The position numbers were made by a program, and so were the translations under genes. Source: Acidobacteriota bacterium (lineage in GTDB: Bacteria; Acidobacteriota; Blastocatellia; Pyrinomonadales; Pyrinomonadaceae). From it: 64,000 bases of DNA. The notes below the pieces were generated by a model that ran no database searches, was not told where the DNA came from, and saw only the letters and a list, made by a program, of their open reading frames with translations. The stretch covers positions 62,001-126,000 of the forward strand of contig JAOAPY010000023.1 of NCBI GenBank assembly GCA_025463135.1, in the 5' to 3' direction. Shown piece by piece: positions 1 to 64,000 of the stretch (position 1 is its first letter; each line of letters opens with the position of its first letter).

Positions 1-1
1 C

Positions 2-880
2 TATCGACGCTATGCCGGGCCCTTGACGCCGGACTGGAGTCGCTTCCTGATCATTCCGCGGCACGCTTACCGCGACATCTTCAGATCAAAGCTGTTCACG
101 GCTTTCTTTGTCGCTTGTTTCGTTCCGTTGCTGATTGAAGCCATCCTGATCTACCTGCATCATAATGTGAACGCTTTGGCTATCTTGAAGGTCAACGTGC
201 GGGAGCTCTTGCCGATCGACGCCAGTTTTTTTGAAGCGTTTGTCGGCATACAGGGGGGCTTTGCATTCCTGGTAACACTCCTGGTTGGCCCACCACTGGT
301 GGCGCGCGATCTAAGAAACAATGCGCTGCCCCTTTATTTGTGCCGGCCGTTTTCGCGGGCGGAGTATGTCTTCGGAAAGATGAGCGTCGTCCTGATCCTC
401 CTTTCGACCATCACCTGGATTCCGGGTCTGGTGCTGTTCCTGTTTCAGTCTTACCTCGAAGGCTTCAGTTGGTTCGCCGGCAATTTGTGGCTTGCTAATG
501 CGATTTTTCTGGGTAGCCTGGCTTGGATCCTTTTATTGACGCTGCTGTCGCAGACGATATCGGCGCTGGTCAAGTGGAGAATGGCTGCCAGCGCGGCGTT
601 GCTGGCTTTGTATTTGATCCCATCAGTGTTCAGTGAAGTGATAAATCAGATGTTCTCCACGCGCTGGGGCCACATCATTAGTGTCGATTCGCTGCGGCGC
701 AGTGTAACAGCCGGGCTGTTCGGCACTTTCGAAGCGGCCTCTCGGCAGGTTAGTTTCTCGGGCGAAAGGATCTCGAACGAGCCGCCGATCTGGTGTTCAT
801 GGTTTGTGCTTTTCTTAATCTGTGCAATTTGCCTGGCGATACTTTCGCGCAGAGTTAAAGCCTACGAGGTAGTGAGCTGA
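2..880 (+). CDS. ABC-2 type transporter permease, 5' end outside window
   Basis: Membrane subunit of an ABC exporter or ABC-2 type system. The frame is open to the left window edge (residues YRRYAGPL precede the first in-window TTG at 23), so the true start lies outside. It shows several long hydrophobic segments, an inner pattern [15 protein letters not shown] typical of ABC-2 permeases around the first cytoplasmic loop, and ends YEVVS. It is followed by an ATPase gene and then a second permease, so the three probably form one transporter. Substrate cannot be read from the sequence. The family call is firm, the substrate is unknown. Confidence 0.85.
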
Positions 881-888
881 AGAATTGC

Positions 889-1017
889 GGATTGCGGATT
901 GCGAATTGCGAATTTCTTGTGACGACAGTTGGATGGCTTTGGTCAAGAGCCTGAAGGATTGCGGATTGCGAATTGCGAATTTCTTGTGACGACAGTTGGA
1001 TGGCTTTGGTCAAGAGC
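889..1017. repeat. Two 62-bp direct repeats between permease and ATPase genes
   Basis: Positions 889-950 and 956-1017 are identical 62-bp copies separated by 5 bp. Each starts with short GCGGATT/GCGAATT units. The reverse complement of these units recurs inside the start of the next gene (about 1062-1133). This looks like local duplication of a simple-sequence intergenic repeat. There are only two copies. Confidence 0.9.
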
Positions 1018-1019
1018 AT

Positions 1020-2063
1020 ATGAGCGATACAGAACAACAAGTCGAGGTCGGAACAGACCAAATTCGCAATTCGCAATCCGCAATCCGAAATTCCGATCGC
1101 AATTCGAAATTCGCAATTCGAAATTCCGATCTGATCATCTTTGACGATGTCTCGAAGTTTTATGGAGAGATCCTCGGGGTGAACCGTGTAAATCTGCAAA
1201 TCGGTCCGGGCATCACTAGTCTGGTAGGTCCGAATGGCGCCGGCAAATCCACCTTAATGAATCTGATGACCGGGTTGCTGCAGCCGACCCGCGGCGCCAT
1301 CAGCATCCTGGGAACGCCCACGGATCAACCGGAAGAATTATTTCGCAAGGTCGGCTATTGCACGCAATTCGATTCGTTTCCGCGTGGTCTGACCGGGCGC
1401 GACTTCATTAAGTCTTATCTGCTGATTCAGGGGCTTGATCACAAGCAGGCTGATTCGCTGACGACTACGGCACTTGAAAGAGTAAGTCTGCTTGACGCTG
1501 CCGACCGGAAGGTGGCGGCCTACAGCAAAGGAATGCGGCAACGGATTCGTCTGGCCCAGTCGCTGGCCCATCGACCATCGGTCCTGATTCTCGACGAACC
1601 CTTGAACGGGTTGGATCCCATGGTGCGCGCTGAGACGATCGCTTTGTTTCGCAGCCTGGCTGACGAAGGAATGCACCTGATCATTTCCAGCCACATCCTG
1701 CACGAGGTCGACATGATGTCCGACTTTGTCGTCCTCGTGAACAACGGCTATGTGGTCGCCGAAGGAAATATTCACGGCGTGCGCGACGAGATGGAAGAAC
1801 ATCCGATGCAGATCCTGATTCGTTGCGATCAGCCGGGGAAGCTGGCGGCACATGTCTTCGCCGAGGACCATGTCGTCGAAGCACGAGTGCATGAAGACCA
1901 CCGCGGATTATTTGTCAGGACGCGCCGGGCGGATGACTTTCATTTGCTGCTGAATCGGATCGTGGCTGACGGTGAAGTGAATATCGAGTCGATCGCGCCG
2001 GTCGACGACGATATGAATGCCGTGTATCAGTATCTGATTGGTTCGGACGGCGGCAGCACTTAG
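1020..2063 (+). CDS. ABC transporter ATP-binding protein
   Basis: Nucleotide-binding subunit that would power the flanking permeases. Visible motifs are Walker [11 protein letters not shown]-loop YCTQFD, signature YSKGMRQR, Walker [14 protein letters not shown] and switch His in ISSHI, all in the canonical order, with a C-terminal extension of about 100 residues as in ABC-2 drug or bacitracin-type ATPases. I chose the ATG at 1020 (MSDTEQQ) over the TTG at 996, which lies inside the direct repeat. Residues about 15-36 are repetitive ([10 protein letters not shown] and similar) because intergenic repeat DNA is read as protein before the conserved domain begins at [12 protein letters not shown]. 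Confidence 0.93.
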
Positions 2064-2143
2064 CGGCACGGGCCTTCCGCCCCGTGAATCACGCGCGAGC
2101 TGCGGGTGCCACGTCATTCAGCCGCAAAAGGAAGTAAGAACCC

Positions 2144-3004
2144 ATGAGTTCAACCGTCAACACCGTCAACAACAAACTCGCCAAACCTTCCCTTCCCTGG
2201 TCCCTTTGGCTGCGGCAGATTCGCGCCATCTTCAGCCTTGAGACGCGTAAGAACTTTCTCGGCAAGCGCGCCATTTTGATTTATCTGCTCGCCCTGCTGC
2301 CGGTTTCCATGCTGGGCCTGCTGGCCCTGGTTCCGACACCGAAGTCGAATAACTTTGCAAACCTAAGCATGATCTTCGCGTGGATTTATGCGGGACTGAT
2401 CCTACGCACGGTTGTTTTCTTTGGCTGCGCCTGGATCTTCATGAACCTGTTTCGCGGCGAGTTGGTCGATCGCAGCCTGCACTATTATTTTTTGTCGCCG
2501 GTGCGACGTGAAGTGTTGGTGGTTGGTAAGTACCTTTCGGGAGTCGTTGCGTCCTCGGTCCTGTTCGTCGGCACGACCATCGTGTCCTTGCTGTTGCTTT
2601 ACTTCCCGGACCATTTTTCCGAGAGTGGTCGTTTCTTTTTTGACGGGCCAGGTATGAGTCAACTATTGACCTATGCCGGAGTGACCATGCTCGCCTGCAT
2701 CGGTTACGGGGCCTTCTTTTTATTCATCGGCCTCTTCTTTCGCAATCCGATTATTCCCGCGCTGGTGATGTACGGTTGGGAGTTGATCAACTTCCTGCTG
2801 CCTCCGCTGCTGAAAAAGATCAGCGTCATCCACTATCTGAATTCATTGGTCCCCATTCAAGTCTCCGAGGGCCCGTTCGCCGTCGTCGCCGAACCCACCC
2901 CGTCGTGGATCGCCATCCCCGGACTGCTGCTGGTAACGCTGCTGGTCCTGATCGCAGCCGGCTATCGCATCCGCCATCTCGAGATCAAATACGGCAGCGA
3001 ATAG
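2144..3004 (+). CDS. ABC-2 type transporter permease
   Basis: Second membrane subunit of the exporter cluster, 286 residues. About six hydrophobic segments are visible, beginning after a roughly 45-residue cytoplasmic N-terminus with [25 protein letters not shown] ribosome site precedes the ATG at 2144. It lies 80 bp after the ATPase stop and on the same strand, which supports one operon with the upstream permease and ATPase. Related to the first permease by family but not a close copy. Substrate unknown. Confidence 0.88.
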
Positions 3005-3069
3005 CGTCATGTTCGGGCTGTCCCATACAAGCGGACCTTCAAAATACCCGAACCTGTCCTCAGGAAGAA

Positions 3070-3504
3070 TCAGTTGACTGCTTCTGAAGCGCTTTCCGTG
3101 GTTTGCTCACGGCCATCGGTGACGGTCAGGGTCTGTTCGTCGAAGAGGTTTGAATCGATCAGGGTCTGGACCAGGTATTCGCCGGCGGTGGGAAAGGTGA
3201 CGTTGACAAAGAAACTGATGTTATCGGCAAAGCCGCCGGGGGCGATTTCAAATCGGGTGGGCTGGGAGACAACCACGGGTGTGGCACGATCGGGACTTAG
3301 GATTCGCACTTCTGAAAGATGTACGCCCGAGCCGCGCCAGTGATTAACCACCGCGAACTTGATCAGAGAAATGGGTAGTTGCTGAACCATAATGTTCTGG
3401 AAGACACCCATGAATGAAAGCTTGTTGCCGGCTTCGAGCCGCACGTCGTCGCAGTAGAGCGTGTAGAGCAATTCCAGTTTGTTAGTTGAATTTGGTTCGG
3501 CCAT
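3070..3504 (-). CDS. DUF6941-like conserved protein
   Basis: A 144-residue soluble protein with no signal peptide. The N-terminal half reads LYCDDVRLEAGNKLSFMGVF, which I recognise as the conserved start of a small beta-rich family (DUF6941), followed by strand-rich sequence ending FPTAGEYLVQTLID, a pattern common in beta-sandwich proteins. It is convergent with the ABC cluster and stands alone. The family assignment is from memory of the motif, and the molecular role is unknown. Confidence 0.7.
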   Translation of the reverse strand: MAEPNSTNKLELLYTLYCDDVRLEAGNKLSFMGVFQNIMVQQLPISLIKFAVVNHWRGSGVHLSEVRILSPDRATPVVVSQPTRFEIAPGGFADNISFFVNVTFPTAGEYLVQTLIDSNLFDEQTLTVTDGREQTTESASEAVN

Positions 3505-3654
3505 CGTGTCTCCCGGTTCGCAAGTTCGTTTTTTTGAGTCTACACCAGCGGCGGATAAGAGCGTTAGTCACAGTTTGAAAAAGTCTTTCCGGAACGTTTG
3601 ATGGCGCTTCGCGCAAAATGCCCGACTGAAGTCGTACTTTCAAGTTGCGTCCGG

Positions 3655-3804
3655 GCAGTTGGGAAGGGGACCCTGTCCCCGCTCAAGTGACCGAGGATTC
3701 AACAGTGAGTTACCGAAGACTGGACAAGACCTGACGATTGAGCGATGCAAGTGCTTCACGAATCTCTGGCAAGTTGAGCGGGGACAGGGTCCCCTTCACG
3801 ACTG
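3655..3804. repeat. REPIN-like element, family A, copy 1
   Basis: Two inverted ends (about 3655-3687 and 3774-3804, roughly 29 of 33 positions matching) enclose about 86 bp. Each end contains the palindrome GGGGACCCTGTCCCC (6-bp stem, 3-base loop) next to a GGAA head. Other copies lie at 22605, 27050 (one end only) and 40178. Size and architecture fit a REP doublet or small MITE moved in trans. Confidence 0.9.
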
Positions 3805-3866
3805 CTGGATGACCACTAGACTTGCCCGCTCTACCTTTAGAGCTACTGGTCCGCTAGTGGAGAACT

Positions 3867-6053
<2,187 letters not shown>

Positions 6054-6098
6054 CTGCTCTGCAGCCCAGGCACCGGTTTCCACTCTTAGGGACACGCA

Positions 6099-7514
6099 CT
6101 AGTGGGTGACCTTCTCATGAATTCCGCTCGTACGAGCGCCGCCGCTGCTTCTGGTCTTCCCTTCTCCCAAACGATGAATGACGCGCCCGATAAACTTGAT
6201 ACTTTGCAGAAAATCATCCAGGCGAATGTGTTCATCGGGCCCATGCGGATTCGAGCCGGCATAGCTGATACCGAAACTGGCTACGGGCGCCGATGGCTTC
6301 GATGCGCCACACACAGCTCCGACCGGACCACTCGAGGGATCCATCGGATAGACGATCGGCGGCAAGCCATAAACTTCCAATGCCGACTCAGTGGCGGCAA
6401 GCGCCACCCGGGAAGTTGCCGATGATTTTGCCAGCGGTGCGCTGCCCAGCTCGATGACTTCGATATCCCTGAAGCCACGCACATTCAGATGTTCGCGCAG
6501 CAATCTGACGACCAACTCCGGCGTCAGGTCCGGCACCAGCCGAAAGTCCAGGCGCGCCATTGCGGTACTGGGTAAAACAGTTTTGGGGCCGGCTTCCGTA
6601 TGTCCTGTTTGAATCCCGCAGATGGTACAGGTCGGGCCAAAGATGTGCTCCTTGATCAGCGCTTCGCCTTTCATGGAACGCACCCAACTCGCGATCCGGA
6701 ATTCACGTTTAAGACCGGCCTCGTCAAGCTCAATGGCCCGGAGCGCTTTCATATCATCTTCGGTGACCGGGGCCAGGTGCGAAGAGAAACCATCGATGGT
6801 GATTACCCCTTTTGGTGAAGTGATGGTTGACAGCGCCTGGACCAGGCGCCACGCCGGATTGGGAACTATGGTGCCCCACTTTGAGTGCAAGTCACTGCGC
6901 GCTCCGTGGGCCCGCAATTCCAAAAAAGTTATTCCCTTGAAACCCAGGCTGATGACCGGCCGCTCTTTCGTGTCACGATAGCCTTCGTCCCAAAGGCATC
7001 CTTCGGCCTGCAGCAGATCCGCATGTTCAGCAGTGAAGCGATAAAGACTGGGGCTGCCGAGGCCATCTTCGCCTTCGACAATGAAACGAAAACAAACGGG
7101 CAGTTTGCCGAAGGATTTCTGATAGGCCTCAACCGCCGCCAGCCGCGCCAGCAAGTCTCCTTTGCTGTTGGCGGCGCCTCGCGCATAAAGTTTCCCATCG
7201 ATAATGCCGGCCGCGAATGGACCAACCGACCAGTCCGTCAGATGACCCACCGGCTGCACGTCGTAGTGACCGTAGATTAAAAAGGCATGTGGTCCGGAGC
7301 CGCACTCGCCGTAGATAATCGGATAGCCGTTGCCGATCCGAAAACTTCGCGTGCCGATCCCTACCCGTTGCATCATCTGCTCGACCGCCTCGGCCGTGGC
7401 GCGCATTCCCGTCCCCCGCGCGGCTACTGAGGGCATGCGACAAAGCATCTGCAGGCGCTCAGCGAAACTCTGCGCGTGACGGTCAACGTAACGATCAAAG
7501 CGGACAAAACTCAT
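6099..7514 (-). CDS. M20 family peptidase homologue with altered metal ligands
   Basis: The 471-residue fold matches M20 dipeptidases (carnosinase and DapE relatives): a catalytic N-terminal part, an inserted dimerisation domain (SDLHSKWGTIVPNPAWRL) and a C-terminal His motif (NPHGPDEHI). The first ligand motif YGHYDVQP (H83, D85) is intact. However the usual bridging Asp in GRGxxDxKG is Asn here (ARGAANSKG, N116), and the usual EGxEExGS Glu pair is D150-G151 (VEGEDGLGS). From family knowledge these residues hold the second metal and the general base, so normal two-metal hydrolysis is doubtful. It may be an inactive or repurposed member. Confidence 0.88.
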   Translation of the reverse strand: MSFVRFDRYVDRHAQSFAERLQMLCRMPSVAARGTGMRATAEAVEQMMQRVGIGTRSFRIGNGYPIIYGECGSGPHAFLIYGHYDVQPVGHLTDWSVGPFAAGIIDGKLYARGAANSKGDLLARLAAVEAYQKSFGKLPVCFRFIVEGEDGLGSPSLYRFTAEHADLLQAEGCLWDEGYRDTKERPVISLGFKGITFLELRAHGARSDLHSKWGTIVPNPAWRLVQALSTITSPKGVITIDGFSSHLAPVTEDDMKALRAIELDEAGLKREFRIASWVRSMKGEALIKEHIFGPTCTICGIQTGHTEAGPKTVLPSTAMARLDFRLVPDLTPELVVRLLREHLNVRGFRDIEVIELGSAPLAKSSATSRVALAATESALEVYGLPPIVYPMDPSSGPVGAVCGASKPSAPVASFGISYAGSNPHGPDEHIRLDDFLQSIKFIGRVIHRLGEGKTRSSGGARTSGIHEKVTH

Positions 7515-7589
7515 GGGTGAATGATCGGCTAAGGCGAGCCGGTCTGCAAGGTTTAAGTGCGTTCGGGCATCGGGTCCGTTTTATTGTGG

Positions 7590-7608
7590 CACGCGCATCT
7601 TGCGCGTG
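7590..7608. repeat. Single REP-like palindrome, family D
   Basis: Perfect hairpin CACGCGCATCTTGCGCGTG with an 8-bp stem and TCT loop, in the space upstream of the M20 gene. A diverged inverted pair of the same family is at 19176-19273. Confidence 0.75.
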
Positions 7609-7651
7609 GTTCACGGACGAGACGCCCGAGCCACTCCTTCAAACTGGCCCA

Positions 7652-8419
7652 CTAACGCGCGCGCTCGAAAAAAAGATAGCGTGGTCGCTCGGCTGCACGA
7701 TCGAAGCCCGCACAGACCAGACCACTCGCCAGGGCGCGCTTGAACTCTTCGCGAACACGTAATTGTTCCTGCTTTGCCATACCCGGATCATCGCTTACAA
7801 GCTGTGGCCAATTCGCAGGAATGGCGACAGCTGCCGCAGGTGGACCAGCGTGTGCAATTGCCTCGCGCTGAGCCAGCTGAGTTACGCGTTCCGAGCAAAG
7901 GTACCAGCTCGCAAACAAGCGATCGCTGTCGATGCCCGGCGCGCCTTGTAGCTGGCCGGCAAAGTCACTGCCGTAGTCGGTGCCATAAAAATTTTCGGCA
8001 TAGGCTTCGACAATCACACCCAGCCGGTTCAGGTTGAAATGGGCGTTGCGCGCACGCATTGGTTCCCAGGTCCACTTGATGAAATCGCGTCCTTCGGCCA
8101 GCACGCGCGCCCGTTGGGCCCACTTCAACTGCGCGCCTACACCTTTATTTTGATAATCCACGGCGACTCCCATCATGTGTGAGTAACCAAAGATCTCGTT
8201 GTCGCGAACTGCCGCGAGATGATGCACAAAACCTACCATTCTATCTTTCGTGAAAGCGCCCAGGGTCCAACCCCCGGCCTGACGCGAAACTATCAAATGC
8301 CGGCGCGGTGAAAGTTCCTGATCGGGCAATCCGAATGCTTCCTTTTGCAGGGCAATGCATCCGTCGAACTCGGCGACGGTGGTGCATTCGCGAATTTGGA
8401 TCTCCTCAGACGCCGTCAT
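7652..8419 (-). CDS. GNAT-fold predicted acetyltransferase
   Basis: 255 residues. The centre has the GNAT acetyl-CoA region: MMGVAVDYQNKGVGAQLKW (strand beta-4 then the Q/R-x-x-G-x-G/A loop, here QNKGVG), followed by KWTWEPMRARNAHFNLNRLG, a signature I associate with the COG3375 group. The C-terminal half is family-specific. Its start overlaps the stop of the upstream kinase-like gene by 4 bp (ATGA), so the two are translationally coupled. A paralogue lies at 26130-26978. Substrate unknown. Confidence 0.85.
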   Translation of the reverse strand: MTASEEIQIRECTTVAEFDGCIALQKEAFGLPDQELSPRRHLIVSRQAGGWTLGAFTKDRMVGFVHHLAAVRDNEIFGYSHMMGVAVDYQNKGVGAQLKWAQRARVLAEGRDFIKWTWEPMRARNAHFNLNRLGVIVEAYAENFYGTDYGSDFAGQLQGAPGIDSDRLFASWYLCSERVTQLAQREAIAHAGPPAAAVAIPANWPQLVSDDPGMAKQEQLRVREEFKRALASGLVCAGFDRAAERPRYLFFERAR

Positions 8420-9348
8420 GCTCCTTCGCCGGAAATCGGCAGCTCAATAGTGACTCGTGCCCCTGCTGTCTCCAGGTTCTCGAGGGTCACAGTGCCGCCC
8501 AACATATCCACCAGACGGCGGCCGATGATGACTCCCAGTTCATCCAGGTTTGGGAGCTCACCTGAGCCGGTCCGCTCCTCCGGATCAAACGCCCTGGCAA
8601 GATCCTCGATGCGAGCACCGGCATCATCGAGGCTAATATTCAGACTTCCGGGCCGGGCCAACCACGTACGCAGGTTAACGCTTTGTCCAGCGGAACTTCG
8701 GCTAACTCCCCAGGCCAGAAAACTGTAGAGGATTTGGCGCAGTCTTCCCATGTCAGAGACGATCGTGGTCGGTTCCGGCGCCAATTCACAGTCGATCCTA
8801 ACTTCGTGCCTGTCAGCCAGCCGTGCGACCGCGGCACAGGAATCACGAACGGCCTCGCGCAGGGAAAACTCCTGCAGAAAGAGTTCGGTTCGCCCCGCTT
8901 CAATGTGCGACAAGTCGACGAGTTGGTCCAGGCTGGCCTGTAACTGCAACCCCGAATCCTGAATCTTCTGACAGAATCTGCGCTGAGTATCACTCAGTTG
9001 TTCGTGATCAAGAAGTATCTCCGTGAAGCCAAGAATCGAAGTGAGCGGGGTACGCAATTCGTGAGACATGCGACCGAGAAAGAGTGTGCGGTAGTGTGAC
9101 ACGCGCCGCAATTCCTTGTTGGCCACTTCCAATGCGGCGGTCCGGTGCTTCAACTCTTCAATCAAGTGTTCGCGGTCGTTCAGGTCTGTGGTAATGCCGG
9201 CCTGGCCGCCTATTGCATGGGCCACTTCCGCAACTTTGCTCTTACTTTGATCTTCCTGCATAGGTCTGTGACTGCCAGGTTTTCCTTCCGACGAGAAGCC
9301 TGAAAGTTTGCCTCCTTCGCTGCGCTGATCTTGAATTTTTCGGGTCAT
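8416..9348 (-). CDS. Histidine-kinase-like protein with degenerate ATP-binding domain
   Basis: 310 residues with no membrane segment. Residues about 60-90 form a coiled coil, followed by a good HisKA H-box with H96 (LGRMSHELRTPLTSILGFTE). The HATPase part aligns but has lost key residues: the N-box Asn position reads LAWGV, the G1 box is DAGARI instead of DxGxGI, and the G2 box is LDELGV. From family knowledge these bind ATP-Mg, so autophosphorylation is unlikely. It could act as a phosphotransfer or dimerisation partner. It overlaps the downstream GNAT gene by 4 bp. Confidence 0.85.
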   Translation of the reverse strand: MTRKIQDQRSEGGKLSGFSSEGKPGSHRPMQEDQSKSKVAEVAHAIGGQAGITTDLNDREHLIEELKHRTAALEVANKELRRVSHYRTLFLGRMSHELRTPLTSILGFTEILLDHEQLSDTQRRFCQKIQDSGLQLQASLDQLVDLSHIEAGRTELFLQEFSLREAVRDSCAAVARLADRHEVRIDCELAPEPTTIVSDMGRLRQILYSFLAWGVSRSSAGQSVNLRTWLARPGSLNISLDDAGARIEDLARAFDPEERTGSGELPNLDELGVIIGRRLVDMLGGTVTLENLETAGARVTIELPISGEGA

Positions 9349-9467
9349 GCAAATATAGGGTGCAGGTCTAAGGCTGTCAAAGGATCTTTGATTTCGGTAG
9401 CGATCGGTAAGTTTGTTGCTCTTGTGCGTGGCAAGAAAACAGTGTGCTGGAAAAACGTTCTCAGTCC

Positions 9468-9519
9468 CGTAGTGATGAAATCACTAACGGAGCACTACCC
9501 TGATTTCGGTAGTTTTTTT
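9468..9519 (+). terminator. Tandem hairpins ending in a T-run, in a divergent promoter region
   Basis: A first hairpin (9468-9477 with 9480-9490, one bulge) is followed by ACTACC/GGTAGT (9494-9499 and 9508-9513) and a run of seven T. This is an intrinsic terminator on the plus strand, yet no plus-strand gene precedes it: the left neighbour is divergent. It therefore either attenuates the DUF4388 gene leader or ends a small RNA. The 12-mer TGATTTCGGTAG occurs at 9389-9400 and again at 9501-9512. Confidence 0.6.
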
Positions 9520-9590
9520 ATCTCATCAATGCTTTCGCATCGATCTCGGATCTGAGATCCTGAAATACTTCGTGCTATGATTTGCCAGGC

Positions 9591-11093
9591 ATGAATGGCC
9601 AACTGAGCGAGCATCCGCTCGCAGAACTGATTAGCGAAATAACGGAGAAAGGGCTATCTGGCGCCTTGCGAGTCGACCGGCAGCGCGTCAAGGCCGTGAT
9701 CTACTTTGAGGCCGGTGAATTGCTCTACGCCACCGCCAATCTGCGCACGCTGCGCCTGTCTGGGTATGTACAGAAACGCGGCCTTCCTTCAGACATTGTC
9801 CCCGACGCAGACTCTGCTTCCGACTTCGACCTGGCCGCGGCCCTAATCTCGCGGCGACTGCTGACGCAGGAGGCGCTTGATGGAATATTGGCCGAGCAGG
9901 TGTCTGATGTCGTCCGCGTCCTCTTGCTTTGGAGCGGTGGCGACTGGAGTTTTGAGGAACGCGCCCGATTGACCACACCGGTTCGGGCGCATGTTCCCAT
10001 CAAACAGCTTTTGCTCGAGGCCTCTCGGCAAACACAGGAATATAGCGGCAGATTGCGTAATCCGCGCGAGACGATCTCGCCGGCTATCAATGCCGGAAAC
10101 GATCTGCATCTTTCGGCGACCGAAGGTTTCCTGTTGTCGCGGGTTGAAGGCCCGACTGATCTCGGTGAACTCTTGAGCGTCAGTGGTCTTCCCGAGTCCG
10201 AAGCGCTGCGAATTATTTATGGGTTGATCCTGGTGGGGATGTTAAAACGCGAATCGTGGCCCTATGCATTTCGAACCAATGTCCAAAAGGATGCAAAGTC
10301 CCAGAAGTCTCCTTCGCTAAAGGCTCCCGCGCCCGAATCTGCCCCTGTCTCTCGGGTGGTTAGGCCACGAGACCCACAGGACGAACTGAAAGAGTTTCTG
10401 GATGAATTGGCGCGAGCGACAAATCACTACGAGGTACTTGGCGTCCCAATCGTCGCCGATGCCGACGCGATTAAGCAGGCCTATTATTCGCTGGCCCGTC
10501 GCTTTCATCCTGACAGGTTTCATGACCTGGCTCGCACACCGCTCCACCTGCAACTGGAAGCGGCCTTTGCTCGCATCACTCAGGCACACGAAATGTTATC
10601 GGATGTTGACTCGAGGTCAAATTACGATGCAAAGATTGCCGCAGCCGGTCGCGCGGGCAAGTCTATCCCGATCAGTGAGACCCCTTTGCGTTCCGCCGAC
10701 CAGGCTGCCGGTGCGAGTGCAGTCGATGATCAGGCACTCGCTGCGCAGCGTTTCAAAGAAGGCGCGGCCGCTTTGCAGCTCGGTCAGACCAACACGGCCA
10801 TCGCCTGTTTGTCCGCAGCCGCACGGCTGGCTCCGAATCAGCCGCAATATCGTGCATACTACGGGCGGGCTCTGGCCTCTCATCAGCAAAGCCGACGGCT
10901 GGCCGAGGCTGAGTTACAGGCGGCAGTGAAATTGGATCCGGCCAATGCTGCATATCGCGTAATGCTGGCTGGACTCTACCGCGAACTGGGATTTTCTCGA
11001 AGAGCAATAACGGAATTGGAACGCGCGCTATCACTGGATGCGAAAAACGTTGAGGCGCGTCGCATGCTGGAGAGCTTGGAAGCAGGAAACTAA
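9591..11093 (+). CDS. DUF4388 - DnaJ domain - TPR protein
   Basis: About 500 residues. The N-terminus (MNGQLSEHPLAELI ... GLSGALRV ... VIYFEAGELLYA) is a DUF4388/PATAN-type domain, seen in signalling proteins of Acidobacteriota and Myxococcota. A J-domain follows at about 280-345 (HYEVLGVP ... RRFHPDRFHD), with the HPD motif that stimulates Hsp70 ATPase. The C-terminal 120 residues form TPR-like helices (RFKEGAAALQLGQTNTAIACL). I chose the ATG at 9591 over a TTG at 9582. Its stop overlaps the next start by 1 bp, so it is coupled to an HD-domain protein. The likely role is a signalling or scaffold protein that recruits DnaK; this is inference. Confidence 0.88.
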   Translation: MNGQLSEHPLAELISEITEKGLSGALRVDRQRVKAVIYFEAGELLYATANLRTLRLSGYVQKRGLPSDIVPDADSASDFDLAAALISRRLLTQEALDGILAEQVSDVVRVLLLWSGGDWSFEERARLTTPVRAHVPIKQLLLEASRQTQEYSGRLRNPRETISPAINAGNDLHLSATEGFLLSRVEGPTDLGELLSVSGLPESEALRIIYGLILVGMLKRESWPYAFRTNVQKDAKSQKSPSLKAPAPESAPVSRVVRPRDPQDELKEFLDELARATNHYEVLGVPIVADADAIKQAYYSLARRFHPDRFHDLARTPLHLQLEAAFARITQAHEMLSDVDSRSNYDAKIAAAGRAGKSIPISETPLRSADQAAGASAVDDQALAAQRFKEGAAALQLGQTNTAIACLSAAARLAPNQPQYRAYYGRALASHQQSRRLAEAELQAAVKLDPANAAYRVMLAGLYRELGFSRRAITELERALSLDAKNVEARRMLESLEAGN

Positions 11094-11785
11094 TGTCATC
11101 CATCAAGACAAACGGGAGCATCAATCTGGAAAGCAAGGTGTTCCGCAAGATCGCGCGTCAGACTGACGAGTTCGAGGCATACCAGCATGCCCATGCGGAA
11201 AGGATCGCAACTTTGGCAGGGGAAATTGCCAGGGCCTTCTCACTCGGCTCCAAAGACCTACAGTCCTTACGGGCTGCGGCGCTGTTACATGACATGGGTG
11301 AAGCGGCGATGGATCGTGACTATCTTAAGCGTGCGGGGTCGTTAACCGCTGAGGAGCGTTTGGACCTGGAGCGACATTCGATCATTGGTGAACAGGAAGC
11401 TGCCAAGACCGGCGGCGATCGCGCGGCGCAACTTATCATTCGCTGGCATCACGAATGGTGGAATGGACGCGGCTACCCTGACGCGCTGCGCCGCGAAGAG
11501 ATTCCGCTCGCGGCGCGCATTTTGCGAGTTGCCGATTCTTATGCGGCGCTAACTGAGGCCCGACCATTCCGCGCGGCGATGAATAAGGAAAAAACGCGCG
11601 AACACATGGCTGAGTGGGCCGCCATCGAATTCGATCCAAAGGTAGTCGATGCGCTGCTCTCGCTTGGGCCCATGACAGAGCTTGAATCTTATGCAGTCTC
11701 TCAGACTCCGGCTGACTCGGAAACGGCGCAGGCAGATTTGTCTGCCGAACGGGAGTGGAACCTGTTCTCGTCGTTTAGTCGGTGA
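11093..11785 (+). CDS. HD-GYP-like phosphohydrolase
   Basis: 230 residues. Metal-binding HD motif at H66-D67 (LLHDMGE), a further His (RHSIIGEQEA), then WHHEWWNGRGYPD carrying the HH and GYP elements, followed by RILRVADSYAALTE. This fits HD-GYP cyclic-di-GMP phosphodiesterases, though it has no receiver or sensor domain. It overlaps the stop of the DUF4388-J-TPR gene by 1 bp, so the two products probably work together. True cyclic-di-GMP hydrolysis is a family-based expectation only. Confidence 0.85.
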   Translation: MSSIKTNGSINLESKVFRKIARQTDEFEAYQHAHAERIATLAGEIARAFSLGSKDLQSLRAAALLHDMGEAAMDRDYLKRAGSLTAEERLDLERHSIIGEQEAAKTGGDRAAQLIIRWHHEWWNGRGYPDALRREEIPLAARILRVADSYAALTEARPFRAAMNKEKTREHMAEWAAIEFDPKVVDALLSLGPMTELESYAVSQTPADSETAQADLSAEREWNLFSSFSR

Positions 11786-11796
11786 AGAGGGGGGGG

Positions 11797-11894
11797 TTGG
11801 TCTTTGGTCTTTGGTTTTTGGTTTTTGGTCTTTGGTTTTTGATTTTTGGTGTCGGGTCTCAGATCTGAGATCTCAGATCTGAGATCTCAGATCT
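11797..11894. repeat. Simple tandem repeats: TTTGGTC-type run and a 14-bp palindromic unit
   Basis: From 11797 to about 11850 runs of TCTTTGG and TTTTTGG alternate. From 11860 to 11894 the 14-bp unit AGATCTGAGATCTC is repeated about two and a half times; every unit is self-complementary. Such tracts are slippage-prone. They run into the 5' end of the frame of the following gene. Confidence 0.85.
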
Positions 11895-11953
11895 TAAATG
11901 CAAAATCGGAACTAAATTCTGCACTCCGAAATCTGAAATCTGAAATCGGCAGG

Positions 11954-12910
11954 GTGAATCACAAGGTGACACTTAACAATTCAGCAACTCTTCCCAGCGG
12001 CTGGCTGGCCTTCGAACTTGGTGTGCTCCGCCGCCTGAAGTTTAGCTCAATCGCTCTTCCCTTCACTGGTGAGCCCGATCTGTGCCTGCGACTCAAGCGC
12101 TGGCGAGTTCGCATAGCCGCAAACGATCCCATGCTCTGGTCCTACACCAAGCTCGTCGCGCTGGTTGAAAACCATTTGGAACAACTCTCCGAAGACGACC
12201 TTGAAATGGTGCTGGATGATGCCTACGTGCCGCGTGATAATCAGGACAATGTCTCGATTACAAAGTGGTTCAACGAGACAGATGCCTGGTGGTTCGATAA
12301 CGTTCGCTTCAATGCAGAGCGATTGGACTCGCCCCACAAGCGGGCCTTGTCGCTGACGCTGGGCATGATGGTCGGCGATTACGTTCTCTCATTTGATGAC
12401 GAGACGCGCCATCTGCGCGAGCCGCTTTCACTTTCCAAAGTCTATCGCCAACTCGCCGCGACCTTGCCTCAGCCGGTCGACAACTCACTGCGCAATCAAT
12501 GCTCGAATCAGGATGTGCGCGGGTTTGTGGCAGAGCGTCAGCACACCGATCTTCTGTTTCTGCGCCTGCCGACTCCTACGCTCAAAACCGAACCACACCG
12601 CGACACATTGTCTGGGTGGCGTGAGGAATGGTTGCAGGGAGGCGATCATTTCTGGGACAAGTTCAGCGACACCACCGCGGGACTACTCGGCGCTCCGGTA
12701 CAGAGCAAACAGCAGTACCTCGGCTTTGTAGAAGACTTGCTGCAAAGGGCGGCACACGTTCCCACCTGGGCACTGACTCATACTGAGAACGGATTTATCT
12801 CCAGCGAGGAGCTGGTCGAAACAATCAGCCGCATTCGTAAGATCGATGTAGTCTATACGAAGGATTTTTCTGACTTGCTGGGCGTGCGCGCGTCGATCAT
12901 TACTGCGTAA
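11954..12910 (+). CDS. Conserved hypothetical protein, about 318 residues
   Basis: I do not recognise the family. The frame is open further left but those codons come from the tandem repeat (SEISDLRSQIL-like), so I take the GTG at 11954 (VNHKVTL) or the GTG at 11966 as start; neither has a clear ribosome site. The protein is soluble and rich in Trp and Leu, with DLEMVLDDAYVPRD, NETDAWWFDNVRF and HKRALSLTLGMMVGDYVLSF as distinctive stretches. Its end overlaps the convergent response regulator by 11 bp. It could be linked to that two-component pair, but nothing proves it. Confidence 0.75.
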   Translation: MNHKVTLNNSATLPSGWLAFELGVLRRLKFSSIALPFTGEPDLCLRLKRWRVRIAANDPMLWSYTKLVALVENHLEQLSEDDLEMVLDDAYVPRDNQDNVSITKWFNETDAWWFDNVRFNAERLDSPHKRALSLTLGMMVGDYVLSFDDETRHLREPLSLSKVYRQLAATLPQPVDNSLRNQCSNQDVRGFVAERQHTDLLFLRLPTPTLKTEPHRDTLSGWREEWLQGGDHFWDKFSDTTAGLLGAPVQSKQQYLGFVEDLLQRAAHVPTWALTHTENGFISSEELVETISRIRKIDVVYTKDFSDLLGVRASIITA

Positions 12911-13685
12911 CCAGTTCTTCGTTCTCCTCAGGCTCGGCCACAAAGCGGTAACCCACTCCCCTCACCGTCAGCAGGTGTTTGGGTTTGGCCGGCTCAGCTT
13001 CAATGTACTTTCTCAAGCGCACGATGAAGTTGTCTATGGCCCGGGTGTCGGTATCTTCGCGTAACCCCCAAACATCCTCGAGCATGGCCTTGCGCGAAAC
13101 GATTTCTCCTTCGTGCTGGATCAAGTAGCGCAATAGCTGAGCCTCCATCAGCGTCAACCGGACGATTTGCTCTTTGGCGCGCAATTCCAATCTTCCGAAA
13201 TCGATTGCCTTGTCGCTAAAGACAAAGGGATCGCCCTCATTTACCGCTGGAATTTGGGTTTTTTGAGTGCTACCCACCGGCGCGGAGTTTGAGCTCTGCG
13301 AGTCGCGGTCAAACCATTGGCGACGACGCAACAGTCCGTTGATGCGCGCGAGCAAAACCGCGAGATCGAAAGGCTTCGGCAGATAATCATCGGCGCCCGA
13401 TTCAAAACCACGCAAGACATCTTCAGGACGGCCGCGGGCCGTCAACATCAGCACCGGAACAAACTGGCCCGCCTGTCGAAGTTCCGCGGCCACTTCAAAG
13501 CCATTCTTTCCCGGCAACATGACATCCAGCACCACGGCATCAAAGCGACGTGGGTCGTCAAGCAAAAGCGAAAGTGCGGATTCACCGTCAGCGGCGGTAT
13601 CGACGTCATAGCCTTCAGCTTCGAGATTGAAGCGCAAGCCGTCGGCCAGGTGCTTTTCATCTTCTACAACCAGTACAGCGCTCAT
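12900..13685 (-). CDS. OmpR-family response regulator
   Basis: 261 residues. Receiver domain 1-120 with phospho-acceptor D54 (VVLDVMLPGKNGF), acid pair in VVEDE, and conserved Lys in YLPKPFD. The C-terminal winged-helix DNA-binding domain (about 165-250) ends with the typical VRGVGYRF. A linker of about 30 residues, rich in Ser and Gln, separates them. It is the partner of the overlapping sensor kinase (ATGA overlap at 13682-13685). Target genes are not visible here. Confidence 0.95.
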   Translation of the reverse strand: MSAVLVVEDEKHLADGLRFNLEAEGYDVDTAADGESALSLLLDDPRRFDAVVLDVMLPGKNGFEVAAELRQAGQFVPVLMLTARGRPEDVLRGFESGADDYLPKPFDLAVLLARINGLLRRRQWFDRDSQSSNSAPVGSTQKTQIPAVNEGDPFVFSDKAIDFGRLELRAKEQIVRLTLMEAQLLRYLIQHEGEIVSRKAMLEDVWGLREDTDTRAIDNFIVRLRKYIEAEPAKPKHLLTVRGVGYRFVAEPEENEELVTQ

Positions 13686-14596
13686 CGCGTATAGATCCTC
13701 GGAAGTTGAATCGTAAAAGTACTTCCCTGACCGAGGCCCGCGCTTTCCGCAAATACCCGGCCACCATGTCTTTTGACAATCGATTGGACGATAAAGAGTC
13801 CCAAACCAGTCCCCTTCACGCGCGCCATAAACCGTCCCGGCGCGCGATAGAATCTGTTAAAGATACGTTTGAGCTGGCCGGTGGGAATGCCGATCCCCTG
13901 GTCCACAATGCGTACCACCACGTTCTTTTTGTCGGGGGCGGCCACAGCGATGGAAACGTTGACCTCTTTATCTGAGTATTTAACGGCATTGTCCAGCAGA
14001 TTTGAAACGGCGGCTCGTATTTCGTCTAGATCACCCGCGACACACGCCCGCTCACCATTCAACGTGTCCGCGTAATGCAGCGTATTATCCCCCAGGTTAT
14101 AGCGAACACGCGTGAGCTCGAGACATTCACGAACTACTTCGCCCACGTCAATTGTAGTCGCCGCGGTTCGCTGACGCCGCTGAGCAGAGGCCCTGCCGGC
14201 TCGCAGCACCTGCTCCACAGTGTGCAGCAGCCGGTCACTGTCGGCCAGCATCACGTTGTAGAACTCCAAACGCTGGGGCTCGTCGACCGGCCGGGTCTTT
14301 AAGGTTTCGAGATAAAGTCGAATGGAAGCAAGAGGTGTCTTCAGCTCATGAGTAACGGCATTAATGAATGCGTCATGCTGTTCGTTGCGGCGTATTTCTC
14401 GAATAAGAAATATCGTATTGAGGACAACGCCCGTGATGATGAGCATGAAAAAGACGATGCCGAGGACCAGCAATGCCACTTCTCGCCAGTTGAGCAGAAT
14501 CCAGCCAACGTTGAGAGCCACTGCCAAAGCCACCAGGCAGGCCCCGAGCACGATGAAAAAGGCTACGGATTTACGACGACGGCCACGCACGCGCAT
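13682..14596 (-). CDS. Membrane sensor histidine kinase
   Basis: 304 residues. Two membrane helices lie at about 10-32 and 38-66 with only a few residues between, so there is no large outer sensor domain. HisKA has H83 (FINAVTHELKTPLASIRLYLETL). The HATPase domain is complete: N-box NLLDNAVKYSD, G1 DQGIGIP, F-box, G2 GTGLGLFIV. It is translated together with the OmpR-type regulator through a 4-bp overlap. The minimal outer part suggests it senses membrane state or a partner protein. The gene encoded next on the same strand is a desaturase, but a gap and repeats lie between. Confidence 0.94.
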   Translation of the reverse strand: MRVRGRRRKSVAFFIVLGACLVALAVALNVGWILLNWREVALLVLGIVFFMLIITGVVLNTIFLIREIRRNEQHDAFINAVTHELKTPLASIRLYLETLKTRPVDEPQRLEFYNVMLADSDRLLHTVEQVLRAGRASAQRRQRTAATTIDVGEVVRECLELTRVRYNLGDNTLHYADTLNGERACVAGDLDEIRAAVSNLLDNAVKYSDKEVNVSIAVAAPDKKNVVVRIVDQGIGIPTGQLKRIFNRFYRAPGRFMARVKGTGLGLFIVQSIVKRHGGRVFAESAGLGQGSTFTIQLPRIYTR

Positions 14597-14610
14597 GGAG
14601 TGATTCTAAA

Positions 14611-14731
14611 GGACAGAAGGCAGAAGACAAAGAAGGAGGCAGTCGGCAGAACCAGGAGGCAGGAAAGGTATCTTCCCTATAGCCTCGACTGTTCCTGCCG
14701 TCTGCCTCCTGCTCCTGCCGTCTGCCTACTG
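14611..14731. repeat. Inverted GGCAG/CTGCC-rich repeat
   Basis: The left part has GGAGGCAGTCGGCAG and GGAGGCAGGAA. The right part has the complements TTCCTGCC, CTGCCTCCT and CTGCCGTCTGCCT. The RNA would fold into a long imperfect hairpin between the desaturase stop and the kinase start. Similar GCAGTAGGCAG-type words occur at about 18316-18340. Confidence 0.7.
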
Positions 14732-14735
14732 ATTT

Positions 14736-15611
14736 CTACGCTGCTTGCTTCAACTCTTGGTTGGCGGCATTGGCGCTAATCAGATGTTGCTTGCCGATCT
14801 GTTTGATGCTCCTGGCCAAACCGAAAAACTGCAAGGTCCGAATGCCCCACCAGTTGACGTCGATCTCGTACCAGGTTAAACCATGTCGCGCGGCACGTGG
14901 ATGCGCATGATGATTGTTGTGCCACCCTTCGCCCCATGAAAGCAAAGCCACCCACCAGTTGTTGGTCGAATCGTCGTTGGTTTCAAAACGTCGACTTCCC
15001 CAAAGATGAGTTGCGGAGTTAACCAGCCAGGTGAAGTGTAAGGCCAGGGTTACGCGCAGGAATGTGCCCCACATCAAAGCGGACCAGCCGCCGAGCCACA
15101 GCAGTACGATGCCACAAATAATCAAAGGCACGAAATAAAGCCGGTTCAACCAAAGGTGTATCGGATCCTTCATCAGATCGGGAGCGTACCGCTCCATCAC
15201 CTCGTCAGGATGTTGCTGCGCAGTGCCTCTTAGAATCCAACCCATGTGCGCCCACCACTTGCCCTCGCGGGGTGTATGCGGATCGCCGGGAGCATCGGTG
15301 TGGGCGTGATGAATGCGATGTGTCACTACCCAATTAATCGCCCCGCCCTCGAGCGCCAAGAGCCCACAAATCGTCAGGAAGTATTCGACCCACTTGGGCG
15401 TTTTGTAGCCACGATGCGTCAACAGGCGATGAAAGCCCATGCCTATTCCGAGGCTTCCCGCTATCCACCAAAGGATTAGAGTTGCAACCAACGCGTGCCA
15501 GCTGAACATGAAGAGCGCCGCGAGCGCGCCGGTGTGAAATATGATCATGAAGATCGTCGTGTTCCAGTTCACTTTGCGATCTTCGTTTTCGATTAGAGCC
15601 AATTTAGCCAT
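14736..15611 (-). CDS. Acyl-CoA or acyl-lipid delta-9-type fatty acid desaturase
   Basis: Introduces a cis double bond into membrane fatty acids using two iron atoms and oxygen. About 291 residues from the chosen ATG at 15611 (MAKLALIENED), which has an AAAGGGG ribosome site; the frame is open 63 bp further upstream but without support. Three His boxes are intact: HRLLTH, HRIHHAH and HNNHH. Four membrane helices surround them. An electron donor is not encoded nearby. The paired kinase and regulator gene two doors away could control membrane fluidity, but that link is speculative. Confidence 0.95.
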   Translation of the reverse strand: MAKLALIENEDRKVNWNTTIFMIIFHTGALAALFMFSWHALVATLILWWIAGSLGIGMGFHRLLTHRGYKTPKWVEYFLTICGLLALEGGAINWVVTHRIHHAHTDAPGDPHTPREGKWWAHMGWILRGTAQQHPDEVMERYAPDLMKDPIHLWLNRLYFVPLIICGIVLLWLGGWSALMWGTFLRVTLALHFTWLVNSATHLWGSRRFETNDDSTNNWWVALLSWGEGWHNNHHAHPRAARHGLTWYEIDVNWWGIRTLQFFGLARSIKQIGKQHLISANAANQELKQAA

Positions 15612-15734
15612 GCGAAACCCCTTTGCTTGATAATCCGGTCGCATTTGTTGGATGCGAGCCTTCCCTAACAACATAGCAGCTTGGAAACAACCGAGGTGTA
15701 ATAGTTATGTAAGCGGGCTTTTGCACGGGTGTAC

Positions 15735-15839
15735 GCTGGGACCGCACGCTTCCAGCGTGCTGGAGTTGGGCCAACGGCCTCCTGCATCGCAGAGAGTCGC
15801 TACGGCATCTCCAGCACGCTGGAAGCGTGCGGTCCCAGC
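15735..15839. repeat. REPIN-like element, family B
   Basis: Two perfect 31-bp inverted arms (15735-15765 and 15809-15839) are separated by 43 bp. Each arm contains its own hairpin GCACGCTTCCAGCGTGC (7-bp stem, TCC loop). A pair of REPs facing each other is the classical REPIN design. It lies between the divergent desaturase and RRM genes. Confidence 0.93.
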
Positions 15840-16086
15840 CATCGCCTTGCCAATCCGCAGGCAAATAAGGCATTATATTGCTCGATACACCTTCTCTCTG
15901 CATCAACGGATGCGCCCCGAGCCAAACAGGCGACGGCGTTTGGAAGTTCGAGAGCAGGCAATGACAACCTTGAAGAAGCCGCTCTCTAGAGCCCGAACGC
16001 AAGTCTTCGCTGCTACCGTTTCTCCGAAGTCAGCTTTGATTCGACAGCTTCTCTTAACGCTCCTATAGAGGAGAGGAAACACATCC

Positions 16087-16407
16087 ATGTCCATGAAACT
16101 TTACGTTGGGAATCTCTCGTTTCAAACTTCGAGCGACGACTTAAATCAATTATTTGCGCAGGCCGGGACTGTCGAATCAGCGGCAGTTGTCGAGGATCGC
16201 GAAACGGGTCGCTCACGCGGCTTCGGCTTTGTCGAAATGTCTTCGAAAGAGGAAGCGCAAAAGGCTATTGAGCAATTCAATGGCAAGGAAATGAACGGCC
16301 GTAATCTGAACGTCAACGAAGCCAAGCCTCGCGAGGATCGTGGCAATCGTGGCGGCGGCGGCGGCGGTGGTCGCGGCTTCGGCGGCGGCGGCGGCGGACG
16401 CTACTAA
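16087..16407 (+). CDS. RRM-domain RNA-binding protein
   Basis: 106 residues. One RNA recognition motif spans 1-80 with RNP2 KLYVGNLSF and RNP1 RGFGFVEM, both with the aromatic residues that stack on RNA. The tail is glycine-rich with Arg (residues 85-106). This is the bacterial or cyanobacterial Rbp type, often cold-induced. A strong GAGGAGAGG ribosome site lies 10 bp before the ATG. A strong hairpin follows the stop. It probably binds single-stranded RNA; targets unknown. Confidence 0.95.
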
Positions 16408-16430
16408 GCGCTGTTCACCTTAGACAAATT

Positions 16431-16465
16431 CGGAGACTGGGATCCCTGGTGGATCCCGGTCTCCG
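16431..16465 (+). terminator. 15-bp stem hairpin after the RRM gene
   Basis: Arms 16431-16445 and 16451-16465 pair over 15 positions with one G-T wobble around a CTGGT loop. No T-run follows (AGCCAAAATC), so it may be a factor-dependent stop, an mRNA-stabilising 3' end, or an attenuator ahead of the next gene. Confidence 0.65.
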
Positions 16466-16509
16466 AGCCAAAATCAAACTCTTAACTATCTTTTAGAAAG
16501 GGGGCGTTT

Positions 16510-16875
16510 ATGGAGAAACCAGAAAAGCCAACTTACAAAGTCGGCGATAGGGTAGAGAAATTATGTATAACGTGTGGCGAAGAGCGCGGACACGTTGTCG
16601 CCTCAGTGACCAAACGCGGTCTGATTTCTCGTGTCAATTGCCCCAAGTGTGGAAAACTCAGTTCTTTCAAAAGCGGCACCAAGCTCACCGGTGGTCGCTC
16701 GAACGCAGCACCGGGAGCGCCGTATGAACAAACTCGCACCTATCGTACCGGGCAAACGATTCTGCATCCGAACTTTGGTTTGGGTGAAGTGACGGCGATT
16801 GTCGAGCCACAGAAGATTGACGTCCTGTTCGCCGATCGCATGCGCCGACTGGTGCACGCGCGGGCTCAACCTTAA
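16510..16875 (+). CDS. Zinc-ribbon plus CarD-like small protein
   Basis: 121 residues. The N-terminal half has two CxxC pairs (CITCGEERGH and CPKCGKL) that could hold one zinc. The C-terminal half, GQTILHPNFGLGEVTAIVEPQKIDVLF, resembles the small beta fold at the start of CarD/TRCF RNA-polymerase-interaction domains. An AAGGGGG ribosome site precedes the ATG. It follows the RRM gene by about 100 bp. It may be a transcription-associated or nucleic acid-binding factor; no specific function is claimed. Confidence 0.8.
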   Translation: MEKPEKPTYKVGDRVEKLCITCGEERGHVVASVTKRGLISRVNCPKCGKLSSFKSGTKLTGGRSNAAPGAPYEQTRTYRTGQTILHPNFGLGEVTAIVEPQKIDVLFADRMRRLVHARAQP

Positions 16876-16880
16876 ATGTG

Positions 16881-16968
16881 TGTCCGGCAAACTTCAGTTT
16901 GTTGTCGAGTTTACCCGAACTCCGATTTGCGGATTACCGGGTAACGACAAACTGAAGTTTGTCGGACT
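16881..16968. repeat. REPIN-like element, family C, copy 1
   Basis: Inverted ends at about 16881-16907 and 16943-16968, each with the palindrome ACAAACTGAAGTTTGT or its complement. It lies between two convergent genes, where it could stop transcripts from both sides. A second copy is at 38237-38291, nested in another element. Confidence 0.88.
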
Positions 16969-16972
16969 TTGT

Positions 16973-18307
16973 TTATACCGAGGCGATCTCCGGATCGGCT
17001 TGTGTCGACTGATCGATTCCTCGCTGGGGCAATCTCACGCGCTTCAAGGCAAATAAGACCAGCCACACAACCCCCGCTGAAGCTGATAATAACCCTGAAA
17101 CAACCGTCAGCGTTCGCGGTGTGATCGCCCGCAACGACCAGCCCGCAAGAGCGGTGGAAAGACTCCAGATGAGCAGTTCGGTGGCGCGATCGGTAGTTGA
17201 AACGCGACCGCGCAGCTTGTCCGGTACCAGGCGCATCAGCAGCGTCTCCTGGATCGCAAATTCAACTCCCAGCATCACGCGAGACAGGAAAAGCATCACG
17301 CTTGCCAGAACCAGTGTAGGCATCAAGCCGATACCCGCGAACACGAACCCCTGCACAATTAGCATCCAACCAATGAAACCCACTGTCTTGCCTCGCATCT
17401 CCAGGTAGGTGCCGACGCGACGCGCGATCATCATACCGATGAACAAGCCCATGCCGGCCGCAAAATAAAGCACGGCAACGGCCGCATCACCACTAATGCC
17501 GTTGTGACCGGCGAACACCAGACCACCAAGCCGGTCCGATATTAGATTGATGGCGCCACCGCCTGTGGCCCATAGAATATTGATGCCGAGGATGGCCGTC
17601 ACCGGCGCATGACTGATGATGTAGGCCCAACCTTCGCGAATATCAGACCAGTAGGTAGAAAGTCTTCTTCGCTGTTTGATCTGTAAGTCGGCCGCCCCCG
17701 GTTCGCGATCCTGTCTGGTGGCCCGATCAGGTATCGACCAAACTGAATAGGCCGAGACCAGAAACGAAAGTGAGTTGACTATGAACGCCGCCTTGTAGCC
17801 GAAACTGGCTGCCGTCCAGCCTCCCAACGCCGCCCCGAAGGACATCAATAGAAATCGCGACGAGAACATAAGGGCGGTGCCGGCAAGCAAATCACGATCA
17901 CCGGTAATGTTGGGCACCGCGGCGTTTTTCGCGGCCTCAAAGAACGCGCCAAACAGCGAAAGCAAAATTGTGCAAACGTAGGCAATCCACAGATCGCCGG
18001 GAGCGTGGACCAAAAGCAGGAGCAGAGCTACCAGGGCGCGGGTCAGGTCCGTGATCAGCATTACGGTCCGTCTGGACCAGCGATCGACGACAGCGCCGGC
18101 CAGCGGAGCAAACACCGTGAACGGAACAAGCCTGGCTATGAGGATGATCGTGGTGGCGCCGGCGGCGTTGTGCGAAACCACGCGGACCAGACCCAGGGCG
18201 GCAATGAAATAGAACCAATTGCCAAGCTCAGAAACCACCTGGCCCAGCCACAACCGCCTGAATAACCGGTTGCTGCGGAGCAACTGCATGTAGGTCAAAG
18301 AATCCAT
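16973..18307 (-). CDS. Major facilitator superfamily transporter
   Basis: 444 residues with about 12 hydrophobic helices. The loop after helix 2 carries GAVVDRWSRRTVMLITD, the family G-x-x-x-D-R-x-x-R-R signature, and the start (MQLLRSNRLFRRLWLGQVVSELGNWF) matches the MFS_3/enterobactin-exporter-like group. It is a probable drug or metabolite exporter. It stands alone and is convergent with the zinc-ribbon gene. Confidence 0.92.
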   Translation of the reverse strand: MDSLTYMQLLRSNRLFRRLWLGQVVSELGNWFYFIAALGLVRVVSHNAAGATTIILIARLVPFTVFAPLAGAVVDRWSRRTVMLITDLTRALVALLLLLVHAPGDLWIAYVCTILLSLFGAFFEAAKNAAVPNITGDRDLLAGTALMFSSRFLLMSFGAALGGWTAASFGYKAAFIVNSLSFLVSAYSVWSIPDRATRQDREPGAADLQIKQRRRLSTYWSDIREGWAYIISHAPVTAILGINILWATGGGAINLISDRLGGLVFAGHNGISGDAAVAVLYFAAGMGLFIGMMIARRVGTYLEMRGKTVGFIGWMLIVQGFVFAGIGLMPTLVLASVMLFLSRVMLGVEFAIQETLLMRLVPDKLRGRVSTTDRATELLIWSLSTALAGWSLRAITPRTLTVVSGLLSASAGVVWLVLFALKRVRLPQRGIDQSTQADPEIASV

Positions 18308-18462
18308 AAATCCCAGTAAGCAGTAGGCAGAAAGCAGCCGGCGGCAAATCGATCTATTCTTTATTCTTTGTTTTTTACCCGCACGTAACGGAGCCCCATG
18401 CCAGAAGCTTTCAGCGAGGCATCAAGTACCAGGAACAAAGAACCAGGGACAAAGAACCAGAA

Positions 18463-19137
18463 TCAGACAGAATCGATCCCCCGCTGCCCTCGTTGATACT
18501 TACTCGCGCTATCAGAGACTGCTGTCCCATGCGGCAGTCGCGGATCGGCAATCGGCTCGCCGGCCACAAGACGCAACGGCACCACGCCGGCCCACACGGC
18601 TAACTCATAATCCTCTTCGTCATCAATGGGAGGTCCGGTTCGCACCTTGGCCGAGGCCTCAGTCAGCGGCATGGTCAACACGGATGTCGCCTTCAACTCA
18701 TGTTCGGTTGGCTGGCGCACTTCATCCCAACGGCCGGGAATCATGTGCTCGGACAACGCCCGCAGCGCCGCAAGCTTTTCTTCTCGTCCGCTGACGACTG
18801 TGGCCTGACCAAAGACAACCACGGACCGATAATTCATCGAATGATGAAATGCCGACCGGGCCAACACCAATCCATCCAGCAATGTCACCGTGACGCAGAC
18901 GTCAATCCCCTGCTCCAGAGTCCGTAACATGCGGCTGGCTTGCGAGCCGTGGATGTAAAGGTGGTCTGCGACTCGCGCATATCCGGTTGGAATAACAAAG
19001 GGCTGCGCCTCGGCGACGAACCCAACGTGGCAAATGAATCCTTCGTCAAGGATGTCGTACACCAGTTCGCGATCGAACACGCCGCGCTTAGGCAAGCGTT
19101 TTAGAGTTGTGCGTTGAGTTTGTGCGAATGTTTCCAT
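18463..19137 (-). CDS. PNPOx-like (NimA-type) flavin-binding split-barrel protein
   Basis: About 224 residues from the ATG at 19137 (METFAQTQ). The sequence LPKRGVFDRELVYDILDEGFICHVGF ... PFVIPTGYARVADHLYIHGSQASRML is typical of the pyridoxamine 5'-phosphate oxidase-like family that includes NimA nitroreductase-type proteins. FMN or a related cofactor is expected. A leftward frame extension is open but reads through a repeat element and is not used. Substrate unknown. Confidence 0.88.
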   Translation of the reverse strand: METFAQTQRTTLKRLPKRGVFDRELVYDILDEGFICHVGFVAEAQPFVIPTGYARVADHLYIHGSQASRMLRTLEQGIDVCVTVTLLDGLVLARSAFHHSMNYRSVVVFGQATVVSGREEKLAALRALSEHMIPGRWDEVRQPTEHELKATSVLTMPLTEASAKVRTGPPIDDEEDYELAVWAGVVPLRLVAGEPIADPRLPHGTAVSDSASKYQRGQRGIDSV

Positions 19138-19175
19138 AGTGCGTCGAGAGTAATAAAGATTCCATTTTCTGCAAA

Positions 19176-19273
19176 GTGGCACGGGCGTCCCCGCCCGTGG
19201 GCCTGCCGCGAACTGCACTACCCCGGTAAACGCGCCTCCTTCCCACCAAACACGCACAAGATGCGCGTGCCAC
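19176..19273. repeat. Inverted pair of family D-like palindromes
   Basis: Left hairpin CACGGGCG/CGCCCGTG at about 19179-19199 and right unit GATGCGCGTGCCAC ending at 19273 face each other. Both carry the GTGGCACG head also seen at 7587-7594. The element lies between divergent genes. Confidence 0.65.
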
Positions 19274-19350
19274 GTCCCTTCTTCAGTGCTAAACTTGCGC
19301 CCTAGCCTTTGTAATCAAGCTTTTCGATATTCGCTCTCGGGAGAGATTCC

Positions 19351-22300
19351 ATGCCTTTGCGCAAACTGCTTGTTGCTTTCTGTCTGCTGCCCATGGCCTT
19401 CGCGTTCCTCGCCGTGGAACTTGCAGCTCAGGCCACTACGTCGACCGAAAAAGAAGACCCGCTCAGGTCACCACTCGAGAAGGCCTTTGCACGATTAGAG
19501 TGGCGCAGTATTGGACCGGCAAATATGGGCGGGCGCGCCACCGACGTTGAAGGCGTGCCGGGCAATCCGAATATCGTGTATGCCGCCTCGGCCGCGGGTG
19601 GCCTTTGGAAGACCATTAACGGTGGTGTCAGTTGGAAACCACTCTTTGAGCGTGAGGGCACGATATCGATCGGAGACATTGCGGTGCAGCCGGGTAATCC
19701 GGACGTGGTCTGGGTGGGCACCGGCGAATCGAACACGCGCAACACGGTCTCGTTCGGCGATGGTATCTACAAGACGCTTGACGGCGGCAAAACCTGGAAG
19801 CACATGGGACTGAAGGAGACCGAACACATTTCAGCCATCGCGATCAATCCGCAGAACCCGGACATCGTTTACGTCGCGGCAGTCGGCCACGCATTCGGGC
19901 CCAACGAAGAGCGGGGCGTGTTCATGACCACTGATGGTGGTAAGACGTGGACCAAAACGCTTTATATCGACAAGGAGCATGGCTGCTCTGATCTGGATAT
20001 CGATCCAACTAATCCAAACATTCTTTATGCCGGCATGTGGAGTTTTGAGCGCAAGCCATGGACCTTCCGCAGTGGGAGCGAAAAGGGCGGCGTCTTTAGA
20101 TCAATCGATGGCGGGCATACCTGGAATAAGTTAACTAACGGCCTGCCAAAGTTGATCGGACGCATCGGTATTAGAGTAGCGCCCAGCAACGGCAATGTGG
20201 TCTATGCGATGCTCGAAGCGAAGGAGGGACTCCTGTACCGCTCGGACGATCGCGGTGAAAACTGGAAGATGGTTTCCAAGCAGGCGCAGATCGTTTCGCG
20301 CGGTTTTTATTACACGCGCGTGCGCGTCGATCCCAGCAACGAGAATCATGTCTATGCGGTAGCCTCGACGCTCTTTTCTTCCATTGACGGCGGCAAGACT
20401 TTTCGCTCAATTACCGGCAAGGTGCACATTGACTATCACGCTATGTGGATCGATCCAAAAAACCCCAGGCGTCTGTGGGTGGCTCAGGACGGCGGCTTTG
20501 CCGTCTCTTTCGACGATGGCGAGACGTGGGAACCGGTTTTCAACATTCCCATTGGCCAGCCTTACCAGATTCATGCCGACAATCGGCAGCCTTTTTACTA
20601 CCTTATGGGCGGGTATCAGGATAATGGCGCCTGGACCGGGCCCAGCCGTACCCGCGAACCGGCCGGCATCATGAACGACGATTGGCGCATGGTTAATTTT
20701 GGCGACGGTTTCTATATCGTCAACCATCCCGACGATCCCGAGATCTATATTTCCGAATCGCAGGGGGGCAGTATTGTGCGCACCGACATGCGCACACGCG
20801 AACAGCAGTCGATCAATCCCTGGGGTCGCAACAGCGGGGGCGGCCCGCCCGCCGGCGAGAAGTATCGCTTCAACTGGAACACGCCCATCGTACTTTCTTT
20901 GCACGACCACAACACGCTTTACTTTGCCGGCAACGTAGTCTTCAAATCGACCGACTTTGGCAAGACCTGGGAAAAGATCAGTCCCGATCTGACAACCAAT
21001 GATTCTGAAAAACAAAAAGACGCGGGCGGGCCGATAGCTTTCGAAAACTCGACGGCCGAGTACTACACGACCATCATTACCCTGGCCGAATCGCCGCTGC
21101 AAAAGGACACGATCTGGGTCGGGACTGACGACGGGAATTTACAGGTCACAACGGACGGCGGCAAAAATTGGACGAACATCGTGCGCAATGTGCCGAAGCT
21201 GGCCGCCAACTCGCCGGTATCGCACATCGAACTCTCTCGCGTGAATGCCCAAACTGCATTCGTTGCTTTCGACCGTCACATGTTTGACGACTTTAAGCCT
21301 TACATCTTCAAGACGACGGACGGCGGAAAGAACTGGACCAGCATCGCCGGCAATCTGCCGGCGAGAACTTACGTTCAGGTCGTGCGCGAGGATCCCAAAA
21401 ATCCAAATCTGTTGTATTGCGGCACGGAGAATGGTCTTTTCATTTCCTACACAGACGGCAAAGAGTGGATACCACTGAATCTGAAAAATCTGCCGAACCT
21501 TTCGGTCCACGATATTCTGGTTCATCCGCGCGAGAACGACCTGATCCTCGCTACTCATGCTCGCAGTTTCTGGATCTTTGACGACGTGACGCCAATTCAA
21601 CAAATGACGCCCGCCATCCTCAGCAGTAACGCCCACTTGTTTCCCATTCGACCGGCGCTGAGGTATACGCAGCGCTTTACACGCTATGGCAATGGCGACA
21701 AACAATTCGCCGCGCCCAATCCATCCTACGGGGCGTTGATAACTTATTATCTGAAAGAAAAGCAGGACGACAAGACACCCGTCAAGATTCAGATCCTCGG
21801 CGAAGGCGGAGTAATTCAGGAGCTGCAAAAGCCTGCGAATGAGAAAGGTCTGAATCGCGTCGCCTGGGATCTGCGCTACTCGGGACCGGAACAACGGCGG
21901 CCGCCCGGCGAAGAAGAGACAGCTTTCGGTGGCGGTCCACGCGGGCCGCAGGTCCTGCCTGGCAATTACACCGTGCGCTTAACGGTTGGCGACAAAACTT
22001 TAGAACAGCAAGTCGAGGTAAAACTTGATCCTACGATTACGGTTTCCCCCGCGGACCTGCGTGCTCAACTCGATCTCTTGACGACAATTCAGGGATTGCA
22101 GAACTCAGCGAACACCGCCCTGCGTTATCTCGACAGCGTTAAGGAGCAATTGAAACACACGGAAACGACGGTCAAAGGTCTCAGCAAGGAGCCGGACAAA
22201 GAGTTGCTGAAGGCGCTTACGGATTACCAGAAACAGATCGATGACATGACACGCCGCCTTGGCAGAGCATCCGAACAGACCCTGGGATTGCCTGGCGGGG

Positions 22301-22524
22301 CGCGGGTGACGGATAAGCTGGGAGGCCTATTCGGTGACATCGACGGCTATAACGGAGCTCCAACCGTGGGGCAACGCGAATACTTCAAAGAGCTGGAGCC
22401 TGAGTTCCGCGCCCGCATGACTGAGACTAACAAATTCATCAGCGAAACTGTCCCTCAATGGAATGACAAGTTGCGATTGTGGAATGCGCCGACGCTGACC
22501 ACGCGCAAGCCGGTGGAGTTTTGA
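19351..22524 (+). CDS. Secreted sortilin/BNR-repeat protein
   Basis: 1057 residues with an N-terminal signal peptide (cut near ELAAQATT). Roughly residues 40-740 are Asp-box/BNR-type repeats such as TDGGKTWTK, DDGETWEP and TDGGKNWTS, forming a large beta-propeller as in Vps10/sortilin and WD40/YVTN-type proteins. The rest has a beta-domain (about 800-900) and a helical tail. GGGAGAG precedes the ATG. Such proteins are very common in Acidobacteriota and are often called glycosyl hydrolases, but no catalytic residues are evident. A binding or extracellular degradation role is a guess. Confidence 0.9.
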   Translation: MPLRKLLVAFCLLPMAFAFLAVELAAQATTSTEKEDPLRSPLEKAFARLEWRSIGPANMGGRATDVEGVPGNPNIVYAASAAGGLWKTINGGVSWKPLFEREGTISIGDIAVQPGNPDVVWVGTGESNTRNTVSFGDGIYKTLDGGKTWKHMGLKETEHISAIAINPQNPDIVYVAAVGHAFGPNEERGVFMTTDGGKTWTKTLYIDKEHGCSDLDIDPTNPNILYAGMWSFERKPWTFRSGSEKGGVFRSIDGGHTWNKLTNGLPKLIGRIGIRVAPSNGNVVYAMLEAKEGLLYRSDDRGENWKMVSKQAQIVSRGFYYTRVRVDPSNENHVYAVASTLFSSIDGGKTFRSITGKVHIDYHAMWIDPKNPRRLWVAQDGGFAVSFDDGETWEPVFNIPIGQPYQIHADNRQPFYYLMGGYQDNGAWTGPSRTREPAGIMNDDWRMVNFGDGFYIVNHPDDPEIYISESQGGSIVRTDMRTREQQSINPWGRNSGGGPPAGEKYRFNWNTPIVLSLHDHNTLYFAGNVVFKSTDFGKTWEKISPDLTTNDSEKQKDAGGPIAFENSTAEYYTTIITLAESPLQKDTIWVGTDDGNLQVTTDGGKNWTNIVRNVPKLAANSPVSHIELSRVNAQTAFVAFDRHMFDDFKPYIFKTTDGGKNWTSIAGNLPARTYVQVVREDPKNPNLLYCGTENGLFISYTDGKEWIPLNLKNLPNLSVHDILVHPRENDLILATHARSFWIFDDVTPIQQMTPAILSSNAHLFPIRPALRYTQRFTRYGNGDKQFAAPNPSYGALITYYLKEKQDDKTPVKIQILGEGGVIQELQKPANEKGLNRVAWDLRYSGPEQRRPPGEEETAFGGGPRGPQVLPGNYTVRLTVGDKTLEQQVEVKLDPTITVSPADLRAQLDLLTTIQGLQNSANTALRYLDSVKEQLKHTETTVKGLSKEPDKELLKALTDYQKQIDDMTRRLGRASEQTLGLPGGARVTDKLGGLFGDIDGYNGAPTVGQREYFKELEPEFRARMTETNKFISETVPQWNDKLRLWNAPTLTTRKPVEF

Positions 22525-22604
22525 ACGTTCGCGGCCGCAGAGATAGCTTAAGCGGCTGCGACTCATTACGAGTGCCTGGACGTGAACGATGCCTGGTTGG
22601 AATT

Positions 22605-22757
22605 GGGCAGTAAGGAAGGGGACCCTGTCCCGCTCAAGTTAGCAAAGATTCAATGAACCCGCGAAAGACTTTCAGAAATTGTGAAACGGGTTGGGCGTGG
22701 TCCCCGTCAAGATAGTCTTGAAAGTTGAGCGGGGACAGGGTCCCGTTCCTGACCTGC
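22605..22757. repeat. REPIN-like element, family A, copy 2
   Basis: Inverted ends at about 22605-22638 and 22724-22757 with the GGGACCCTGTCCC core. The left palindrome has lost one base of the stem. It occupies the gap between the sortilin-like gene and the dipeptidase gene. Confidence 0.88.
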
Positions 22758-22837
22758 ACTTAACCAAACGTTCTCGTAGGCATTCATGCGTGGAGCTCAT
22801 GCAGAGTTTCAACCCCTTAAGAACGAGAACCAATCAT

Positions 22838-23551
22838 ATGAACAGACCACAACGCCATTGGATCATGATATTCATCCTGCTCCTTTCCGTGACTGCTTAT
22901 GCACAGCAGCCGCCAAAGGAAGCGGGTCCTTTTCGTAAGTCCGATCTGGTAGAGATCATCAAACTCGATCCCACCATCAAGCTTGATATTCGCTATGCCA
23001 CCAGGAATAATTTTCTGGGCCGCCCGGTGTACCAACAGGCGCGCGCGTTTTTACAGCGACCGGCCGCGGAGGCTTTGGTGCGCATCCATCAAGGCCTGCG
23101 CCCGCAGGGTTACGGCCTAATCATTCATGATGGTTATCGCCCCTGGTATGTGACCAAAATCTTTTGGGATGCTACTCCCGAAGACAAGAAGATATTTGTC
23201 GCCGACCCGGCGAAAGGATCTCGCCACAACCGTGGTTGCGCGGTCGATCTCTCGTTGTTTGATTTGAAAACCGGACAGGAAGTCACGATGCCCAGCGAGT
23301 ACGACGAGATGACAGAACGCGCGCACATCAACTACGCCTGCGCCTCACCCGAAACAAAAGCGCTGCGGGACAAACTGCGCGCGGCGATGGAAGCAGAAGG
23401 CTTCGCGGTTTACGAACCCGAGTGGTGGCACTATGACTACAAAGACTGGAAGGAGTATCCGATCGGGAATGTGAAGTTTTCGGAGATCAAAGGTGACAAG
23501 GAATATAAGGTTAAGACAAGGAAGTTTGACCCGGTTCATGGGACTGAATGA
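22838..23551 (+). CDS. VanX/DdpX-type D-alanyl-D-alanine dipeptidase
   Basis: Cleaves D-Ala-D-Ala or related dipeptides; zinc peptidase of family M15D. About 237 residues from the ATG at 22838 (MNRPQRHW), with a signal peptide cut after AYAQ, so it acts outside the cytoplasm. The zinc motif SRHNRGCAVDLS (His and Asp), the EWWHYDY motif (catalytic Glu and third ligand His) and GYRP are all present. The frame extends left through the family A repeat, which is rejected. No vanHA genes are near, so a role in peptidoglycan turnover is more likely than vancomycin resistance. Confidence 0.93.
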   Translation: MNRPQRHWIMIFILLLSVTAYAQQPPKEAGPFRKSDLVEIIKLDPTIKLDIRYATRNNFLGRPVYQQARAFLQRPAAEALVRIHQGLRPQGYGLIIHDGYRPWYVTKIFWDATPEDKKIFVADPAKGSRHNRGCAVDLSLFDLKTGQEVTMPSEYDEMTERAHINYACASPETKALRDKLRAAMEAEGFAVYEPEWWHYDYKDWKEYPIGNVKFSEIKGDKEYKVKTRKFDPVHGTE

Positions 23552-23605
23552 GAGGAGAATGACCATCAGAAGTGTCCCATGACACTCACTCAAAACACCC
23601 ACCCC

Positions 23606-23687
23606 GGTTAGAAAGCGCACTTGTGCGCCGTACGCGCAACAATTTCAACCGACGAGTCTGTAACGCGAGGGCGGCGGACAAGTCCGC
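23606..23687. repeat. REP-like pair, family E, copy 1
   Basis: Palindromes GCGCACTTGTGCGC (near 23614-23628) and GCGGACAAGTCCGC (23674-23687) sit about 45 bp apart. The left one is preceded by GGTTAGAAA, as in the copy at 38190. The remaining sequence up to 23867 shows nothing that I can support. Confidence 0.75.
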
Positions 23688-23867
23688 TGATCGTGGAAAT
23701 CAACTTTGATTGTTCTTCGTTCGCCAGGTTACGTGCAAGTTTGGACGCTGTATTAGCCGTCTACTGAGAGACACTTTCTCTTGCCCGTCCAATAATTGGT
23801 TTCGAGGCATTCTGAGTACCTGGTGTGGGTGCAGAACTCGCAACACCAATCAGGACAACTCAAGCGA

Positions 23868-24317
23868 CTACCGCCAACCTTCAGGAAGTTTTGCGCTGAC
23901 ACCGGACGCTCGGAAGGCCTTTGTCTGAACCGTTCCCTTGTGTTCTTCCATCGCTCCGCTTGAAGGATTGAATCGCCGGTACGTAATACTGAACGATGTT
24001 CCCGGTTCACTATTAGTTACCTTTCCCTGAAAGTCTTGAATTGAGTTAATTTGTCCATCCAATGCTGTAACTAAGTCTGCGGGTCGCAGGCCGGCTTGTT
24101 CAGCAGCCGATCCGGGTCGGATCTCCATTATCACGAAGGCCATCACGCCCGAGGCGCCAATGATGGATTTTGGCTTGGGTGCCGCCTCCGGTTCCTGTGA
24201 GGCCGCAGCATTTGATCCTTTGACCTCTGCCTTTGTCACTGCTAGTTGCACGACTGTCAGCATAGCGAGTGTGGCGAAAACCACAGCCGGAAACAAGTAA
24301 CTTTTTCTTAGTGTCAT
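23868..24317 (-). CDS. Membrane-anchored or secreted PDZ-domain protein
   Basis: About 149 residues from the ATG at 24317, which has a GGAGG site 6 bp away. An N-terminal hydrophobic helix (YLFPAVVFATLAMLTVVQLAV) anchors or exports it. A PDZ domain follows: IMEIRPGSAAEQAGLRPADLVTALDGQ, with IQDFQGKV after it. There is no protease domain. It could be an adaptor for a periplasmic protease or a truncated family member. It stands alone. Confidence 0.87.
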   Translation of the reverse strand: MTLRKSYLFPAVVFATLAMLTVVQLAVTKAEVKGSNAAASQEPEAAPKPKSIIGASGVMAFVIMEIRPGSAAEQAGLRPADLVTALDGQINSIQDFQGKVTNSEPGTSFSITYRRFNPSSGAMEEHKGTVQTKAFRASGVSAKLPEGWR

Positions 24318-24599
24318 GGAAACCTCCTTCGCGTGGGCCTCCCAGTTAGAGGCTAATGGGGTTGGGTGGGGATTGTGGTAAGAAGCGCGACGCAAGAGAT
24401 CATAAGTAGGGTAGTGGAGCTTGTCAACGTCAAATTGCCTCTGTAAATAATGTCCTGGTCAATCCACTCGAACTTGATTTGGTGCCTAAAATTGTGGAAT
24501 AAGGAAAATGAAAGGAGGGGCAAGCTCTTAGAGCTCCACCCCTCTTACCCACACTCTCAAGTGCGTTCTGCTATACCCTACACCCTAACTCCTACACCC

Positions 24600-25460
24600 T
24601 CATTTCCCCTTGCCCTCTTCAGCAGGGGCGGTTGAGGCAGTTGCGGGTCGCGTCAGCCGCACATTCCCATTTACGCCTGAGACCCTGATGGAATTTCCGC
24701 CGGTGCCGATGTGGGCGAAATACTTGTTGCCGTGATCGCTCTTCTCAACGTTAATCTCGGGCACATCGGATCGCACGCTACCGTTCATCCCGTGTGCTTC
24801 CAGGTCGGCATTGACGCCAGTCGCCAGACGTAATTCGATGTTGCCGTTAATACCACTGACTTGCACGCCACCACTATCAAGACTGCGGAGCGCAACGGAA
24901 ATGTTGCCGTTGATGCCATGAAATCTGGCCGAGCCGGTCGCCTGACCGATCTCAACTCTGCCATTGATACCGCTGACGTCAACGGCACCATCAATGTCGC
25001 CGACAGTCACGGATCCATTTACACCTTTAGTTGTCAGCGAAACCTGTCGGGGCAGCTTGATCGTAACGCGCTCAGTCGGATTCGAGCCAAAGAGGCGATC
25101 AAATAATCCCACGTCGCCCTTCTCGCTGCGGACGGTCAAACTGTGCGCCGAGCCCTCGATAATGATTTTGCGCCGCTCCAGGGCGCCGGCTTCCTTGCCG
25201 GTACGCTCGACATACACTTCAGCGGTTTTGGTGTCTGCCGTTTCCACAGTCACCGCGCCGTTGATGCCGCTGATACTGACCTCGGCCCCAGGCGCCAGTT
25301 CAAAACTCTTGCGGACCTCGTCGCGCAATTCACCGCTTTCCTGGTTTGAAGAAGTAACCTTGAACTGCAAGCCATCGCGGCTTACGCGAGTGTGGGACCT
25401 GACGATGCCGGCAATTGCGGCGATAATTACCAGTGCGACGACGAGCAGTACTCGTTTCAT
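24600..25460 (-). CDS. DUF4097-like beta-repeat protein
   Basis: About 286 residues from the ATG at 25460 (AGGAG site 7 bp away). One N-terminal membrane helix or signal (VLLVVALVIIAAIAGIV), then a parallel beta-type repeat region in which SGINGAV, KGVNGSV, SGINGRV, HGINGNI, SGINGNI, HGMNGSV and SGVNGNV recur about every 20 residues. This is typical of DUF4097/putative adhesin proteins that fold as a beta-solenoid. It probably sits in the periplasm or envelope. Function is not known. Confidence 0.87.
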   Translation of the reverse strand: MKRVLLVVALVIIAAIAGIVRSHTRVSRDGLQFKVTSSNQESGELRDEVRKSFELAPGAEVSISGINGAVTVETADTKTAEVYVERTGKEAGALERRKIIIEGSAHSLTVRSEKGDVGLFDRLFGSNPTERVTIKLPRQVSLTTKGVNGSVTVGDIDGAVDVSGINGRVEIGQATGSARFHGINGNISVALRSLDSGGVQVSGINGNIELRLATGVNADLEAHGMNGSVRSDVPEINVEKSDHGNKYFAHIGTGGNSIRVSGVNGNVRLTRPATASTAPAEEGKGK

Positions 25461-25699
25461 GGTCACTCTCCTGTGTTTTGGTGTAATCTCTGCTGCCAGA
25501 ACTCTAACGACAAAAGCCGTCTCCGTGTTCGCCTTGTTTTCTTATGCGGGGCTAATTCTTGTCCCGATTGAGGGCCAAGTCCAGGGTTGACAGGGATTTC
25601 GGACAAGACATAAATTCATCCAAATTTTTCTGAGCCGAGAGGGCCCTCGCCTCCGGTGCTCGGCAGAGCTTTTGGAACGCGCAGCGGCGACAGGAACCA

Positions 25700-26083
25700 A
25701 TGACTGATAAAACGGCTACGGACCGGACCATTCTCGTGGTTGAGGACTTCGAGGATACTCGCTTCGCGATGCGACTCGATCTCGAGCATCGTGGATATCG
25801 AGTCATTGAAGCCGCCGACGGCAAAACGGCGGTTGAACTCGCGCTGCAAGAGCACCCCGACATTATCCTGATGGATCTATCGCTGCCATACCTGGACGGT
25901 TTTGAAGCCACCAGGCAAATTCGAGAGGACGAGCAGATGCAAGGCGTCACCATCGTTGCCGTCACGGCTCACCAGGAGAGTACTTTTCGTCAGGGCGCCA
26001 AGACCTCGGGATTTGATGCGTATGTCACCAAGCCAATCGACATGGACTGGTTGATGGAATTGATAAACGGACTAAGGTCATAG
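25700..26083 (+). CDS. Stand-alone receiver domain (CheY-like)
   Basis: 127 residues covering only a receiver domain: acid pair VVEDFED, phospho-acceptor Asp in ILMDLSLPYLDG, Thr in VAVTAH, Lys in VTKPIDM. There is no output domain. It is followed 46 bp later by a GNAT gene on the same strand. Single-domain receivers of this type often act in phosphorelays with hybrid kinases; the partner kinase is not next to it. Confidence 0.93.
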   Translation: MTDKTATDRTILVVEDFEDTRFAMRLDLEHRGYRVIEAADGKTAVELALQEHPDIILMDLSLPYLDGFEATRQIREDEQMQGVTIVAVTAHQESTFRQGAKTSGFDAYVTKPIDMDWLMELINGLRS

Positions 26084-26129
26084 CGCTCACTAACCCGCGG
26101 CGCTGACGAATCTTTGACGAGACCTATCC

Positions 26130-26978
26130 ATGACCGGCCCGCAAGAACAATCCCTCATCATTCGTGACATCACAGAGATCTCCGAAATGCGGGAGGTCGA
26201 ACACCTGCAGAAGGACGTGTGGGGCGTGGCCGACCGTGAAGTTTTTCCGGCCCTCGCGTTGGTGCCAATGATAGAGGTCGGAGGGGTATTGCTTGGCGCT
26301 TTCGATGGCGACCGCATGGCCGGCTTTGTCTTCGGCTTTGCGGGACGCGAACAGCAGCAGGCGATCCTGCATTCCGACATGCTGGCGGTTAGACCTGAGT
26401 ATCGCTCCGCGGGTCTCGGTTACAGGCTGAAGCTGGCCCAAAGAGAGCGAGCACTCGCAATGGGTATCGAGAGGATCACCTGGACCTTTGATCCACTGCA
26501 AGCGCGGAACGCGCGTCTCAATTTCGGCAAGCTTGGTGTTATCGCAGATAGCTATCGCCTTGACTACTACGGCGCGACGACGAGCTTCCTGCATCAAACC
26601 GGAACTGACCGCTTGTGGGTGACCTGGTTGCTGAATAGCGAGCGGGTGAAGGATCGCGTAAGCGGAACAGAGCAGAAACGAGTTGCGGACGCGGGAGATG
26701 GAACCGTCCTTCGCGTTGCTCAGGATGACGAACCTCTGAGGATAGACGTGGACGCTTCCGTTGCCAGCGTTTTGACCATCGAGATACCGGCGGACATTAA
26801 TCGCTTGCTGACGCAGGCCCCCGACCTCGCATCACGCTGGAGAGCCGCTACGCGCGCGGCGTTTACATCTTTGCTGGCAGCGGGCGCGCGCGTTACTGAG
26901 TTCCAGTTTGTGGAAAGAAATGAAGGAAGAGTTGGCCAGTATTTATTAACGAGAAGTGACTCCAAAGCGCCTTACTGA
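26130..26978 (+). CDS. GNAT-fold predicted acetyltransferase
   Basis: 282 residues, a paralogue of the protein at 7652-8419. Matching stretches are MLAVRPEYRSAGLGYRLKLAQ (acetyl-CoA loop R-S-A-G-L-G) and ITWTFDPLQARNARLNFGKLG. The C-terminus differs. It lies after a receiver gene and before a tandem repeat. The substrate is unknown for both copies. Confidence 0.87.
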   Translation: MTGPQEQSLIIRDITEISEMREVEHLQKDVWGVADREVFPALALVPMIEVGGVLLGAFDGDRMAGFVFGFAGREQQQAILHSDMLAVRPEYRSAGLGYRLKLAQRERALAMGIERITWTFDPLQARNARLNFGKLGVIADSYRLDYYGATTSFLHQTGTDRLWVTWLLNSERVKDRVSGTEQKRVADAGDGTVLRVAQDDEPLRIDVDASVASVLTIEIPADINRLLTQAPDLASRWRAATRAAFTSLLAAGARVTEFQFVERNEGRVGQYLLTRSDSKAPY

Positions 26979-27011
26979 AATCAACTATGAACTACCAGAC
27001 AAATGCAGGCA

Positions 27012-27084
27012 GGGCAGTCAAGTGCAGATAGGGCAGTCAAGTGCAGATAGGGCAGTAAGGAAGGGGACCCTGTCCTCGCTCAAG
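27012..27084. repeat. 19-bp tandem repeat followed by a solitary family A end
   Basis: Two exact copies of GGGCAGTCAAGTGCAGATA (27012-27030, 27031-27049) run straight into a family A left end (27050-27084, core GGGGACCCTGTCCTC). No right end follows. The tandem unit begins with the same GGGCAGT that heads the family A element, so it may be a footprint of incomplete movement or replication slippage at the element border. Confidence 0.85.
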
Positions 27085-27161
27085 CTAGGAAACATTCAAT
27101 AGTGCAGTTGAAGCTCACAACCTGCCAATGTTGAAGCTGGTTCTTGCATTGATCTCAGGGA

Positions 27162-28154
27162 TTATTTCCTGTTACGCGCGATATACGCTTGCAGTTTTTT
27201 CTTGTCAGGGTAGTCCGGCTTCTTCTTCAGGAAATTGGCGTACTCGGTGGCGGCCCTCTCTTTGAGTCCGGCGCCGTTGTAGAGCGCTGCCAGGCGCAAA
27301 TGCGCTTCAGCCTTGCCATTCGGATCCAGTTTGAGCGCTTCGTAGAAGTAACCCACCGCTTTGGATCCCTTTTTGATCTGAAGATACGCCTCGCCCAGAT
27401 AGAAATTCGCGTCGGCGGAATTAGCTCTTACGATGAGCGCGCGCAGGAATATAGGTATGGCGTCATCAAATCTTTCCTGCATCAATCGCACGCGCCCGAG
27501 ATTCATCAAGCCCAGATAAAATTTCGGCCGCACGCGCACGGCTTCCTGGTAAGCCTTTTCTGCTTCCGAAAAATTTTTCTCCAATAGAAAAACCGTTCCC
27601 AGCTCTGTCCAGGCTTGGAAGTCGCCGGCATCGGTGGCCAGCAACTCCTTCAAGAGATGTAGGGATTCGTCATATCTCTTCTTATCGATCGCCTCCCTGG
27701 CTCTGGCAAAGATCTTCTGATTGCCGGGCGTGCGTGTGTAAAAGTCCTCAGCAGTAACGGAGGCCGGTTTCGCTGGTTGATGATTTGTTGATTTCCAGCC
27801 CAGCGTGATGTCGTGTTTGAAGTCTGTCTTGTAAATCGGCGAGCGCAATTGAATGCGCACGCGGGCCACTTCAGTGTTCTCGACTTCAACTACGATATCG
27901 TATTCGCCATCAGCCAGATTATTGAAGCGGTAGCGCCCGTTGGGAGACACGGTCTGCCTCGACTGAACATAGCCGTTCGCACTGTAGAGAATGATGAGGT
28001 AGTTGATCGGCCTCAGTCCGCCCGAATTATCATCTTCAATGATCAGATCTCCATACAGGACATTGCCGCCCTGAGCGCGAGCTGTCGAGGCGCAGCCCGC
28101 CACGAGCAAGAGGAACAGCAGCCAGAGAGCAGTACTATTTTTTATTCTGCGCAA
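27162..28154 (-). CDS. TPR lipoprotein, downstream paralogue
   Basis: About 330 residues from a TTG at 28154, which overlaps the stop of its upstream paralogue by 20 bp and has GGAAGAA in front. The start LWLLFLLLVAGC is a lipoprotein signal with lipobox Cys, so the protein is membrane-anchored outside. Residues about 30-120 form a beta-sandwich (YGDLIIEDD ... NGRYRFNNLADGEYDIVVEVEN). The remainder is TPR helices (WTELGTVFLLEKNFSEAEKAY, ADANFYLGEAYLQIKKGSKAVGY). The two genes are a tandem duplication that kept high identity at the C-terminus. Confidence 0.85.
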   Translation of the reverse strand: MRRIKNSTALWLLFLLLVAGCASTARAQGGNVLYGDLIIEDDNSGGLRPINYLIILYSANGYVQSRQTVSPNGRYRFNNLADGEYDIVVEVENTEVARVRIQLRSPIYKTDFKHDITLGWKSTNHQPAKPASVTAEDFYTRTPGNQKIFARAREAIDKKRYDESLHLLKELLATDAGDFQAWTELGTVFLLEKNFSEAEKAYQEAVRVRPKFYLGLMNLGRVRLMQERFDDAIPIFLRALIVRANSADANFYLGEAYLQIKKGSKAVGYFYEALKLDPNGKAEAHLRLAALYNGAGLKERAATEYANFLKKKPDYPDKKKLQAYIARNRK

Positions 28155-29145
28155 TGTATTCTTCCAGCTTCTTCTTATCTGGATAGTCCGGCTTCTTCTT
28201 GAGAAACTCGACGTATTCGTTGGCCGCTTTGTCTTTGAGACCCGCGCCATTGTAGAGCGCTGCCAGACGCAGATGTGCTTCGGCTCTGCCAATCGGATCA
28301 AGCTTGAGCGCTTCGTAGAAATAGCCCACCGCCTTTGATCCCTTCTTAACCTGAAGATAAGCCTCGCCAAGATAGTAATTCGCGTCAGCCGACGTGGGTC
28401 TCACTTCCACGGCCCGGCTCAATATGGGAATAGCATCGTTGAATTTTTGCTGCATCAAGCTGACGCGACCCAAATTCATCAGTGCCAGAAAGAATTTTGG
28501 TCTTACTTCGGTTGCGTGTTCGTAGGCCTTCGACGCTTCGGCAAGATTCTTGTCCAGCAAAAAGACAGTGCCCAGTTCCGTCCAGGCTTGAAAGTCATTG
28601 GGATCGGAGGCCACCAGTTGCTTCAGAAAGACAATCGATTCGTCGTATTTCTTGTTGTCGGTGGTTGCCTGTGCCTTGTCAAAAATCTTCTGATTGGTTG
28701 GCGTTCGCTGGTAGGAATCTTCGGCGCTGACTGATGCCGCCCTGGCAGGCTTATTGTTGAGGGTCTTCCAGGCGAGTGAGATGTCCTGTCGGATATCGGT
28801 GGGATAAATCGGCGCGCGCACCTGGACTTTTATCCGGGTGATTTCATTATTTTCAACTACCACGACCAATTCATATTCGCCGTCGATGAGGTTGCTGAAA
28901 CGATAGCGGCCATTGGCCGAGACTGTCTGACGGGCGACCACTGAACCGCCGCTGCCAAGAGCATAGAGATTGATCTCGTAGCTGGTTGCTTTTAGGCCTT
29001 CAGGTGAATCAGCGACTAACAGGTCGCCATACAGTACGCTCTTGCCGCCCGAAGAAGGACCAAGGTTACGTTGGGCCAGAGCCTGAGAAGAAAACGAGCT
29101 CGCCAGTAACAAGATCGGAAACAGTATTAAGCGGATGACTTTCAT
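28135..29145 (-). CDS. TPR secreted protein, upstream paralogue
   Basis: 336 residues with a signal peptide (cut after QALAQ) and no lipobox Cys, unlike its downstream copy. Same order of parts: beta domain (NGRYRFSNLIDGEYELVVVVEN) then TPR helices, ending PDYPDKKKLEEYIAQNKK. GGAGG precedes the ATG at 29145. The pair is probably one operon in which translation of the second gene depends on the first. They lie after, and on the same strand as, the large TonB-dependent receptor, separated from it by a terminator. Confidence 0.9.
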   Translation of the reverse strand: MKVIRLILFPILLLASSFSSQALAQRNLGPSSGGKSVLYGDLLVADSPEGLKATSYEINLYALGSGGSVVARQTVSANGRYRFSNLIDGEYELVVVVENNEITRIKVQVRAPIYPTDIRQDISLAWKTLNNKPARAASVSAEDSYQRTPTNQKIFDKAQATTDNKKYDESIVFLKQLVASDPNDFQAWTELGTVFLLDKNLAEASKAYEHATEVRPKFFLALMNLGRVSLMQQKFNDAIPILSRAVEVRPTSADANYYLGEAYLQVKKGSKAVGYFYEALKLDPIGRAEAHLRLAALYNGAGLKDKAANEYVEFLKKKPDYPDKKKLEEYIAQNKK

Positions 29146-29199
29146 GGGAACCTCCGTTGGAGTGCGAAGGGAACGATTATACGAAAAGTTTGATGAGTG

Positions 29200-29238
29200 A
29201 AAAACAAAGCGGGCCGAAGCTCGAAGCCCCGGCCCGCT
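29200..29238 (-). terminator. Intrinsic terminator of the TonB-dependent receptor gene
   Basis: Read on the minus strand, an AGCGGGCC/GGCCCGCT stem (29231-29238 with 29208-29215) is followed by a T-rich run (TTTGTTTTTC). It lies 24 bp after the receptor stop, as expected for a rho-independent terminator. Confidence 0.8.
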
Positions 29239-29261
29239 GATTATCTTGACACGGGCTCAAG

Positions 29262-32200
29262 TTAGAAAGAGTACCGGACTCCAAGCTGCATCACACGCGG
29301 CTGACCCTGGATGCCGGTAAAGTTTGACCAGTTGCTGGGAATGTCGCCAATGCCGCTAACGGACGTCGCCGGATCGAGAGTGATTCCGTAGCCCGTGCGG
29401 CTGCCGTCCACGGCGCCCATGCGCTGCGTGTTGGTAACGTTAAAGGCCTCGAAGCGAACCTGCAATTTGTGTTTTTCGCTCCAGGGCATGTTAAAGGTCT
29501 TGCCTAAGCCGAGATCCAAATTGATGTAGCCAGGCAATCTGAAATTGTTTCGATCACCGGTTTCACCTGGTAGCGGGTTGCGGAAGGATTTATAGGCGGC
29601 GAGGGTATTGCAACCAAAGAGTTTTCCGCCTTGTGTCGGACAGGTTTTCACATTGGCGATACGCACGGCGTTACTTTGAGCGTTCCAGTTTGTGGCCCAA
29701 CGCGCGTCATCATATGGCGAGCTGATCGGCAAGCCGGTGTTCCAGCGATAGATACCGCTCAATTGCCAGCCGCCGAGTATCGCGTCGGTGACTGAGCCGG
29801 CGGACCTGAAGAGCTTTCGCCCACGACCGATGGGAATCTCCCACACGGCGTTCGCGTTAATGATCTGGCGAATGTCAAAGTCAGATTCGGCGAACTGGTC
29901 GTGCTGGCGCAGTGGATTCAGGATGAACGCTTCGCCGTAACCGGTACTGGTCTGCAAACCTGAAGCGTCGTCGTGCGAATGCGACAAAGTGTAGTTCAAG
30001 TCCATCGTCAGGCTGCGACCCAACCGCTCGCGTATCGTTAGGGTGCCCGCATGGTAGTTGGATTTGGCAATGCTGCTGAATGCCGACAGTGCCCCATACT
30101 GCGGATGGAAGAAGATGTTCCGTTCCAAACCGGCTTCGATGACATCCTGCGTGTCGGTCCAATCGTTGCCGTAGAAATTGAGCGCAACATCATAGACGGC
30201 CTGCGTCTGGTTAAAGGTCTCGGGAATGCAATAGGAAGTTGGATCGGCACAATGCAGATTGCCGAAGTAATTATCGTTCATCAGCGTCGCTATGTTCGCC
30301 GGTAGAAAATTAGCGAAGAACGGGCTCTGTTGAATGGCGCTGGAAGGTACACCCTGTGCGCGCAAGCGTTCCAGTTGGCCGGCGGCTGTGTACCAATCGA
30401 TGCCCGACTTCGGGTCATTCAGGTTATTCAACGCCATCACATCCCGTGAAGCGATCAGGTTTCGCGCCAGCCGACCGACGTAAGATGTCTGAACCACCAG
30501 GCCATGTCCCAACTCACGTTCATAGGTCAGGTTCCATGAGTAGTTGACCGGAGCGACCAGCTTCGAATCCAACGTCGATTCAATGCGACGCTGCTGGAAA
30601 AGAGGGTCTGGATCAAAGGGCTGTGTCCTGGGGAATGAAATATTTCCTGGAACCGTGATCCTCGGCAACGGTCGGACCGCCTGGCCAAAACCGGTAAACA
30701 ACGGCGCCGGACGAGACGAGACGTTGAAAGTATTGGCGGCGATTGTGGTCCCCGAAGAAAAGCCCAGGGTGTTATTGAGATCAAAGCTGACGGCCAACTG
30801 TTGACCATAATAGTCGTTCGTCATCGCAAAGCCGCCACGGACCACAGATTGGTTCTTAGTGCCGAAAAGGCGACCGAGAAAGCCGGACTTGAAGGCCGGC
30901 GACCAGGCGAACGCGGCTCGCGGTTGAAAATTGTTCTTGTCCCAGTTGTACAGCGAAGGACCATGATTCGCCGGGCCTGACAATATCAATTGCAGTGGGG
31001 TCTGATAATTTTGCCCCTTGATGGCGGCCTGTTTTCTCAACTCCAAGACATCAGAAAGCGGAATATCGGTAACGACTTCAAAGCCATTTTTCTCGTAGAC
31101 CGGATGACTGATGCTGTAGCGCAAGCCGTAAGTCACCGTCAACTGCGGGGTCAGCTTCCAGGAATCCTGCATATAAGCATCGTACTCCTGGGTCCTGAAG
31201 TCTCGGGCGCTCGGCGTACCAGGCGCCTGCAAAGTGCCGTCATGTCCGAAGGTAAAGTTTGCGGAGTATTGTGAGAATCTTCCAATCAACGCAGTCACCG
31301 CATTCTGGACTCCAGATCTTGATCCTGAAATGGGGGAAAAGTTATTGATGGGAGTAGAGACTGCGTTACCGCCGCCCGAATAGAACGACGGGTTGGTGAC
31401 GGCGCTGTCGTAAGCATTTGCAAAGGAAGTTCGGCGGTTGCTGATGAGCCGGATGTTAGTTCCGAACCCGAAGCTGTGGCTACCTTTGATCCATGACAGG
31501 TCATCCGTGATGTTCTGGACCGGCGTTACGCGCGTCAGTGTGCGACTGAAAGTCAGGGGCGAGAAAACAAAACGGAAACTAATCGAGTTCGCGTTGGAAT
31601 CGCCGCCGCTGGTAAAGGCTTCGCGGGTGAAGCCATACCGCACATTATTGATAAGGTTGTTGTGGATGGTCCAGGTATGACCCCCGGCAACACTCATCGG
31701 GTGGGACCAGATGTTTGGCGCCGCGGTGTCCGGGAATTGCCGTTCACGGGCAATTAAGTCATAGATCACATTGACACGCACGAACGCCTGTTGTTTGGAA
31801 TTGATATTGAAATCAAACTTGGCTGAGTGCGAATTGCGCTTTACCGGTACCGGCGCACTGAATCTGTATCCGGCGGTATTAAAGCCGTCCCCGATGGTAA
31901 AGTCGTTCGCGGGATACTTGGCGGCTGCTGCCGCAAGCGCCGAAACCGCCACCGGATTCATTCCCACCGAAAGTGGAGAAGTAGTAAAAATTGTATTCAG
32001 TTGAGCCAGATTCAAAGTTGTGACGCCGCCGGAGGAGTTCGGGTACTTCACTTCACCTCGTCCCAGACTGGCCAACGGAACGTTTTGCAAAACCGAGCTG
32101 GATTGCGTAATACGATCCCCTTCAAGACTGTAGAAGAAGAAGGCGCGGTCGCGGGCGATTGGACCGCCAAAGGCTCCGCCGAATGTGTGCCGAATCAGCG

Positions 32201-33146
32201 GTGGGCGTGGCACTTTCTTATCGCCCACTCGGGCTCCCCCTGTGATCACAGCCAGGTCGTTAGGACCATAACTGCCTGCTTTGTTGTTGAAGAAGTTATT
32301 CGCCGAAAAGGCCGAGGTTCGGTAAAACTCAAAAGCGGCGCCATGCCAATCGTTGGATCCGCTCTTAGTGATCAATGCCACCTGCGCGCCGGCTGAGCGG
32401 CCCTGGTTGGCGTTTGGATTTGAGGTCGTAACGCGGAACTCTTCGATAGCTTCTGAGTTCAGCCGAATCACCGTTTGACGATCCGGCTGGAGGGCGAGCG
32501 CATTTGAACCATTCGCCGGGTCCGCGTTCGGATTCATAATTTGGTTGGTTTGCGCTTCGTTAATGTCGACGCCATCAAGGGTGATGTTCGACTGGTCGGC
32601 GCGCGCGCCGGCTACGTAACCATCTCGCGTCGTAGCTGCCTGCAAGGTCAGCAGATTGGGAATACTGCGGGCCTCGAGCGGCAACTGAGTGATTTGCTTA
32701 TTTACAAAATTATTTCCCAACGTCGCGTCTTCTCTGTTTACCAGCATCTCCGCCGAACCGGCGGCGACGGTTACGACTTCGCTGACATTGCCGAGCTCGA
32801 GTTGGACATCGACCGCTGTCGGCGCCGCTACCGACGCGTGGACACCGGTTACCAGTGCCTTCTTGAATCCCTTGGACTCGACCTCGAGCCTGTAGTCGCC
32901 GACCGGAACCTGCTCAAAGGAAAAGTTCCCGCTATCAGAGGTGGTGGTAGTTCGCGAACTTGTCGTCCCGACGTTCGTAAGAGTCACGGTCGCGCCGGTT
33001 ACAACGTTGTCCTGAGGGTCTTTAACTGTACCCCGTACAGTTGAGGAGCCCTGCTGAGCGTTGATAAAAATGGAAGACGCCAGAAGAACTAAAAACGTGG
33101 TTAAGGCAAGCACAGTACGACTTGGGAGAAGGCTCTGACTATTCAT
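29262..33146 (-). CDS. Oar-like TonB-dependent receptor with carboxypeptidase-like N-terminal domain
   Basis: About 1294 residues from the ATG at 33146, which has GGAGG 6 bp upstream. Signal peptide to INAQ; then a carboxypeptidase regulatory-like beta-sandwich (VRGTVKDPQDNVVTGATVTLTN, 35-115); then a plug domain (QITQLPLEARSIPNLL ... RADQSNITLDGVDINEA); then a long beta-barrel ending LGVRYSF with the aromatic C-terminus needed for outer-membrane insertion. These SusC/Oar-type proteins import large or polymeric substrates with TonB energy. No SusD-like partner is nearby. A TonB-like protein lies at 38473-39753. Confidence 0.95.
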   Translation of the reverse strand: MNSQSLLPSRTVLALTTFLVLLASSIFINAQQGSSTVRGTVKDPQDNVVTGATVTLTNVGTTSSRTTTTSDSGNFSFEQVPVGDYRLEVESKGFKKALVTGVHASVAAPTAVDVQLELGNVSEVVTVAAGSAEMLVNREDATLGNNFVNKQITQLPLEARSIPNLLTLQAATTRDGYVAGARADQSNITLDGVDINEAQTNQIMNPNADPANGSNALALQPDRQTVIRLNSEAIEEFRVTTSNPNANQGRSAGAQVALITKSGSNDWHGAAFEFYRTSAFSANNFFNNKAGSYGPNDLAVITGGARVGDKKVPRPPLIRHTFGGAFGGPIARDRAFFFYSLEGDRITQSSSVLQNVPLASLGRGEVKYPNSSGGVTTLNLAQLNTIFTTSPLSVGMNPVAVSALAAAAAKYPANDFTIGDGFNTAGYRFSAPVPVKRNSHSAKFDFNINSKQQAFVRVNVIYDLIARERQFPDTAAPNIWSHPMSVAGGHTWTIHNNLINNVRYGFTREAFTSGGDSNANSISFRFVFSPLTFSRTLTRVTPVQNITDDLSWIKGSHSFGFGTNIRLISNRRTSFANAYDSAVTNPSFYSGGGNAVSTPINNFSPISGSRSGVQNAVTALIGRFSQYSANFTFGHDGTLQAPGTPSARDFRTQEYDAYMQDSWKLTPQLTVTYGLRYSISHPVYEKNGFEVVTDIPLSDVLELRKQAAIKGQNYQTPLQLILSGPANHGPSLYNWDKNNFQPRAAFAWSPAFKSGFLGRLFGTKNQSVVRGGFAMTNDYYGQQLAVSFDLNNTLGFSSGTTIAANTFNVSSRPAPLFTGFGQAVRPLPRITVPGNISFPRTQPFDPDPLFQQRRIESTLDSKLVAPVNYSWNLTYERELGHGLVVQTSYVGRLARNLIASRDVMALNNLNDPKSGIDWYTAAGQLERLRAQGVPSSAIQQSPFFANFLPANIATLMNDNYFGNLHCADPTSYCIPETFNQTQAVYDVALNFYGNDWTDTQDVIEAGLERNIFFHPQYGALSAFSSIAKSNYHAGTLTIRERLGRSLTMDLNYTLSHSHDDASGLQTSTGYGEAFILNPLRQHDQFAESDFDIRQIINANAVWEIPIGRGRKLFRSAGSVTDAILGGWQLSGIYRWNTGLPISSPYDDARWATNWNAQSNAVRIANVKTCPTQGGKLFGCNTLAAYKSFRNPLPGETGDRNNFRLPGYINLDLGLGKTFNMPWSEKHKLQVRFEAFNVTNTQRMGAVDGSRTGYGITLDPATSVSGIGDIPSNWSNFTGIQGQPRVMQLGVRYSF

Positions 33147-33586
33147 GGATCCCTCCAATCGGAAATAGGTAAGTTGTGGTTCTCATCGAAGACTTGCGAA
33201 GCTTCGGTCCGGGTCAAATGCTGCGAGGTTCAACTATCAGTTCATAAGATGTGCGACCTGGCGTGGCCTGGCTTGTCGAAAACCAAAGTATCGCTTCGGG
33301 TTTTCGGGCCGTTCAAGCCCCTACAAGATGCGAAAGTCAGTACGGTGGCGGACAATGGTTCGGGTCAGCACATCCGGAATAAGTTTTGTTGGCTCGGCTT
33401 GGTTCATGCAGTTCGTGTTCCAACAAACCGGAAAGCGTCAGAACTTATAAATTGTCCGATTTTCGCTTCGCAGTATTCCGGTTGATCGCGGGCGGTCGGG
33501 ATTATATCCAAAAGTTCGAGAAACGTCTTCAAAATTTTGGATCAGATCGCGGCGAAGATCAGCCAGGCCGCCAATGTCCGCGGGAA
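33147..33586. other. Gene-free gap upstream of the receptor
   Basis: About 440 bp between the receptor start and the stop of the serine hydrolase. I see no credible gene, no strong hairpin and no member of the repeat families. It probably holds the receptor promoter and a long leader. Confidence 0.5.
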
Positions 33587-34492
33587 TTAGTGAGCCAGAG
33601 CATCCACCAGAATTGCCGAGAGGTCCGACATCAGGAGGTATGCCGGATTATCTACCGACCAGTTGATCTCAGGCATGTCGTCGCAGCTGATGGCCATCGC
33701 CACCCGGCCCTTTTTGGCATAGATGATTCCCACCGCACTGCGCAGATGATCAAGCGCTCCATACTTGCTGGCCATCGGGAGTTCCCAAAGTCGGCGGCCA
33801 ATAGCATAACGATTCTGCTCGCGCTTCATTAGTTCGATCATATCCTTTGAAGCATCGGCATTGACGATCTCGCCGCGCTCCAACTTTTCCATCAGCAGGA
33901 CCAGCTCGCGGGGTGTCGCCACGCCCAGCCCGAACCGTTTGTTATCCGGATCCTTACCTTCCCGGCTATCACCACCACTGCCGACACGGCGCAGAATCCT
34001 GATTTGCTTAAAGCCGAACGCAGCCATCCGCGTGTTCACGGCATCCGTTGAAAGAACGTCGAGCACCAAATTGGTCGCCGTGTTGTCACTAACGACCATC
34101 ATCAAATTGACGGCATCGCGAAACGTCAGACGAAGACCGTCGGAGAGCTCAGGCAGCACACCTGAACCGCCATAGCGTGCGGCTTTGGTTAACACCAGCT
34201 CATCGGTCCACTTTGCTTTGCCTTCGGCAACACGCGCGAAGGCCTCCACCATCACTGCTATCTTGATCGTGCTGGCGGTGCGCACTCGATCGTCGGCTCC
34301 CAGCGCATAAGTTTCTCCTGTATCCAGGTTCTTAGCGAAGAGACTAACGTTGCCTTTGAACGAAGCAAGCTTGCTCTTGATGTCGCTGTCGAGTGAATTT
34401 CGCTGCTGCGCCGCTGTGTGTGTGACGAGCAAGAGAAGAGTTGCGCACACGTTGGCGCAGAAACATACCCAGTGAAATTTTCTTTTTCGCAT
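33587..34492 (-). CDS. Class A beta-lactamase-like serine hydrolase
   Basis: 301 residues with a signal peptide (cut after THTAAQ). The nucleophile motif S74-T-I-K77 (TASTIKIAV) and S135-D-N motif (VVSDNTATN) match class A beta-lactamases. The third motif is K243-Y-G instead of K-T/S-G, and I do not see the ExxLN loop that carries the deacylating Glu166. From family knowledge it should bind or acylate beta-lactam-like or peptidoglycan ligands, but fast hydrolysis is doubtful. An annotation as a resistance gene would be premature. It is a single gene. Confidence 0.85.
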   Translation of the reverse strand: MRKRKFHWVCFCANVCATLLLLVTHTAAQQRNSLDSDIKSKLASFKGNVSLFAKNLDTGETYALGADDRVRTASTIKIAVMVEAFARVAEGKAKWTDELVLTKAARYGGSGVLPELSDGLRLTFRDAVNLMMVVSDNTATNLVLDVLSTDAVNTRMAAFGFKQIRILRRVGSGGDSREGKDPDNKRFGLGVATPRELVLLMEKLERGEIVNADASKDMIELMKREQNRYAIGRRLWELPMASKYGALDHLRSAVGIIYAKKGRVAMAISCDDMPEINWSVDNPAYLLMSDLSAILVDALAH

Positions 34493-34594
34493 GCGGACCT
34501 GCCTGGTAAGCGGATTGGTGAATCGCGCACATTCTATGTGTGTCCGCCAGGTGTGACAAGAATGTTTTCCAGTAGCAGGAGAGGGATCTCGCGA

Positions 34595-35143
34595 TTAATG
34601 CCGCTGACTGAAACCGGCCTTTCGTCGTGATTCCCCGGCACGACGAATGAGGACCTCTTCCGAAACGCGCATCTTGCCCATTGTCGGCAGCGGCTCCTCG
34701 ATCAAGAGCCCTGCGGGCGGCAGGGGAATCGCCGGGTGATGTACCGCGATCGTGCCCATAACTTCCCGGCGGGGAAATTGGTCCGTAATTGAAAGACTGG
34801 ACAGACCTTCGAAGACGGCCACCCCGGTAACAAAACTAAGCAGGGCGGACACGACAGCCCTGGTGAATCGTGAAATCTTTCGTTGAATCGCGCGCACGCC
34901 CTCGGGGCAATTTCGTGTCAGGATCGATCCATCGGCCCGTCGATAAAAGCGCACACAGAGTCTTCCTTCATTGCTCGCAATCAGATGTTCAGCGTCGGAC
35001 CGTGTCATGCTTGAGAGGTTATAAACATTCAAGTTGCACTGCCCGCAAAACCGCGCCCGCTCGTTGCCATGCATCTGTTCCCAATCAGCACTGCAGGGCG
35101 CGGCCACGTGCACATTTTGGAGTGGATTATTGAATTGCATCAT
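34595..35143 (-). CDS. Cys-rich domain plus single membrane helix protein
   Basis: About 182 residues from the ATG at 35143 (MQFNNPLQN), with AGAGG 8 bp upstream. Residues 10-80 hold a domain common in Acidobacteriota: PCSADWEQM ... RFCGQCNLNVYNLSSMT ... GRLCVRFYRRADG ... CPEG, whose Cys pairs may bind metal. A membrane helix follows (AVVSALLSFVTGVAVFEGL), then a Pro-rich tail outside. Function unknown. The domain is recognised by pattern only. Confidence 0.75.
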   Translation of the reverse strand: MMQFNNPLQNVHVAAPCSADWEQMHGNERARFCGQCNLNVYNLSSMTRSDAEHLIASNEGRLCVRFYRRADGSILTRNCPEGVRAIQRKISRFTRAVVSALLSFVTGVAVFEGLSSLSITDQFPRREVMGTIAVHHPAIPLPPAGLLIEEPLPTMGKMRVSEEVLIRRAGESRRKAGFSQRH

Positions 35144-35382
35144 CGCATTCACCTCTAAAAGACAAGGGCTTTTTCCTGCCCTGGCGAAGGTTCCGTTGCC
35201 GGCTTTCGCTCCTGACGAGCTAAGATCTCTGGATGGACGTTCCTGGCTATAAACATTCGCTCCCCTGGAGCGAAAACGAATTCACCTGTTCCACTTGTGA
35301 GTTGAATTCTCCAATGCCAAATGATCAATGGAAATTCTCCTGCACCAACATCCTTCCTCCTTCCCCTGCACCCCCTTTCGCC

Positions 35383-37950
35383 CTACCTCGACTGCGGCGC
35401 GATGTACCGCACCGCTTTCAGATCGGCCAACGCGGCCAGTTTGTCGATTGGCAAACGTCCGATAACCAACTTCGCGCTCTTCGGATCCAGTACCACCTCA
35501 AACCCGAGCGCCCTTAGCTTAATTAGAGTTTCGTCTGACTTATCGGTCAGCCAAACCTGAAGCTCGGCGTTGCCGTTGCGGATGAACTTCGCTTCATCGG
35601 CGCCGAGAGTCATGTCCTTTTTCTGCAGCCGATCGATCACGGCGAGAATCCATGGATGTAACTTCGCTTGTAACGCCGCACGCTTCTGCTCTGCCTCGGA
35701 CAGGGGAGAGCTTTCATCCTTTTCTTCACTGATCTCGTAAGCGGGAGACGCTTTGGGCGGCGCGTTTCGCCGGACAGTGCCTGCACCAGATCCAGATCCA
35801 GATCCGTCGCCGCCTCCCACGCCGCCGCCGCCACCGCCACGGGCCTTTGACTTCCCGGAGACGGTGCCCGATCTGGTAGTCGAACTTACGATTCCCGGAC
35901 TCAGCTGCGCGATACTCGCATAGCGAGCGGACGCCTTGTAGTTGATTTGACGAGCCATCAGTCCGCCGCCCAGCGTTGCATTCTGGCTGTCAATAACCGC
36001 ATCGCGATTTACACCTTCAGGCACTTCGACGGGCACGTCGACGCGGCGCGGCACGCCTCCGTCAGTGACGATCATTTCTTCGACGGCTACGAATGATGTG
36101 AACTGTGTCATCAGTCGATATTCAAGACCCAGTTGAGCAATGGTCTCTTTCAGTTCAGGTTTCATATTTCCCTGCTGAGCCCCGCCGTAGTCCTGGCCCA
36201 TCAGATCGTCTACGCGCGTGCGCGCCCAAAGTGTCGCCAGCGACTGGTGGGTCGCTTCGGATTCGGGAAACTCGACCGTAATATCGCGCGTGAACGGACG
36301 TCCGGCCATCATTCCTCTTAAGTGCGCCACGCCACTCGCCGCGCCGGTAAACCTGCCGGTAAGGATCACCGGTTTGGCGCTGAACAAGTCAGGAATCTGT
36401 TTTGGGTAAACATCTGCAACCGGCATTCCGGCCCAGTCGAGCGAAATGTCAGTCAGTAGTGGACTCCGTACTCGCTCATGAAAACGTCGCGCGGCTGCTG
36501 AACCATCATCATTAAGCGCCACGTATTCGACTTCGCCACGGCCGTACGTCGCCATCTTATCGAGCAGAAAACGATTCACGCTGCTGCCAATTCCAAAGGC
36601 AAAGACGCGTGCGTTAGAGTGTTTTTGCACCTCGCTGATGATCTCCATATCGTTGCCCACATAACCGTCGGTCATAAAGCACACGATGCGCACATGGCCC
36701 TGCGCGTCAGAAGGATCCAGCGCGGCTTTGATCGCTTTCATCATTTCCGTGCCGCCGCCACCCTGACGCGTATCCAGAAACGCTTGGGCCTTTTTCAGAT
36801 TCTCTTTGGTGGCCGCCACCGGCTGCGGGAACAAAATGTTCGTATCGCCCGCGAAGGTGATCAAATTGAACGTGTCATACGGATAAAGGTTATCGAGCGC
36901 GAGCTTCATCGTCTCTTTGGCTTTTTCAATCGGAAAGCCGCTCATCGAGCCTGAGGTGTCGAGCACAAAGACGAGTTCCTTTGGCATCACATCTTCAGCA
37001 GTCACGCGCTCGGGCGGTTGCAGAATCAAAGTAAAGAAGCCGCCCTGGCTTGATCTGTGGGTCAACAAGGCATCCTCGATCTTTTTCCCCGTAACGTCAT
37101 AGCGCAGGATGAAATCCTTGTTGGGAATCTCAGCGCCGTTCTGCAAGCGAACACGCGCTCGGCGATCATCCGGACGTTCAATATCAATGGGGTGTGTTTT
37201 TGAATTCACTGCATCGATTGGCACGCCGGCGTCCAGCGTGACATCGAGCGATACGTCGTGACCGGCACGCATCCCGGCGGCCGCAGGTTGTGGAGTAATA
37301 CGCGATGCATCAGGCACGCGATCCGTATCCGCTGAGAGGCCGCCCGTCTTCACGCCGGTCGCTGAGCCCGGGATGTACCTTGGGCCAACTACCATTGGAA
37401 AAACGAATTCATACGCACCGTTGGCGTACTTTAAGGTCTCGACATAACTGAGCGTGATCTTGACTTGTTCACCGGGCAGGATGTTGGCTACCGATTGCGT
37501 AAAGATGTTCGGCCGTTCCTGATCCAGGAGGCTGGCCACCTGGCCATTGGTTTTTGCAGCTTCGTAGACTGCGCGCGCTTCTTCGCGACGCAGAATTTTG
37601 CCCCGCACGATTCGCTCGCCGACATTCATTGTCATGTCGTCAACCGCGACGTCCTGCGGTAGAGGAAAGGTATAGACCGCTTCGATTTTTTCCGAGAAGG
37701 GATTTTCAAACTCCTGTGTAACGATCACGCGCGAGATGAATCCGCTAATCTCGACCTTTACATCGGTGTGTTTCAGCGGACATACCCCTTTCGGCTTCCC
37801 GTTGGGGTCGAGCACTTGAAGGAACCCGGACGACTGTTGACCCTGTGCTCCAACGGTCACAGTTGAGCTTTTTAAGAATGAAAGGATGGTGATCGATACG
37901 GCAAGGATTGCCAGGATGGAAAGGGTTTCGAAGCGGAATTTGCGCGGCAT
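35383..37950 (-). CDS. VIT and von Willebrand factor A domain protein
   Basis: 855 residues with an N-terminal signal or membrane helix. The VIT domain (about 60-170) has VIVTQEFENPFSEKIEAVYTFPL and GKILRREEARAVYEAA. The VWA domain (about 325-490) has an intact metal site: DTSGSMSG (D-x-S-x-S), later T in MTDGYVGND. The C-terminus carries a Gly/Ser-rich linker and a helical domain. GGAGG precedes the ATG. This is the inter-alpha-trypsin-inhibitor-like family, thought to bind proteins at the cell surface. It stands alone. Confidence 0.94.
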   Translation of the reverse strand: MPRKFRFETLSILAILAVSITILSFLKSSTVTVGAQGQQSSGFLQVLDPNGKPKGVCPLKHTDVKVEISGFISRVIVTQEFENPFSEKIEAVYTFPLPQDVAVDDMTMNVGERIVRGKILRREEARAVYEAAKTNGQVASLLDQERPNIFTQSVANILPGEQVKITLSYVETLKYANGAYEFVFPMVVGPRYIPGSATGVKTGGLSADTDRVPDASRITPQPAAAGMRAGHDVSLDVTLDAGVPIDAVNSKTHPIDIERPDDRRARVRLQNGAEIPNKDFILRYDVTGKKIEDALLTHRSSQGGFFTLILQPPERVTAEDVMPKELVFVLDTSGSMSGFPIEKAKETMKLALDNLYPYDTFNLITFAGDTNILFPQPVAATKENLKKAQAFLDTRQGGGGTEMMKAIKAALDPSDAQGHVRIVCFMTDGYVGNDMEIISEVQKHSNARVFAFGIGSSVNRFLLDKMATYGRGEVEYVALNDDGSAAARRFHERVRSPLLTDISLDWAGMPVADVYPKQIPDLFSAKPVILTGRFTGAASGVAHLRGMMAGRPFTRDITVEFPESEATHQSLATLWARTRVDDLMGQDYGGAQQGNMKPELKETIAQLGLEYRLMTQFTSFVAVEEMIVTDGGVPRRVDVPVEVPEGVNRDAVIDSQNATLGGGLMARQINYKASARYASIAQLSPGIVSSTTRSGTVSGKSKARGGGGGGVGGGDGSGSGSGAGTVRRNAPPKASPAYEISEEKDESSPLSEAEQKRAALQAKLHPWILAVIDRLQKKDMTLGADEAKFIRNGNAELQVWLTDKSDETLIKLRALGFEVVLDPKSAKLVIGRLPIDKLAALADLKAVRYIAPQSR

Positions 37951-38189
37951 TAGTTCCTCCTAAACACATTTTGACCGAGCGCGCGCTGGTCCGGGGACAG
38001 CGTGCGAAGATTGATTTGTTTCCGATGGTTAGAGACCAAAACCCCAGTCTCTGTTCCCAATACTCTGGGGATAGAACGAGGAAAGACCGAGAGCTTGCAA
38101 GGTGACAATGCATTGATGCAGACGATTGCGTTCGCGATGGCTACAAATTGATCTTTGATCCTTGGTCTTTGGTCTTTAATTACTCCGTC

Positions 38190-38394
38190 CGTTTAGAAAG
38201 CGCACTTGTGCGCCCGAGTAGTGGTGCAGTTTGATCTCCGATAAGCTTTATTAGCTTGTCGTAACGCCGCGACAAACTAAAGTTTGTCGGACATTTGCTG
38301 CGAAACTGCACCAGCACCTGCGCCCGTCATGGGTTGACAAGCACGTCAAAAAGTCTTGATGTCGCAGCGCGCGGACAAGTCCACTTTCTAAACG
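38190..38394. repeat. Nested REPIN-like elements: family C inside family E
   Basis: Three concentric inverted pairs are present. Outer: 38190-38213 and 38369-38394 (family E, with the CGTTTAGAAAG head). Middle: TGGTGCAGTTT at 38222-38232 and AAACTGCACCA at 38303-38313. Inner: 38237-38261 and 38270-38291 (family C). The layout suggests a family C element inserted between the two halves of another. The rest of the 37951-38472 gap has TCTTTGG-type runs (about 38150-38178) and no gene. Confidence 0.88.
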
Positions 38395-38472
38395 AACCGC
38401 ATGCGAGTAAGCCAGGGACGAATGTCATGAGATCAAAAGTCAAAGACCAAAGTCCCAAGACCCGGACCTTTC

Positions 38473-39753
38473 TTAATATAGATTGAAGTTGTATTCCAAC
38501 TGCATATATACCGAGACTGGCTGGCCGTTGCGCACGGCCGGAACAAAACGAATCTGGCGCGCCGCCGCTATGGCTTTCTCTGTCAGTCCATCGGGCAGAA
38601 CTCTGATGGCCCTTATGCTGGTTACCTCGCCGGATTCCGAAAAGATCACGCTCAGGATCACACTGCCTGTGACCTGATTTTTTCTCGCGGCTTCCGTGTA
38701 TTGGGGTTCAGGTTTGGAAATCACTTTTGCGCGTTGAGTCACTTCAAAGATCTTGAATACCGTGTGCGCACCACGTGGGTCATTGCCTTTAGAACCACCC
38801 GGCCCTCGGCCACCTCCATCTTTGCTACCATCACCCATGTTCCCGTTATCGCCTTTGCCGACACCATTGCCGTTGCCATCTCCCACTCCTAATCCTTTAT
38901 TAGTGCCGATGCCCCCGCCGTCTCCTGGTCCATTTGATACGGCGGTTGATTTCGAACGCGAATCGCCGTAGGCAACAAAAGGCAGGTTCTTCCAAAGCGC
39001 CGGATCAAGATCGACACCCGCAGCCAACGATGGATTCGGTAAGGGCGGACTGATGCGCGCAGGAACATCTGAAGGTGGGGGGACCTTGCCCTGTTGTGCC
39101 GCCTGTTGGTTGTGATCTCCTCCACTGCCGCCGCCGTGGGCCGGCTTTGGTTCAGCCTCCGATCCTTCGCCCTTTCCTATCGAAAGGCCTACTCGCCCAT
39201 TCGAGCCGACACCAACTCCAGTCCCTTCAGGCTTTGGCGGCTCACTCGGCAGGTTGAACGCGAGCATTTCAACCACCTCTTCGCGGTCTTGATCGGCGAC
39301 TGGGATCTTTGGCGTCCGTCCCATGAGAACCAAAGCCAGGATCGCGGAAAGAACTAAGAGCACCGCGGTGACGGTACCGGCCACGGCATTTGGTTGACGC
39401 AGCAGCGCGTTGAGACTAGCTATTGACGCGCCGGCCGCGCGCTTGCCTACTTTGATTGGATGGCGTTTGAAGTCGGGCCACGCTCGCCGCAATTGCGCAA
39501 CATTGAATGAAAGCTCTTCTCTGAGGCGAAACCACAGACCAACTGTACTGATCATTGTCAGCTTGAACTCAGGCTGGTTGGTCGACGCCTGAAAATACGT
39601 CGACTGAGCGAGGACAAAATTGTGCGCATGCGAATCGCCGGGCACTTTCCTGCCGACGAGTGCGGCCGCCAGACTATTCAACGGTGAGCCATCCACCGGG
39701 CAGAAACTGAACTTGTCTGCAAACTCTTCCTGACAGGCATTGCATCTTTTCAT
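38473..39753 (-). CDS. TonB-like energy transducer with zinc-ribbon N-terminus
   Basis: 426 residues from the ATG at 39753 (GGAGG site). The N-terminus MKRCNACQEEFADKFSFCPVDG is a small Cys4 zinc ribbon in the cytoplasm. A membrane helix (VTAVLLVLSAILALVLMG) follows, then a Pro/Gly-rich periplasmic linker, and a TonB C-terminal domain (PEPQYTEAARKNQVTGSVILSVIFSESGEV ... IRFVPAVRNGQPVSV). From family knowledge it delivers inner-membrane energy to receptors such as the one at 29262. A leftward frame extension to 40137 is not supported. Confidence 0.88.
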   Translation of the reverse strand: MKRCNACQEEFADKFSFCPVDGSPLNSLAAALVGRKVPGDSHAHNFVLAQSTYFQASTNQPEFKLTMISTVGLWFRLREELSFNVAQLRRAWPDFKRHPIKVGKRAAGASIASLNALLRQPNAVAGTVTAVLLVLSAILALVLMGRTPKIPVADQDREEVVEMLAFNLPSEPPKPEGTGVGVGSNGRVGLSIGKGEGSEAEPKPAHGGGSGGDHNQQAAQQGKVPPPSDVPARISPPLPNPSLAAGVDLDPALWKNLPFVAYGDSRSKSTAVSNGPGDGGGIGTNKGLGVGDGNGNGVGKGDNGNMGDGSKDGGGRGPGGSKGNDPRGAHTVFKIFEVTQRAKVISKPEPQYTEAARKNQVTGSVILSVIFSESGEVTSIRAIRVLPDGLTEKAIAAARQIRFVPAVRNGQPVSVYMQLEYNFNLY

Positions 39754-40177
39754 GGGAACCTCCGGGTGTGTGGGTGTAGAGCGGGGAGACGCAAAGCCAA
39801 GCTGGTAGTTGTCAATCCAGAAAATCGTGGCGGTAACACGCCGATCCAGCGCGACAGGCACTTCTGGTGTCCGCCAAATCCGGAGCAGCGCCGTCAGATA
39901 CTTTTCTGCCAGATCATTTTCTATTGATACCTTGATGACGTCTTTGGCCATGGGGATCGCTGCCCAGTGCTTCGCCCCGCGGAATCTTGTGGCGACTCCG
40001 ATCATTGAGCGGGTTCCAGAAAGAAAACTACTAATGCTTATTACCCGAGAAGGTGCGAAAGATACGGGGCGTTCTATCTTTGTGGTAATTGAGAGACCCT
40101 TGTGTCGACCGCAGGCATTGAATCGAAGGCGATGCATAACCCCACAATGCCACCTCGAATGAGCCCGCTGGAATAAA
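39754..40177. other. Gene-free gap upstream of the TonB-like gene
   Basis: About 420 bp. One frame stays open (a minus-strand extension of the TonB-like gene) but has no ribosome site and no recognisable domain. I see no other gene here. Confidence 0.45.
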
Positions 40178-40323
40178 GGCAGTCAGGAAGGGAACCCTGT
40201 CCCCGCTCGACATCGCAACTTTCCAGCGGCGAGAGTTCTGAAGCGATGAAAGCATTGAAGGGCAACACTTTTGCTTGCGTGATTCTTCAGTTGAGCGGGG
40301 ACAGCGTCCCCTTCCTAACTACC
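40178..40323. repeat. REPIN-like element, family A, copy 3
   Basis: Inverted ends at about 40178-40211 and 40289-40323; the palindrome cores carry one change each (GGGAACCCTGTCCCC and GGGGACAGCGTCCCC). It is the last repeat before the tRNA gene and the mobile element, so it belongs to the chromosome side. Confidence 0.88.
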
Positions 40324-40577
40324 CTTATCCGGAGGTGAGGTTTGATTGCAGCTTGAGAGCTAAAGGAACGCCGGTTAACAGGCGCATGGAGTACCACCTT
40401 CAGGAGGGCTTTGCGCCGACCTATGAGCGACTCGAGTCGGTACTCTATGCGCCTCTTATGATCGAGCAACAGTTTTCGGGAACGCGTTCTGTTAGACCAC
40501 GTTGGAAAACTCCTCGTTCACCGACGCGTATTTGACACTGCTCAAACTTCTACAGTAGTTTTAATCATCCTGCGTGC

Positions 40578-40653
<76 letters not shown>

Positions 40654-40713
40654 ATTACTTCAATCACTTACGAGATCTTGCCATTTCGCCGCGGGTCCAG
40701 AAAGGTCCATTAA

Positions 40714-41928
40714 CTAAATCACTGCCCTACGCATACCTGGAAGAAGCATCTTCACAACCTTGTTCTGCGCCTCTCGCTTTTCATCTGTCACAGCTTGGAC
40801 GTAGGTGTCCATGGTGACCTTGAGATTGGCGTGACGCATGAGCTCCTGAATGACTTTGGGGTTCTCTCCATTGGCATTCAGGATCGTCCCAAACGTATGA
40901 CGGAAGGTATGCCAGCCGATATGCTTCCGTAAGCCAATTTTGTCCGCCGCTCGCTTGATGTAAACGCGATAGATAGACTTTGGCCAATACGGCTGCGTAC
41001 CTTTCTTGGCAGGGCTTGCATACACCCAGTCGCCGGGACGGTTGTAAATCGTTTTCATCTTCCAGAGCCGAAGTGATTTCGCCAATTCCGCGTTCATAGG
41101 AATTGGCTTTTGCGAAGCTTCGGTTTTTGGCGGCCCAATTCTCTGCTTCACAATCGAGCGCCGGATGTAAATGACACTTTTCTTGAAATCCACATCCTCC
41201 CATTTGAGTCCCAACAATTCGCCGACTCGCAAACCACTTGCGCCGTCCAGAAAGACAGCCGTACGGAAAGGCTCTGGAATGGCATCCAGTAGTTTGACGA
41301 GTTCGTCGATTGTCAGAATCTCGGGAACCGATTGTCGTTTGGCGCTTTGTCGAACACTCGTGATCGGGTTCCTCGTGGCCCATTCCCACCGAATCGCGTG
41401 AGCATAAAGCGCGCTCATGATATTTCTGATCTTTGCCTTGCTGCCTCTGGCCAGCGGATCACCATTCTCGAAACTGAGAGTCTTCAGCCATTGCTCTACT
41501 GCCACAGCTTTGACCTCAGACAAACGGTGGGACCGCCAGCGAGGTAAAATCCACTTCCTCAAATAGCCATCGTATGTATCCTGCGTGGACCATGACTTTC
41601 GCTCGTCCTCATCCGAGATTCTCTCCGGGTCTTCCTTAAAGAAGATATCCGGTAGTTCGTGTTCTCGATAGTGGTAGACTAAAGCTTCCACGCTAATATC
41701 CTTGTTGGCTCCTTGAAGAGTGAGTTGGTTGGCGTTTAGGCGCAAGCCATCTAAAGCAGCTTGAGCGAGTGACTCCTTCGGATAATCCTCGAAAGAACCG
41801 ACGATCTTCGACCGCCGCTTGCGAGTTCCATCTGTTTGAGCCTCTCGCCATCGGTATTCCCAAACTTTACTTCCGTCCTTGCGCCTGCTAAGTCGCAGTT
41901 GGCCTCGTTGGTAACGTGCACACCTCAT
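40714..41928 (-). CDS. Tyrosine recombinase integrase
   Basis: 404 residues. The N-terminal part resembles arm-binding and core-binding domains (WREAQTDGTRKRRSK ... TQDTYDGYLRKWILP). The catalytic residues are all visible: R234 (SGLRVGELLGL), H340-x-x-R343 (GWHTFRHTFG), H366 (RHAN) and nucleophile Y376 (MDTYVQAV). It should catalyse integration into and excision from the tRNA-Glu site. It is followed upstream on the same strand by an excisionase-like gene, 9 bp apart. Confidence 0.97.
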   Translation of the reverse strand: MRCARYQRGQLRLSRRKDGSKVWEYRWREAQTDGTRKRRSKIVGSFEDYPKESLAQAALDGLRLNANQLTLQGANKDISVEALVYHYREHELPDIFFKEDPERISDEDERKSWSTQDTYDGYLRKWILPRWRSHRLSEVKAVAVEQWLKTLSFENGDPLARGSKAKIRNIMSALYAHAIRWEWATRNPITSVRQSAKRQSVPEILTIDELVKLLDAIPEPFRTAVFLDGASGLRVGELLGLKWEDVDFKKSVIYIRRSIVKQRIGPPKTEASQKPIPMNAELAKSLRLWKMKTIYNRPGDWVYASPAKKGTQPYWPKSIYRVYIKRAADKIGLRKHIGWHTFRHTFGTILNANGENPKVIQELMRHANLKVTMDTYVQAVTDEKREAQNKVVKMLLPGMRRAVI

Positions 41929-41937
41929 ATTTTCTCC

Positions 41938-42186
41938 TTACGAATTGAGGCGGCATGGATAGCTGACCGAGCTTACCTTACTAGTCAACCAATCGTCGAG
42001 ATCGATGCGGCGAAATCTCCAAAGCCTGCCGATTTGAATTGATGGGATCTCGCCGCGTTTTGCCATTCGCGTCAAAGTGCGTGGGTGTATACGAAGATAT
42101 TGTGCAGCTTCACCGCTATTCCAAATTGGTCCAAGTGGCTGCTGAATCTGCGGGAATAAAGAAGCGGTCTTACGTACGGTGTTCAT
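41938..42186 (-). CDS. Excisionase-like helix-turn-helix protein
   Basis: About 82 residues from the ATG at 42186 (GAGGG site). The core LGPIWNSGEAAQYLRIHPRTLTRMAKRGEIPSIQIGRLW is cut here as GEAAQYLRIHPRTLTRMA and RLWRFRRIDLDDWL: a MerR-like winged helix of the excisionase/DNA-binding HTH_17 family. It lies directly upstream of the integrase on the same strand, so it probably directs excision or controls integrase expression. Confidence 0.9.
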   Translation of the reverse strand: MNTVRKTASLFPQIQQPLGPIWNSGEAAQYLRIHPRTLTRMAKRGEIPSIQIGRLWRFRRIDLDDWLTSKVSSVSYPCRLNS

Positions 42187-42416
42187 ATGATCCCTCATTC
42201 GCGAAGAGCGCCTGGGCAACGCAAATCACCCGGCAGTAATGCGAACGAGTGGCTTCAAGCAGCGTGCCACGAAACTTTTATTGCAGTTAGAAGCTTTCAG
42301 TGAGGAAATAGCTGCAGAACACGCGCTTTACTGTTGGGAGGCGCGCGAGCTTCGCAATTCTGAGGCGCGAAGTTTGGCTTACCTGTTGTAAAACACAACT
42401 ACATCTATTCGACTGC

Positions 42417-43007
42417 TTACATGACGTCATCCGTCTCTGACTGGTCATAAACGAAGGTCCCCTGGCGGTCTTCATTGTCACTGCCATTGTTAGCTGAATC
42501 TAATTCGGCCGCATCAAGCTCCTTCTTGATGTCCTCAGCTAACCCGTAGGCGAAGCCCTTGGCCGCTGCGCTCTGCTCGTCGAAAAGTTCGGCAATCTCC
42601 GCAGTGCTCCTGCCCTTCTCCTTGAAGGCGGGAGTCAAAAGGAGTTCCCAGAGACTCACTTTTCCCGACCGGGCCTCTACTAACGCTTCCTGTATCAACT
42701 CCAAGCTCACGCTCTGAATACGGAAGGACGTCTGTCCCTGGCAGATCATTCTCAACAAGAGAGTCTGGATTGTCTGGAGTGTCTGAGAGATGTCCTGAGC
42801 AGGCGGAGGCGGCTCGGCCTCCGTGCGCTGAACGGATTTCCGACGGCGGGCCGAAAGGGCTTCATCGACCAACTGCCGGACTAACGGCGCTTCCTTTTGA
42901 GATCCCGACGCTTCCATGAGGGCTTTTATCTGGACCTCTTGGTCAACGTAGAGATTCAGCGAAGTTATCCTCTTTACCAGACTTCTTTTGGTGCTTCGTG
43001 CTCCCAT
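42417..43007 (-). CDS. Element-encoded protein with possible ribbon-helix-helix start
   Basis: About 196 residues from the ATG at 43007 (GGGGAG site). The start ITSLNLYVDQEVQIKALMEASG ... is split here: ITSLNLYVDQEV, then EAPLVRQLVDEAL, which has the strand-helix-helix rhythm of RHH DNA-binding proteins (as in relaxosome accessory proteins). The rest is helical and acidic, ending QSETDDVM. I do not recognise a named family. An inverted repeat sits about 100 bp upstream and may be its operator. Confidence 0.7.
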   Translation of the reverse strand: MGARSTKRSLVKRITSLNLYVDQEVQIKALMEASGSQKEAPLVRQLVDEALSARRRKSVQRTEAEPPPPAQDISQTLQTIQTLLLRMICQGQTSFRIQSVSLELIQEALVEARSGKVSLWELLLTPAFKEKGRSTAEIAELFDEQSAAAKGFAYGLAEDIKKELDAAELDSANNGSDNEDRQGTFVYDQSETDDVM

Positions 43008-43106
43008 TTTTTTCACTCCCCATACTTTATTTGGCGAAAGCGGTGACCTCCGAAATCAACGAAAACTAGAGCCGCAAGTCATTGAGCCGAAGGCGGTTTG
43101 ATCGGT

Positions 43107-43144
43107 TCTTGAGTTTCTCAAGATTATAAATAAAGATTCTTGAG
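43107..43144. promoter_or_regulatory. Inverted plus direct TCTTGAG repeat, possible operator or oriT part
   Basis: TCTTGAG (43107-43113) pairs with CTCAAGA (43117-43123), and TTCTTGAG recurs at 43137-43144, in AT-rich DNA upstream of the RHH-like gene. The spacing suits an RHH operator; a role as a transfer origin is possible but unproven. The following 43145-43423 has no gene that I can support. Confidence 0.5.
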
Positions 43145-43423
43145 TCTAGAGTTGTTGATAACAAAGACCTTAAGGCTTAACCGAGCCCGCTTTTTCAGCT
43201 CTATCTTGTCTGCCCACTTTATTGCTTTGCTTTATTGCCTTTTTGCCTACCACCTAAGACGACAAACGGAGGTCAAACTTCCAGCCAAACCAGCAGTCAA
43301 CGAATCTTTTTCAGACCACCAGTAACCGACCGGCAGACTGAAGACGAAGCCAGTTGATCGATAGGAGTCCAACGCGTAAAACAACAGCTAACGCTGGGAG
43401 ACAGGAAACTTGGAAACCACGAG

Positions 43424-43483
43424 GGTGCGCGTGAGCGCGCGAAACCCAAACCTTAGCCCAGCGAGGTTTTGGTCTTCATTCAC
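43424..43483. repeat. Element-specific GC hairpin repeat, copy 1
   Basis: Starts with GCGCGTGAGCGCGCGAA, a short hairpin, and continues with a G-rich/T-rich tail (GCGAGGTTTTGGTCTT). A related copy lies at 50043-50100. Both are in gene-free stretches at the edges of the anti-restriction block. No gene is seen from here to 43653. Confidence 0.65.
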
Positions 43484-43653
43484 CCAAAAACCCGGACATA
43501 ACCAACTTGGGCCAGAGATGTAGAAAGCGACGGTTCGCACTCCGCTTTTTTTGACGTCGCCTAAGGGCTCAGCGACAAAACGACGGCTCGCATTCCGCGC
43601 CCGTATGTGGGCGTGAAGCCAAGCTCTAATAATAGGCAGGCACAGGTATGGGT

Positions 43654-44037
43654 CTAGCGTTTGAACTCGTAGAGGTAACAGGCCAGGTTGGCGTGGAAGC
43701 GCCGGCTCAAACTCCCAAGCGGGAATCGAGGCAAGGGATTGAGCTTTTCCCATCGTCTCCGCAGTCGAGCAACGGCTTTCGGACGTATGCGCATAAGTCG
43801 CCGGAAACGGTCCTGGTTCCAGTCGGCACGAGCGTAGGTGAACTCCCTGTCGAGTCTCATCAAAAGGGTCATAGCTTGGGCAGCTAGTTTGCGATCTGAC
43901 AATAGGACTACTTGCTGCCTAGGAGTGAATGGGACGGAATAGACATAGCACCGAATTGTCGGATTCCAGTCATTGGAATGCGCGTCGCTCAGGACGGCCA
44001 TTTCTTCAACGCAACTGACTATTGGAAGTGTCGGCAT
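43654..44037 (-). CDS. Small unknown protein downstream of the methyltransferase-helicase
   Basis: About 127 residues from the ATG at 44037, which lies 10 bp after the stop of the large gene with GAGG just ahead, so translation is probably coupled. It is basic, with SVPFTPRQQVVLLSDRKLAAQAMTL and a C-terminus RFHANLACYLYEFKR. I do not recognise the family. The longer open frame (to 44214) overlaps the large gene and is not used. Confidence 0.65.
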   Translation of the reverse strand: MPTLPIVSCVEEMAVLSDAHSNDWNPTIRCYVYSVPFTPRQQVVLLSDRKLAAQAMTLLMRLDREFTYARADWNQDRFRRLMRIRPKAVARLRRRWEKLNPLPRFPLGSLSRRFHANLACYLYEFKR

Positions 44038-44047
44038 TGTCTTAACC

Positions 44048-47000
44048 TCATCCGAAGTCCAGAGCCAGTTGGATTTCGTCAACCTCTCGAACGGGTTGCG
44101 AGGGTCGCGCAAAATAAAACGCGGGGAGCGCCCAAGCCGCCTCGGTGGTTTCAATCTCTTTCGCTTGCTTGGCTGCGGACTGCTGCGGCGTCGGCTCGGC
44201 TTCGACAGCAACAAACCACTCGTTCAGGTCAATGATCTGGAGCGGTGCCAACTCGGTCGGTTCAATCTCCGCGATCGGTTCGTCGTCGGTCAAAGCGTCG
44301 CTTGCCAGCACTGGATAACGCGATAGTAAGTCAGTCAGCACAGCGATTCCGGGTTCCTCATCGGTCGGGACAAAGAAACGCTGTTTCCAATCGATCGTTT
44401 CGTTGATTAGACCAAGGCTGCGAATTTCGGCGAACCTGTATGGATCGACTCCGATTAGCTCTATGACCGGATCTCGGTGAATCACTCTCCGGCAAAGCTT
44501 CAAACCGGAAACAAGCTTCACTTCTTCGCTTTCGTCCAGGATGCCGGTAAAGATTTCTTCCGGCTCTCGAAGATCGCGCGTCGCGCCAAGCGCCGCGACA
44601 ATGGGGCCAACCTGCTCTGGTGGTATCCGTATGCCGACAATCCGCTGACCGTCGTCCGTAGTCACTCGGACAACACGCAAGCGGGCTTCTTCGTGCGTCT
44701 TGAATCTTTGCCATAAGGGAATGATCGCCCCGCCTATGATGTGAGTCTCTAAAGTGTCAATCGGCGGCACAGCTGCATGTTTCTTGATCCACCAATCACG
44801 GGCTTTCGAGGGAATCACGGCGCGATACTTCTCGCTTAGCTCGTCGTCGTGAATGTAACTACTTCGCGCCGCTTCCGGTTTCCAGATCGCGAACGTGCGA
44901 TAGCTGTTTCCGTTCTCGGCGTTTGTATGTAGTCCAGACTCGATTGCGAGAATGAAGTGACCGTTCTTCCGATGGCGAAAGAATGCACCGGTCTTTCGCT
45001 TTCGAACGCCCTCGGCTTCGTCGAAGCTGACAGCCTTCGAGGGCACGTCAATCTCTAAGGTGTAATGGGTGGTCTGGGCGTTGGTGATTTCGTCGGTATG
45101 CACTACGCGCGATGGCTTGGCGATCCGTATAGCCAGCGCTTTGATATCGGTCACTCCTTCGTCAAATGTCCCGTTCGCCTTCGCATACCTAACAGTCTGA
45201 TCGAACAAGTCAACGAAGTGGTCAAACAGCGCGTTCTGATGGTCAACGTCGAGCGCCAATACGCGGTTAAGGAATCGGGGCACGTTGTAGAGATCATCCT
45301 TACGCACTTCTTCGCAGCCGTCGCGGTTCCTCACAAGTAAACCGATATCGCGCAAGGTCTGACGTGGGTTCCCGATTCCTGGGACATTGCCGCTTTCGAC
45401 AATGCGTCGAAGCATTAGGCACAACGCGGCGCGCCCTTCTTCAGTCTCAAAGTTGTACTTCGCGAGATCGCCGCTGTCGGCACTTCGGCGGTCGCCTTTG
45501 GTCAACGCTCCCAGACTGCCCAGCCGTCGCGCGATGGTTGAACTAAAGCGCTTTTCGCCGCCTAGCTCGGTTGACAGTAAGACGTATTCGGGCGGCACTG
45601 CTTGATCTGAGCGATGCGTGCGGCCAAAAGTCTGCATTTGCTTGTCCGCACTCCAACCAAGCTCAAGCGTGACGTGTACTCGACGCTGCCTGTTCTCCGC
45701 GCGGTTGGAAGCATGAAGCGAGATCCCCATAGCGGCGGCATCGCTGATAATCGAAACGCGCTTCTTGCCCGCTTGAAACTGTGCCATTTCGTGAACGTTG
45801 GTTCGGTGCATGGCTACACCTTCCGGCGCTCGCTTTTTGTATTCGACTCGTCCGCGTGAGTCGCGAATGAGGCGGCGCGTTCTTCCGGTAAGCTCGGCAA
45901 CATTGCGCTCGCCAAGGTGATTGACAAGCTGGTCTAGCGGGTTTTCGGGAAGCTCTAAGGCTGACAAGCCGTCTATTATTTCCTGCTTCATCCGTAAGGC
46001 TTCTTTGCTCTGTACGATGTTGTTCTGCGCGTCTCTCACCGGAACCTGTATTGTCTTGCCGGTCCCCGGGTCTGTTACGTCTTGGTAGAGCGTCGTCGGA
46101 AACCCGCGATCGACCATGGCGGCGATCACTTCGCGGGGTGAGAAATCCAAATCCTCAAGTATCCCGCCATTCCCTGTCGCCTTTGCAACCTGCTCCTTTG
46201 TTCGAGCCTCGCCAGTTCCTACCAGTGAGATCACAACTGACTTGCCTTCGCTCAAGGCGGCTTCGGTTTCCGCTATCACACTCGGCACTTTGAAAGCGCA
46301 AATCACTTGGCGAAAGAAACGCTGATGATCTCCCCAAAACTTATTGAGCGCGACCGCTCGCGCACGTGGCCCGCCATTCGTGACTTCCAAGGCCGCGTCG
46401 ATGTTGCGTAATACGCTTTGCCACGCATCGGCGGCGCGGTTGTACATTTCGCGCTGCTGCGGTGTTAGTTGGTGGATGCGCTCTCGATATTCAACGGCCT
46501 TGCCGCTCTGAGGGCATACGCCGAATGAGATAGAACCGGATAGATACATGCCAAGGGCTTTCATATCGCGGCTGACCATTTCCATGGCGCCCACGCCGCC
46601 GGATTCAATCTCTTGCATGAACTCTTGAAAGCCGCCGGGAAAGCTGGTGCCAATACCCCAAAGTCCAAGCCTTGTCATATAGGCCATATTCCGAACGTCT
46701 GTTGCTCCCGTGGCTGATGAATAGACCACGCGGTAGTCTGCGTTTCGCTCCGGGTCTTGTAGGTCAATTACAGCCTGTCCGGTGAGGGTTGGTTCTCCGC
46801 GTCCCCCTGCAAGGGCATTCTTGGCCTTGTGTGCCTCGTCAAAGATGACTACGCCGTCCGAACCAAGCCAGCGTTGGATTTGGTCTAGGCGTTTCTCTCC
46901 CGTTTTAGCTGCGGCGATCAGGGATGAATAAGAACTAAAGATAACGCCGCGAGGTAAGGCGATCTCTCCGGCTGGCGGGTAATCATTGATTCGCGCTAGT

Positions 47001-48448
47001 GCGATGTTCTCTAGACCTAAGTCAGTGAGATCGCGGCGGGCTGATTCGAGTAGGTCATTGTTGACGGAAAGCCAGATCGCCCGTTGCCGGTCTTGATTCC
47101 AATTGTCGGCGATGATGCCGGCAAGTACGCGGCCTTTGCCGACTCCGGTGCCGTCGCCAACAAAGAACCCTGCGCGTGATGCGTCCGGCAGTCTTTGCTC
47201 GTGTCGCTGTCCAGCATAGATAACGCGTTCAAGCTGAATGTCTGATAGTCGTCCTTCGCTGGTAATCTCCGGCGCGAGGTGTGGCTTGTAAGTAATATCA
47301 GGCGGGACCACTGCGGCCATTGATGCCGATTCCACGATTACGGCCGGGTGAGGTTTGCCGCCTCTTAGCTTCGTTGGCACGTAAGGGACAAACAGATTTC
47401 CACTTGGTTCTTCGGGATCGTCGTCCGGCTCATTGGTTGGTGCCGTCTCAACTAAGTGCTTGAGCGCTTCCCAGGCATCCTCAAGCGTTGCAGCGCTGCC
47501 CCAGCTGATCTGCTTTAGCTGCTCCTGCCAGTTCGCTCCGGGCGTTTCTCCGGTCTTGTCTATGACAAGGACTTGAACATCGGGCGCGGCTCCGTATTTC
47601 GCATACTCTTTGCCGTCGAGGGTAAGGTTTGCGCGGATATTGCAGAGACAGGCGATCCGTTGCCACCATTCGCTAAAGCTCGGATGGTGAAAGCTCATTG
47701 CTTCGCTGACTATTGCGACCATTCGTCCACCGTCTTTCAATCGTCGTAAGGCCGTGGCTACGTGCCGCGCTCCGTGAATTGGATTTGTGCTCTTAACTCT
47801 GCCGCTGGTGGAGCTAAACGGCGGATTCATCAGGACGGCGGTTGGCTGAATCTCGGCGGGTAACAAGTCGTCGATGAACTCGGCATCAAGCGGAAGCGGA
47901 TCGAAGTTCAGCACACAACGAAGCAAAGAAAATCGCCGCAAGCTAGTCTCATTGCATATAACCTTCGCTCCGATCGCGTGAGGCCAAATCGCAAGGCTTC
48001 CGGTTCCGGCTGATGGTTCTAAAACGATATCGCTCGGCTGCGGATTCAATAGCCGCGCGGCGAGGTAAGCAAGCGTCGGCGGTGTCGAGAATTGCTGTAG
48101 CTCGGTTTGCTCTAACGTGCGATCCGTTTGTCGTGGTAGTCGCTGCATCAATGGGCGCAAAACGGAAGCAAGCGCTTCGGTCACGTCCATCTGCATTAGC
48201 TCTGCGGCGTGTTTCTCTAATAGATAGTTATTGACGGCGATTTCTACGGCGTCGTAAGCATCGCGCGGTGTGTATCTGCCTTGCGCTCTACTGCCGCCGA
48301 ATACTCGTTCTGCGGTTCTGGTTAGCTTCGGATTGTCAAACGGTTCTCCGTCCTCGATCCGTTCTTCTAACTCGGTGATCAGTTCGTGGATATTGCAGAC
48401 AAGCGCGTTTGTTCTGGCCGCGCAAACACCTGTACTCTGATCTGGCAT
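44048..48448 (-). CDS. Giant N6-adenine methyltransferase fused to Strawberry-notch-type helicase
   Basis: 1466 residues. An N-terminal helical part is followed by a methyltransferase (motif I EPSAGTGSLA near 144-153, motif IV NPPFSS near 208-213). Then comes an SF2 helicase: Walker A GDGTGVGKGRV near 430, DEAH box VIFDEAHKAKN near 537, and a C-terminal helicase lobe with FGRTHRSDQ. This order matches Strawberry-notch-like proteins on plasmids and phages. From knowledge of phage P1, its DarB protein has a similar methyltransferase-helicase make-up and protects incoming DNA from restriction. An anti-restriction role is inferred here. AGGAG precedes the ATG. Confidence 0.9.
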   Translation of the reverse strand: MPDQSTGVCAARTNALVCNIHELITELEERIEDGEPFDNPKLTRTAERVFGGSRAQGRYTPRDAYDAVEIAVNNYLLEKHAAELMQMDVTEALASVLRPLMQRLPRQTDRTLEQTELQQFSTPPTLAYLAARLLNPQPSDIVLEPSAGTGSLAIWPHAIGAKVICNETSLRRFSLLRCVLNFDPLPLDAEFIDDLLPAEIQPTAVLMNPPFSSTSGRVKSTNPIHGARHVATALRRLKDGGRMVAIVSEAMSFHHPSFSEWWQRIACLCNIRANLTLDGKEYAKYGAAPDVQVLVIDKTGETPGANWQEQLKQISWGSAATLEDAWEALKHLVETAPTNEPDDDPEEPSGNLFVPYVPTKLRGGKPHPAVIVESASMAAVVPPDITYKPHLAPEITSEGRLSDIQLERVIYAGQRHEQRLPDASRAGFFVGDGTGVGKGRVLAGIIADNWNQDRQRAIWLSVNNDLLESARRDLTDLGLENIALARINDYPPAGEIALPRGVIFSSYSSLIAAAKTGEKRLDQIQRWLGSDGVVIFDEAHKAKNALAGGRGEPTLTGQAVIDLQDPERNADYRVVYSSATGATDVRNMAYMTRLGLWGIGTSFPGGFQEFMQEIESGGVGAMEMVSRDMKALGMYLSGSISFGVCPQSGKAVEYRERIHQLTPQQREMYNRAADAWQSVLRNIDAALEVTNGGPRARAVALNKFWGDHQRFFRQVICAFKVPSVIAETEAALSEGKSVVISLVGTGEARTKEQVAKATGNGGILEDLDFSPREVIAAMVDRGFPTTLYQDVTDPGTGKTIQVPVRDAQNNIVQSKEALRMKQEIIDGLSALELPENPLDQLVNHLGERNVAELTGRTRRLIRDSRGRVEYKKRAPEGVAMHRTNVHEMAQFQAGKKRVSIISDAAAMGISLHASNRAENRQRRVHVTLELGWSADKQMQTFGRTHRSDQAVPPEYVLLSTELGGEKRFSSTIARRLGSLGALTKGDRRSADSGDLAKYNFETEEGRAALCLMLRRIVESGNVPGIGNPRQTLRDIGLLVRNRDGCEEVRKDDLYNVPRFLNRVLALDVDHQNALFDHFVDLFDQTVRYAKANGTFDEGVTDIKALAIRIAKPSRVVHTDEITNAQTTHYTLEIDVPSKAVSFDEAEGVRKRKTGAFFRHRKNGHFILAIESGLHTNAENGNSYRTFAIWKPEAARSSYIHDDELSEKYRAVIPSKARDWWIKKHAAVPPIDTLETHIIGGAIIPLWQRFKTHEEARLRVVRVTTDDGQRIVGIRIPPEQVGPIVAALGATRDLREPEEIFTGILDESEEVKLVSGLKLCRRVIHRDPVIELIGVDPYRFAEIRSLGLINETIDWKQRFFVPTDEEPGIAVLTDLLSRYPVLASDALTDDEPIAEIEPTELAPLQIIDLNEWFVAVEAEPTPQQSAAKQAKEIETTEAAWALPAFYFARPSQPVREVDEIQLALDFG

Positions 48449-48536
48449 CTGGCTTTCTCCTTGAAGTTGGGCAAAGTCACGGTGTAAGCGGCGCGGGTGG
48501 TAACAGCACCCGCGCCACTCTCTTCTTTGGCTGTCC

Positions 48537-48845
48537 TTAGTACTCAGACGGAAGCAATACCGTGGTCGCGCTTCGGTCTGCCTCGGTGATGATCCAAAGC
48601 TGTTGGCCCTTTCCGGTCTGGTAGTTGCTCAACAGTCGAAAGCCTTCAGTTAGTGAAAGCTCGTTCTCGCGAACGTCCTCCTCGGAAAGCTCGCCCCAAT
48701 CGCAGGACATGTGACGGCGCAAGAACTCAATCGCGGTCTGTCCGGCAATCTGGAGCGCTTCTTCGGCTCCGGGCGTGATGAAGGTTTGACCCAATACAAA
48801 GCGGGTCACGCTGGTTTGCGTGGCTGTGTTATGGTTTCGTCGCAT
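48537..48845 (-). CDS. Plasmid/ICE-type small conserved protein
   Basis: 102 residues. The sequence FVLGQTFITPGAEEAL ... ELSEEDVRENELSLTEG ... LWIITEADRSATTVLLPSEY is one I associate with short proteins on plasmids and conjugative elements, sometimes mislabelled as restriction-modification subunits. It lies between ArdC and the methyltransferase-helicase, same strand, and probably belongs to the same operon. No catalytic motif is seen. Confidence 0.8.
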   Translation of the reverse strand: MRRNHNTATQTSVTRFVLGQTFITPGAEEALQIAGQTAIEFLRRHMSCDWGELSEEDVRENELSLTEGFRLLSNYQTGKGQQLWIITEADRSATTVLLPSEY

Positions 48846-48929
48846 CGATCATTTCTCCTTTAGCGGGTGAAAAGTTGGTGCCTGGGCTAGGCGAGCGTTG
48901 ACGCGCTTTCCTAGCCTCTTTCTCGTTCC

Positions 48930-49781
48930 TCAATGTTCGGTTTCGTTCTCGCTTGCTTGTAGGCGTCCGGCTCGCAGGATTTGATCTGCGGCGCGGAATA
49001 TCTTCTGAGCGCTTTTTTCGGGGATGGCGTCGCCGTTGTAGCCAACGGCGGGGCATAGCCAGTTCTGGATATAGCCTCGGCAATAGTCCGCGCCTTCGAG
49101 GTTCAACGCTTCGCAGCAAAGCAACGCGACTGCTTCGGCTTCGACTTCGCGCAAGTTCTTGGGCGTCCGTTCGGTGTCTGTGAAGTCGGCTTCGGCGGTG
49201 TGGCCTAGAATGACGTGGGCCGTCTCGTGGAATAGTGTCTTGTGCGGGAGTTGGGCCACGGGATTGATCGCGATCTGTCGCTTCTTCGCGTATCCCTGAC
49301 AGTTGCCGTCCGTAGCGGTGAAAGCGATCTGCTCAATGTCGAGGGCGGCTAATGCTCGCTCGGCTTCCCACTCCGGCAAGCGTGGCGGCGTGAATTCGTC
49401 GCCGACGGTCTGACTGATTGCGAACCATCGCGCCTTATGCATAAAGCTGGTAAATCTGCGCTCGCCGTTCTCGCCTTCGCTCTCGCCGCCGCTGCTGCCT
49501 TGCTCGTCGCGAACCTTGCGACTGATCGGCATGCAAAGGATTAAGGCTCGCTCGCCGCGTTTGACGGTTCGGCCTAGTGTTTGCCATCCGGGAAAGGTAT
49601 TGATCGGGCCGGGTTCCAGTCCGCGCAATTGGCATTGCACGATGGCAAGGATTTGATTTCCGATCGAGTAGTTGTGAAAAGCGGAGTAAGCTTCCATGAT
49701 CAGACCTGGCTTGTTGACTGCTTCAACTAATAAGGCTGACCACTTGGGAACGTCGGGCGCTGGTTTGGAATGATGTTGCAT
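48930..49781 (-). CDS. ArdC-like anti-restriction protein
   Basis: About 283 residues from the ATG at 49781 (AGGAG site). The N-terminal ssDNA-binding domain has YSIGNQILAIVQCQLRG and GWQTLGRTVKRGERALILCMP. The C-terminal metallopeptidase domain has LFHETAHVILGH (HExxH) and a downstream acidic motif REVEAEAVALL. From knowledge of ArdC of plasmid pSa, such proteins coat incoming single-stranded DNA and protect it from restriction. Its place ahead of the methyltransferase-helicase supports an establishment role early after transfer. Confidence 0.9.
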   Translation of the reverse strand: MQHHSKPAPDVPKWSALLVEAVNKPGLIMEAYSAFHNYSIGNQILAIVQCQLRGLEPGPINTFPGWQTLGRTVKRGERALILCMPISRKVRDEQGSSGGESEGENGERRFTSFMHKARWFAISQTVGDEFTPPRLPEWEAERALAALDIEQIAFTATDGNCQGYAKKRQIAINPVAQLPHKTLFHETAHVILGHTAEADFTDTERTPKNLREVEAEAVALLCCEALNLEGADYCRGYIQNWLCPAVGYNGDAIPEKSAQKIFRAADQILRAGRLQASENETEH

Positions 49782-50290
49782 TGGTTCGGTGCTCCTTTCG
49801 CTGCGCGTGGTTTTGGTCTGGGGCTTAAAACAGTGTTTCCCCCTCGTAGGGACGTTGGGACACGAGTGGGTGCCCGAACGCACACCCGTAGGGGCGGAAC
49901 GGAGTGGAGCACTCGGAGGCTTTGCGGAGAGTTGTGCGAGCGGGCTCTCGTGGCACAATCGGCCCGCAGAGGGGGAAACTAAATTAGATTTCTCGGCTGG
50001 AATGGAACGCAGTGGAATGCAAGCTGAGGCCTTATTGAATTAGGTTGCGCGTGAGCGCGCGAAGCCACCACCTGCCTGCTAGAGGGGTTTTGGCCTTTCA
50101 ATTAATATGATTAGTAGGTTCCATGAGCGCTACTGATATTTACTTAACGTCTCTGGGCCGCCTAGGCTTGTCTCAAGTTCCACAGCCACAGCCAAGGTCA
50201 GGTCAGGGCTGTGAGGAACAAATGCCCTTCGATGACTGTTTAGAGATCGCTCGGGGCACTTAAGATCGGATACCCTCGGTCGCTAATGGT
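49782..50290. other. Gene-free region between divergent ArdC and HNH genes
   Basis: About 510 bp. It must hold the promoters for the leftward anti-restriction operon and the rightward HNH gene. It contains the second copy of the GC hairpin repeat (50043-50100). No open frame here looks like a gene. Confidence 0.5.
50043..50100. repeat. Element-specific GC hairpin repeat, copy 2
   Basis: Shares GCGCGTGAGCGCGCGAA with copy 1 at 43424 and then a similar G-rich/T-rich tail (AGAGGGGTTTTGGCCTTT). The pair is in the same orientation about 6.6 kb apart, bracketing the anti-restriction genes. Confidence 0.65.
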
Positions 50291-51184
50291 ATGACTTCTA
50301 GAAAGTATGTCGCTTCGGAAATGCTGCTTGAGGCGGCGAACAGACACCAGATCCACCTTAGCCTGCTGGTTGCTGAAACCGGACTCTGGGTGCACCCCGA
50401 GGTTCATGCGCGAATCGTTCGAGAGACTGGAAAGGCGGCAATGTTCCCGCACGTCCGCCGCGCTCGAATAGGTCAAGGTGAGAAACGCGGCGATATACTC
50501 GACGGAGTTCGCCTGGACGACAACAGCTACGCGAACGTGGCGCTCAAGCGTGCCCTTGGTATTCATCGCCTCGATCTTGAAGGATTTGAAGCATGCCACA
50601 TTTGGCCACGAACCTGTTATGACGAGCGCTTTCACACGGTCGTTGCCAATCTCGTTTTGTTGCCGCGAGCTCTAGCTGGTCTATCCGATCACGACTTGGA
50701 AATCCAATCATCGTTGCAGTACCGGGCATACGAACTGTACTCGTGGTATCCCGACGGTACACCCGTGCCGGAGAAGCCGTCCTTTTACCCGTCCCACTGG
50801 CGAACGCCCGAATCACCGTCCTATTTTGCGCGGCATAGACGCCGCCGAGTGCGTCCGATCTCAGACCCAACTTGTTTCGGTGATGACATGTCTGCCGAAG
50901 AACGGGTGTCGGTGATCCGAAAGGCTCAGAAATGGGCTTTGAAGCCGCAATTAAATGTTCATCGCATCATAGCTATCGTTGTGCGATCAGGAAATGGAAT
51001 ATTACGCGACGATCTCGTGAAGGAAGTCGCTCGTAGTACTACCTCTAAGAATGCTTATGGGTCTATCGCCAGCCTGCTAACAAGTAAGGGAAACGCTTAT
51101 GGTCGCGTGCTTGAAGATGTTGGTGGTCTGATTCGAATCCATTCTGCTGTCGAACAAGAAGTTCGGTCTCTCCGCTGGTCGTAG
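50291..51184 (+). CDS. HNH-like nuclease family protein, orphan
   Basis: 297 residues. The centre FEACHIWPRTCYDERFHTVVAN followed by LVLLPRALAGLSDHD is here cut as ACHIWPRTCYDERFH and VVANLVLLPRALAG: a His at 103 and an Asn at 120 spaced as in HNH nucleases, with the typical N-L-V-L-L run. The N-terminal 80 residues and the basic C-terminal 100 residues (a winged-helix-like end) are not recognised. No methyltransferase is adjacent on this strand. It could be a restriction-type or mobile-element defence nuclease. The start is uncertain because no good ribosome site is seen. Confidence 0.7.
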   Translation: MTSRKYVASEMLLEAANRHQIHLSLLVAETGLWVHPEVHARIVRETGKAAMFPHVRRARIGQGEKRGDILDGVRLDDNSYANVALKRALGIHRLDLEGFEACHIWPRTCYDERFHTVVANLVLLPRALAGLSDHDLEIQSSLQYRAYELYSWYPDGTPVPEKPSFYPSHWRTPESPSYFARHRRRRVRPISDPTCFGDDMSAEERVSVIRKAQKWALKPQLNVHRIIAIVVRSGNGILRDDLVKEVARSTTSKNAYGSIASLLTSKGNAYGRVLEDVGGLIRIHSAVEQEVRSLRWS

Positions 51185-51229
51185 GGGTTTCCGGCCTTGG
51201 TGGCGGCGTTTCACATTCTCGACCGTCGG

Positions 51230-51535
51230 TTAGAAGTCGATATCAGCCTTCGGATGCTGAAATTCCAGGGCCGCTCTAATTTTCTCTGCGCGAAGATTCT
51301 GGTTCTTTACAGCTTCTACGTGGCCTTGATCCTTTCCGCCCTCTCCACCTCTTGCGTCTATGTACGCACTCATTCGCGCCGCGAGTACCGAAAGTTGAAT
51401 CAGGCTATTCGACAGAAGTCTCAAGTCCTCTCCATGAAGGTCCGAGAATGTCTCCTTCCATTCTGGCGGCTTAATCTTGACAAGCTCTTCAGCTGGCGTT
51501 TGAAAGAGCTGTGCTACTTTTGTGTGCTCACTCAT
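51230..51535 (-). CDS. Small unknown protein after HTH gene
   Basis: 101 residues from the ATG at 51535 (TAGGAG site). Helical and charged: PAEELVKIKPPEWKETF and LSNSLIQLSVLAARMSAY. It lies 22 bp after the stop of a small HTH gene on the same strand. I do not recognise it. The frame upstream of the ATG overlaps the HTH gene and is rejected. Confidence 0.65.
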   Translation of the reverse strand: MSEHTKVAQLFQTPAEELVKIKPPEWKETFSDLHGEDLRLLSNSLIQLSVLAARMSAYIDARGGEGGKDQGHVEAVKNQNLRAEKIRAALEFQHPKADIDF

Positions 51536-51557
51536 TTGTTTTACGCTCCTAATTATC

Positions 51558-51776
51558 TCAATCCGACCTGTCGGGCTTTGGGCCAGGAGTCCTTTTTTCA
51601 AAACCCTCCACTTCGCTTCTGTACACCAGAAGTCGCCCTGCGACCTCCACCGAAACAAGGCGCCCTCGCGTTATTAGATCCCTGATAGCCGCTCTCGTAA
51701 CACCTCTGATTCTCGCGGCCTCAGCCTGGCTGATCAAATCCTTCAGACTGACTCTGTCTCCCGGCTTTCCTCGCAT
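51558..51776 (-). CDS. Small excisionase-family HTH protein
   Basis: 72 residues from the ATG at 51776 (GAGAGG site). The sequence [21 protein letters not shown] followed by [25 protein letters not shown] is a MerR-like HTH of the HTH_17 type; quoted here in part. Far from the integrase, so it is more likely a local regulator of itself and the following small gene. Confidence 0.82.
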
Positions 51777-51949
51777 ATGCAAAGCCTCTCAATTGCAGCT
51801 GAAGATGATTTCAAGAGTTATCTTAACACTGAATAGATAATATAGCTAGGAGTATGGTGGTTACTTACCCCGTCATTGAGACTTTGCTGTGCCGCAAATG
51901 GCACATTGTCTGATTGGCGAAAATTAGCGAAAATGCTAAACTCCGGCCC

Positions 51950-52228
51950 ATGGCGGATTGTATCGTATCTTTTTTGGATTTGGACGGAGTTCGCCATTCG
52001 GTGGAAGTTGAAGCTGAAGGATTATACGAGGCTTCAGTTTTGGGTCTTTGTGCCTTTCGGAAGCATGAGCTTGAGCCAGGCGGATTAACTGAACTGCAAG
52101 TGGAAGTCCGCAGCTCGGTCACGCATACTCTGACTGTGACGAAGGTGCGGGATTGGTTGCAACGTGGCGTCAGAACGCCGAAGGAAGCAGTTCTGAAAGA
52201 AAGGCTTCGTTCCCTGCTCTCATCTTGA
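51950..52228 (+). CDS. Small conserved hypothetical protein
   Basis: 92 residues from the ATG at 51950 (MADCIVSFLDLDG). A beta-rich first half (VRHSVEVEAEGLYEA) and a basic helical second half (TVTKVRDWLQRGVRTPKEAVLKERL). I do not recognise a named family. Its 3' end overlaps the convergent ligase gene by 9 bp. Confidence 0.7.
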   Translation: MADCIVSFLDLDGVRHSVEVEAEGLYEASVLGLCAFRKHELEPGGLTELQVEVRSSVTHTLTVTKVRDWLQRGVRTPKEAVLKERLRSLLSS

Positions 52229-53248
52229 GCGCTTTGACCTTGGCTTGGGTTTGACAGTGCCACCGACAGGCTGCTCGCGGATTACCTCTTTTGGATTCTT
52301 GTCCTCGCGCAAACCTTGAAATGATGGGTGCCTTACTGATCCATCAGAAGTCCATTCAGTAAAGGCAACCTCCGCGATCATCTTCGGTTGGGTCCAATGC
52401 GTTTCACGCAAGCCTGGGTCTTTTGGCACGACTGTGAGCGCAGAGGTCGGACGTGAATAATTGTCGAGCTGCTTCTTCAAATCTCTACGCTGTTTGAAGG
52501 TGAAACCGGTCCCGACGCGCCCCGCGTAAATTAGCTTCCCCTTCTCGTAAACACCTAAGACGAGAGAACCGAATCCGGGCAGGCCTCTTGACGATGGCGT
52601 GTAGCCCGCGATAACAAACTCCTGTTGCTTCGCACACTTCACCTTGAGCCAGTTTCGACTCCGCGCCGATTCATAGTGAGAGTTAGCAAGCTTTGAAACA
52701 ATTCCTTCGATGCCGTACTCGCACGCGTGCTTGAAGAATTCGTCTCCGCTTCCGTTGATGTGTTCGCTATAACGAATGACGCCGTGCGAATTCGATCCCA
52801 CCAGATTCTGCAGCAGTTCTTTCCGATGCTTGAGAGGAGTTTGAGTGAGGCTGAAGCCGTCGAGATAAATGAGATCGAAGACCTCGTAAGCAAAGCCAGT
52901 CGTAGTGGCTTTGCCCATCGCGCGCTGTAGTTTCTGAAAGCTCGACCGGCCTTGCGCATCGACGATCACGATTTCGCCATCGAGCATCGCGCTTGTCGCC
53001 TTTAGGGACTTAACCGCTTCGACGACGTTCTGAAATTTCTGCGTCCACTCTTTTCCATTTCGGCTCCAGACGCTGACGCGACCACGATCGATGCGACAGA
53101 GCATTCGATAGCCATCGAATTTCAGCTCGTGCAGCCACTCATCACCAGAAGGGGGTTCTTTTACAAGAGTGGCAAGTTGGGGCGGGATAAAGCAAGGTAG
53201 TTTCGACTTACGCGCACCCGGCACCTTCTTAATATCTGGTCGGGCCAT
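52220..53248 (-). CDS. LigD-type ATP-dependent DNA ligase
   Basis: About 342 residues. Adenylation motif I is LKFDGYRML with the reactive Lys near 43. Motif III (YEVFDLIYLDGF), motif IV (EGIVSKL) and motif V (WLKVKC) follow, and an OB-fold C-terminus (GTGFTFKQRRDL). Family knowledge: this is the ligase part of bacterial non-homologous end joining, here without the LigD polymerase or nuclease parts. No Ku gene is seen in the window. Its ATG overlaps the stop of an XRE regulator by 1 bp (TGATG), so the two are co-translated. An element-borne repair or end-joining role is inferred. Confidence 0.93.
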   Translation of the reverse strand: MARPDIKKVPGARKSKLPCFIPPQLATLVKEPPSGDEWLHELKFDGYRMLCRIDRGRVSVWSRNGKEWTQKFQNVVEAVKSLKATSAMLDGEIVIVDAQGRSSFQKLQRAMGKATTTGFAYEVFDLIYLDGFSLTQTPLKHRKELLQNLVGSNSHGVIRYSEHINGSGDEFFKHACEYGIEGIVSKLANSHYESARSRNWLKVKCAKQQEFVIAGYTPSSRGLPGFGSLVLGVYEKGKLIYAGRVGTGFTFKQRRDLKKQLDNYSRPTSALTVVPKDPGLRETHWTQPKMIAEVAFTEWTSDGSVRHPSFQGLREDKNPKEVIREQPVGGTVKPKPRSKRSR

Positions 53249-53562
53249 CACCGTTTCTTCCGAGAACCAGACTTACGTTTCAGACCCTCATATCTCACAT
53301 TGCCAGGCAGCTTCGCTGGCAAATCTAATTCATCGTCAACAACATCTTCCATGTGGACGCCGGCAACGCGCGCATACTCCAGAAGCACCGATAGGTGCGG
53401 TTCTGTTGTTCCTCGCTCGAACTCCGAGATGCGGCGGTAGTCCATCACATCCTCGAATCCCAACCGTCTTAGCAACTCCGATTGTGACAGTCCCAGGGCA
53501 AGTCGGATCTCCAGAAGCTTCTCGGGCAAACGCTCCGGCCTCACACGAGCCCCTCTTGCCAT
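53248..53562 (-). CDS. XRE-family HTH regulator coupled to the ligase
   Basis: 104 residues from the ATG at 53562 (AGGAGG site). A helix-turn-helix lies at about 15-65: LLEIRLALGLSQSELLRRLG ... RRISEFERGTTEPHLSVLLEYA. The C-terminus is basic (RKSGSRKKR). It overlaps the ligase start by one base and so probably controls the ligase operon. Confidence 0.9.
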   Translation of the reverse strand: MARGARVRPERLPEKLLEIRLALGLSQSELLRRLGFEDVMDYRRISEFERGTTEPHLSVLLEYARVAGVHMEDVVDDELDLPAKLPGNVRYEGLKRKSGSRKKR

Positions 53563-53816
53563 TAGGAGTTTCCTCCTAACGGAAGGGAGCAATGCGTACT
53601 ACCATTGACTCTATCTGTAGTTGCAGATAGACTGGCTTCGCTCTTTTGATTCGCCGTGAGTTGGAGCCTTCCATGCTCAACGGCGATGCTCATCTCTCGA
53701 CTTGACGGGATGGTGAGCTACGCATAGACCGTTGCCAAATTATCAAAGACTAGAACGCTCAGAGCATATCAGAACGGGCGTTCTTTGATCATAGTTTTTT
53801 CGGGGTGTTACTGCTA

Positions 53817-54254
53817 ATGCTGTGGCCCACTCACCGGTTCCCACCCGCCCGCTCAGACGCCCGATTCCGTCTCTTGTACGTTGGGAACGACCTCGATCTA
53901 ATAGCCGCTTTAAGGACGTTTTTAACAAAGCCAGACCATAAGATCGTGTCATGCATGGACTGTGGCTCAGCCGCTTTCTTTCTGAAAGGCGATCCGAGAT
54001 ATGAGCTTCTTGTCTTTGACCTTGGGTTAGGCAGCCGAAGGGTCTTGAAGCTAATCCCCTTGGCACGGTCATTACCACATCGCAAGCACCTCCCCATCGT
54101 CGTCCTTACGGAGACTGAGGGCGGCGCAGCTGGAGAACTGGCTCGTAACGCAGGCCCAGACGAGGTGTTAAGTAGGAAAGACCTGGGTGGCGTAGCTCGG
54201 TCTATCGCTCGCCTACTTAGAGCAGCTAGAAACGAACTAGTAGGCTGGGATTGA
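53817..54254 (+). CDS. Receiver-like domain protein
   Basis: About 145 residues. From FRLLYVGNDLDLIAALRTFL the pattern follows a receiver domain: Asp in LLVFDLGLG, Thr in IVVLTETE, Lys in LSRKDLGG. The usual acidic pair after the first strand is reduced to GNDLD, so phosphorylation is uncertain. A start at the GTG at 53805 is also possible. Single gene, divergent from the XRE-ligase pair. Confidence 0.7.
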   Translation: MLWPTHRFPPARSDARFRLLYVGNDLDLIAALRTFLTKPDHKIVSCMDCGSAAFFLKGDPRYELLVFDLGLGSRRVLKLIPLARSLPHRKHLPIVVLTETEGGAAGELARNAGPDEVLSRKDLGGVARSIARLLRAARNELVGWD

Positions 54255-54563
54255 CGTCTGGCACGGCCTCCGGCTCAGACGCTGAGAGTTGACCAGTGCC
54301 GACGGGCCGTCGTGGGGTGAGGACACGGCGGCCTCATACATTCTCTTAATTTCATTCTTGAGGAATCGTATGACCGGCTAATAACAAGCGACTACATTTC
54401 GCGAGCCCAAGACTCGGCGTAGGGCCGGGATTGGATGGAGCGAGGCAAAGGTCCTTGGAGACTTGCTTTGACGCATTTCCCCGACCGCGCCTCGCTTTCA
54501 TTGTTTTGGGGCGGATCGTCTTGGTTAGCCTGAGCGAAATCTTTACGGTATTGTCTTGGAGTC
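54255..54563. other. Gap before the SRAP gene with one hairpin
   Basis: Contains GGCCGTCG/CGGCGGCC (54305-54312, 54326-54333) around a TGGGGTGAGGACA loop. The same 13-mer sits in a hairpin of the candidate small RNA at 55402. Otherwise nothing is seen. Confidence 0.45.
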
Positions 54564-55241
54564 ATGTGTGGCCGCTTCACGCTTCGAACTCGCGACAGAA
54601 TAAAGCTCAAGGGATTGAGTACGTCAGACCTTCCATTCGAGGCTCGGTACAACATTGCTCCGAGTCAGAGCATTCTGGCGATCGCAGATTTTGGACACGA
54701 GTTGGATCTGAAGTATCTGGTATGGGGCCTCGTTCCGTCCTGGAGCAAAGATGGAAAGGGATTCATCAATGCGCGCTCCGAAACAATAGCGGACAAACCA
54801 AGCTTCAGTGAGTCGTTTCAACGACGGAGATGTTTGATTCCGGCGGATGGCTTTTATGAATGGCAGAGATCCGGGAAGATCGCGCAGCCTCACTTCTTCC
54901 AGATGCACGATGAATCGCCGTTCGCTTTTGCCGGTATTTGGGACGAGTGGCAAACCGATGGAGACTTAATCGCTTCGTGCGCGATCATCACTACCACGGC
55001 GAATGAACTGTTGGCACCTATTCATGATCGGATGCCCGTCATACTACGTTCGCAGTCTTACGATACCTGGCTCGAAGGCAATTACGAGCCTGCGAAGTTG
55101 AGAAATCTTCTGGCGCCCTTTCCCGCCTCTGAGATGATTAGCCACGCAGTGGGTTATGATGTGAACCATCCAAAGATCGATGATGAACATCTTCTTAGGC
55201 CTGTCGAGCCGAATCTCGGAGTTACTCTCAGTCTGTTCTAG
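54564..55241 (+). CDS. SRAP-domain protein (HMCES/YedK family)
   Basis: 225 residues starting MCGRFTLRT: the Cys at position 2, exposed after Met removal, forms a thiazolidine crosslink with abasic sites in single-stranded DNA (family knowledge). Other family motifs are INARSETI, LIPADGFYEW and HDRMPVIL, all present, so the protein should be functional. On a conjugative element it could shield abasic sites in the transferred single strand; that is inference. Confidence 0.95.
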   Translation: MCGRFTLRTRDRIKLKGLSTSDLPFEARYNIAPSQSILAIADFGHELDLKYLVWGLVPSWSKDGKGFINARSETIADKPSFSESFQRRRCLIPADGFYEWQRSGKIAQPHFFQMHDESPFAFAGIWDEWQTDGDLIASCAIITTTANELLAPIHDRMPVILRSQSYDTWLEGNYEPAKLRNLLAPFPASEMISHAVGYDVNHPKIDDEHLLRPVEPNLGVTLSLF

Positions 55242-55367
55242 CACCCCTGCTGGGAGCTCAAGAATCCATGAAGGTGATCCGTTAAGCGTTTAGTAGTGCT
55301 AGCGCCCTCACCTTGTCCATGCAAAGACTTTTGTATCGATCGGGTTTCTACAAAAACTTTCCTTGCG

Positions 55368-55395
55368 TTGACGAAACTGAGATCTTGAGTAGAAT
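55368..55395 (+). promoter_or_regulatory. Sigma-70-type promoter of the candidate small RNA
   Basis: -35 TTGACG at 55368-55373 and -10 TAGAAT at 55390-55395, spacing 16 bp. Transcription would start near 55402. No gene begins downstream before a terminator. Confidence 0.65.
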
Positions 55396-55401
55396 GCTGC
55401 G

Positions 55402-55503
55402 TAAATGGGTAAGTGGTTGCTGGGGTGAGGACAGTAACCCACAGAGGCTGAATGTCTCTGCCCGACCTTGAGAGCCCGGCCCAAAGCCGGGCTTTCGGTT
55501 TTG
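55402..55503 (+). ncRNA. Candidate structured small RNA, about 100 nt
   Basis: Between the promoter at 55368 and a terminator ending near 55503 there is no credible coding frame. Three hairpins are visible: GGTTGCTG with CAGTAACC (one mismatch) around a GGGGTGAGGA loop (55414-55440), CAGAG with CTCTG (55442-55460), and the terminator stem. Promoter, folded body and intrinsic terminator together support an independent RNA. Family unknown to me. The rest of 55242-55719 shows no gene. Confidence 0.6.
55473..55503 (+). terminator. Intrinsic terminator
   Basis: Perfect 8-bp stem AGCCCGGC/GCCGGGCT (55473-55480, 55486-55493) with a CCAAA loop, followed by TTTCGGTTTTGG. It ends the candidate small RNA. 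Confidence 0.8.
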
Positions 55504-55719
55504 GTTTTCTTCTAGCATTGGGGCCGCTACAAATTCTTGCTGAGCGCCTCCTAGAGCTGCAGGCTTCAATAAGAGCCACGCGAGTGAGTGAGGAAAGACT
55601 CGTTGTAACGGCTTCGAATATGGTTCCATTTGGACGCTACCAAGTAACGCCCCCGCACATCCGACGGACCTCTCGAAATTGCTCTGAATAGATCCATCAT
55701 CAGGCCCGTCAACATCGAT

Positions 55720-56220
55720 TTACGCTAAGTATAAAATGAAGTCGGGAGTTGTTCGGCCTCTGCGGACATTGACCTCATCATCGAGAGACTTACCGATGAG
55801 AGCTCTTGCGACTGGCGCCTGGAGCATCACCGTTTGCAGTGTTAGATTGCTGTTGTCGATCGGAATGCTCATCCCGCCGCATGCAGGCAGAATGAAATAC
55901 AGATTCTCTATCGCACTACCTTCCGGACCAATGCCCACAATACAGCCGATAGAGACGCGTTCTGGGGAATCAGGCAACCTGACGTTCTTCAGTCTGTATG
56001 TTCCCTCGGCCTTCTCCTCAATACTCTTGGCGAGACCGTCTGCGACCCAAGCTGCCTCAACTCCCATCGTGTCGTATCTACTTTGCATTCGCCCAGGTGC
56101 CTCTATTGAAGTCAGCTTAGCCTCGTCAAAACTTGCGCGCAGAGTCTTAATTTCTTCCTCGAGCGTTCGAATAATTCCTTCCAGTAACGCTGTTTTATCA
56201 ATCGCAATAGTTGCGCCCAT
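55720..56220 (-). CDS. GreA/GreB-like transcription elongation factor
   Basis: 166 residues. The N-terminal half is a coiled-coil (ALLEGIIRTLEEEIKTLRAS) with a YDTMGVEAAWVADGLAKS second helix. The C-terminal half is the FKBP-like domain (YFILPACGG ... PVARALIGKSLDDEVNV). Family knowledge: Gre factors reach into RNA polymerase and rescue stalled complexes through acidic tip residues; the tip here (SIEAPGRMQSR) is poorer in acids than usual. AGGAGG, which overlaps the end of the radical SAM gene, is its ribosome site, so it is the last gene of the SorC operon. Confidence 0.85.
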   Translation of the reverse strand: MGATIAIDKTALLEGIIRTLEEEIKTLRASFDEAKLTSIEAPGRMQSRYDTMGVEAAWVADGLAKSIEEKAEGTYRLKNVRLPDSPERVSIGCIVGIGPEGSAIENLYFILPACGGMSIPIDNSNLTLQTVMLQAPVARALIGKSLDDEVNVRRGRTTPDFILYLA

Positions 56221-56231
56221 TTCTTGTTCCC

Positions 56232-57299
56232 TTACCTCCTGCTAATTTGAGTCAATCCACGTCGGCCCGACGCTGTAATACTTGTTGGAGCCATAAAAGG
56301 GCGGCCTGGAAACGAATAATCGCCGGATGTCTTATGACACCACGATATAGATGTTCCCGGTAAGAAGCAGTTGTAGTTACAGTATGGCACGACGATATAT
56401 CTCAACGCTGACCCACGAAGAATACTGTCTGCCGCGCCGCCGACACATTCTGTGAGGCGGTCGTGCAAACAACTACCTCCCTGATGATCCATACTCAATA
56501 AGTCACTGAGCGCGAATCCGATGTCTCGCCTCAAGTAACAGAAGTGAACATTAAGTTCGGGTTCGACGCGAACGTAATCACCGAACTCCTCCAAGCATGT
56601 TTCGCGGTGAGCACAGCTCGAACACGGCTCACTGGATCGATCTACCTGGTCACTCAATTTCACTTCGACAATGCCGTTACCTGGTAGGTGGTAGCGCAAA
56701 CGCCCCCTTCCTATCTCTCCTGCTACATGCTCGATATATCTTGTGCGAGGTAAAACGTATTCGCGCACAACCTGTCGCCAATCAGTGTATGTGTCTGAGT
56801 AGACTTCGGCGATCTCAGGTGTCCACATAAGATCATAAAGCTTAAGGCGCATGCCATATCTGCATATAAAATCTAGCTGTGTTGGAAGGTCGTTCGTCGA
56901 TCCTCTTAGTAGGACCCGGTTGAAGGAGATGGGCAGCCCAACCCGGGCGGCGGCCTCGATGCCTCGGTAGAAGGTGTCGTAGTCGCCGTGCCCCGAGATC
57001 TCGCGGTATCGATCAGGAGCCGTGGTATGCCAGCTAATTCGAAGTAGCGAGAGTCCCGCAGTCTTCAACTCCGCTGCATTTTTCTCGAGTTGACTCCCGT
57101 TGGTCGTCATTGTTACGCGAACACCGGACTCTACAAGTCCACGGACGAGATCTGACGGCGTCAGTTTGCCGTCTCGCCACAAGAGAGGCTCCAAAGCACC
57201 AAGTTCAACCTCCCGCCGGCCACCTGCGGCAATCCACAAGCGCGCCACCGCAATAGCATCATCGTACCGTAGGGGATTTCGGTTGCTTGAGACTTTCAT
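56232..57299 (-). CDS. Radical SAM protein with C-terminal cysteine motif (circularly permuted)
   Basis: 355 residues. It starts in the middle of a normal MoaA-like fold: VELGALEPLLW (E37-P38 at the GGEP position, glycines lost), RVTMTTNGSQL, LLRISWHTT, ISFNRVLLRGSTND. An auxiliary Cys set follows at C226, C229, C235 and C254. The expected first strand and cluster motif, ALRYIVVPYCNYNCF ... SWCHK, come last, with Cys at 307, 311 and 321 (spacing C-x3-C-x9-C). Nothing after them repeats the core, so the parts are complete but permuted. It lies 9 bp after the kinase gene. The substrate is unknown. Confidence 0.8.
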   Translation of the reverse strand: MKVSSNRNPLRYDDAIAVARLWIAAGGRREVELGALEPLLWRDGKLTPSDLVRGLVESGVRVTMTTNGSQLEKNAAELKTAGLSLLRISWHTTAPDRYREISGHGDYDTFYRGIEAAARVGLPISFNRVLLRGSTNDLPTQLDFICRYGMRLKLYDLMWTPEIAEVYSDTYTDWRQVVREYVLPRTRYIEHVAGEIGRGRLRYHLPGNGIVEVKLSDQVDRSSEPCSSCAHRETCLEEFGDYVRVEPELNVHFCYLRRDIGFALSDLLSMDHQGGSCLHDRLTECVGGAADSILRGSALRYIVVPYCNYNCFLPGTSISWCHKTSGDYSFPGRPFMAPTSITASGRRGLTQISRR

Positions 57300-57308
57300 C
57301 TTGGGGTC

Positions 57309-57902
57309 TTACTGCAGTACCTCACTGACGTCTATCAGAGAAATGATTCGTTCCACCGTCGTGTCAGCATCTAGGGTTGTCGTGTCAATCACGTTGAGAT
57401 CAAAACTGCAGAACTCGCGCTGCACTGAAGCCAAGTAGAGTCTGTTGCACTCCAAAGCGCTGTCATGGCGTGAGATTTCTGCACCTCGTTCCGTCAAACG
57501 TTTCAACCTCTCAGACTCATCGGCAATGAGAAGGAAAGTCTTGTCTGGTCCCAATAGCGTTGTCGGAATTGTGTAACCGCGGAAGCGTTCATTCATTGCA
57601 GCGTGGTAAGCTAAAGTCGAGAAAACGTAACGGTCACACACAACTGGCTGCAGAACGCGGAGTCTGCGTATTTCTGTAGAGGCGAACGCCACTGCACTCA
57701 AATAAAAGTAGAACCTCGCGTATTCATCTGCATTCGTATCGATGGCCGCTCGTATGGAGTCGTAAGGTGCTGGAGGGGTCTTATAGTAGATACCGCCGAG
57801 AGAGACGGCGAGTTTCCGCGCGACGGTGCTCTTGCCGACGCCGTCAACTCCCTCTATGCAAATAAACGGATGTGGTCTTGTCGAAGGCTCGCTAGTAATC
57901 AT
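57309..57902 (-). CDS. Thymidylate-kinase-like P-loop kinase
   Basis: 197 residues. P-loop GVDGVGKST near the N-terminus after a short extension, DRY-type motif VCDRYVFSTLAYHAA, and a LID-like stretch RLTERGAEISRHD. The overall plan is that of dTMP kinases, but the substrate-binding residues differ (YYKTPPAPYDSIR instead of the usual REPGGT), so the substrate may be another nucleoside phosphate or small molecule. It overlaps the regulator stop by 4 bp (ATGA). Probably a metabolic partner of the radical SAM enzyme. Confidence 0.88.
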   Translation of the reverse strand: MITSEPSTRPHPFICIEGVDGVGKSTVARKLAVSLGGIYYKTPPAPYDSIRAAIDTNADEYARFYFYLSAVAFASTEIRRLRVLQPVVCDRYVFSTLAYHAAMNERFRGYTIPTTLLGPDKTFLLIADESERLKRLTERGAEISRHDSALECNRLYLASVQREFCSFDLNVIDTTTLDADTTVERIISLIDVSEVLQ

Positions 57903-58921
57903 GTGCGCCCTCCTTTTTGATCTAGAACGGTCATCTTTGTGCTAGAGGACATGCCTCCTGTGAGCCGAATTGCCGTCTTCTCGTCAATTACTACCGCGTT
58001 TACAATTCGCGACCGCAGCGCTATTTCGAGTGCCGGAATCTTGTGCGGGCCGCCCGCAATACACACAACAGTCTTGTCCGGCCTGGATGCCATGTCCTTC
58101 AATTGTGCAATCGATACTGTCCTGAACAATGACGCTATTTCTTCTCCAGCGTCGTCGAAATAGTTATAGTTAATGCCACCGGCTGCCTTTTCCTCGATCA
58201 ATTTGGTCTTTGCAATGCCGGCGCGATCGAGCAGCGGAATTAGTTCAGCGACGGGTTCTGACCCGCCTAGGCCAACAAACGCCGCCGAAGAGTTCCTTGC
58301 TTGCGCCAAGACTGCGTCAACCTCCGGGATGGATCGTTCCACGAGTTCTTTGAAGACCCGTCTTGCAGTCTTATCCTTCGGTGGTGGCAACATTCCAATG
58401 ACTGACGCCCGCGCTTTTGGAGAAGACTTGTAAAAGAGGAGAGCGGCAAGGAACGCTGCGTCGACAAACTCAATTAAAGGTCCGCGTCCGACAAGCGCCA
58501 TTGGAGCTATATGAATGCTTCGCGGGTACGTAGGGATAGCGTCGACCATAGCTTTCAATGACCCGCCACCTCCGATCCCAATGCTCGATCCTGGTGTCGC
58601 TAACTCTTCGAAGAGCTCCGCAGCGACCTGGCCCAGCATCTCTTTCTGCCGTTCGTAGTCGGCTGAGCTTGGTGCGACACGAGCGAGCCTGAGCGAAAAC
58701 TTGGAGGCCAGCGTATTCTCCAATTGTGCGAAGTCTCTTCTTTCAACAATGCTGATCCGCACGATTCCTCGCGCTAATGCCTCATCGATTAATCGCTTCA
58801 CGTGAGTCACCGAGACTCCGAGATGGTCTGCAATTTGGCTTTTGGTACAGTGATCCTCATAGTGCATGCGCGCGCACTCAACCAAGAGTTCAATTTTGTC
58901 TTTTTTCAGACGTCTGGCCAT
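57899..58921 (-). CDS. SorC-family transcriptional regulator
   Basis: 340 residues. N-terminal HTH (SQIADHLGVSVTHVKRLIDEA, read here as QIADHLGVSVTHVKRLIDE) and a large C-terminal sugar-phosphate-type effector domain (IGIGGGGSLKAMVDAIP ... FVGLGGSEPVAELIPLL ... CIAGGPHKIPALEIAL). Known members bind phosphorylated sugars such as deoxyribose-5-phosphate. It is the first gene of the four-gene operon and is read almost without a leader from its own promoter. Inverted repeats just upstream are candidate operators, so it probably controls its own operon. Confidence 0.92.
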   Translation of the reverse strand: MARRLKKDKIELLVECARMHYEDHCTKSQIADHLGVSVTHVKRLIDEALARGIVRISIVERRDFAQLENTLASKFSLRLARVAPSSADYERQKEMLGQVAAELFEELATPGSSIGIGGGGSLKAMVDAIPTYPRSIHIAPMALVGRGPLIEFVDAAFLAALLFYKSSPKARASVIGMLPPPKDKTARRVFKELVERSIPEVDAVLAQARNSSAAFVGLGGSEPVAELIPLLDRAGIAKTKLIEEKAAGGINYNYFDDAGEEIASLFRTVSIAQLKDMASRPDKTVVCIAGGPHKIPALEIALRSRIVNAVVIDEKTAIRLTGGMSSSTKMTVLDQKGGRT

Positions 58922-58928
58922 AGGTCAA

Positions 58929-58957
58929 ATCGTAATGATTGTTCTAAATTTAGTCAA
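58929..58957 (-). promoter_or_regulatory. Promoter of the SorC operon, near-leaderless
   Basis: On the minus strand, -35 TTGACT (58957-58952), 17-bp spacer, -10 TACGAT (58934-58929). The ATG of the regulator begins 7 bp after the -10 box, so the transcript should start at or next to the start codon. No ribosome site is present. Confidence 0.7.
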
Positions 58958-58998
58958 GCCTTTTAAAGCTCTAACTCGTTGTGCAATAAGGGTTAAAT

Positions 58999-59049
58999 GT
59001 GACGTTAAAATTAACACTGGTTACGTCAATATTAACGTTAAAAGTAACC
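58999..59049. promoter_or_regulatory. Cluster of inverted repeats, candidate SorC operators
   Basis: Overlapping symmetric elements: GTTAA/TTAAC at 59004-59015, TTAACGTTAA at 59032-59041, TGACGT/ACGTCA at 59000-59005 and 59023-59028, and GGTTAC/GTAACC at 59019-59024 and 59044-59049. They lie about 45-95 bp upstream of the -35 box, in AT-rich DNA. SorC regulators often bind two spaced palindromes as tetramers. Confidence 0.6.
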
Positions 59050-59165
59050 TTTTCTGCGGTGTGGTGCTAACTTCTTTGGTTGGCGAGGTTTTAGGCGATC
59101 AAAGTAATGTAGTGTGGGGCGAAATGTAGTCTCCGACTCGGAGCATTCGGTGGCAGGCAACAAGC

Positions 59166-61550
59166 TTAGCGTGCCCTGACTTCGCGTTCTTGTGAGTGAT
59201 TTGCTCCTCGAGCTAGTTCCAAATGTTTTTCTCTTATCGCCGCATCGTTCTGTTGTTCGGCGTAGATTTCCAGACTGATCTTCTCCTTGTCAGTAAACTG
59301 CGGCTCGCGATTTTTTGCTTCCGAAGCGAACTCGCGGGCGGATGCGTGATAGTTCGAAGCCTTATCAAAGTCATTGACAAGCCGACCATGGTGTTCTAAC
59401 GCAGCAGATTTGACACTGTGCCGATGATCGCGCTGTTCACGTGATTCAAGAATTGTTCGTGCAAGATAATCTGTGAGGTTCCGCGCTTCGACTTCACGCA
59501 GTGTTCCGGTTTGGTGATTGCCAAGGTGCAATGATGCAACCTTCTTACTTTCTAGAAAATGTTCGAGTCGCTCCTTTGCTTGCTCGACAGCTAAGCCCGA
59601 CATTATCTCTCGCGCAACCGCCCTCCCTTCCCAATTGATGTCGGAATCACTCCTGGCGGCGCGCTTTTCCCATTCGTGCACTTCTCGCAATAGGTTTGAA
59701 TCGCGGAGCGTTTCGGCGCTCGCTTCGATTGCATTGATTTGATGGCGTTCGTATCGTGGGTCAGGCAGGGTCAGGCCATTCTGCGATCGAGAACGTTGCT
59801 CAGGTGCATGAGCATTCTCCAAAACATCGAGCACTTCACGCGCCAGATCACGGTCTTCAATGAGCGGGTGGCGGCGTTGTTCAATTTGTCGAACGATTTC
59901 ATCCCGGACGTTGCTGAGGTGTTCAACGTCGGCAGATGCTTGCTGCCTTGCGGCCTGTGAATAGTTCATCCGTGCCAGCGAGCGCCAGTTAAGATGTGCC
60001 GCGCGTTCGGGTATCAGCTTTGTGTCTTCCCGCCGACGAGCGATCTGCTTGTCTAACGCAGCAAGTGACCAGCGATCTCCTCCAACTTCATAAGTCGTCA
60101 AGTGGACGGACGCTTCAAAATTCTCCAGCCTGGCGCTGCGAGCCATGAGGTCGGCACGCACAACGTTGAGTTGAGCGCCAAGTATTGCGGCCTCTTCATC
60201 AGTGCGCGCAGGCGCATTGTGTTCTCGCGCTAGGGTCAACCTAAGTTTTTCCAGTTCCAAGACTCTTTCTGGAAGATTCAACCTGACCGCTTGGTTCTGC
60301 AGTTCCGACAGAGTATCCCGAGACAAAATCGGCTCTAGTCGTCTATCAGCAGGCATCTCATAACGCTTAATGATACTTTCTTCGATCTTAGCCAAGTTGC
60401 CGCGTAGAGAGCCCACATCTTTTCCAAGGGCAGCAATCTTATTCTCTCTCGCTTCCACAAGTTGTTTTAGCGTGTCGGCGTGTCCAGCGATATCAGCTTC
60501 AATAAATTCGTTGCGGACCGCATGATTCCCTTGAGCAAATCGTGCCGCGCGTGCGGCGGCTCGGCGTCTAACATCAAGTTCGGATATATTTCGTTCCTCA
60601 GAAGTCGATTGATCGACGACTTCAAACCTGTAGGTCTGACCATGTTGGACGGCTCGGTCGTGCCACGCCTCAGCAAAAGTTAGACGGAATTCGAACTCCA
60701 AGTGTTTTCCAATCGCAACGCGCAAATCATTGTTGCGATCCTCAGTCGACTGTTCGTTTGGATTCCAGCTGGTTGAAATCTGTGCGTGCTCTATTGAAGC
60801 AATCGGACGTCGAGTTTTATTTGGTCGCATCTGCTGTCGATTCGAATCTATTTCGTCGCTTCTTTCTAGAGACTGAATGTTCCTGTTGAGGTCTGACTCC
60901 TCCCTGGCCTTCTGGTACTTGCGGGCAAGCCTGTCCCAAATTTCTGCCGGCGTTAGTTGAGGTTGCTTCTCTTTGGATTCAATATATAGAGCCTGTTGTT
61001 TCTCGATCGCCGCGAGGAACCTGTCTCCGACGCGTCCATTAACGATGACCTCTTTTCCGTTTTCGATTGCTCGGTGAGGAAGCAAAGGTTTCGGTATCCG
61101 AGCTATCCTTCTCACCCAACCAGTTTCTCGTTCAACGATCTCCTTACTTATAACAATGTGAGCATGCGGGTTCTGGGAGTTGCGATGTATGCCAGCAACC
61201 CAAGTGAGTTCTTCGGCGTTAAGTTCCGCAGCCATCCCTTTCATTGCCTCGCGAACTGCCTCACGAAATCGCTCCTGCTTGTCATGTTCATTCGCACCTA
61301 ACTTGTCGAAATCTTCCGTTTCGATCATTACAGAGAAGTGAATGAGATCATTCTTTTCAGGCCGCCCTTGGACAGGATCGAGAATGCGGTCGGCACGATG
61401 GTATGAGAGATTGTCCTGGTCATCGCTGAATAGACGTCGAGAGCCGGGACCCTCACGTTCCAGGTCTTTGTCCCGCTCCGCGATATAGCGGGTGATACGG
61501 CTGCCGCCGGAGCCGCCGCCGGTAGAGAGGATATGAAAGAAGACTCCCAT
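59166..61550 (-). CDS. Conjugative relaxase
   Basis: 794 residues. The N-terminal 250 residues hold a Mob-type relaxase: metal-binding His motif IHRNSQNPHAHIVIS (H-x7-H-x-H, near 120-130) and upstream aromatic or charged residues (HFSVMIETEDFDKL). The rest is a long, highly charged helical region with repeated coiled-coil character, as in large relaxases. It should nick oriT and lead the DNA strand into the recipient. It lies 5 bp from the downstream stop of a small membrane protein, same strand. The transfer origin is not identified. Confidence 0.85.
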   Translation of the reverse strand: MGVFFHILSTGGGSGGSRITRYIAERDKDLEREGPGSRRLFSDDQDNLSYHRADRILDPVQGRPEKNDLIHFSVMIETEDFDKLGANEHDKQERFREAVREAMKGMAAELNAEELTWVAGIHRNSQNPHAHIVISKEIVERETGWVRRIARIPKPLLPHRAIENGKEVIVNGRVGDRFLAAIEKQQALYIESKEKQPQLTPAEIWDRLARKYQKAREESDLNRNIQSLERSDEIDSNRQQMRPNKTRRPIASIEHAQISTSWNPNEQSTEDRNNDLRVAIGKHLEFEFRLTFAEAWHDRAVQHGQTYRFEVVDQSTSEERNISELDVRRRAAARAARFAQGNHAVRNEFIEADIAGHADTLKQLVEARENKIAALGKDVGSLRGNLAKIEESIIKRYEMPADRRLEPILSRDTLSELQNQAVRLNLPERVLELEKLRLTLAREHNAPARTDEEAAILGAQLNVVRADLMARSARLENFEASVHLTTYEVGGDRWSLAALDKQIARRREDTKLIPERAAHLNWRSLARMNYSQAARQQASADVEHLSNVRDEIVRQIEQRRHPLIEDRDLAREVLDVLENAHAPEQRSRSQNGLTLPDPRYERHQINAIEASAETLRDSNLLREVHEWEKRAARSDSDINWEGRAVAREIMSGLAVEQAKERLEHFLESKKVASLHLGNHQTGTLREVEARNLTDYLARTILESREQRDHRHSVKSAALEHHGRLVNDFDKASNYHASAREFASEAKNREPQFTDKEKISLEIYAEQQNDAAIREKHLELARGANHSQEREVRAR

Positions 61551-61555
61551 AGGAG

Positions 61556-62098
61556 TTATTTCGACTTTCGAGAAAGCGGCTCTTGTTTGATCATCCCGAG
61601 AAGGGCGAGTTGACTATACGTGGGAGTGCCAGATACGGCGGCTACTTCCTTCAGGTCGAATGCGGGACCTTTCCATTTCTCTCGATCATCCGGCGTCAGA
61701 ATCAAGAAATAGGTGTTGGCTTCTTCCGGGTTTGGCCCAACTGGGATGGCCCACATCGTAGAGCGGGTCGGACTTATGAAGGTGTAAAGATAGTAGTAGT
61801 TTCGAATGACGACCGAACGCCCTTCCAGACCGTAAGCAGGTGGTTTCGGATGTTTCCACACTGTTGCTTCGACCTCGTTGAAGGTGGGAGGAAACGTAGC
61901 GTTGACTTTCTGATACTGCCTGAGACCTTTGATGATGTTGAGAATGGGATCGATTTGAGGAATCTCAGCCTTTGCTTTCCATTCCGCTGCATAGGACGAA
62001 TAACCCCAAGCTCCTAAGTACGTGACGATCGCGATTAAAAGTAATCCATAAGCGAAACTGAATCGACGCTTTCCAGTCTTTCCTTCTACTCCGCGCAT
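61556..62098 (-). CDS. Single-pass membrane protein of the transfer region
   Basis: 180 residues. Basic N-terminus, one membrane helix (FAYGLLLIAIVTYLGAWGYSS), and an outer domain rich in Tyr and Pro (IRNYYYLYTFISPTRSTMW, PNPEEANTYFLILTPDDREKW). I do not recognise the family. It sits between the coupling protein and the relaxase, 5 bp from each, so it belongs to the same transfer operon. Confidence 0.75.
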   Translation of the reverse strand: MRGVEGKTGKRRFSFAYGLLLIAIVTYLGAWGYSSYAAEWKAKAEIPQIDPILNIIKGLRQYQKVNATFPPTFNEVEATVWKHPKPPAYGLEGRSVVIRNYYYLYTFISPTRSTMWAIPVGPNPEEANTYFLILTPDDREKWKGPAFDLKEVAAVSGTPTYSQLALLGMIKQEPLSRKSK

Positions 62099-62103
62099 CT
62101 GTT

Positions 62104-63999
62104 CTACGCCCCTAGCAACTCAACTTTTAGCGTCGGCCCACTCAGCCGTTTTTGAGTAATTGATTTCGGTCGCTCGCTACTTGATCCGACTACCGATTGA
62201 GGACCGGCGCCTGCTGTAGAGTCTGCAGTTACACTTTTCAACTTGGCTTCGCCATTCGATTCCTCAACTTCTCTTATCTTCTCCATTGCTGCCACGGCCA
62301 CAGCCAAAGGAGGCGGCGTCGCTAATGCTCGCTCAGGGGGAACCGCAATGTCACCTGTGTCACCGCGAGCTAGAAATCGAAACAGAATAGGATCGGCGGT
62401 ATCGATGATTGCAATACCTTGGCGATACTTAACCATTCTTCGCAGTTCAGGTGCTTGCCGGAGATCGCGTCGGCTTTCAGAGACGCGCTCAGCGTCATTA
62501 TTGGTGCCGGTCGCATCAACCTCGGTACGTGAAAGCACCGTTGTGGGGCCAAGCATGGCTGATGCGTAAGCGCCGGTCTCTGGATCAATTCCAGGGAGAA
62601 ATATCTGATTTCTCATTCCGGCTAACACTGCTTTACCGCCATTCTCCTGAAACTTCCTCTTGATTTGTGGAACGTCTTGGAATCCCAAGAGGTAAGGGGT
62701 GTTCCGAAATCTCCCAATCTTCAGCTTGTCTTGCAGCTTTGGCGGTGCAATATTCCCGGCTTCATCAAGTGCCATCAATACCGGAGTTGCGCCCCTCTTA
62801 GTGGATGCTTGCATCTCAATCGCGGCCAATCCGAAAAGCAACTCCAGCAGAATGTGATATTCGCTGGCCTGAGTCTCAGACATGACGACGTAAATGGCGG
62901 TACCAGGCTTGCGAAGGTCGGCAAGATCAATCTCCCGCACTCCGCGCCTCAGTTCTTCCGATGACGCGCTTTTCAATACGCGCATTGCGTTCGGCGAGCG
63001 CAAAGGCGCAATCTTGTTATTCAGGCCGGTAATTACACCGCCTTGGGTCTTCTCGGCATCCACCTTTGTAAAGTTACCCCATTCAAGTTTCGCTTCATGA
63101 TCTCTGGAGTTGTCCATGTCCTCGCCAAGCTTTTTCAAATCATTGAGCGATAGATACTCCTTGATCATCGGAAGTGTTGGATTGACTGCAATCGTCGGAA
63201 GGTGAAGACACAGCGCTTTCATCAATGCAGTCTCACCAGAAATCCAATAATGGGTACTGTCGTTGACCTTCATGTTTTCAGGTTCGTACCCCACAACAAT
63301 GGAGGCTATTGAGTGCGCTAGCTCGCCGTTGCCTAAGCAGCGCGGCAGCGGATTCCACAAGTCGGATAAATCAGGATTCTCCAAATCAATGCGGTAAACA
63401 TGATCGTAGTATCGGGCCGTGTGGGCGTATAGCTCCCCCTTTATATCCATGACTAGAACTGAACCCGACTGAGCCCAGTCTCGGAGGATATTCATGTAAA
63501 ACGTGGCTGACTTTCCTGAATTCGAAGGTCCAAAAAGACCGGTGTGAACGAGAAGATTTTCCAGCCTCAAGATTAGATCGTATTGACGAGGACTCAGCGC
63601 AGAACTGAGTCTGCCAATCCTTACTGCGCCACGAGGCAGGGGTTCGCTCGATGGATGAGCCAAACCCTTTGCCTTGAGATCTGCGATGCTCGCCCACCTC
63701 GCCGATCCATGAGTGAGTCGTTGGTTGATGCTGTAATACGGATAAGCCAGTGAGACTGATTCAAACACTCCAACCAAAGCGACCATGAATGCGCCAATCA
63801 GTACGAAGATCATCCACTTGAAACTGAGATTGATAAGTTGGCCAGATTTGAAGAATAGATAACCGGCAACAATACTACTTAGGAGCAAGGTGCCGCCTCG
63901 CGATAGGTCCTGAAGGAACCGCGTTGCGGCGTGGAATGAGTCAAGGTCTGGCTCGTCGGCTGGACGAGGGATGAAATAGTCAGCATCGATCCTTTCAAC
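62104..63999 (-). CDS. VirD4/TraG type IV coupling protein, 5' end outside window
   Basis: At least 631 residues; the frame is open to the right window edge, with acidic residues ADYFIPRPADEPDLDSF before the first in-window TTG candidate at 63888, so the start is beyond 64000. Two membrane helices precede an ATPase domain with Walker A GPSNSGKSATF, Walker B VLMALDEAGN and a later RNQIFLPGIDPETGAYAS stretch typical of the TraG family. It links relaxase-bound DNA to the secretion channel. The channel genes are not in view. Confidence 0.93.
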   Translation of the reverse strand, partial: VERIDADYFIPRPADEPDLDSFHAATRFLQDLSRGGTLLLSSIVAGYLFFKSGQLINLSFKWMIFVLIGAFMVALVGVFESVSLAYPYYSINQRLTHGSARWASIADLKAKGLAHPSSEPLPRGAVRIGRLSSALSPRQYDLILRLENLLVHTGLFGPSNSGKSATFYMNILRDWAQSGSVLVMDIKGELYAHTARYYDHVYRIDLENPDLSDLWNPLPRCLGNGELAHSIASIVVGYEPENMKVNDSTHYWISGETALMKALCLHLPTIAVNPTLPMIKEYLSLNDLKKLGEDMDNSRDHEAKLEWGNFTKVDAEKTQGGVITGLNNKIAPLRSPNAMRVLKSASSEELRRGVREIDLADLRKPGTAIYVVMSETQASEYHILLELLFGLAAIEMQASTKRGATPVLMALDEAGNIAPPKLQDKLKIGRFRNTPYLLGFQDVPQIKRKFQENGGKAVLAGMRNQIFLPGIDPETGAYASAMLGPTTVLSRTEVDATGTNNDAERVSESRRDLRQAPELRRMVKYRQGIAIIDTADPILFRFLARGDTGDIAVPPERALATPPPLAVAVAAMEKIREVEESNGEAKLKSVTADSTAGAGPQSVVGSSSERPKSITQKRLSGPTLKVELLGA

Positions 64000-64000
64000 T

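Follow-up and report, generated by a model that had tools for sequence, protein, structure and literature searches.

The 355-aa protein encoded at 56232-57299 on the minus strand of the window, by which we mean the whole 64,000-nucleotide stretch of Acidobacteriota DNA analyzed in this study, is very probably a MoaA-branch radical SAM enzyme with a circularly permuted chain, predicted to be functional and encoded in a conserved three-gene cassette. Few enzyme superfamilies are as large as that of the radical SAM enzymes, in which the cluster loop normally comes first in the domain. The present ORF comprises 355 codons with no internal stop. The barrel core without its first strand occupies residues 10-214 (56658-57272, minus strand) and contains helix 1, strand 2 with the ALEP motif (residues 35-38, 57186-57197, minus strand) and strands 3-6, as assigned from Pfam and MoaA model alignments and from DSSP of the predicted structure. 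It is followed by a twitch-like auxiliary region, C226-x2-C229-x5-C235-x18-C254 (56538-56624, minus strand), which aligns with the CxxC...C region of MoaA. The first segment is relocated to residues 298-331 (56307-56408, minus strand) and consists of a strand and the cluster loop LR-x6-CNYNC-x2-P-x5-WC. Residues 298-321, C-terminal to the four auxiliary cysteines, read ALRYIVVPYCNYNCFLPGTSISWC. C307, C311 and C321 are spaced as C-x3-C-x9-C, and the GGEP-type motif reads GALEP with E37. No cluster motif was found at the N-terminus of the 355-aa protein, and the DNA encoding the motif (56337-56381, minus strand) is the sole match within the window, with no match in 100 shuffles. The earlier note had placed the cluster segment behind the auxiliary cysteines and had reported both the unusual spacing and GALEP; these readings agree with the ORF.

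The Pfam Radical_SAM profile matches residues 11-137 at 50.7 bits, above the gathering cut-off of 29.5. This match covers profile positions 29-157 of 166, confirming that the remaining core segments stand in the usual order, and the unmatched part is precisely the profile start. MoaA models align only from profile position about 38-58 on. Radical SAM proteins typically carry a CX3CX2C motif on the loop behind strand 1, where the domain begins; here it is replaced by a C-terminal CX3CX9C. Some established members of the superfamily also deviate from CX3CX2C. Nevertheless, CX3CX9C is an uncommon spacing for a SAM cluster and counts against the reading as a permuted enzyme.

Gene starts are readily misassigned in unannotated sequence, and the unusual order could be attributed to an assembly error, a frameshift or a wrong start that hides a true gene with an N-terminal cluster segment. 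However, the upstream kinase gene ends at 57309, 9 bases before the start of the permuted enzyme, and the stop-to-stop frame adds only three codons, so that no N-terminal segment can have been missed. In some other genomes the kinase gene even overlaps the start. The same permuted order in independent genomes and on a complete plasmid refutes this explanation, to which we attach a negligible probability.

Eight further full-length proteins from Acidobacteriota, Gammaproteobacteria and Patescibacteria, with pairwise identities of 31-90%, share the permuted order. In all nine full-length proteins, the window protein included, the cluster segment is C-terminal and never N-terminal. Homologues with an additional N-terminal cluster segment, which the earlier note named as evidence against permutation, were sought and none was present among the full-length proteins. 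The shared order speaks against a start error, a frameshift or a decaying relict. L299, R300, C307, N308, N310, C311, P314, W320, C321 and P331 are invariant, as are ALEP and the four auxiliary cysteines. The protein from a plasmid of Acinetobacter sp. WCHA55 keeps the order at 36% identity over residues 6-336; its NCBI record carries only the name "radical SAM protein".

A DNA pattern for CNxNCxxPx5WC was run over 84,980 species genomes and identified seven loci of the family, comprising two fragments and five loci from Solibacteraceae (L058), Pseudomonas akapageensis (L032), Marinospirillum (L065), Paceibacterota (L039) and Allochromatium (L073). The Solibacteraceae protein is 59-61% identical to that of the window. 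Genome searches yielded two more loci, one in another member of Pseudomonadaceae (L093) and one in another genome from the class of L039 (L094). The clade is rare, with two of 398 Pseudomonadaceae genomes, one of 395 genomes in the phylum of L058, two of 384 in the class of L039 and one of 162 in the class of the window. Peptide-pattern scans of genomes and viral contigs, starting from one protein alone or from small alignments, found no relative. Several candidates were discarded. Matches of the DNA pattern in viral contigs were out of frame and due to chance only; phage matches, and all plasmid matches but one, were radical SAM proteins of normal order or covered only part of the query; and a match in Pseudomonas lundensis is a normally ordered protein from a different radical SAM family. 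Two Patescibacteria pieces do not represent a split gene, as one (L055) is truncated by the contig end and the other (L040) is a fragment only.

The correspondence between the tail and the missing first segment was examined by placing the tail ahead of the core and comparing the rotated sequence with MoaA, with 200 column-shuffled tails as control. The HHalign score rose from 160.6 (E 3.8e-22) in the native order to 198.6 (E 1e-27) after rotation, while the shuffled tails reached 167.9 +/- 3.0 with a maximum of 182.9. The score peaks for cuts between residues about 235-290 and drops when the cut enters the cluster segment. In the rotated alignment, L299-R300...C307-N-x-N-C311 pairs with the LRxxxxxxCNxxC start of MoaA at identical spacing. 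Against the curated archaeal MoaA model, rotated proteins match from profile position 11-12, compared to 39-44 in the native order. All five proteins gained from rotation, the window protein by only 0.4 bits and the other four by 3-6 bits; with a shuffled tail the window protein fell to 84.1 bits. The Pfam match was extended to the profile start in four of the five proteins. The exception is the window protein, in which a long stretch without conservation at the C-terminus (residues 332-355) comes in between.

Circular permutations usually arise when a gene is duplicated and sequence is then lost from both ends. On this basis the tail could instead be the dead start of a second copy left by a tandem duplication, in an enzyme that lost its own first segment and is now dead or auxiliary only, and the last 20-odd residues after FPGRP are indeed unconserved. 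Substitution rates estimated by the Nei-Gojobori method point the other way. Between the window and Solibacteraceae proteins dN is 0.089 in the tail and 0.348 in the core, making the tail the most conserved part. In the Pseudomonas pair, dN is alike in tail and core (0.052 and 0.049), and dN/dS is 0.18 in the tail, which has only 52 codons and a lower dS, and 0.05 in the core. These values denote a tail under selection and hence not a relict. The cluster residues are moreover invariant in nine proteins of three phyla, and E37, the TNG strand and the four auxiliary cysteines are retained. A dead tail is therefore very improbable. Of the tandem duplication suggested in the earlier note, the part that survives is the origin: the permutation probably arose through such an event, but the tail is no remnant now.

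The structure predicted by AlphaFold2 from six sequences has a pTM of 0.79 and a mean pLDDT of 75.5. DSSP of the model places a strand at residues 298-302, just ahead of C307, and residues 322-355 have pLDDT below 50. MoaA gave the best match in the PDB, with Z 20.2 over 262 residues; the alignment starts at its residue 38, directly past the cluster cysteines C24/C28/C31. Nine proteins of the same order, the rotation with its shuffle control, the constraint on the tail and the predicted strand together support the circular permutation that the earlier note had proposed. In the proposed arrangement, the chain would start at barrel helix 1 and run through strands 2-6 and the twitch-like auxiliary region, with strand 1 and the cluster loop coming last. 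At the barrel mouth, C307, C311 and C321 would serve as ligands of the C-terminal [4Fe-4S] cluster by which the enzyme would cleave SAM.

MoaA (GTP 3',8-cyclase) is the closest known enzyme in sequence, profile and fold, and it has the same combination of a barrel and a C-terminal auxiliary cluster. The LR-x6-CNxxC start, the TTNG strand, the arginine of LR and one arginine of the auxiliary region can be aligned between the two. R300 corresponds to Arg17 of MoaA (numbering inferred from the spacing to C24), one of three MoaA residues replaced in PDB 2fb2. The permuted enzyme differs from MoaA in its order, in CX3CX9C instead of CX3CX2C, in ALEP instead of GGEP, and in four auxiliary cysteines instead of three. 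A basic residue preceding TGGEP in MoaA aligns with the invariant E32, which together with ALEP indicates a shift in substrate use. The scores remain far below the cut-offs of the MoaA equivalog models (88.9 against 325, 72 against 231, and 62.3 against 284), and a separate weak match is present elsewhere in the genome. The auxiliary cluster of MoaA is held by three cysteines and has an open site that binds GTP (PMC9012708, PMC5352715). In BtrN, a twitch-domain radical SAM dehydrogenase, four cysteines hold one auxiliary cluster (PMC9012708). The permuted enzyme shares this number with its invariant cysteines 226, 229, 235 and 254, although BtrN has the normal order and belongs to a different pathway. 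The four cysteines suggest an auxiliary cluster that is fully ligated, unlike the open site of MoaA; if so, the chemistry is probably not GTP cyclization. Judged from the four auxiliary cysteines and ALEP in place of GGEP, the permuted enzyme is not MoaA.

The gene lies in a compact cassette with a nucleotide kinase and a GreA/Gfh1-like factor, and these partners were found in nine of the nine genomes with readable surroundings. The earlier note mentions neither this cassette nor the conjugative element that carries it here. All three genes are on the minus strand in the window, in the order kinase, permuted enzyme, Gre-like protein. They adjoin each other in L058, L092, L093, L096 and the Acinetobacter plasmid (L016). 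L094 and L097 show the order Gre-like protein, kinase, enzyme, and in L095 the kinase and Gre-like pair is found 6 kb downstream of the enzyme. Pairwise identities of the enzyme correlate with those of the kinase (r 0.92) and of the Gre-like protein (r 0.85), each with a Mantel p of 0.0002. The kinase (57309-57902, minus strand; 197 aa) matches Pfam Thymidylate_kin (PF02223) at 66 bits against a gathering cut-off of 27, and scores 65 with the dTMP kinase equivalog, below the cut-off of 83; PADLOC models PDC-M51B and VakA match it at 4.1e-33 and 3.1e-20. A SorC/DeoR-type sugar-binding regulator (57899-58921, minus strand; PF04198 at 9.5e-27, DeoR model 105 bits) overlaps the kinase start by four bases, and is absent from the other cassettes read.

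The Gre-like protein (55720-56220, minus strand; 166 aa) matches Pfam GreA_GreB (PF01272) weakly, at 21.7 bits against 26.9. Its predicted structure (pLDDT 83.9) matches Gfh1 with Z 12.5 over 145 residues and GreA with Z 11.2, and has in common with GreA, GreB and Gfh1 a predicted coiled-coil hairpin and a C-terminal domain. The hairpin tip reads MQSRYDT, with G43, S47, D50 and T51 invariant and D50 as the aspartate at the tip. A wider family with a KYDTLGLEA tip occurs without the cassette in Gammaproteobacteria (L101:9389-9874, L102:1029-1514), and Gre-like matches in two other genomes (G1417, G1457) were rejected as cassettes since they have no kinase or radical SAM neighbours.

Enzymes of the twitch/SPASM type frequently modify peptides. 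The permuted enzyme may accordingly be thought to modify a neighbouring protein, for example the Gre-like tip, rather than a nucleotide. This would conform to the invariance of the tip and to the four auxiliary cysteines, which are closer to the fully ligated cluster of BtrN than to the open site of MoaA. Against it, the nearest family is that of MoaA, a nucleotide enzyme, a nucleotide kinase is always nearby, and related Gre-like proteins with the YDT tip exist without any radical SAM gene. We consider protein modification unlikely. Kinship with MoaA, the alignment of the LR arginine and the presence of the kinase all point instead to a nucleotide triphosphate as the substrate of the permuted enzyme.

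The viperin systems, pVip with VakA, also combine a radical SAM enzyme and a kinase resembling thymidylate kinase, and PADLOC separates viperins with kinases from those without. To our knowledge, viperins are unpermuted and without the auxiliary cluster region. The core of the permuted enzyme matches PADLOC pVip weakly, at 18.7 bits over a partial stretch, and the NCBIfam viperin model scores 14.7 bits against a cut-off of 180. The permuted enzyme is not viperin, and the cassette differs from the viperin system by the additional Gre-like gene. The kinase is likewise matched by component B of the PADLOC candidate PDC-M51, while PDC-M51A matches neither the permuted enzyme nor any gene of the locus, so the two-component PDC-M51 is not present here. 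Elsewhere in this genome PDC-M51A matches two proteins (L074, L075) that appear by eye to be B12-binding radical SAM proteins. Pairs of radical SAM and thymidylate-kinase-like proteins may be a recurring theme.

The window cassette is carried as cargo by an integrative conjugative element located at tRNA-Glu, spanning 40578-63888 with its right end beyond the window. It sits between a tyrosine integrase (40714-41928, minus strand; PF00589) beside the tRNA-Glu gene (40578-40653, plus strand), the likely integration site, and conjugation genes at 59166-63888, namely a relaxase (59166-61550, minus strand; PF18555/PF03432) and a T4SS-DNA_transf/TraG coupling protein (62104-63888, minus strand; PF02534, PF12696). 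A strawberry-notch-type helicase (44048-48448) and an ArdC-like protein (48930-49958) also belong to the element. Two cargo-like genes beside the cassette resemble by eye an ATP-dependent DNA ligase of the LigD type (52220-53251) and an SOS-response-associated peptidase of the SRAP/HMCES type (54564-55241). Other copies of the cassette are located on a plasmid (L016) or, by eye, beside transposases (L065, L092), and some lie outside recognizable defence islands.

The neighbouring genes vary. Upstream of the cassette on the Acinetobacter plasmid pNDM1_010055 (L016:1-5209) are a small second radical SAM protein with a single 4Fe-4S cluster (Fer4_12), an AAA_2 ATPase matching PADLOC PDC-M37B (1.6e-30), one further, unassigned protein and a PIN-domain protein; together with the cassette they may form one larger operon. 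In Pseudomonas (L092:206-8042, L093:1-7558) the cassette is preceded by a run of GTPase genes, of dynamin/MMR_HSR1 type where tested and otherwise assigned by eye, and by a 239-aa protein that by eye appears peptidase-like. In three Patescibacteria genomes a gene for a similar protein, CYTH-like by eye, runs convergently towards the 3' end of the intact or fragmentary permuted gene (L094:8943-9521, L039:3080-3661, L040:1893-2627); Pfam gave no match for the copy in L094. Among the large proteins neighbouring the cassette in Allochromatium, PADLOC recognized no defence gene.

The conserved order and the same two partner genes suggest a mobile system in which a modified nucleotide acts on RNA polymerase. 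Prokaryotic viperins produce chain-terminating nucleotides that block phage transcription (PMC12926258, a review). This activity, and the division of viperins in PADLOC by the presence of a kinase, make a viperin-like system with a Gre-like partner the most likely of the functional readings, though a tentative one, in which a modified nucleotide would be the joint product of the kinase and the permuted enzyme, with RNA polymerase as the site of action of the Gre-like factor. The kinase would supply or mature the nucleotide, and the permuted enzyme would use radical chemistry to modify its triphosphate form. The resulting compound would block the polymerase of an invader, and the Gre-like factor would clear or shield the host polymerase through the secondary channel. 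A complete anti-phage system of this kind, mobile, with the permuted barrel and CX3CX9C, a new nucleotide that stops transcription and a Gre-like factor protecting the host polymerase, is a more speculative proposition.

Known members of the SorC/DeoR type sense sugar phosphates. The regulator at the window locus, as well as the metallophosphoesterase and (by eye) CYTH-like proteins that adjoin some cassettes, would suit a small nucleotide-derived metabolite for signalling, as an antibiotic or as a cofactor, rather than defence. Mobile cargo better accounts for the patchy distribution and for the location of cassettes on a conjugative element, on a plasmid or next to transposases. We rank this possibility second, behind the viperin-like working and ahead of protein modification.

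Across the 5.39 million open-access papers searched, we found neither a permuted radical SAM barrel nor CX3CX9C in a radical SAM enzyme; the earlier note, too, knew of no named example of such a barrel. Some papers pairing radical SAM with circular permutation concern other proteins. The cassette brings a factor for the RNA polymerase channel together with radical chemistry and the phosphorylation of nucleotides. This combination is unreported in the literature searched, and it is directly testable in E. coli. Family models and genome annotation depend on the cluster loop at the domain start, and the permuted clade can explain why such genes carry only the label "radical SAM protein". A conserved permuted clade means that the radical SAM fold tolerates the cluster-bearing strand at the C-terminus.
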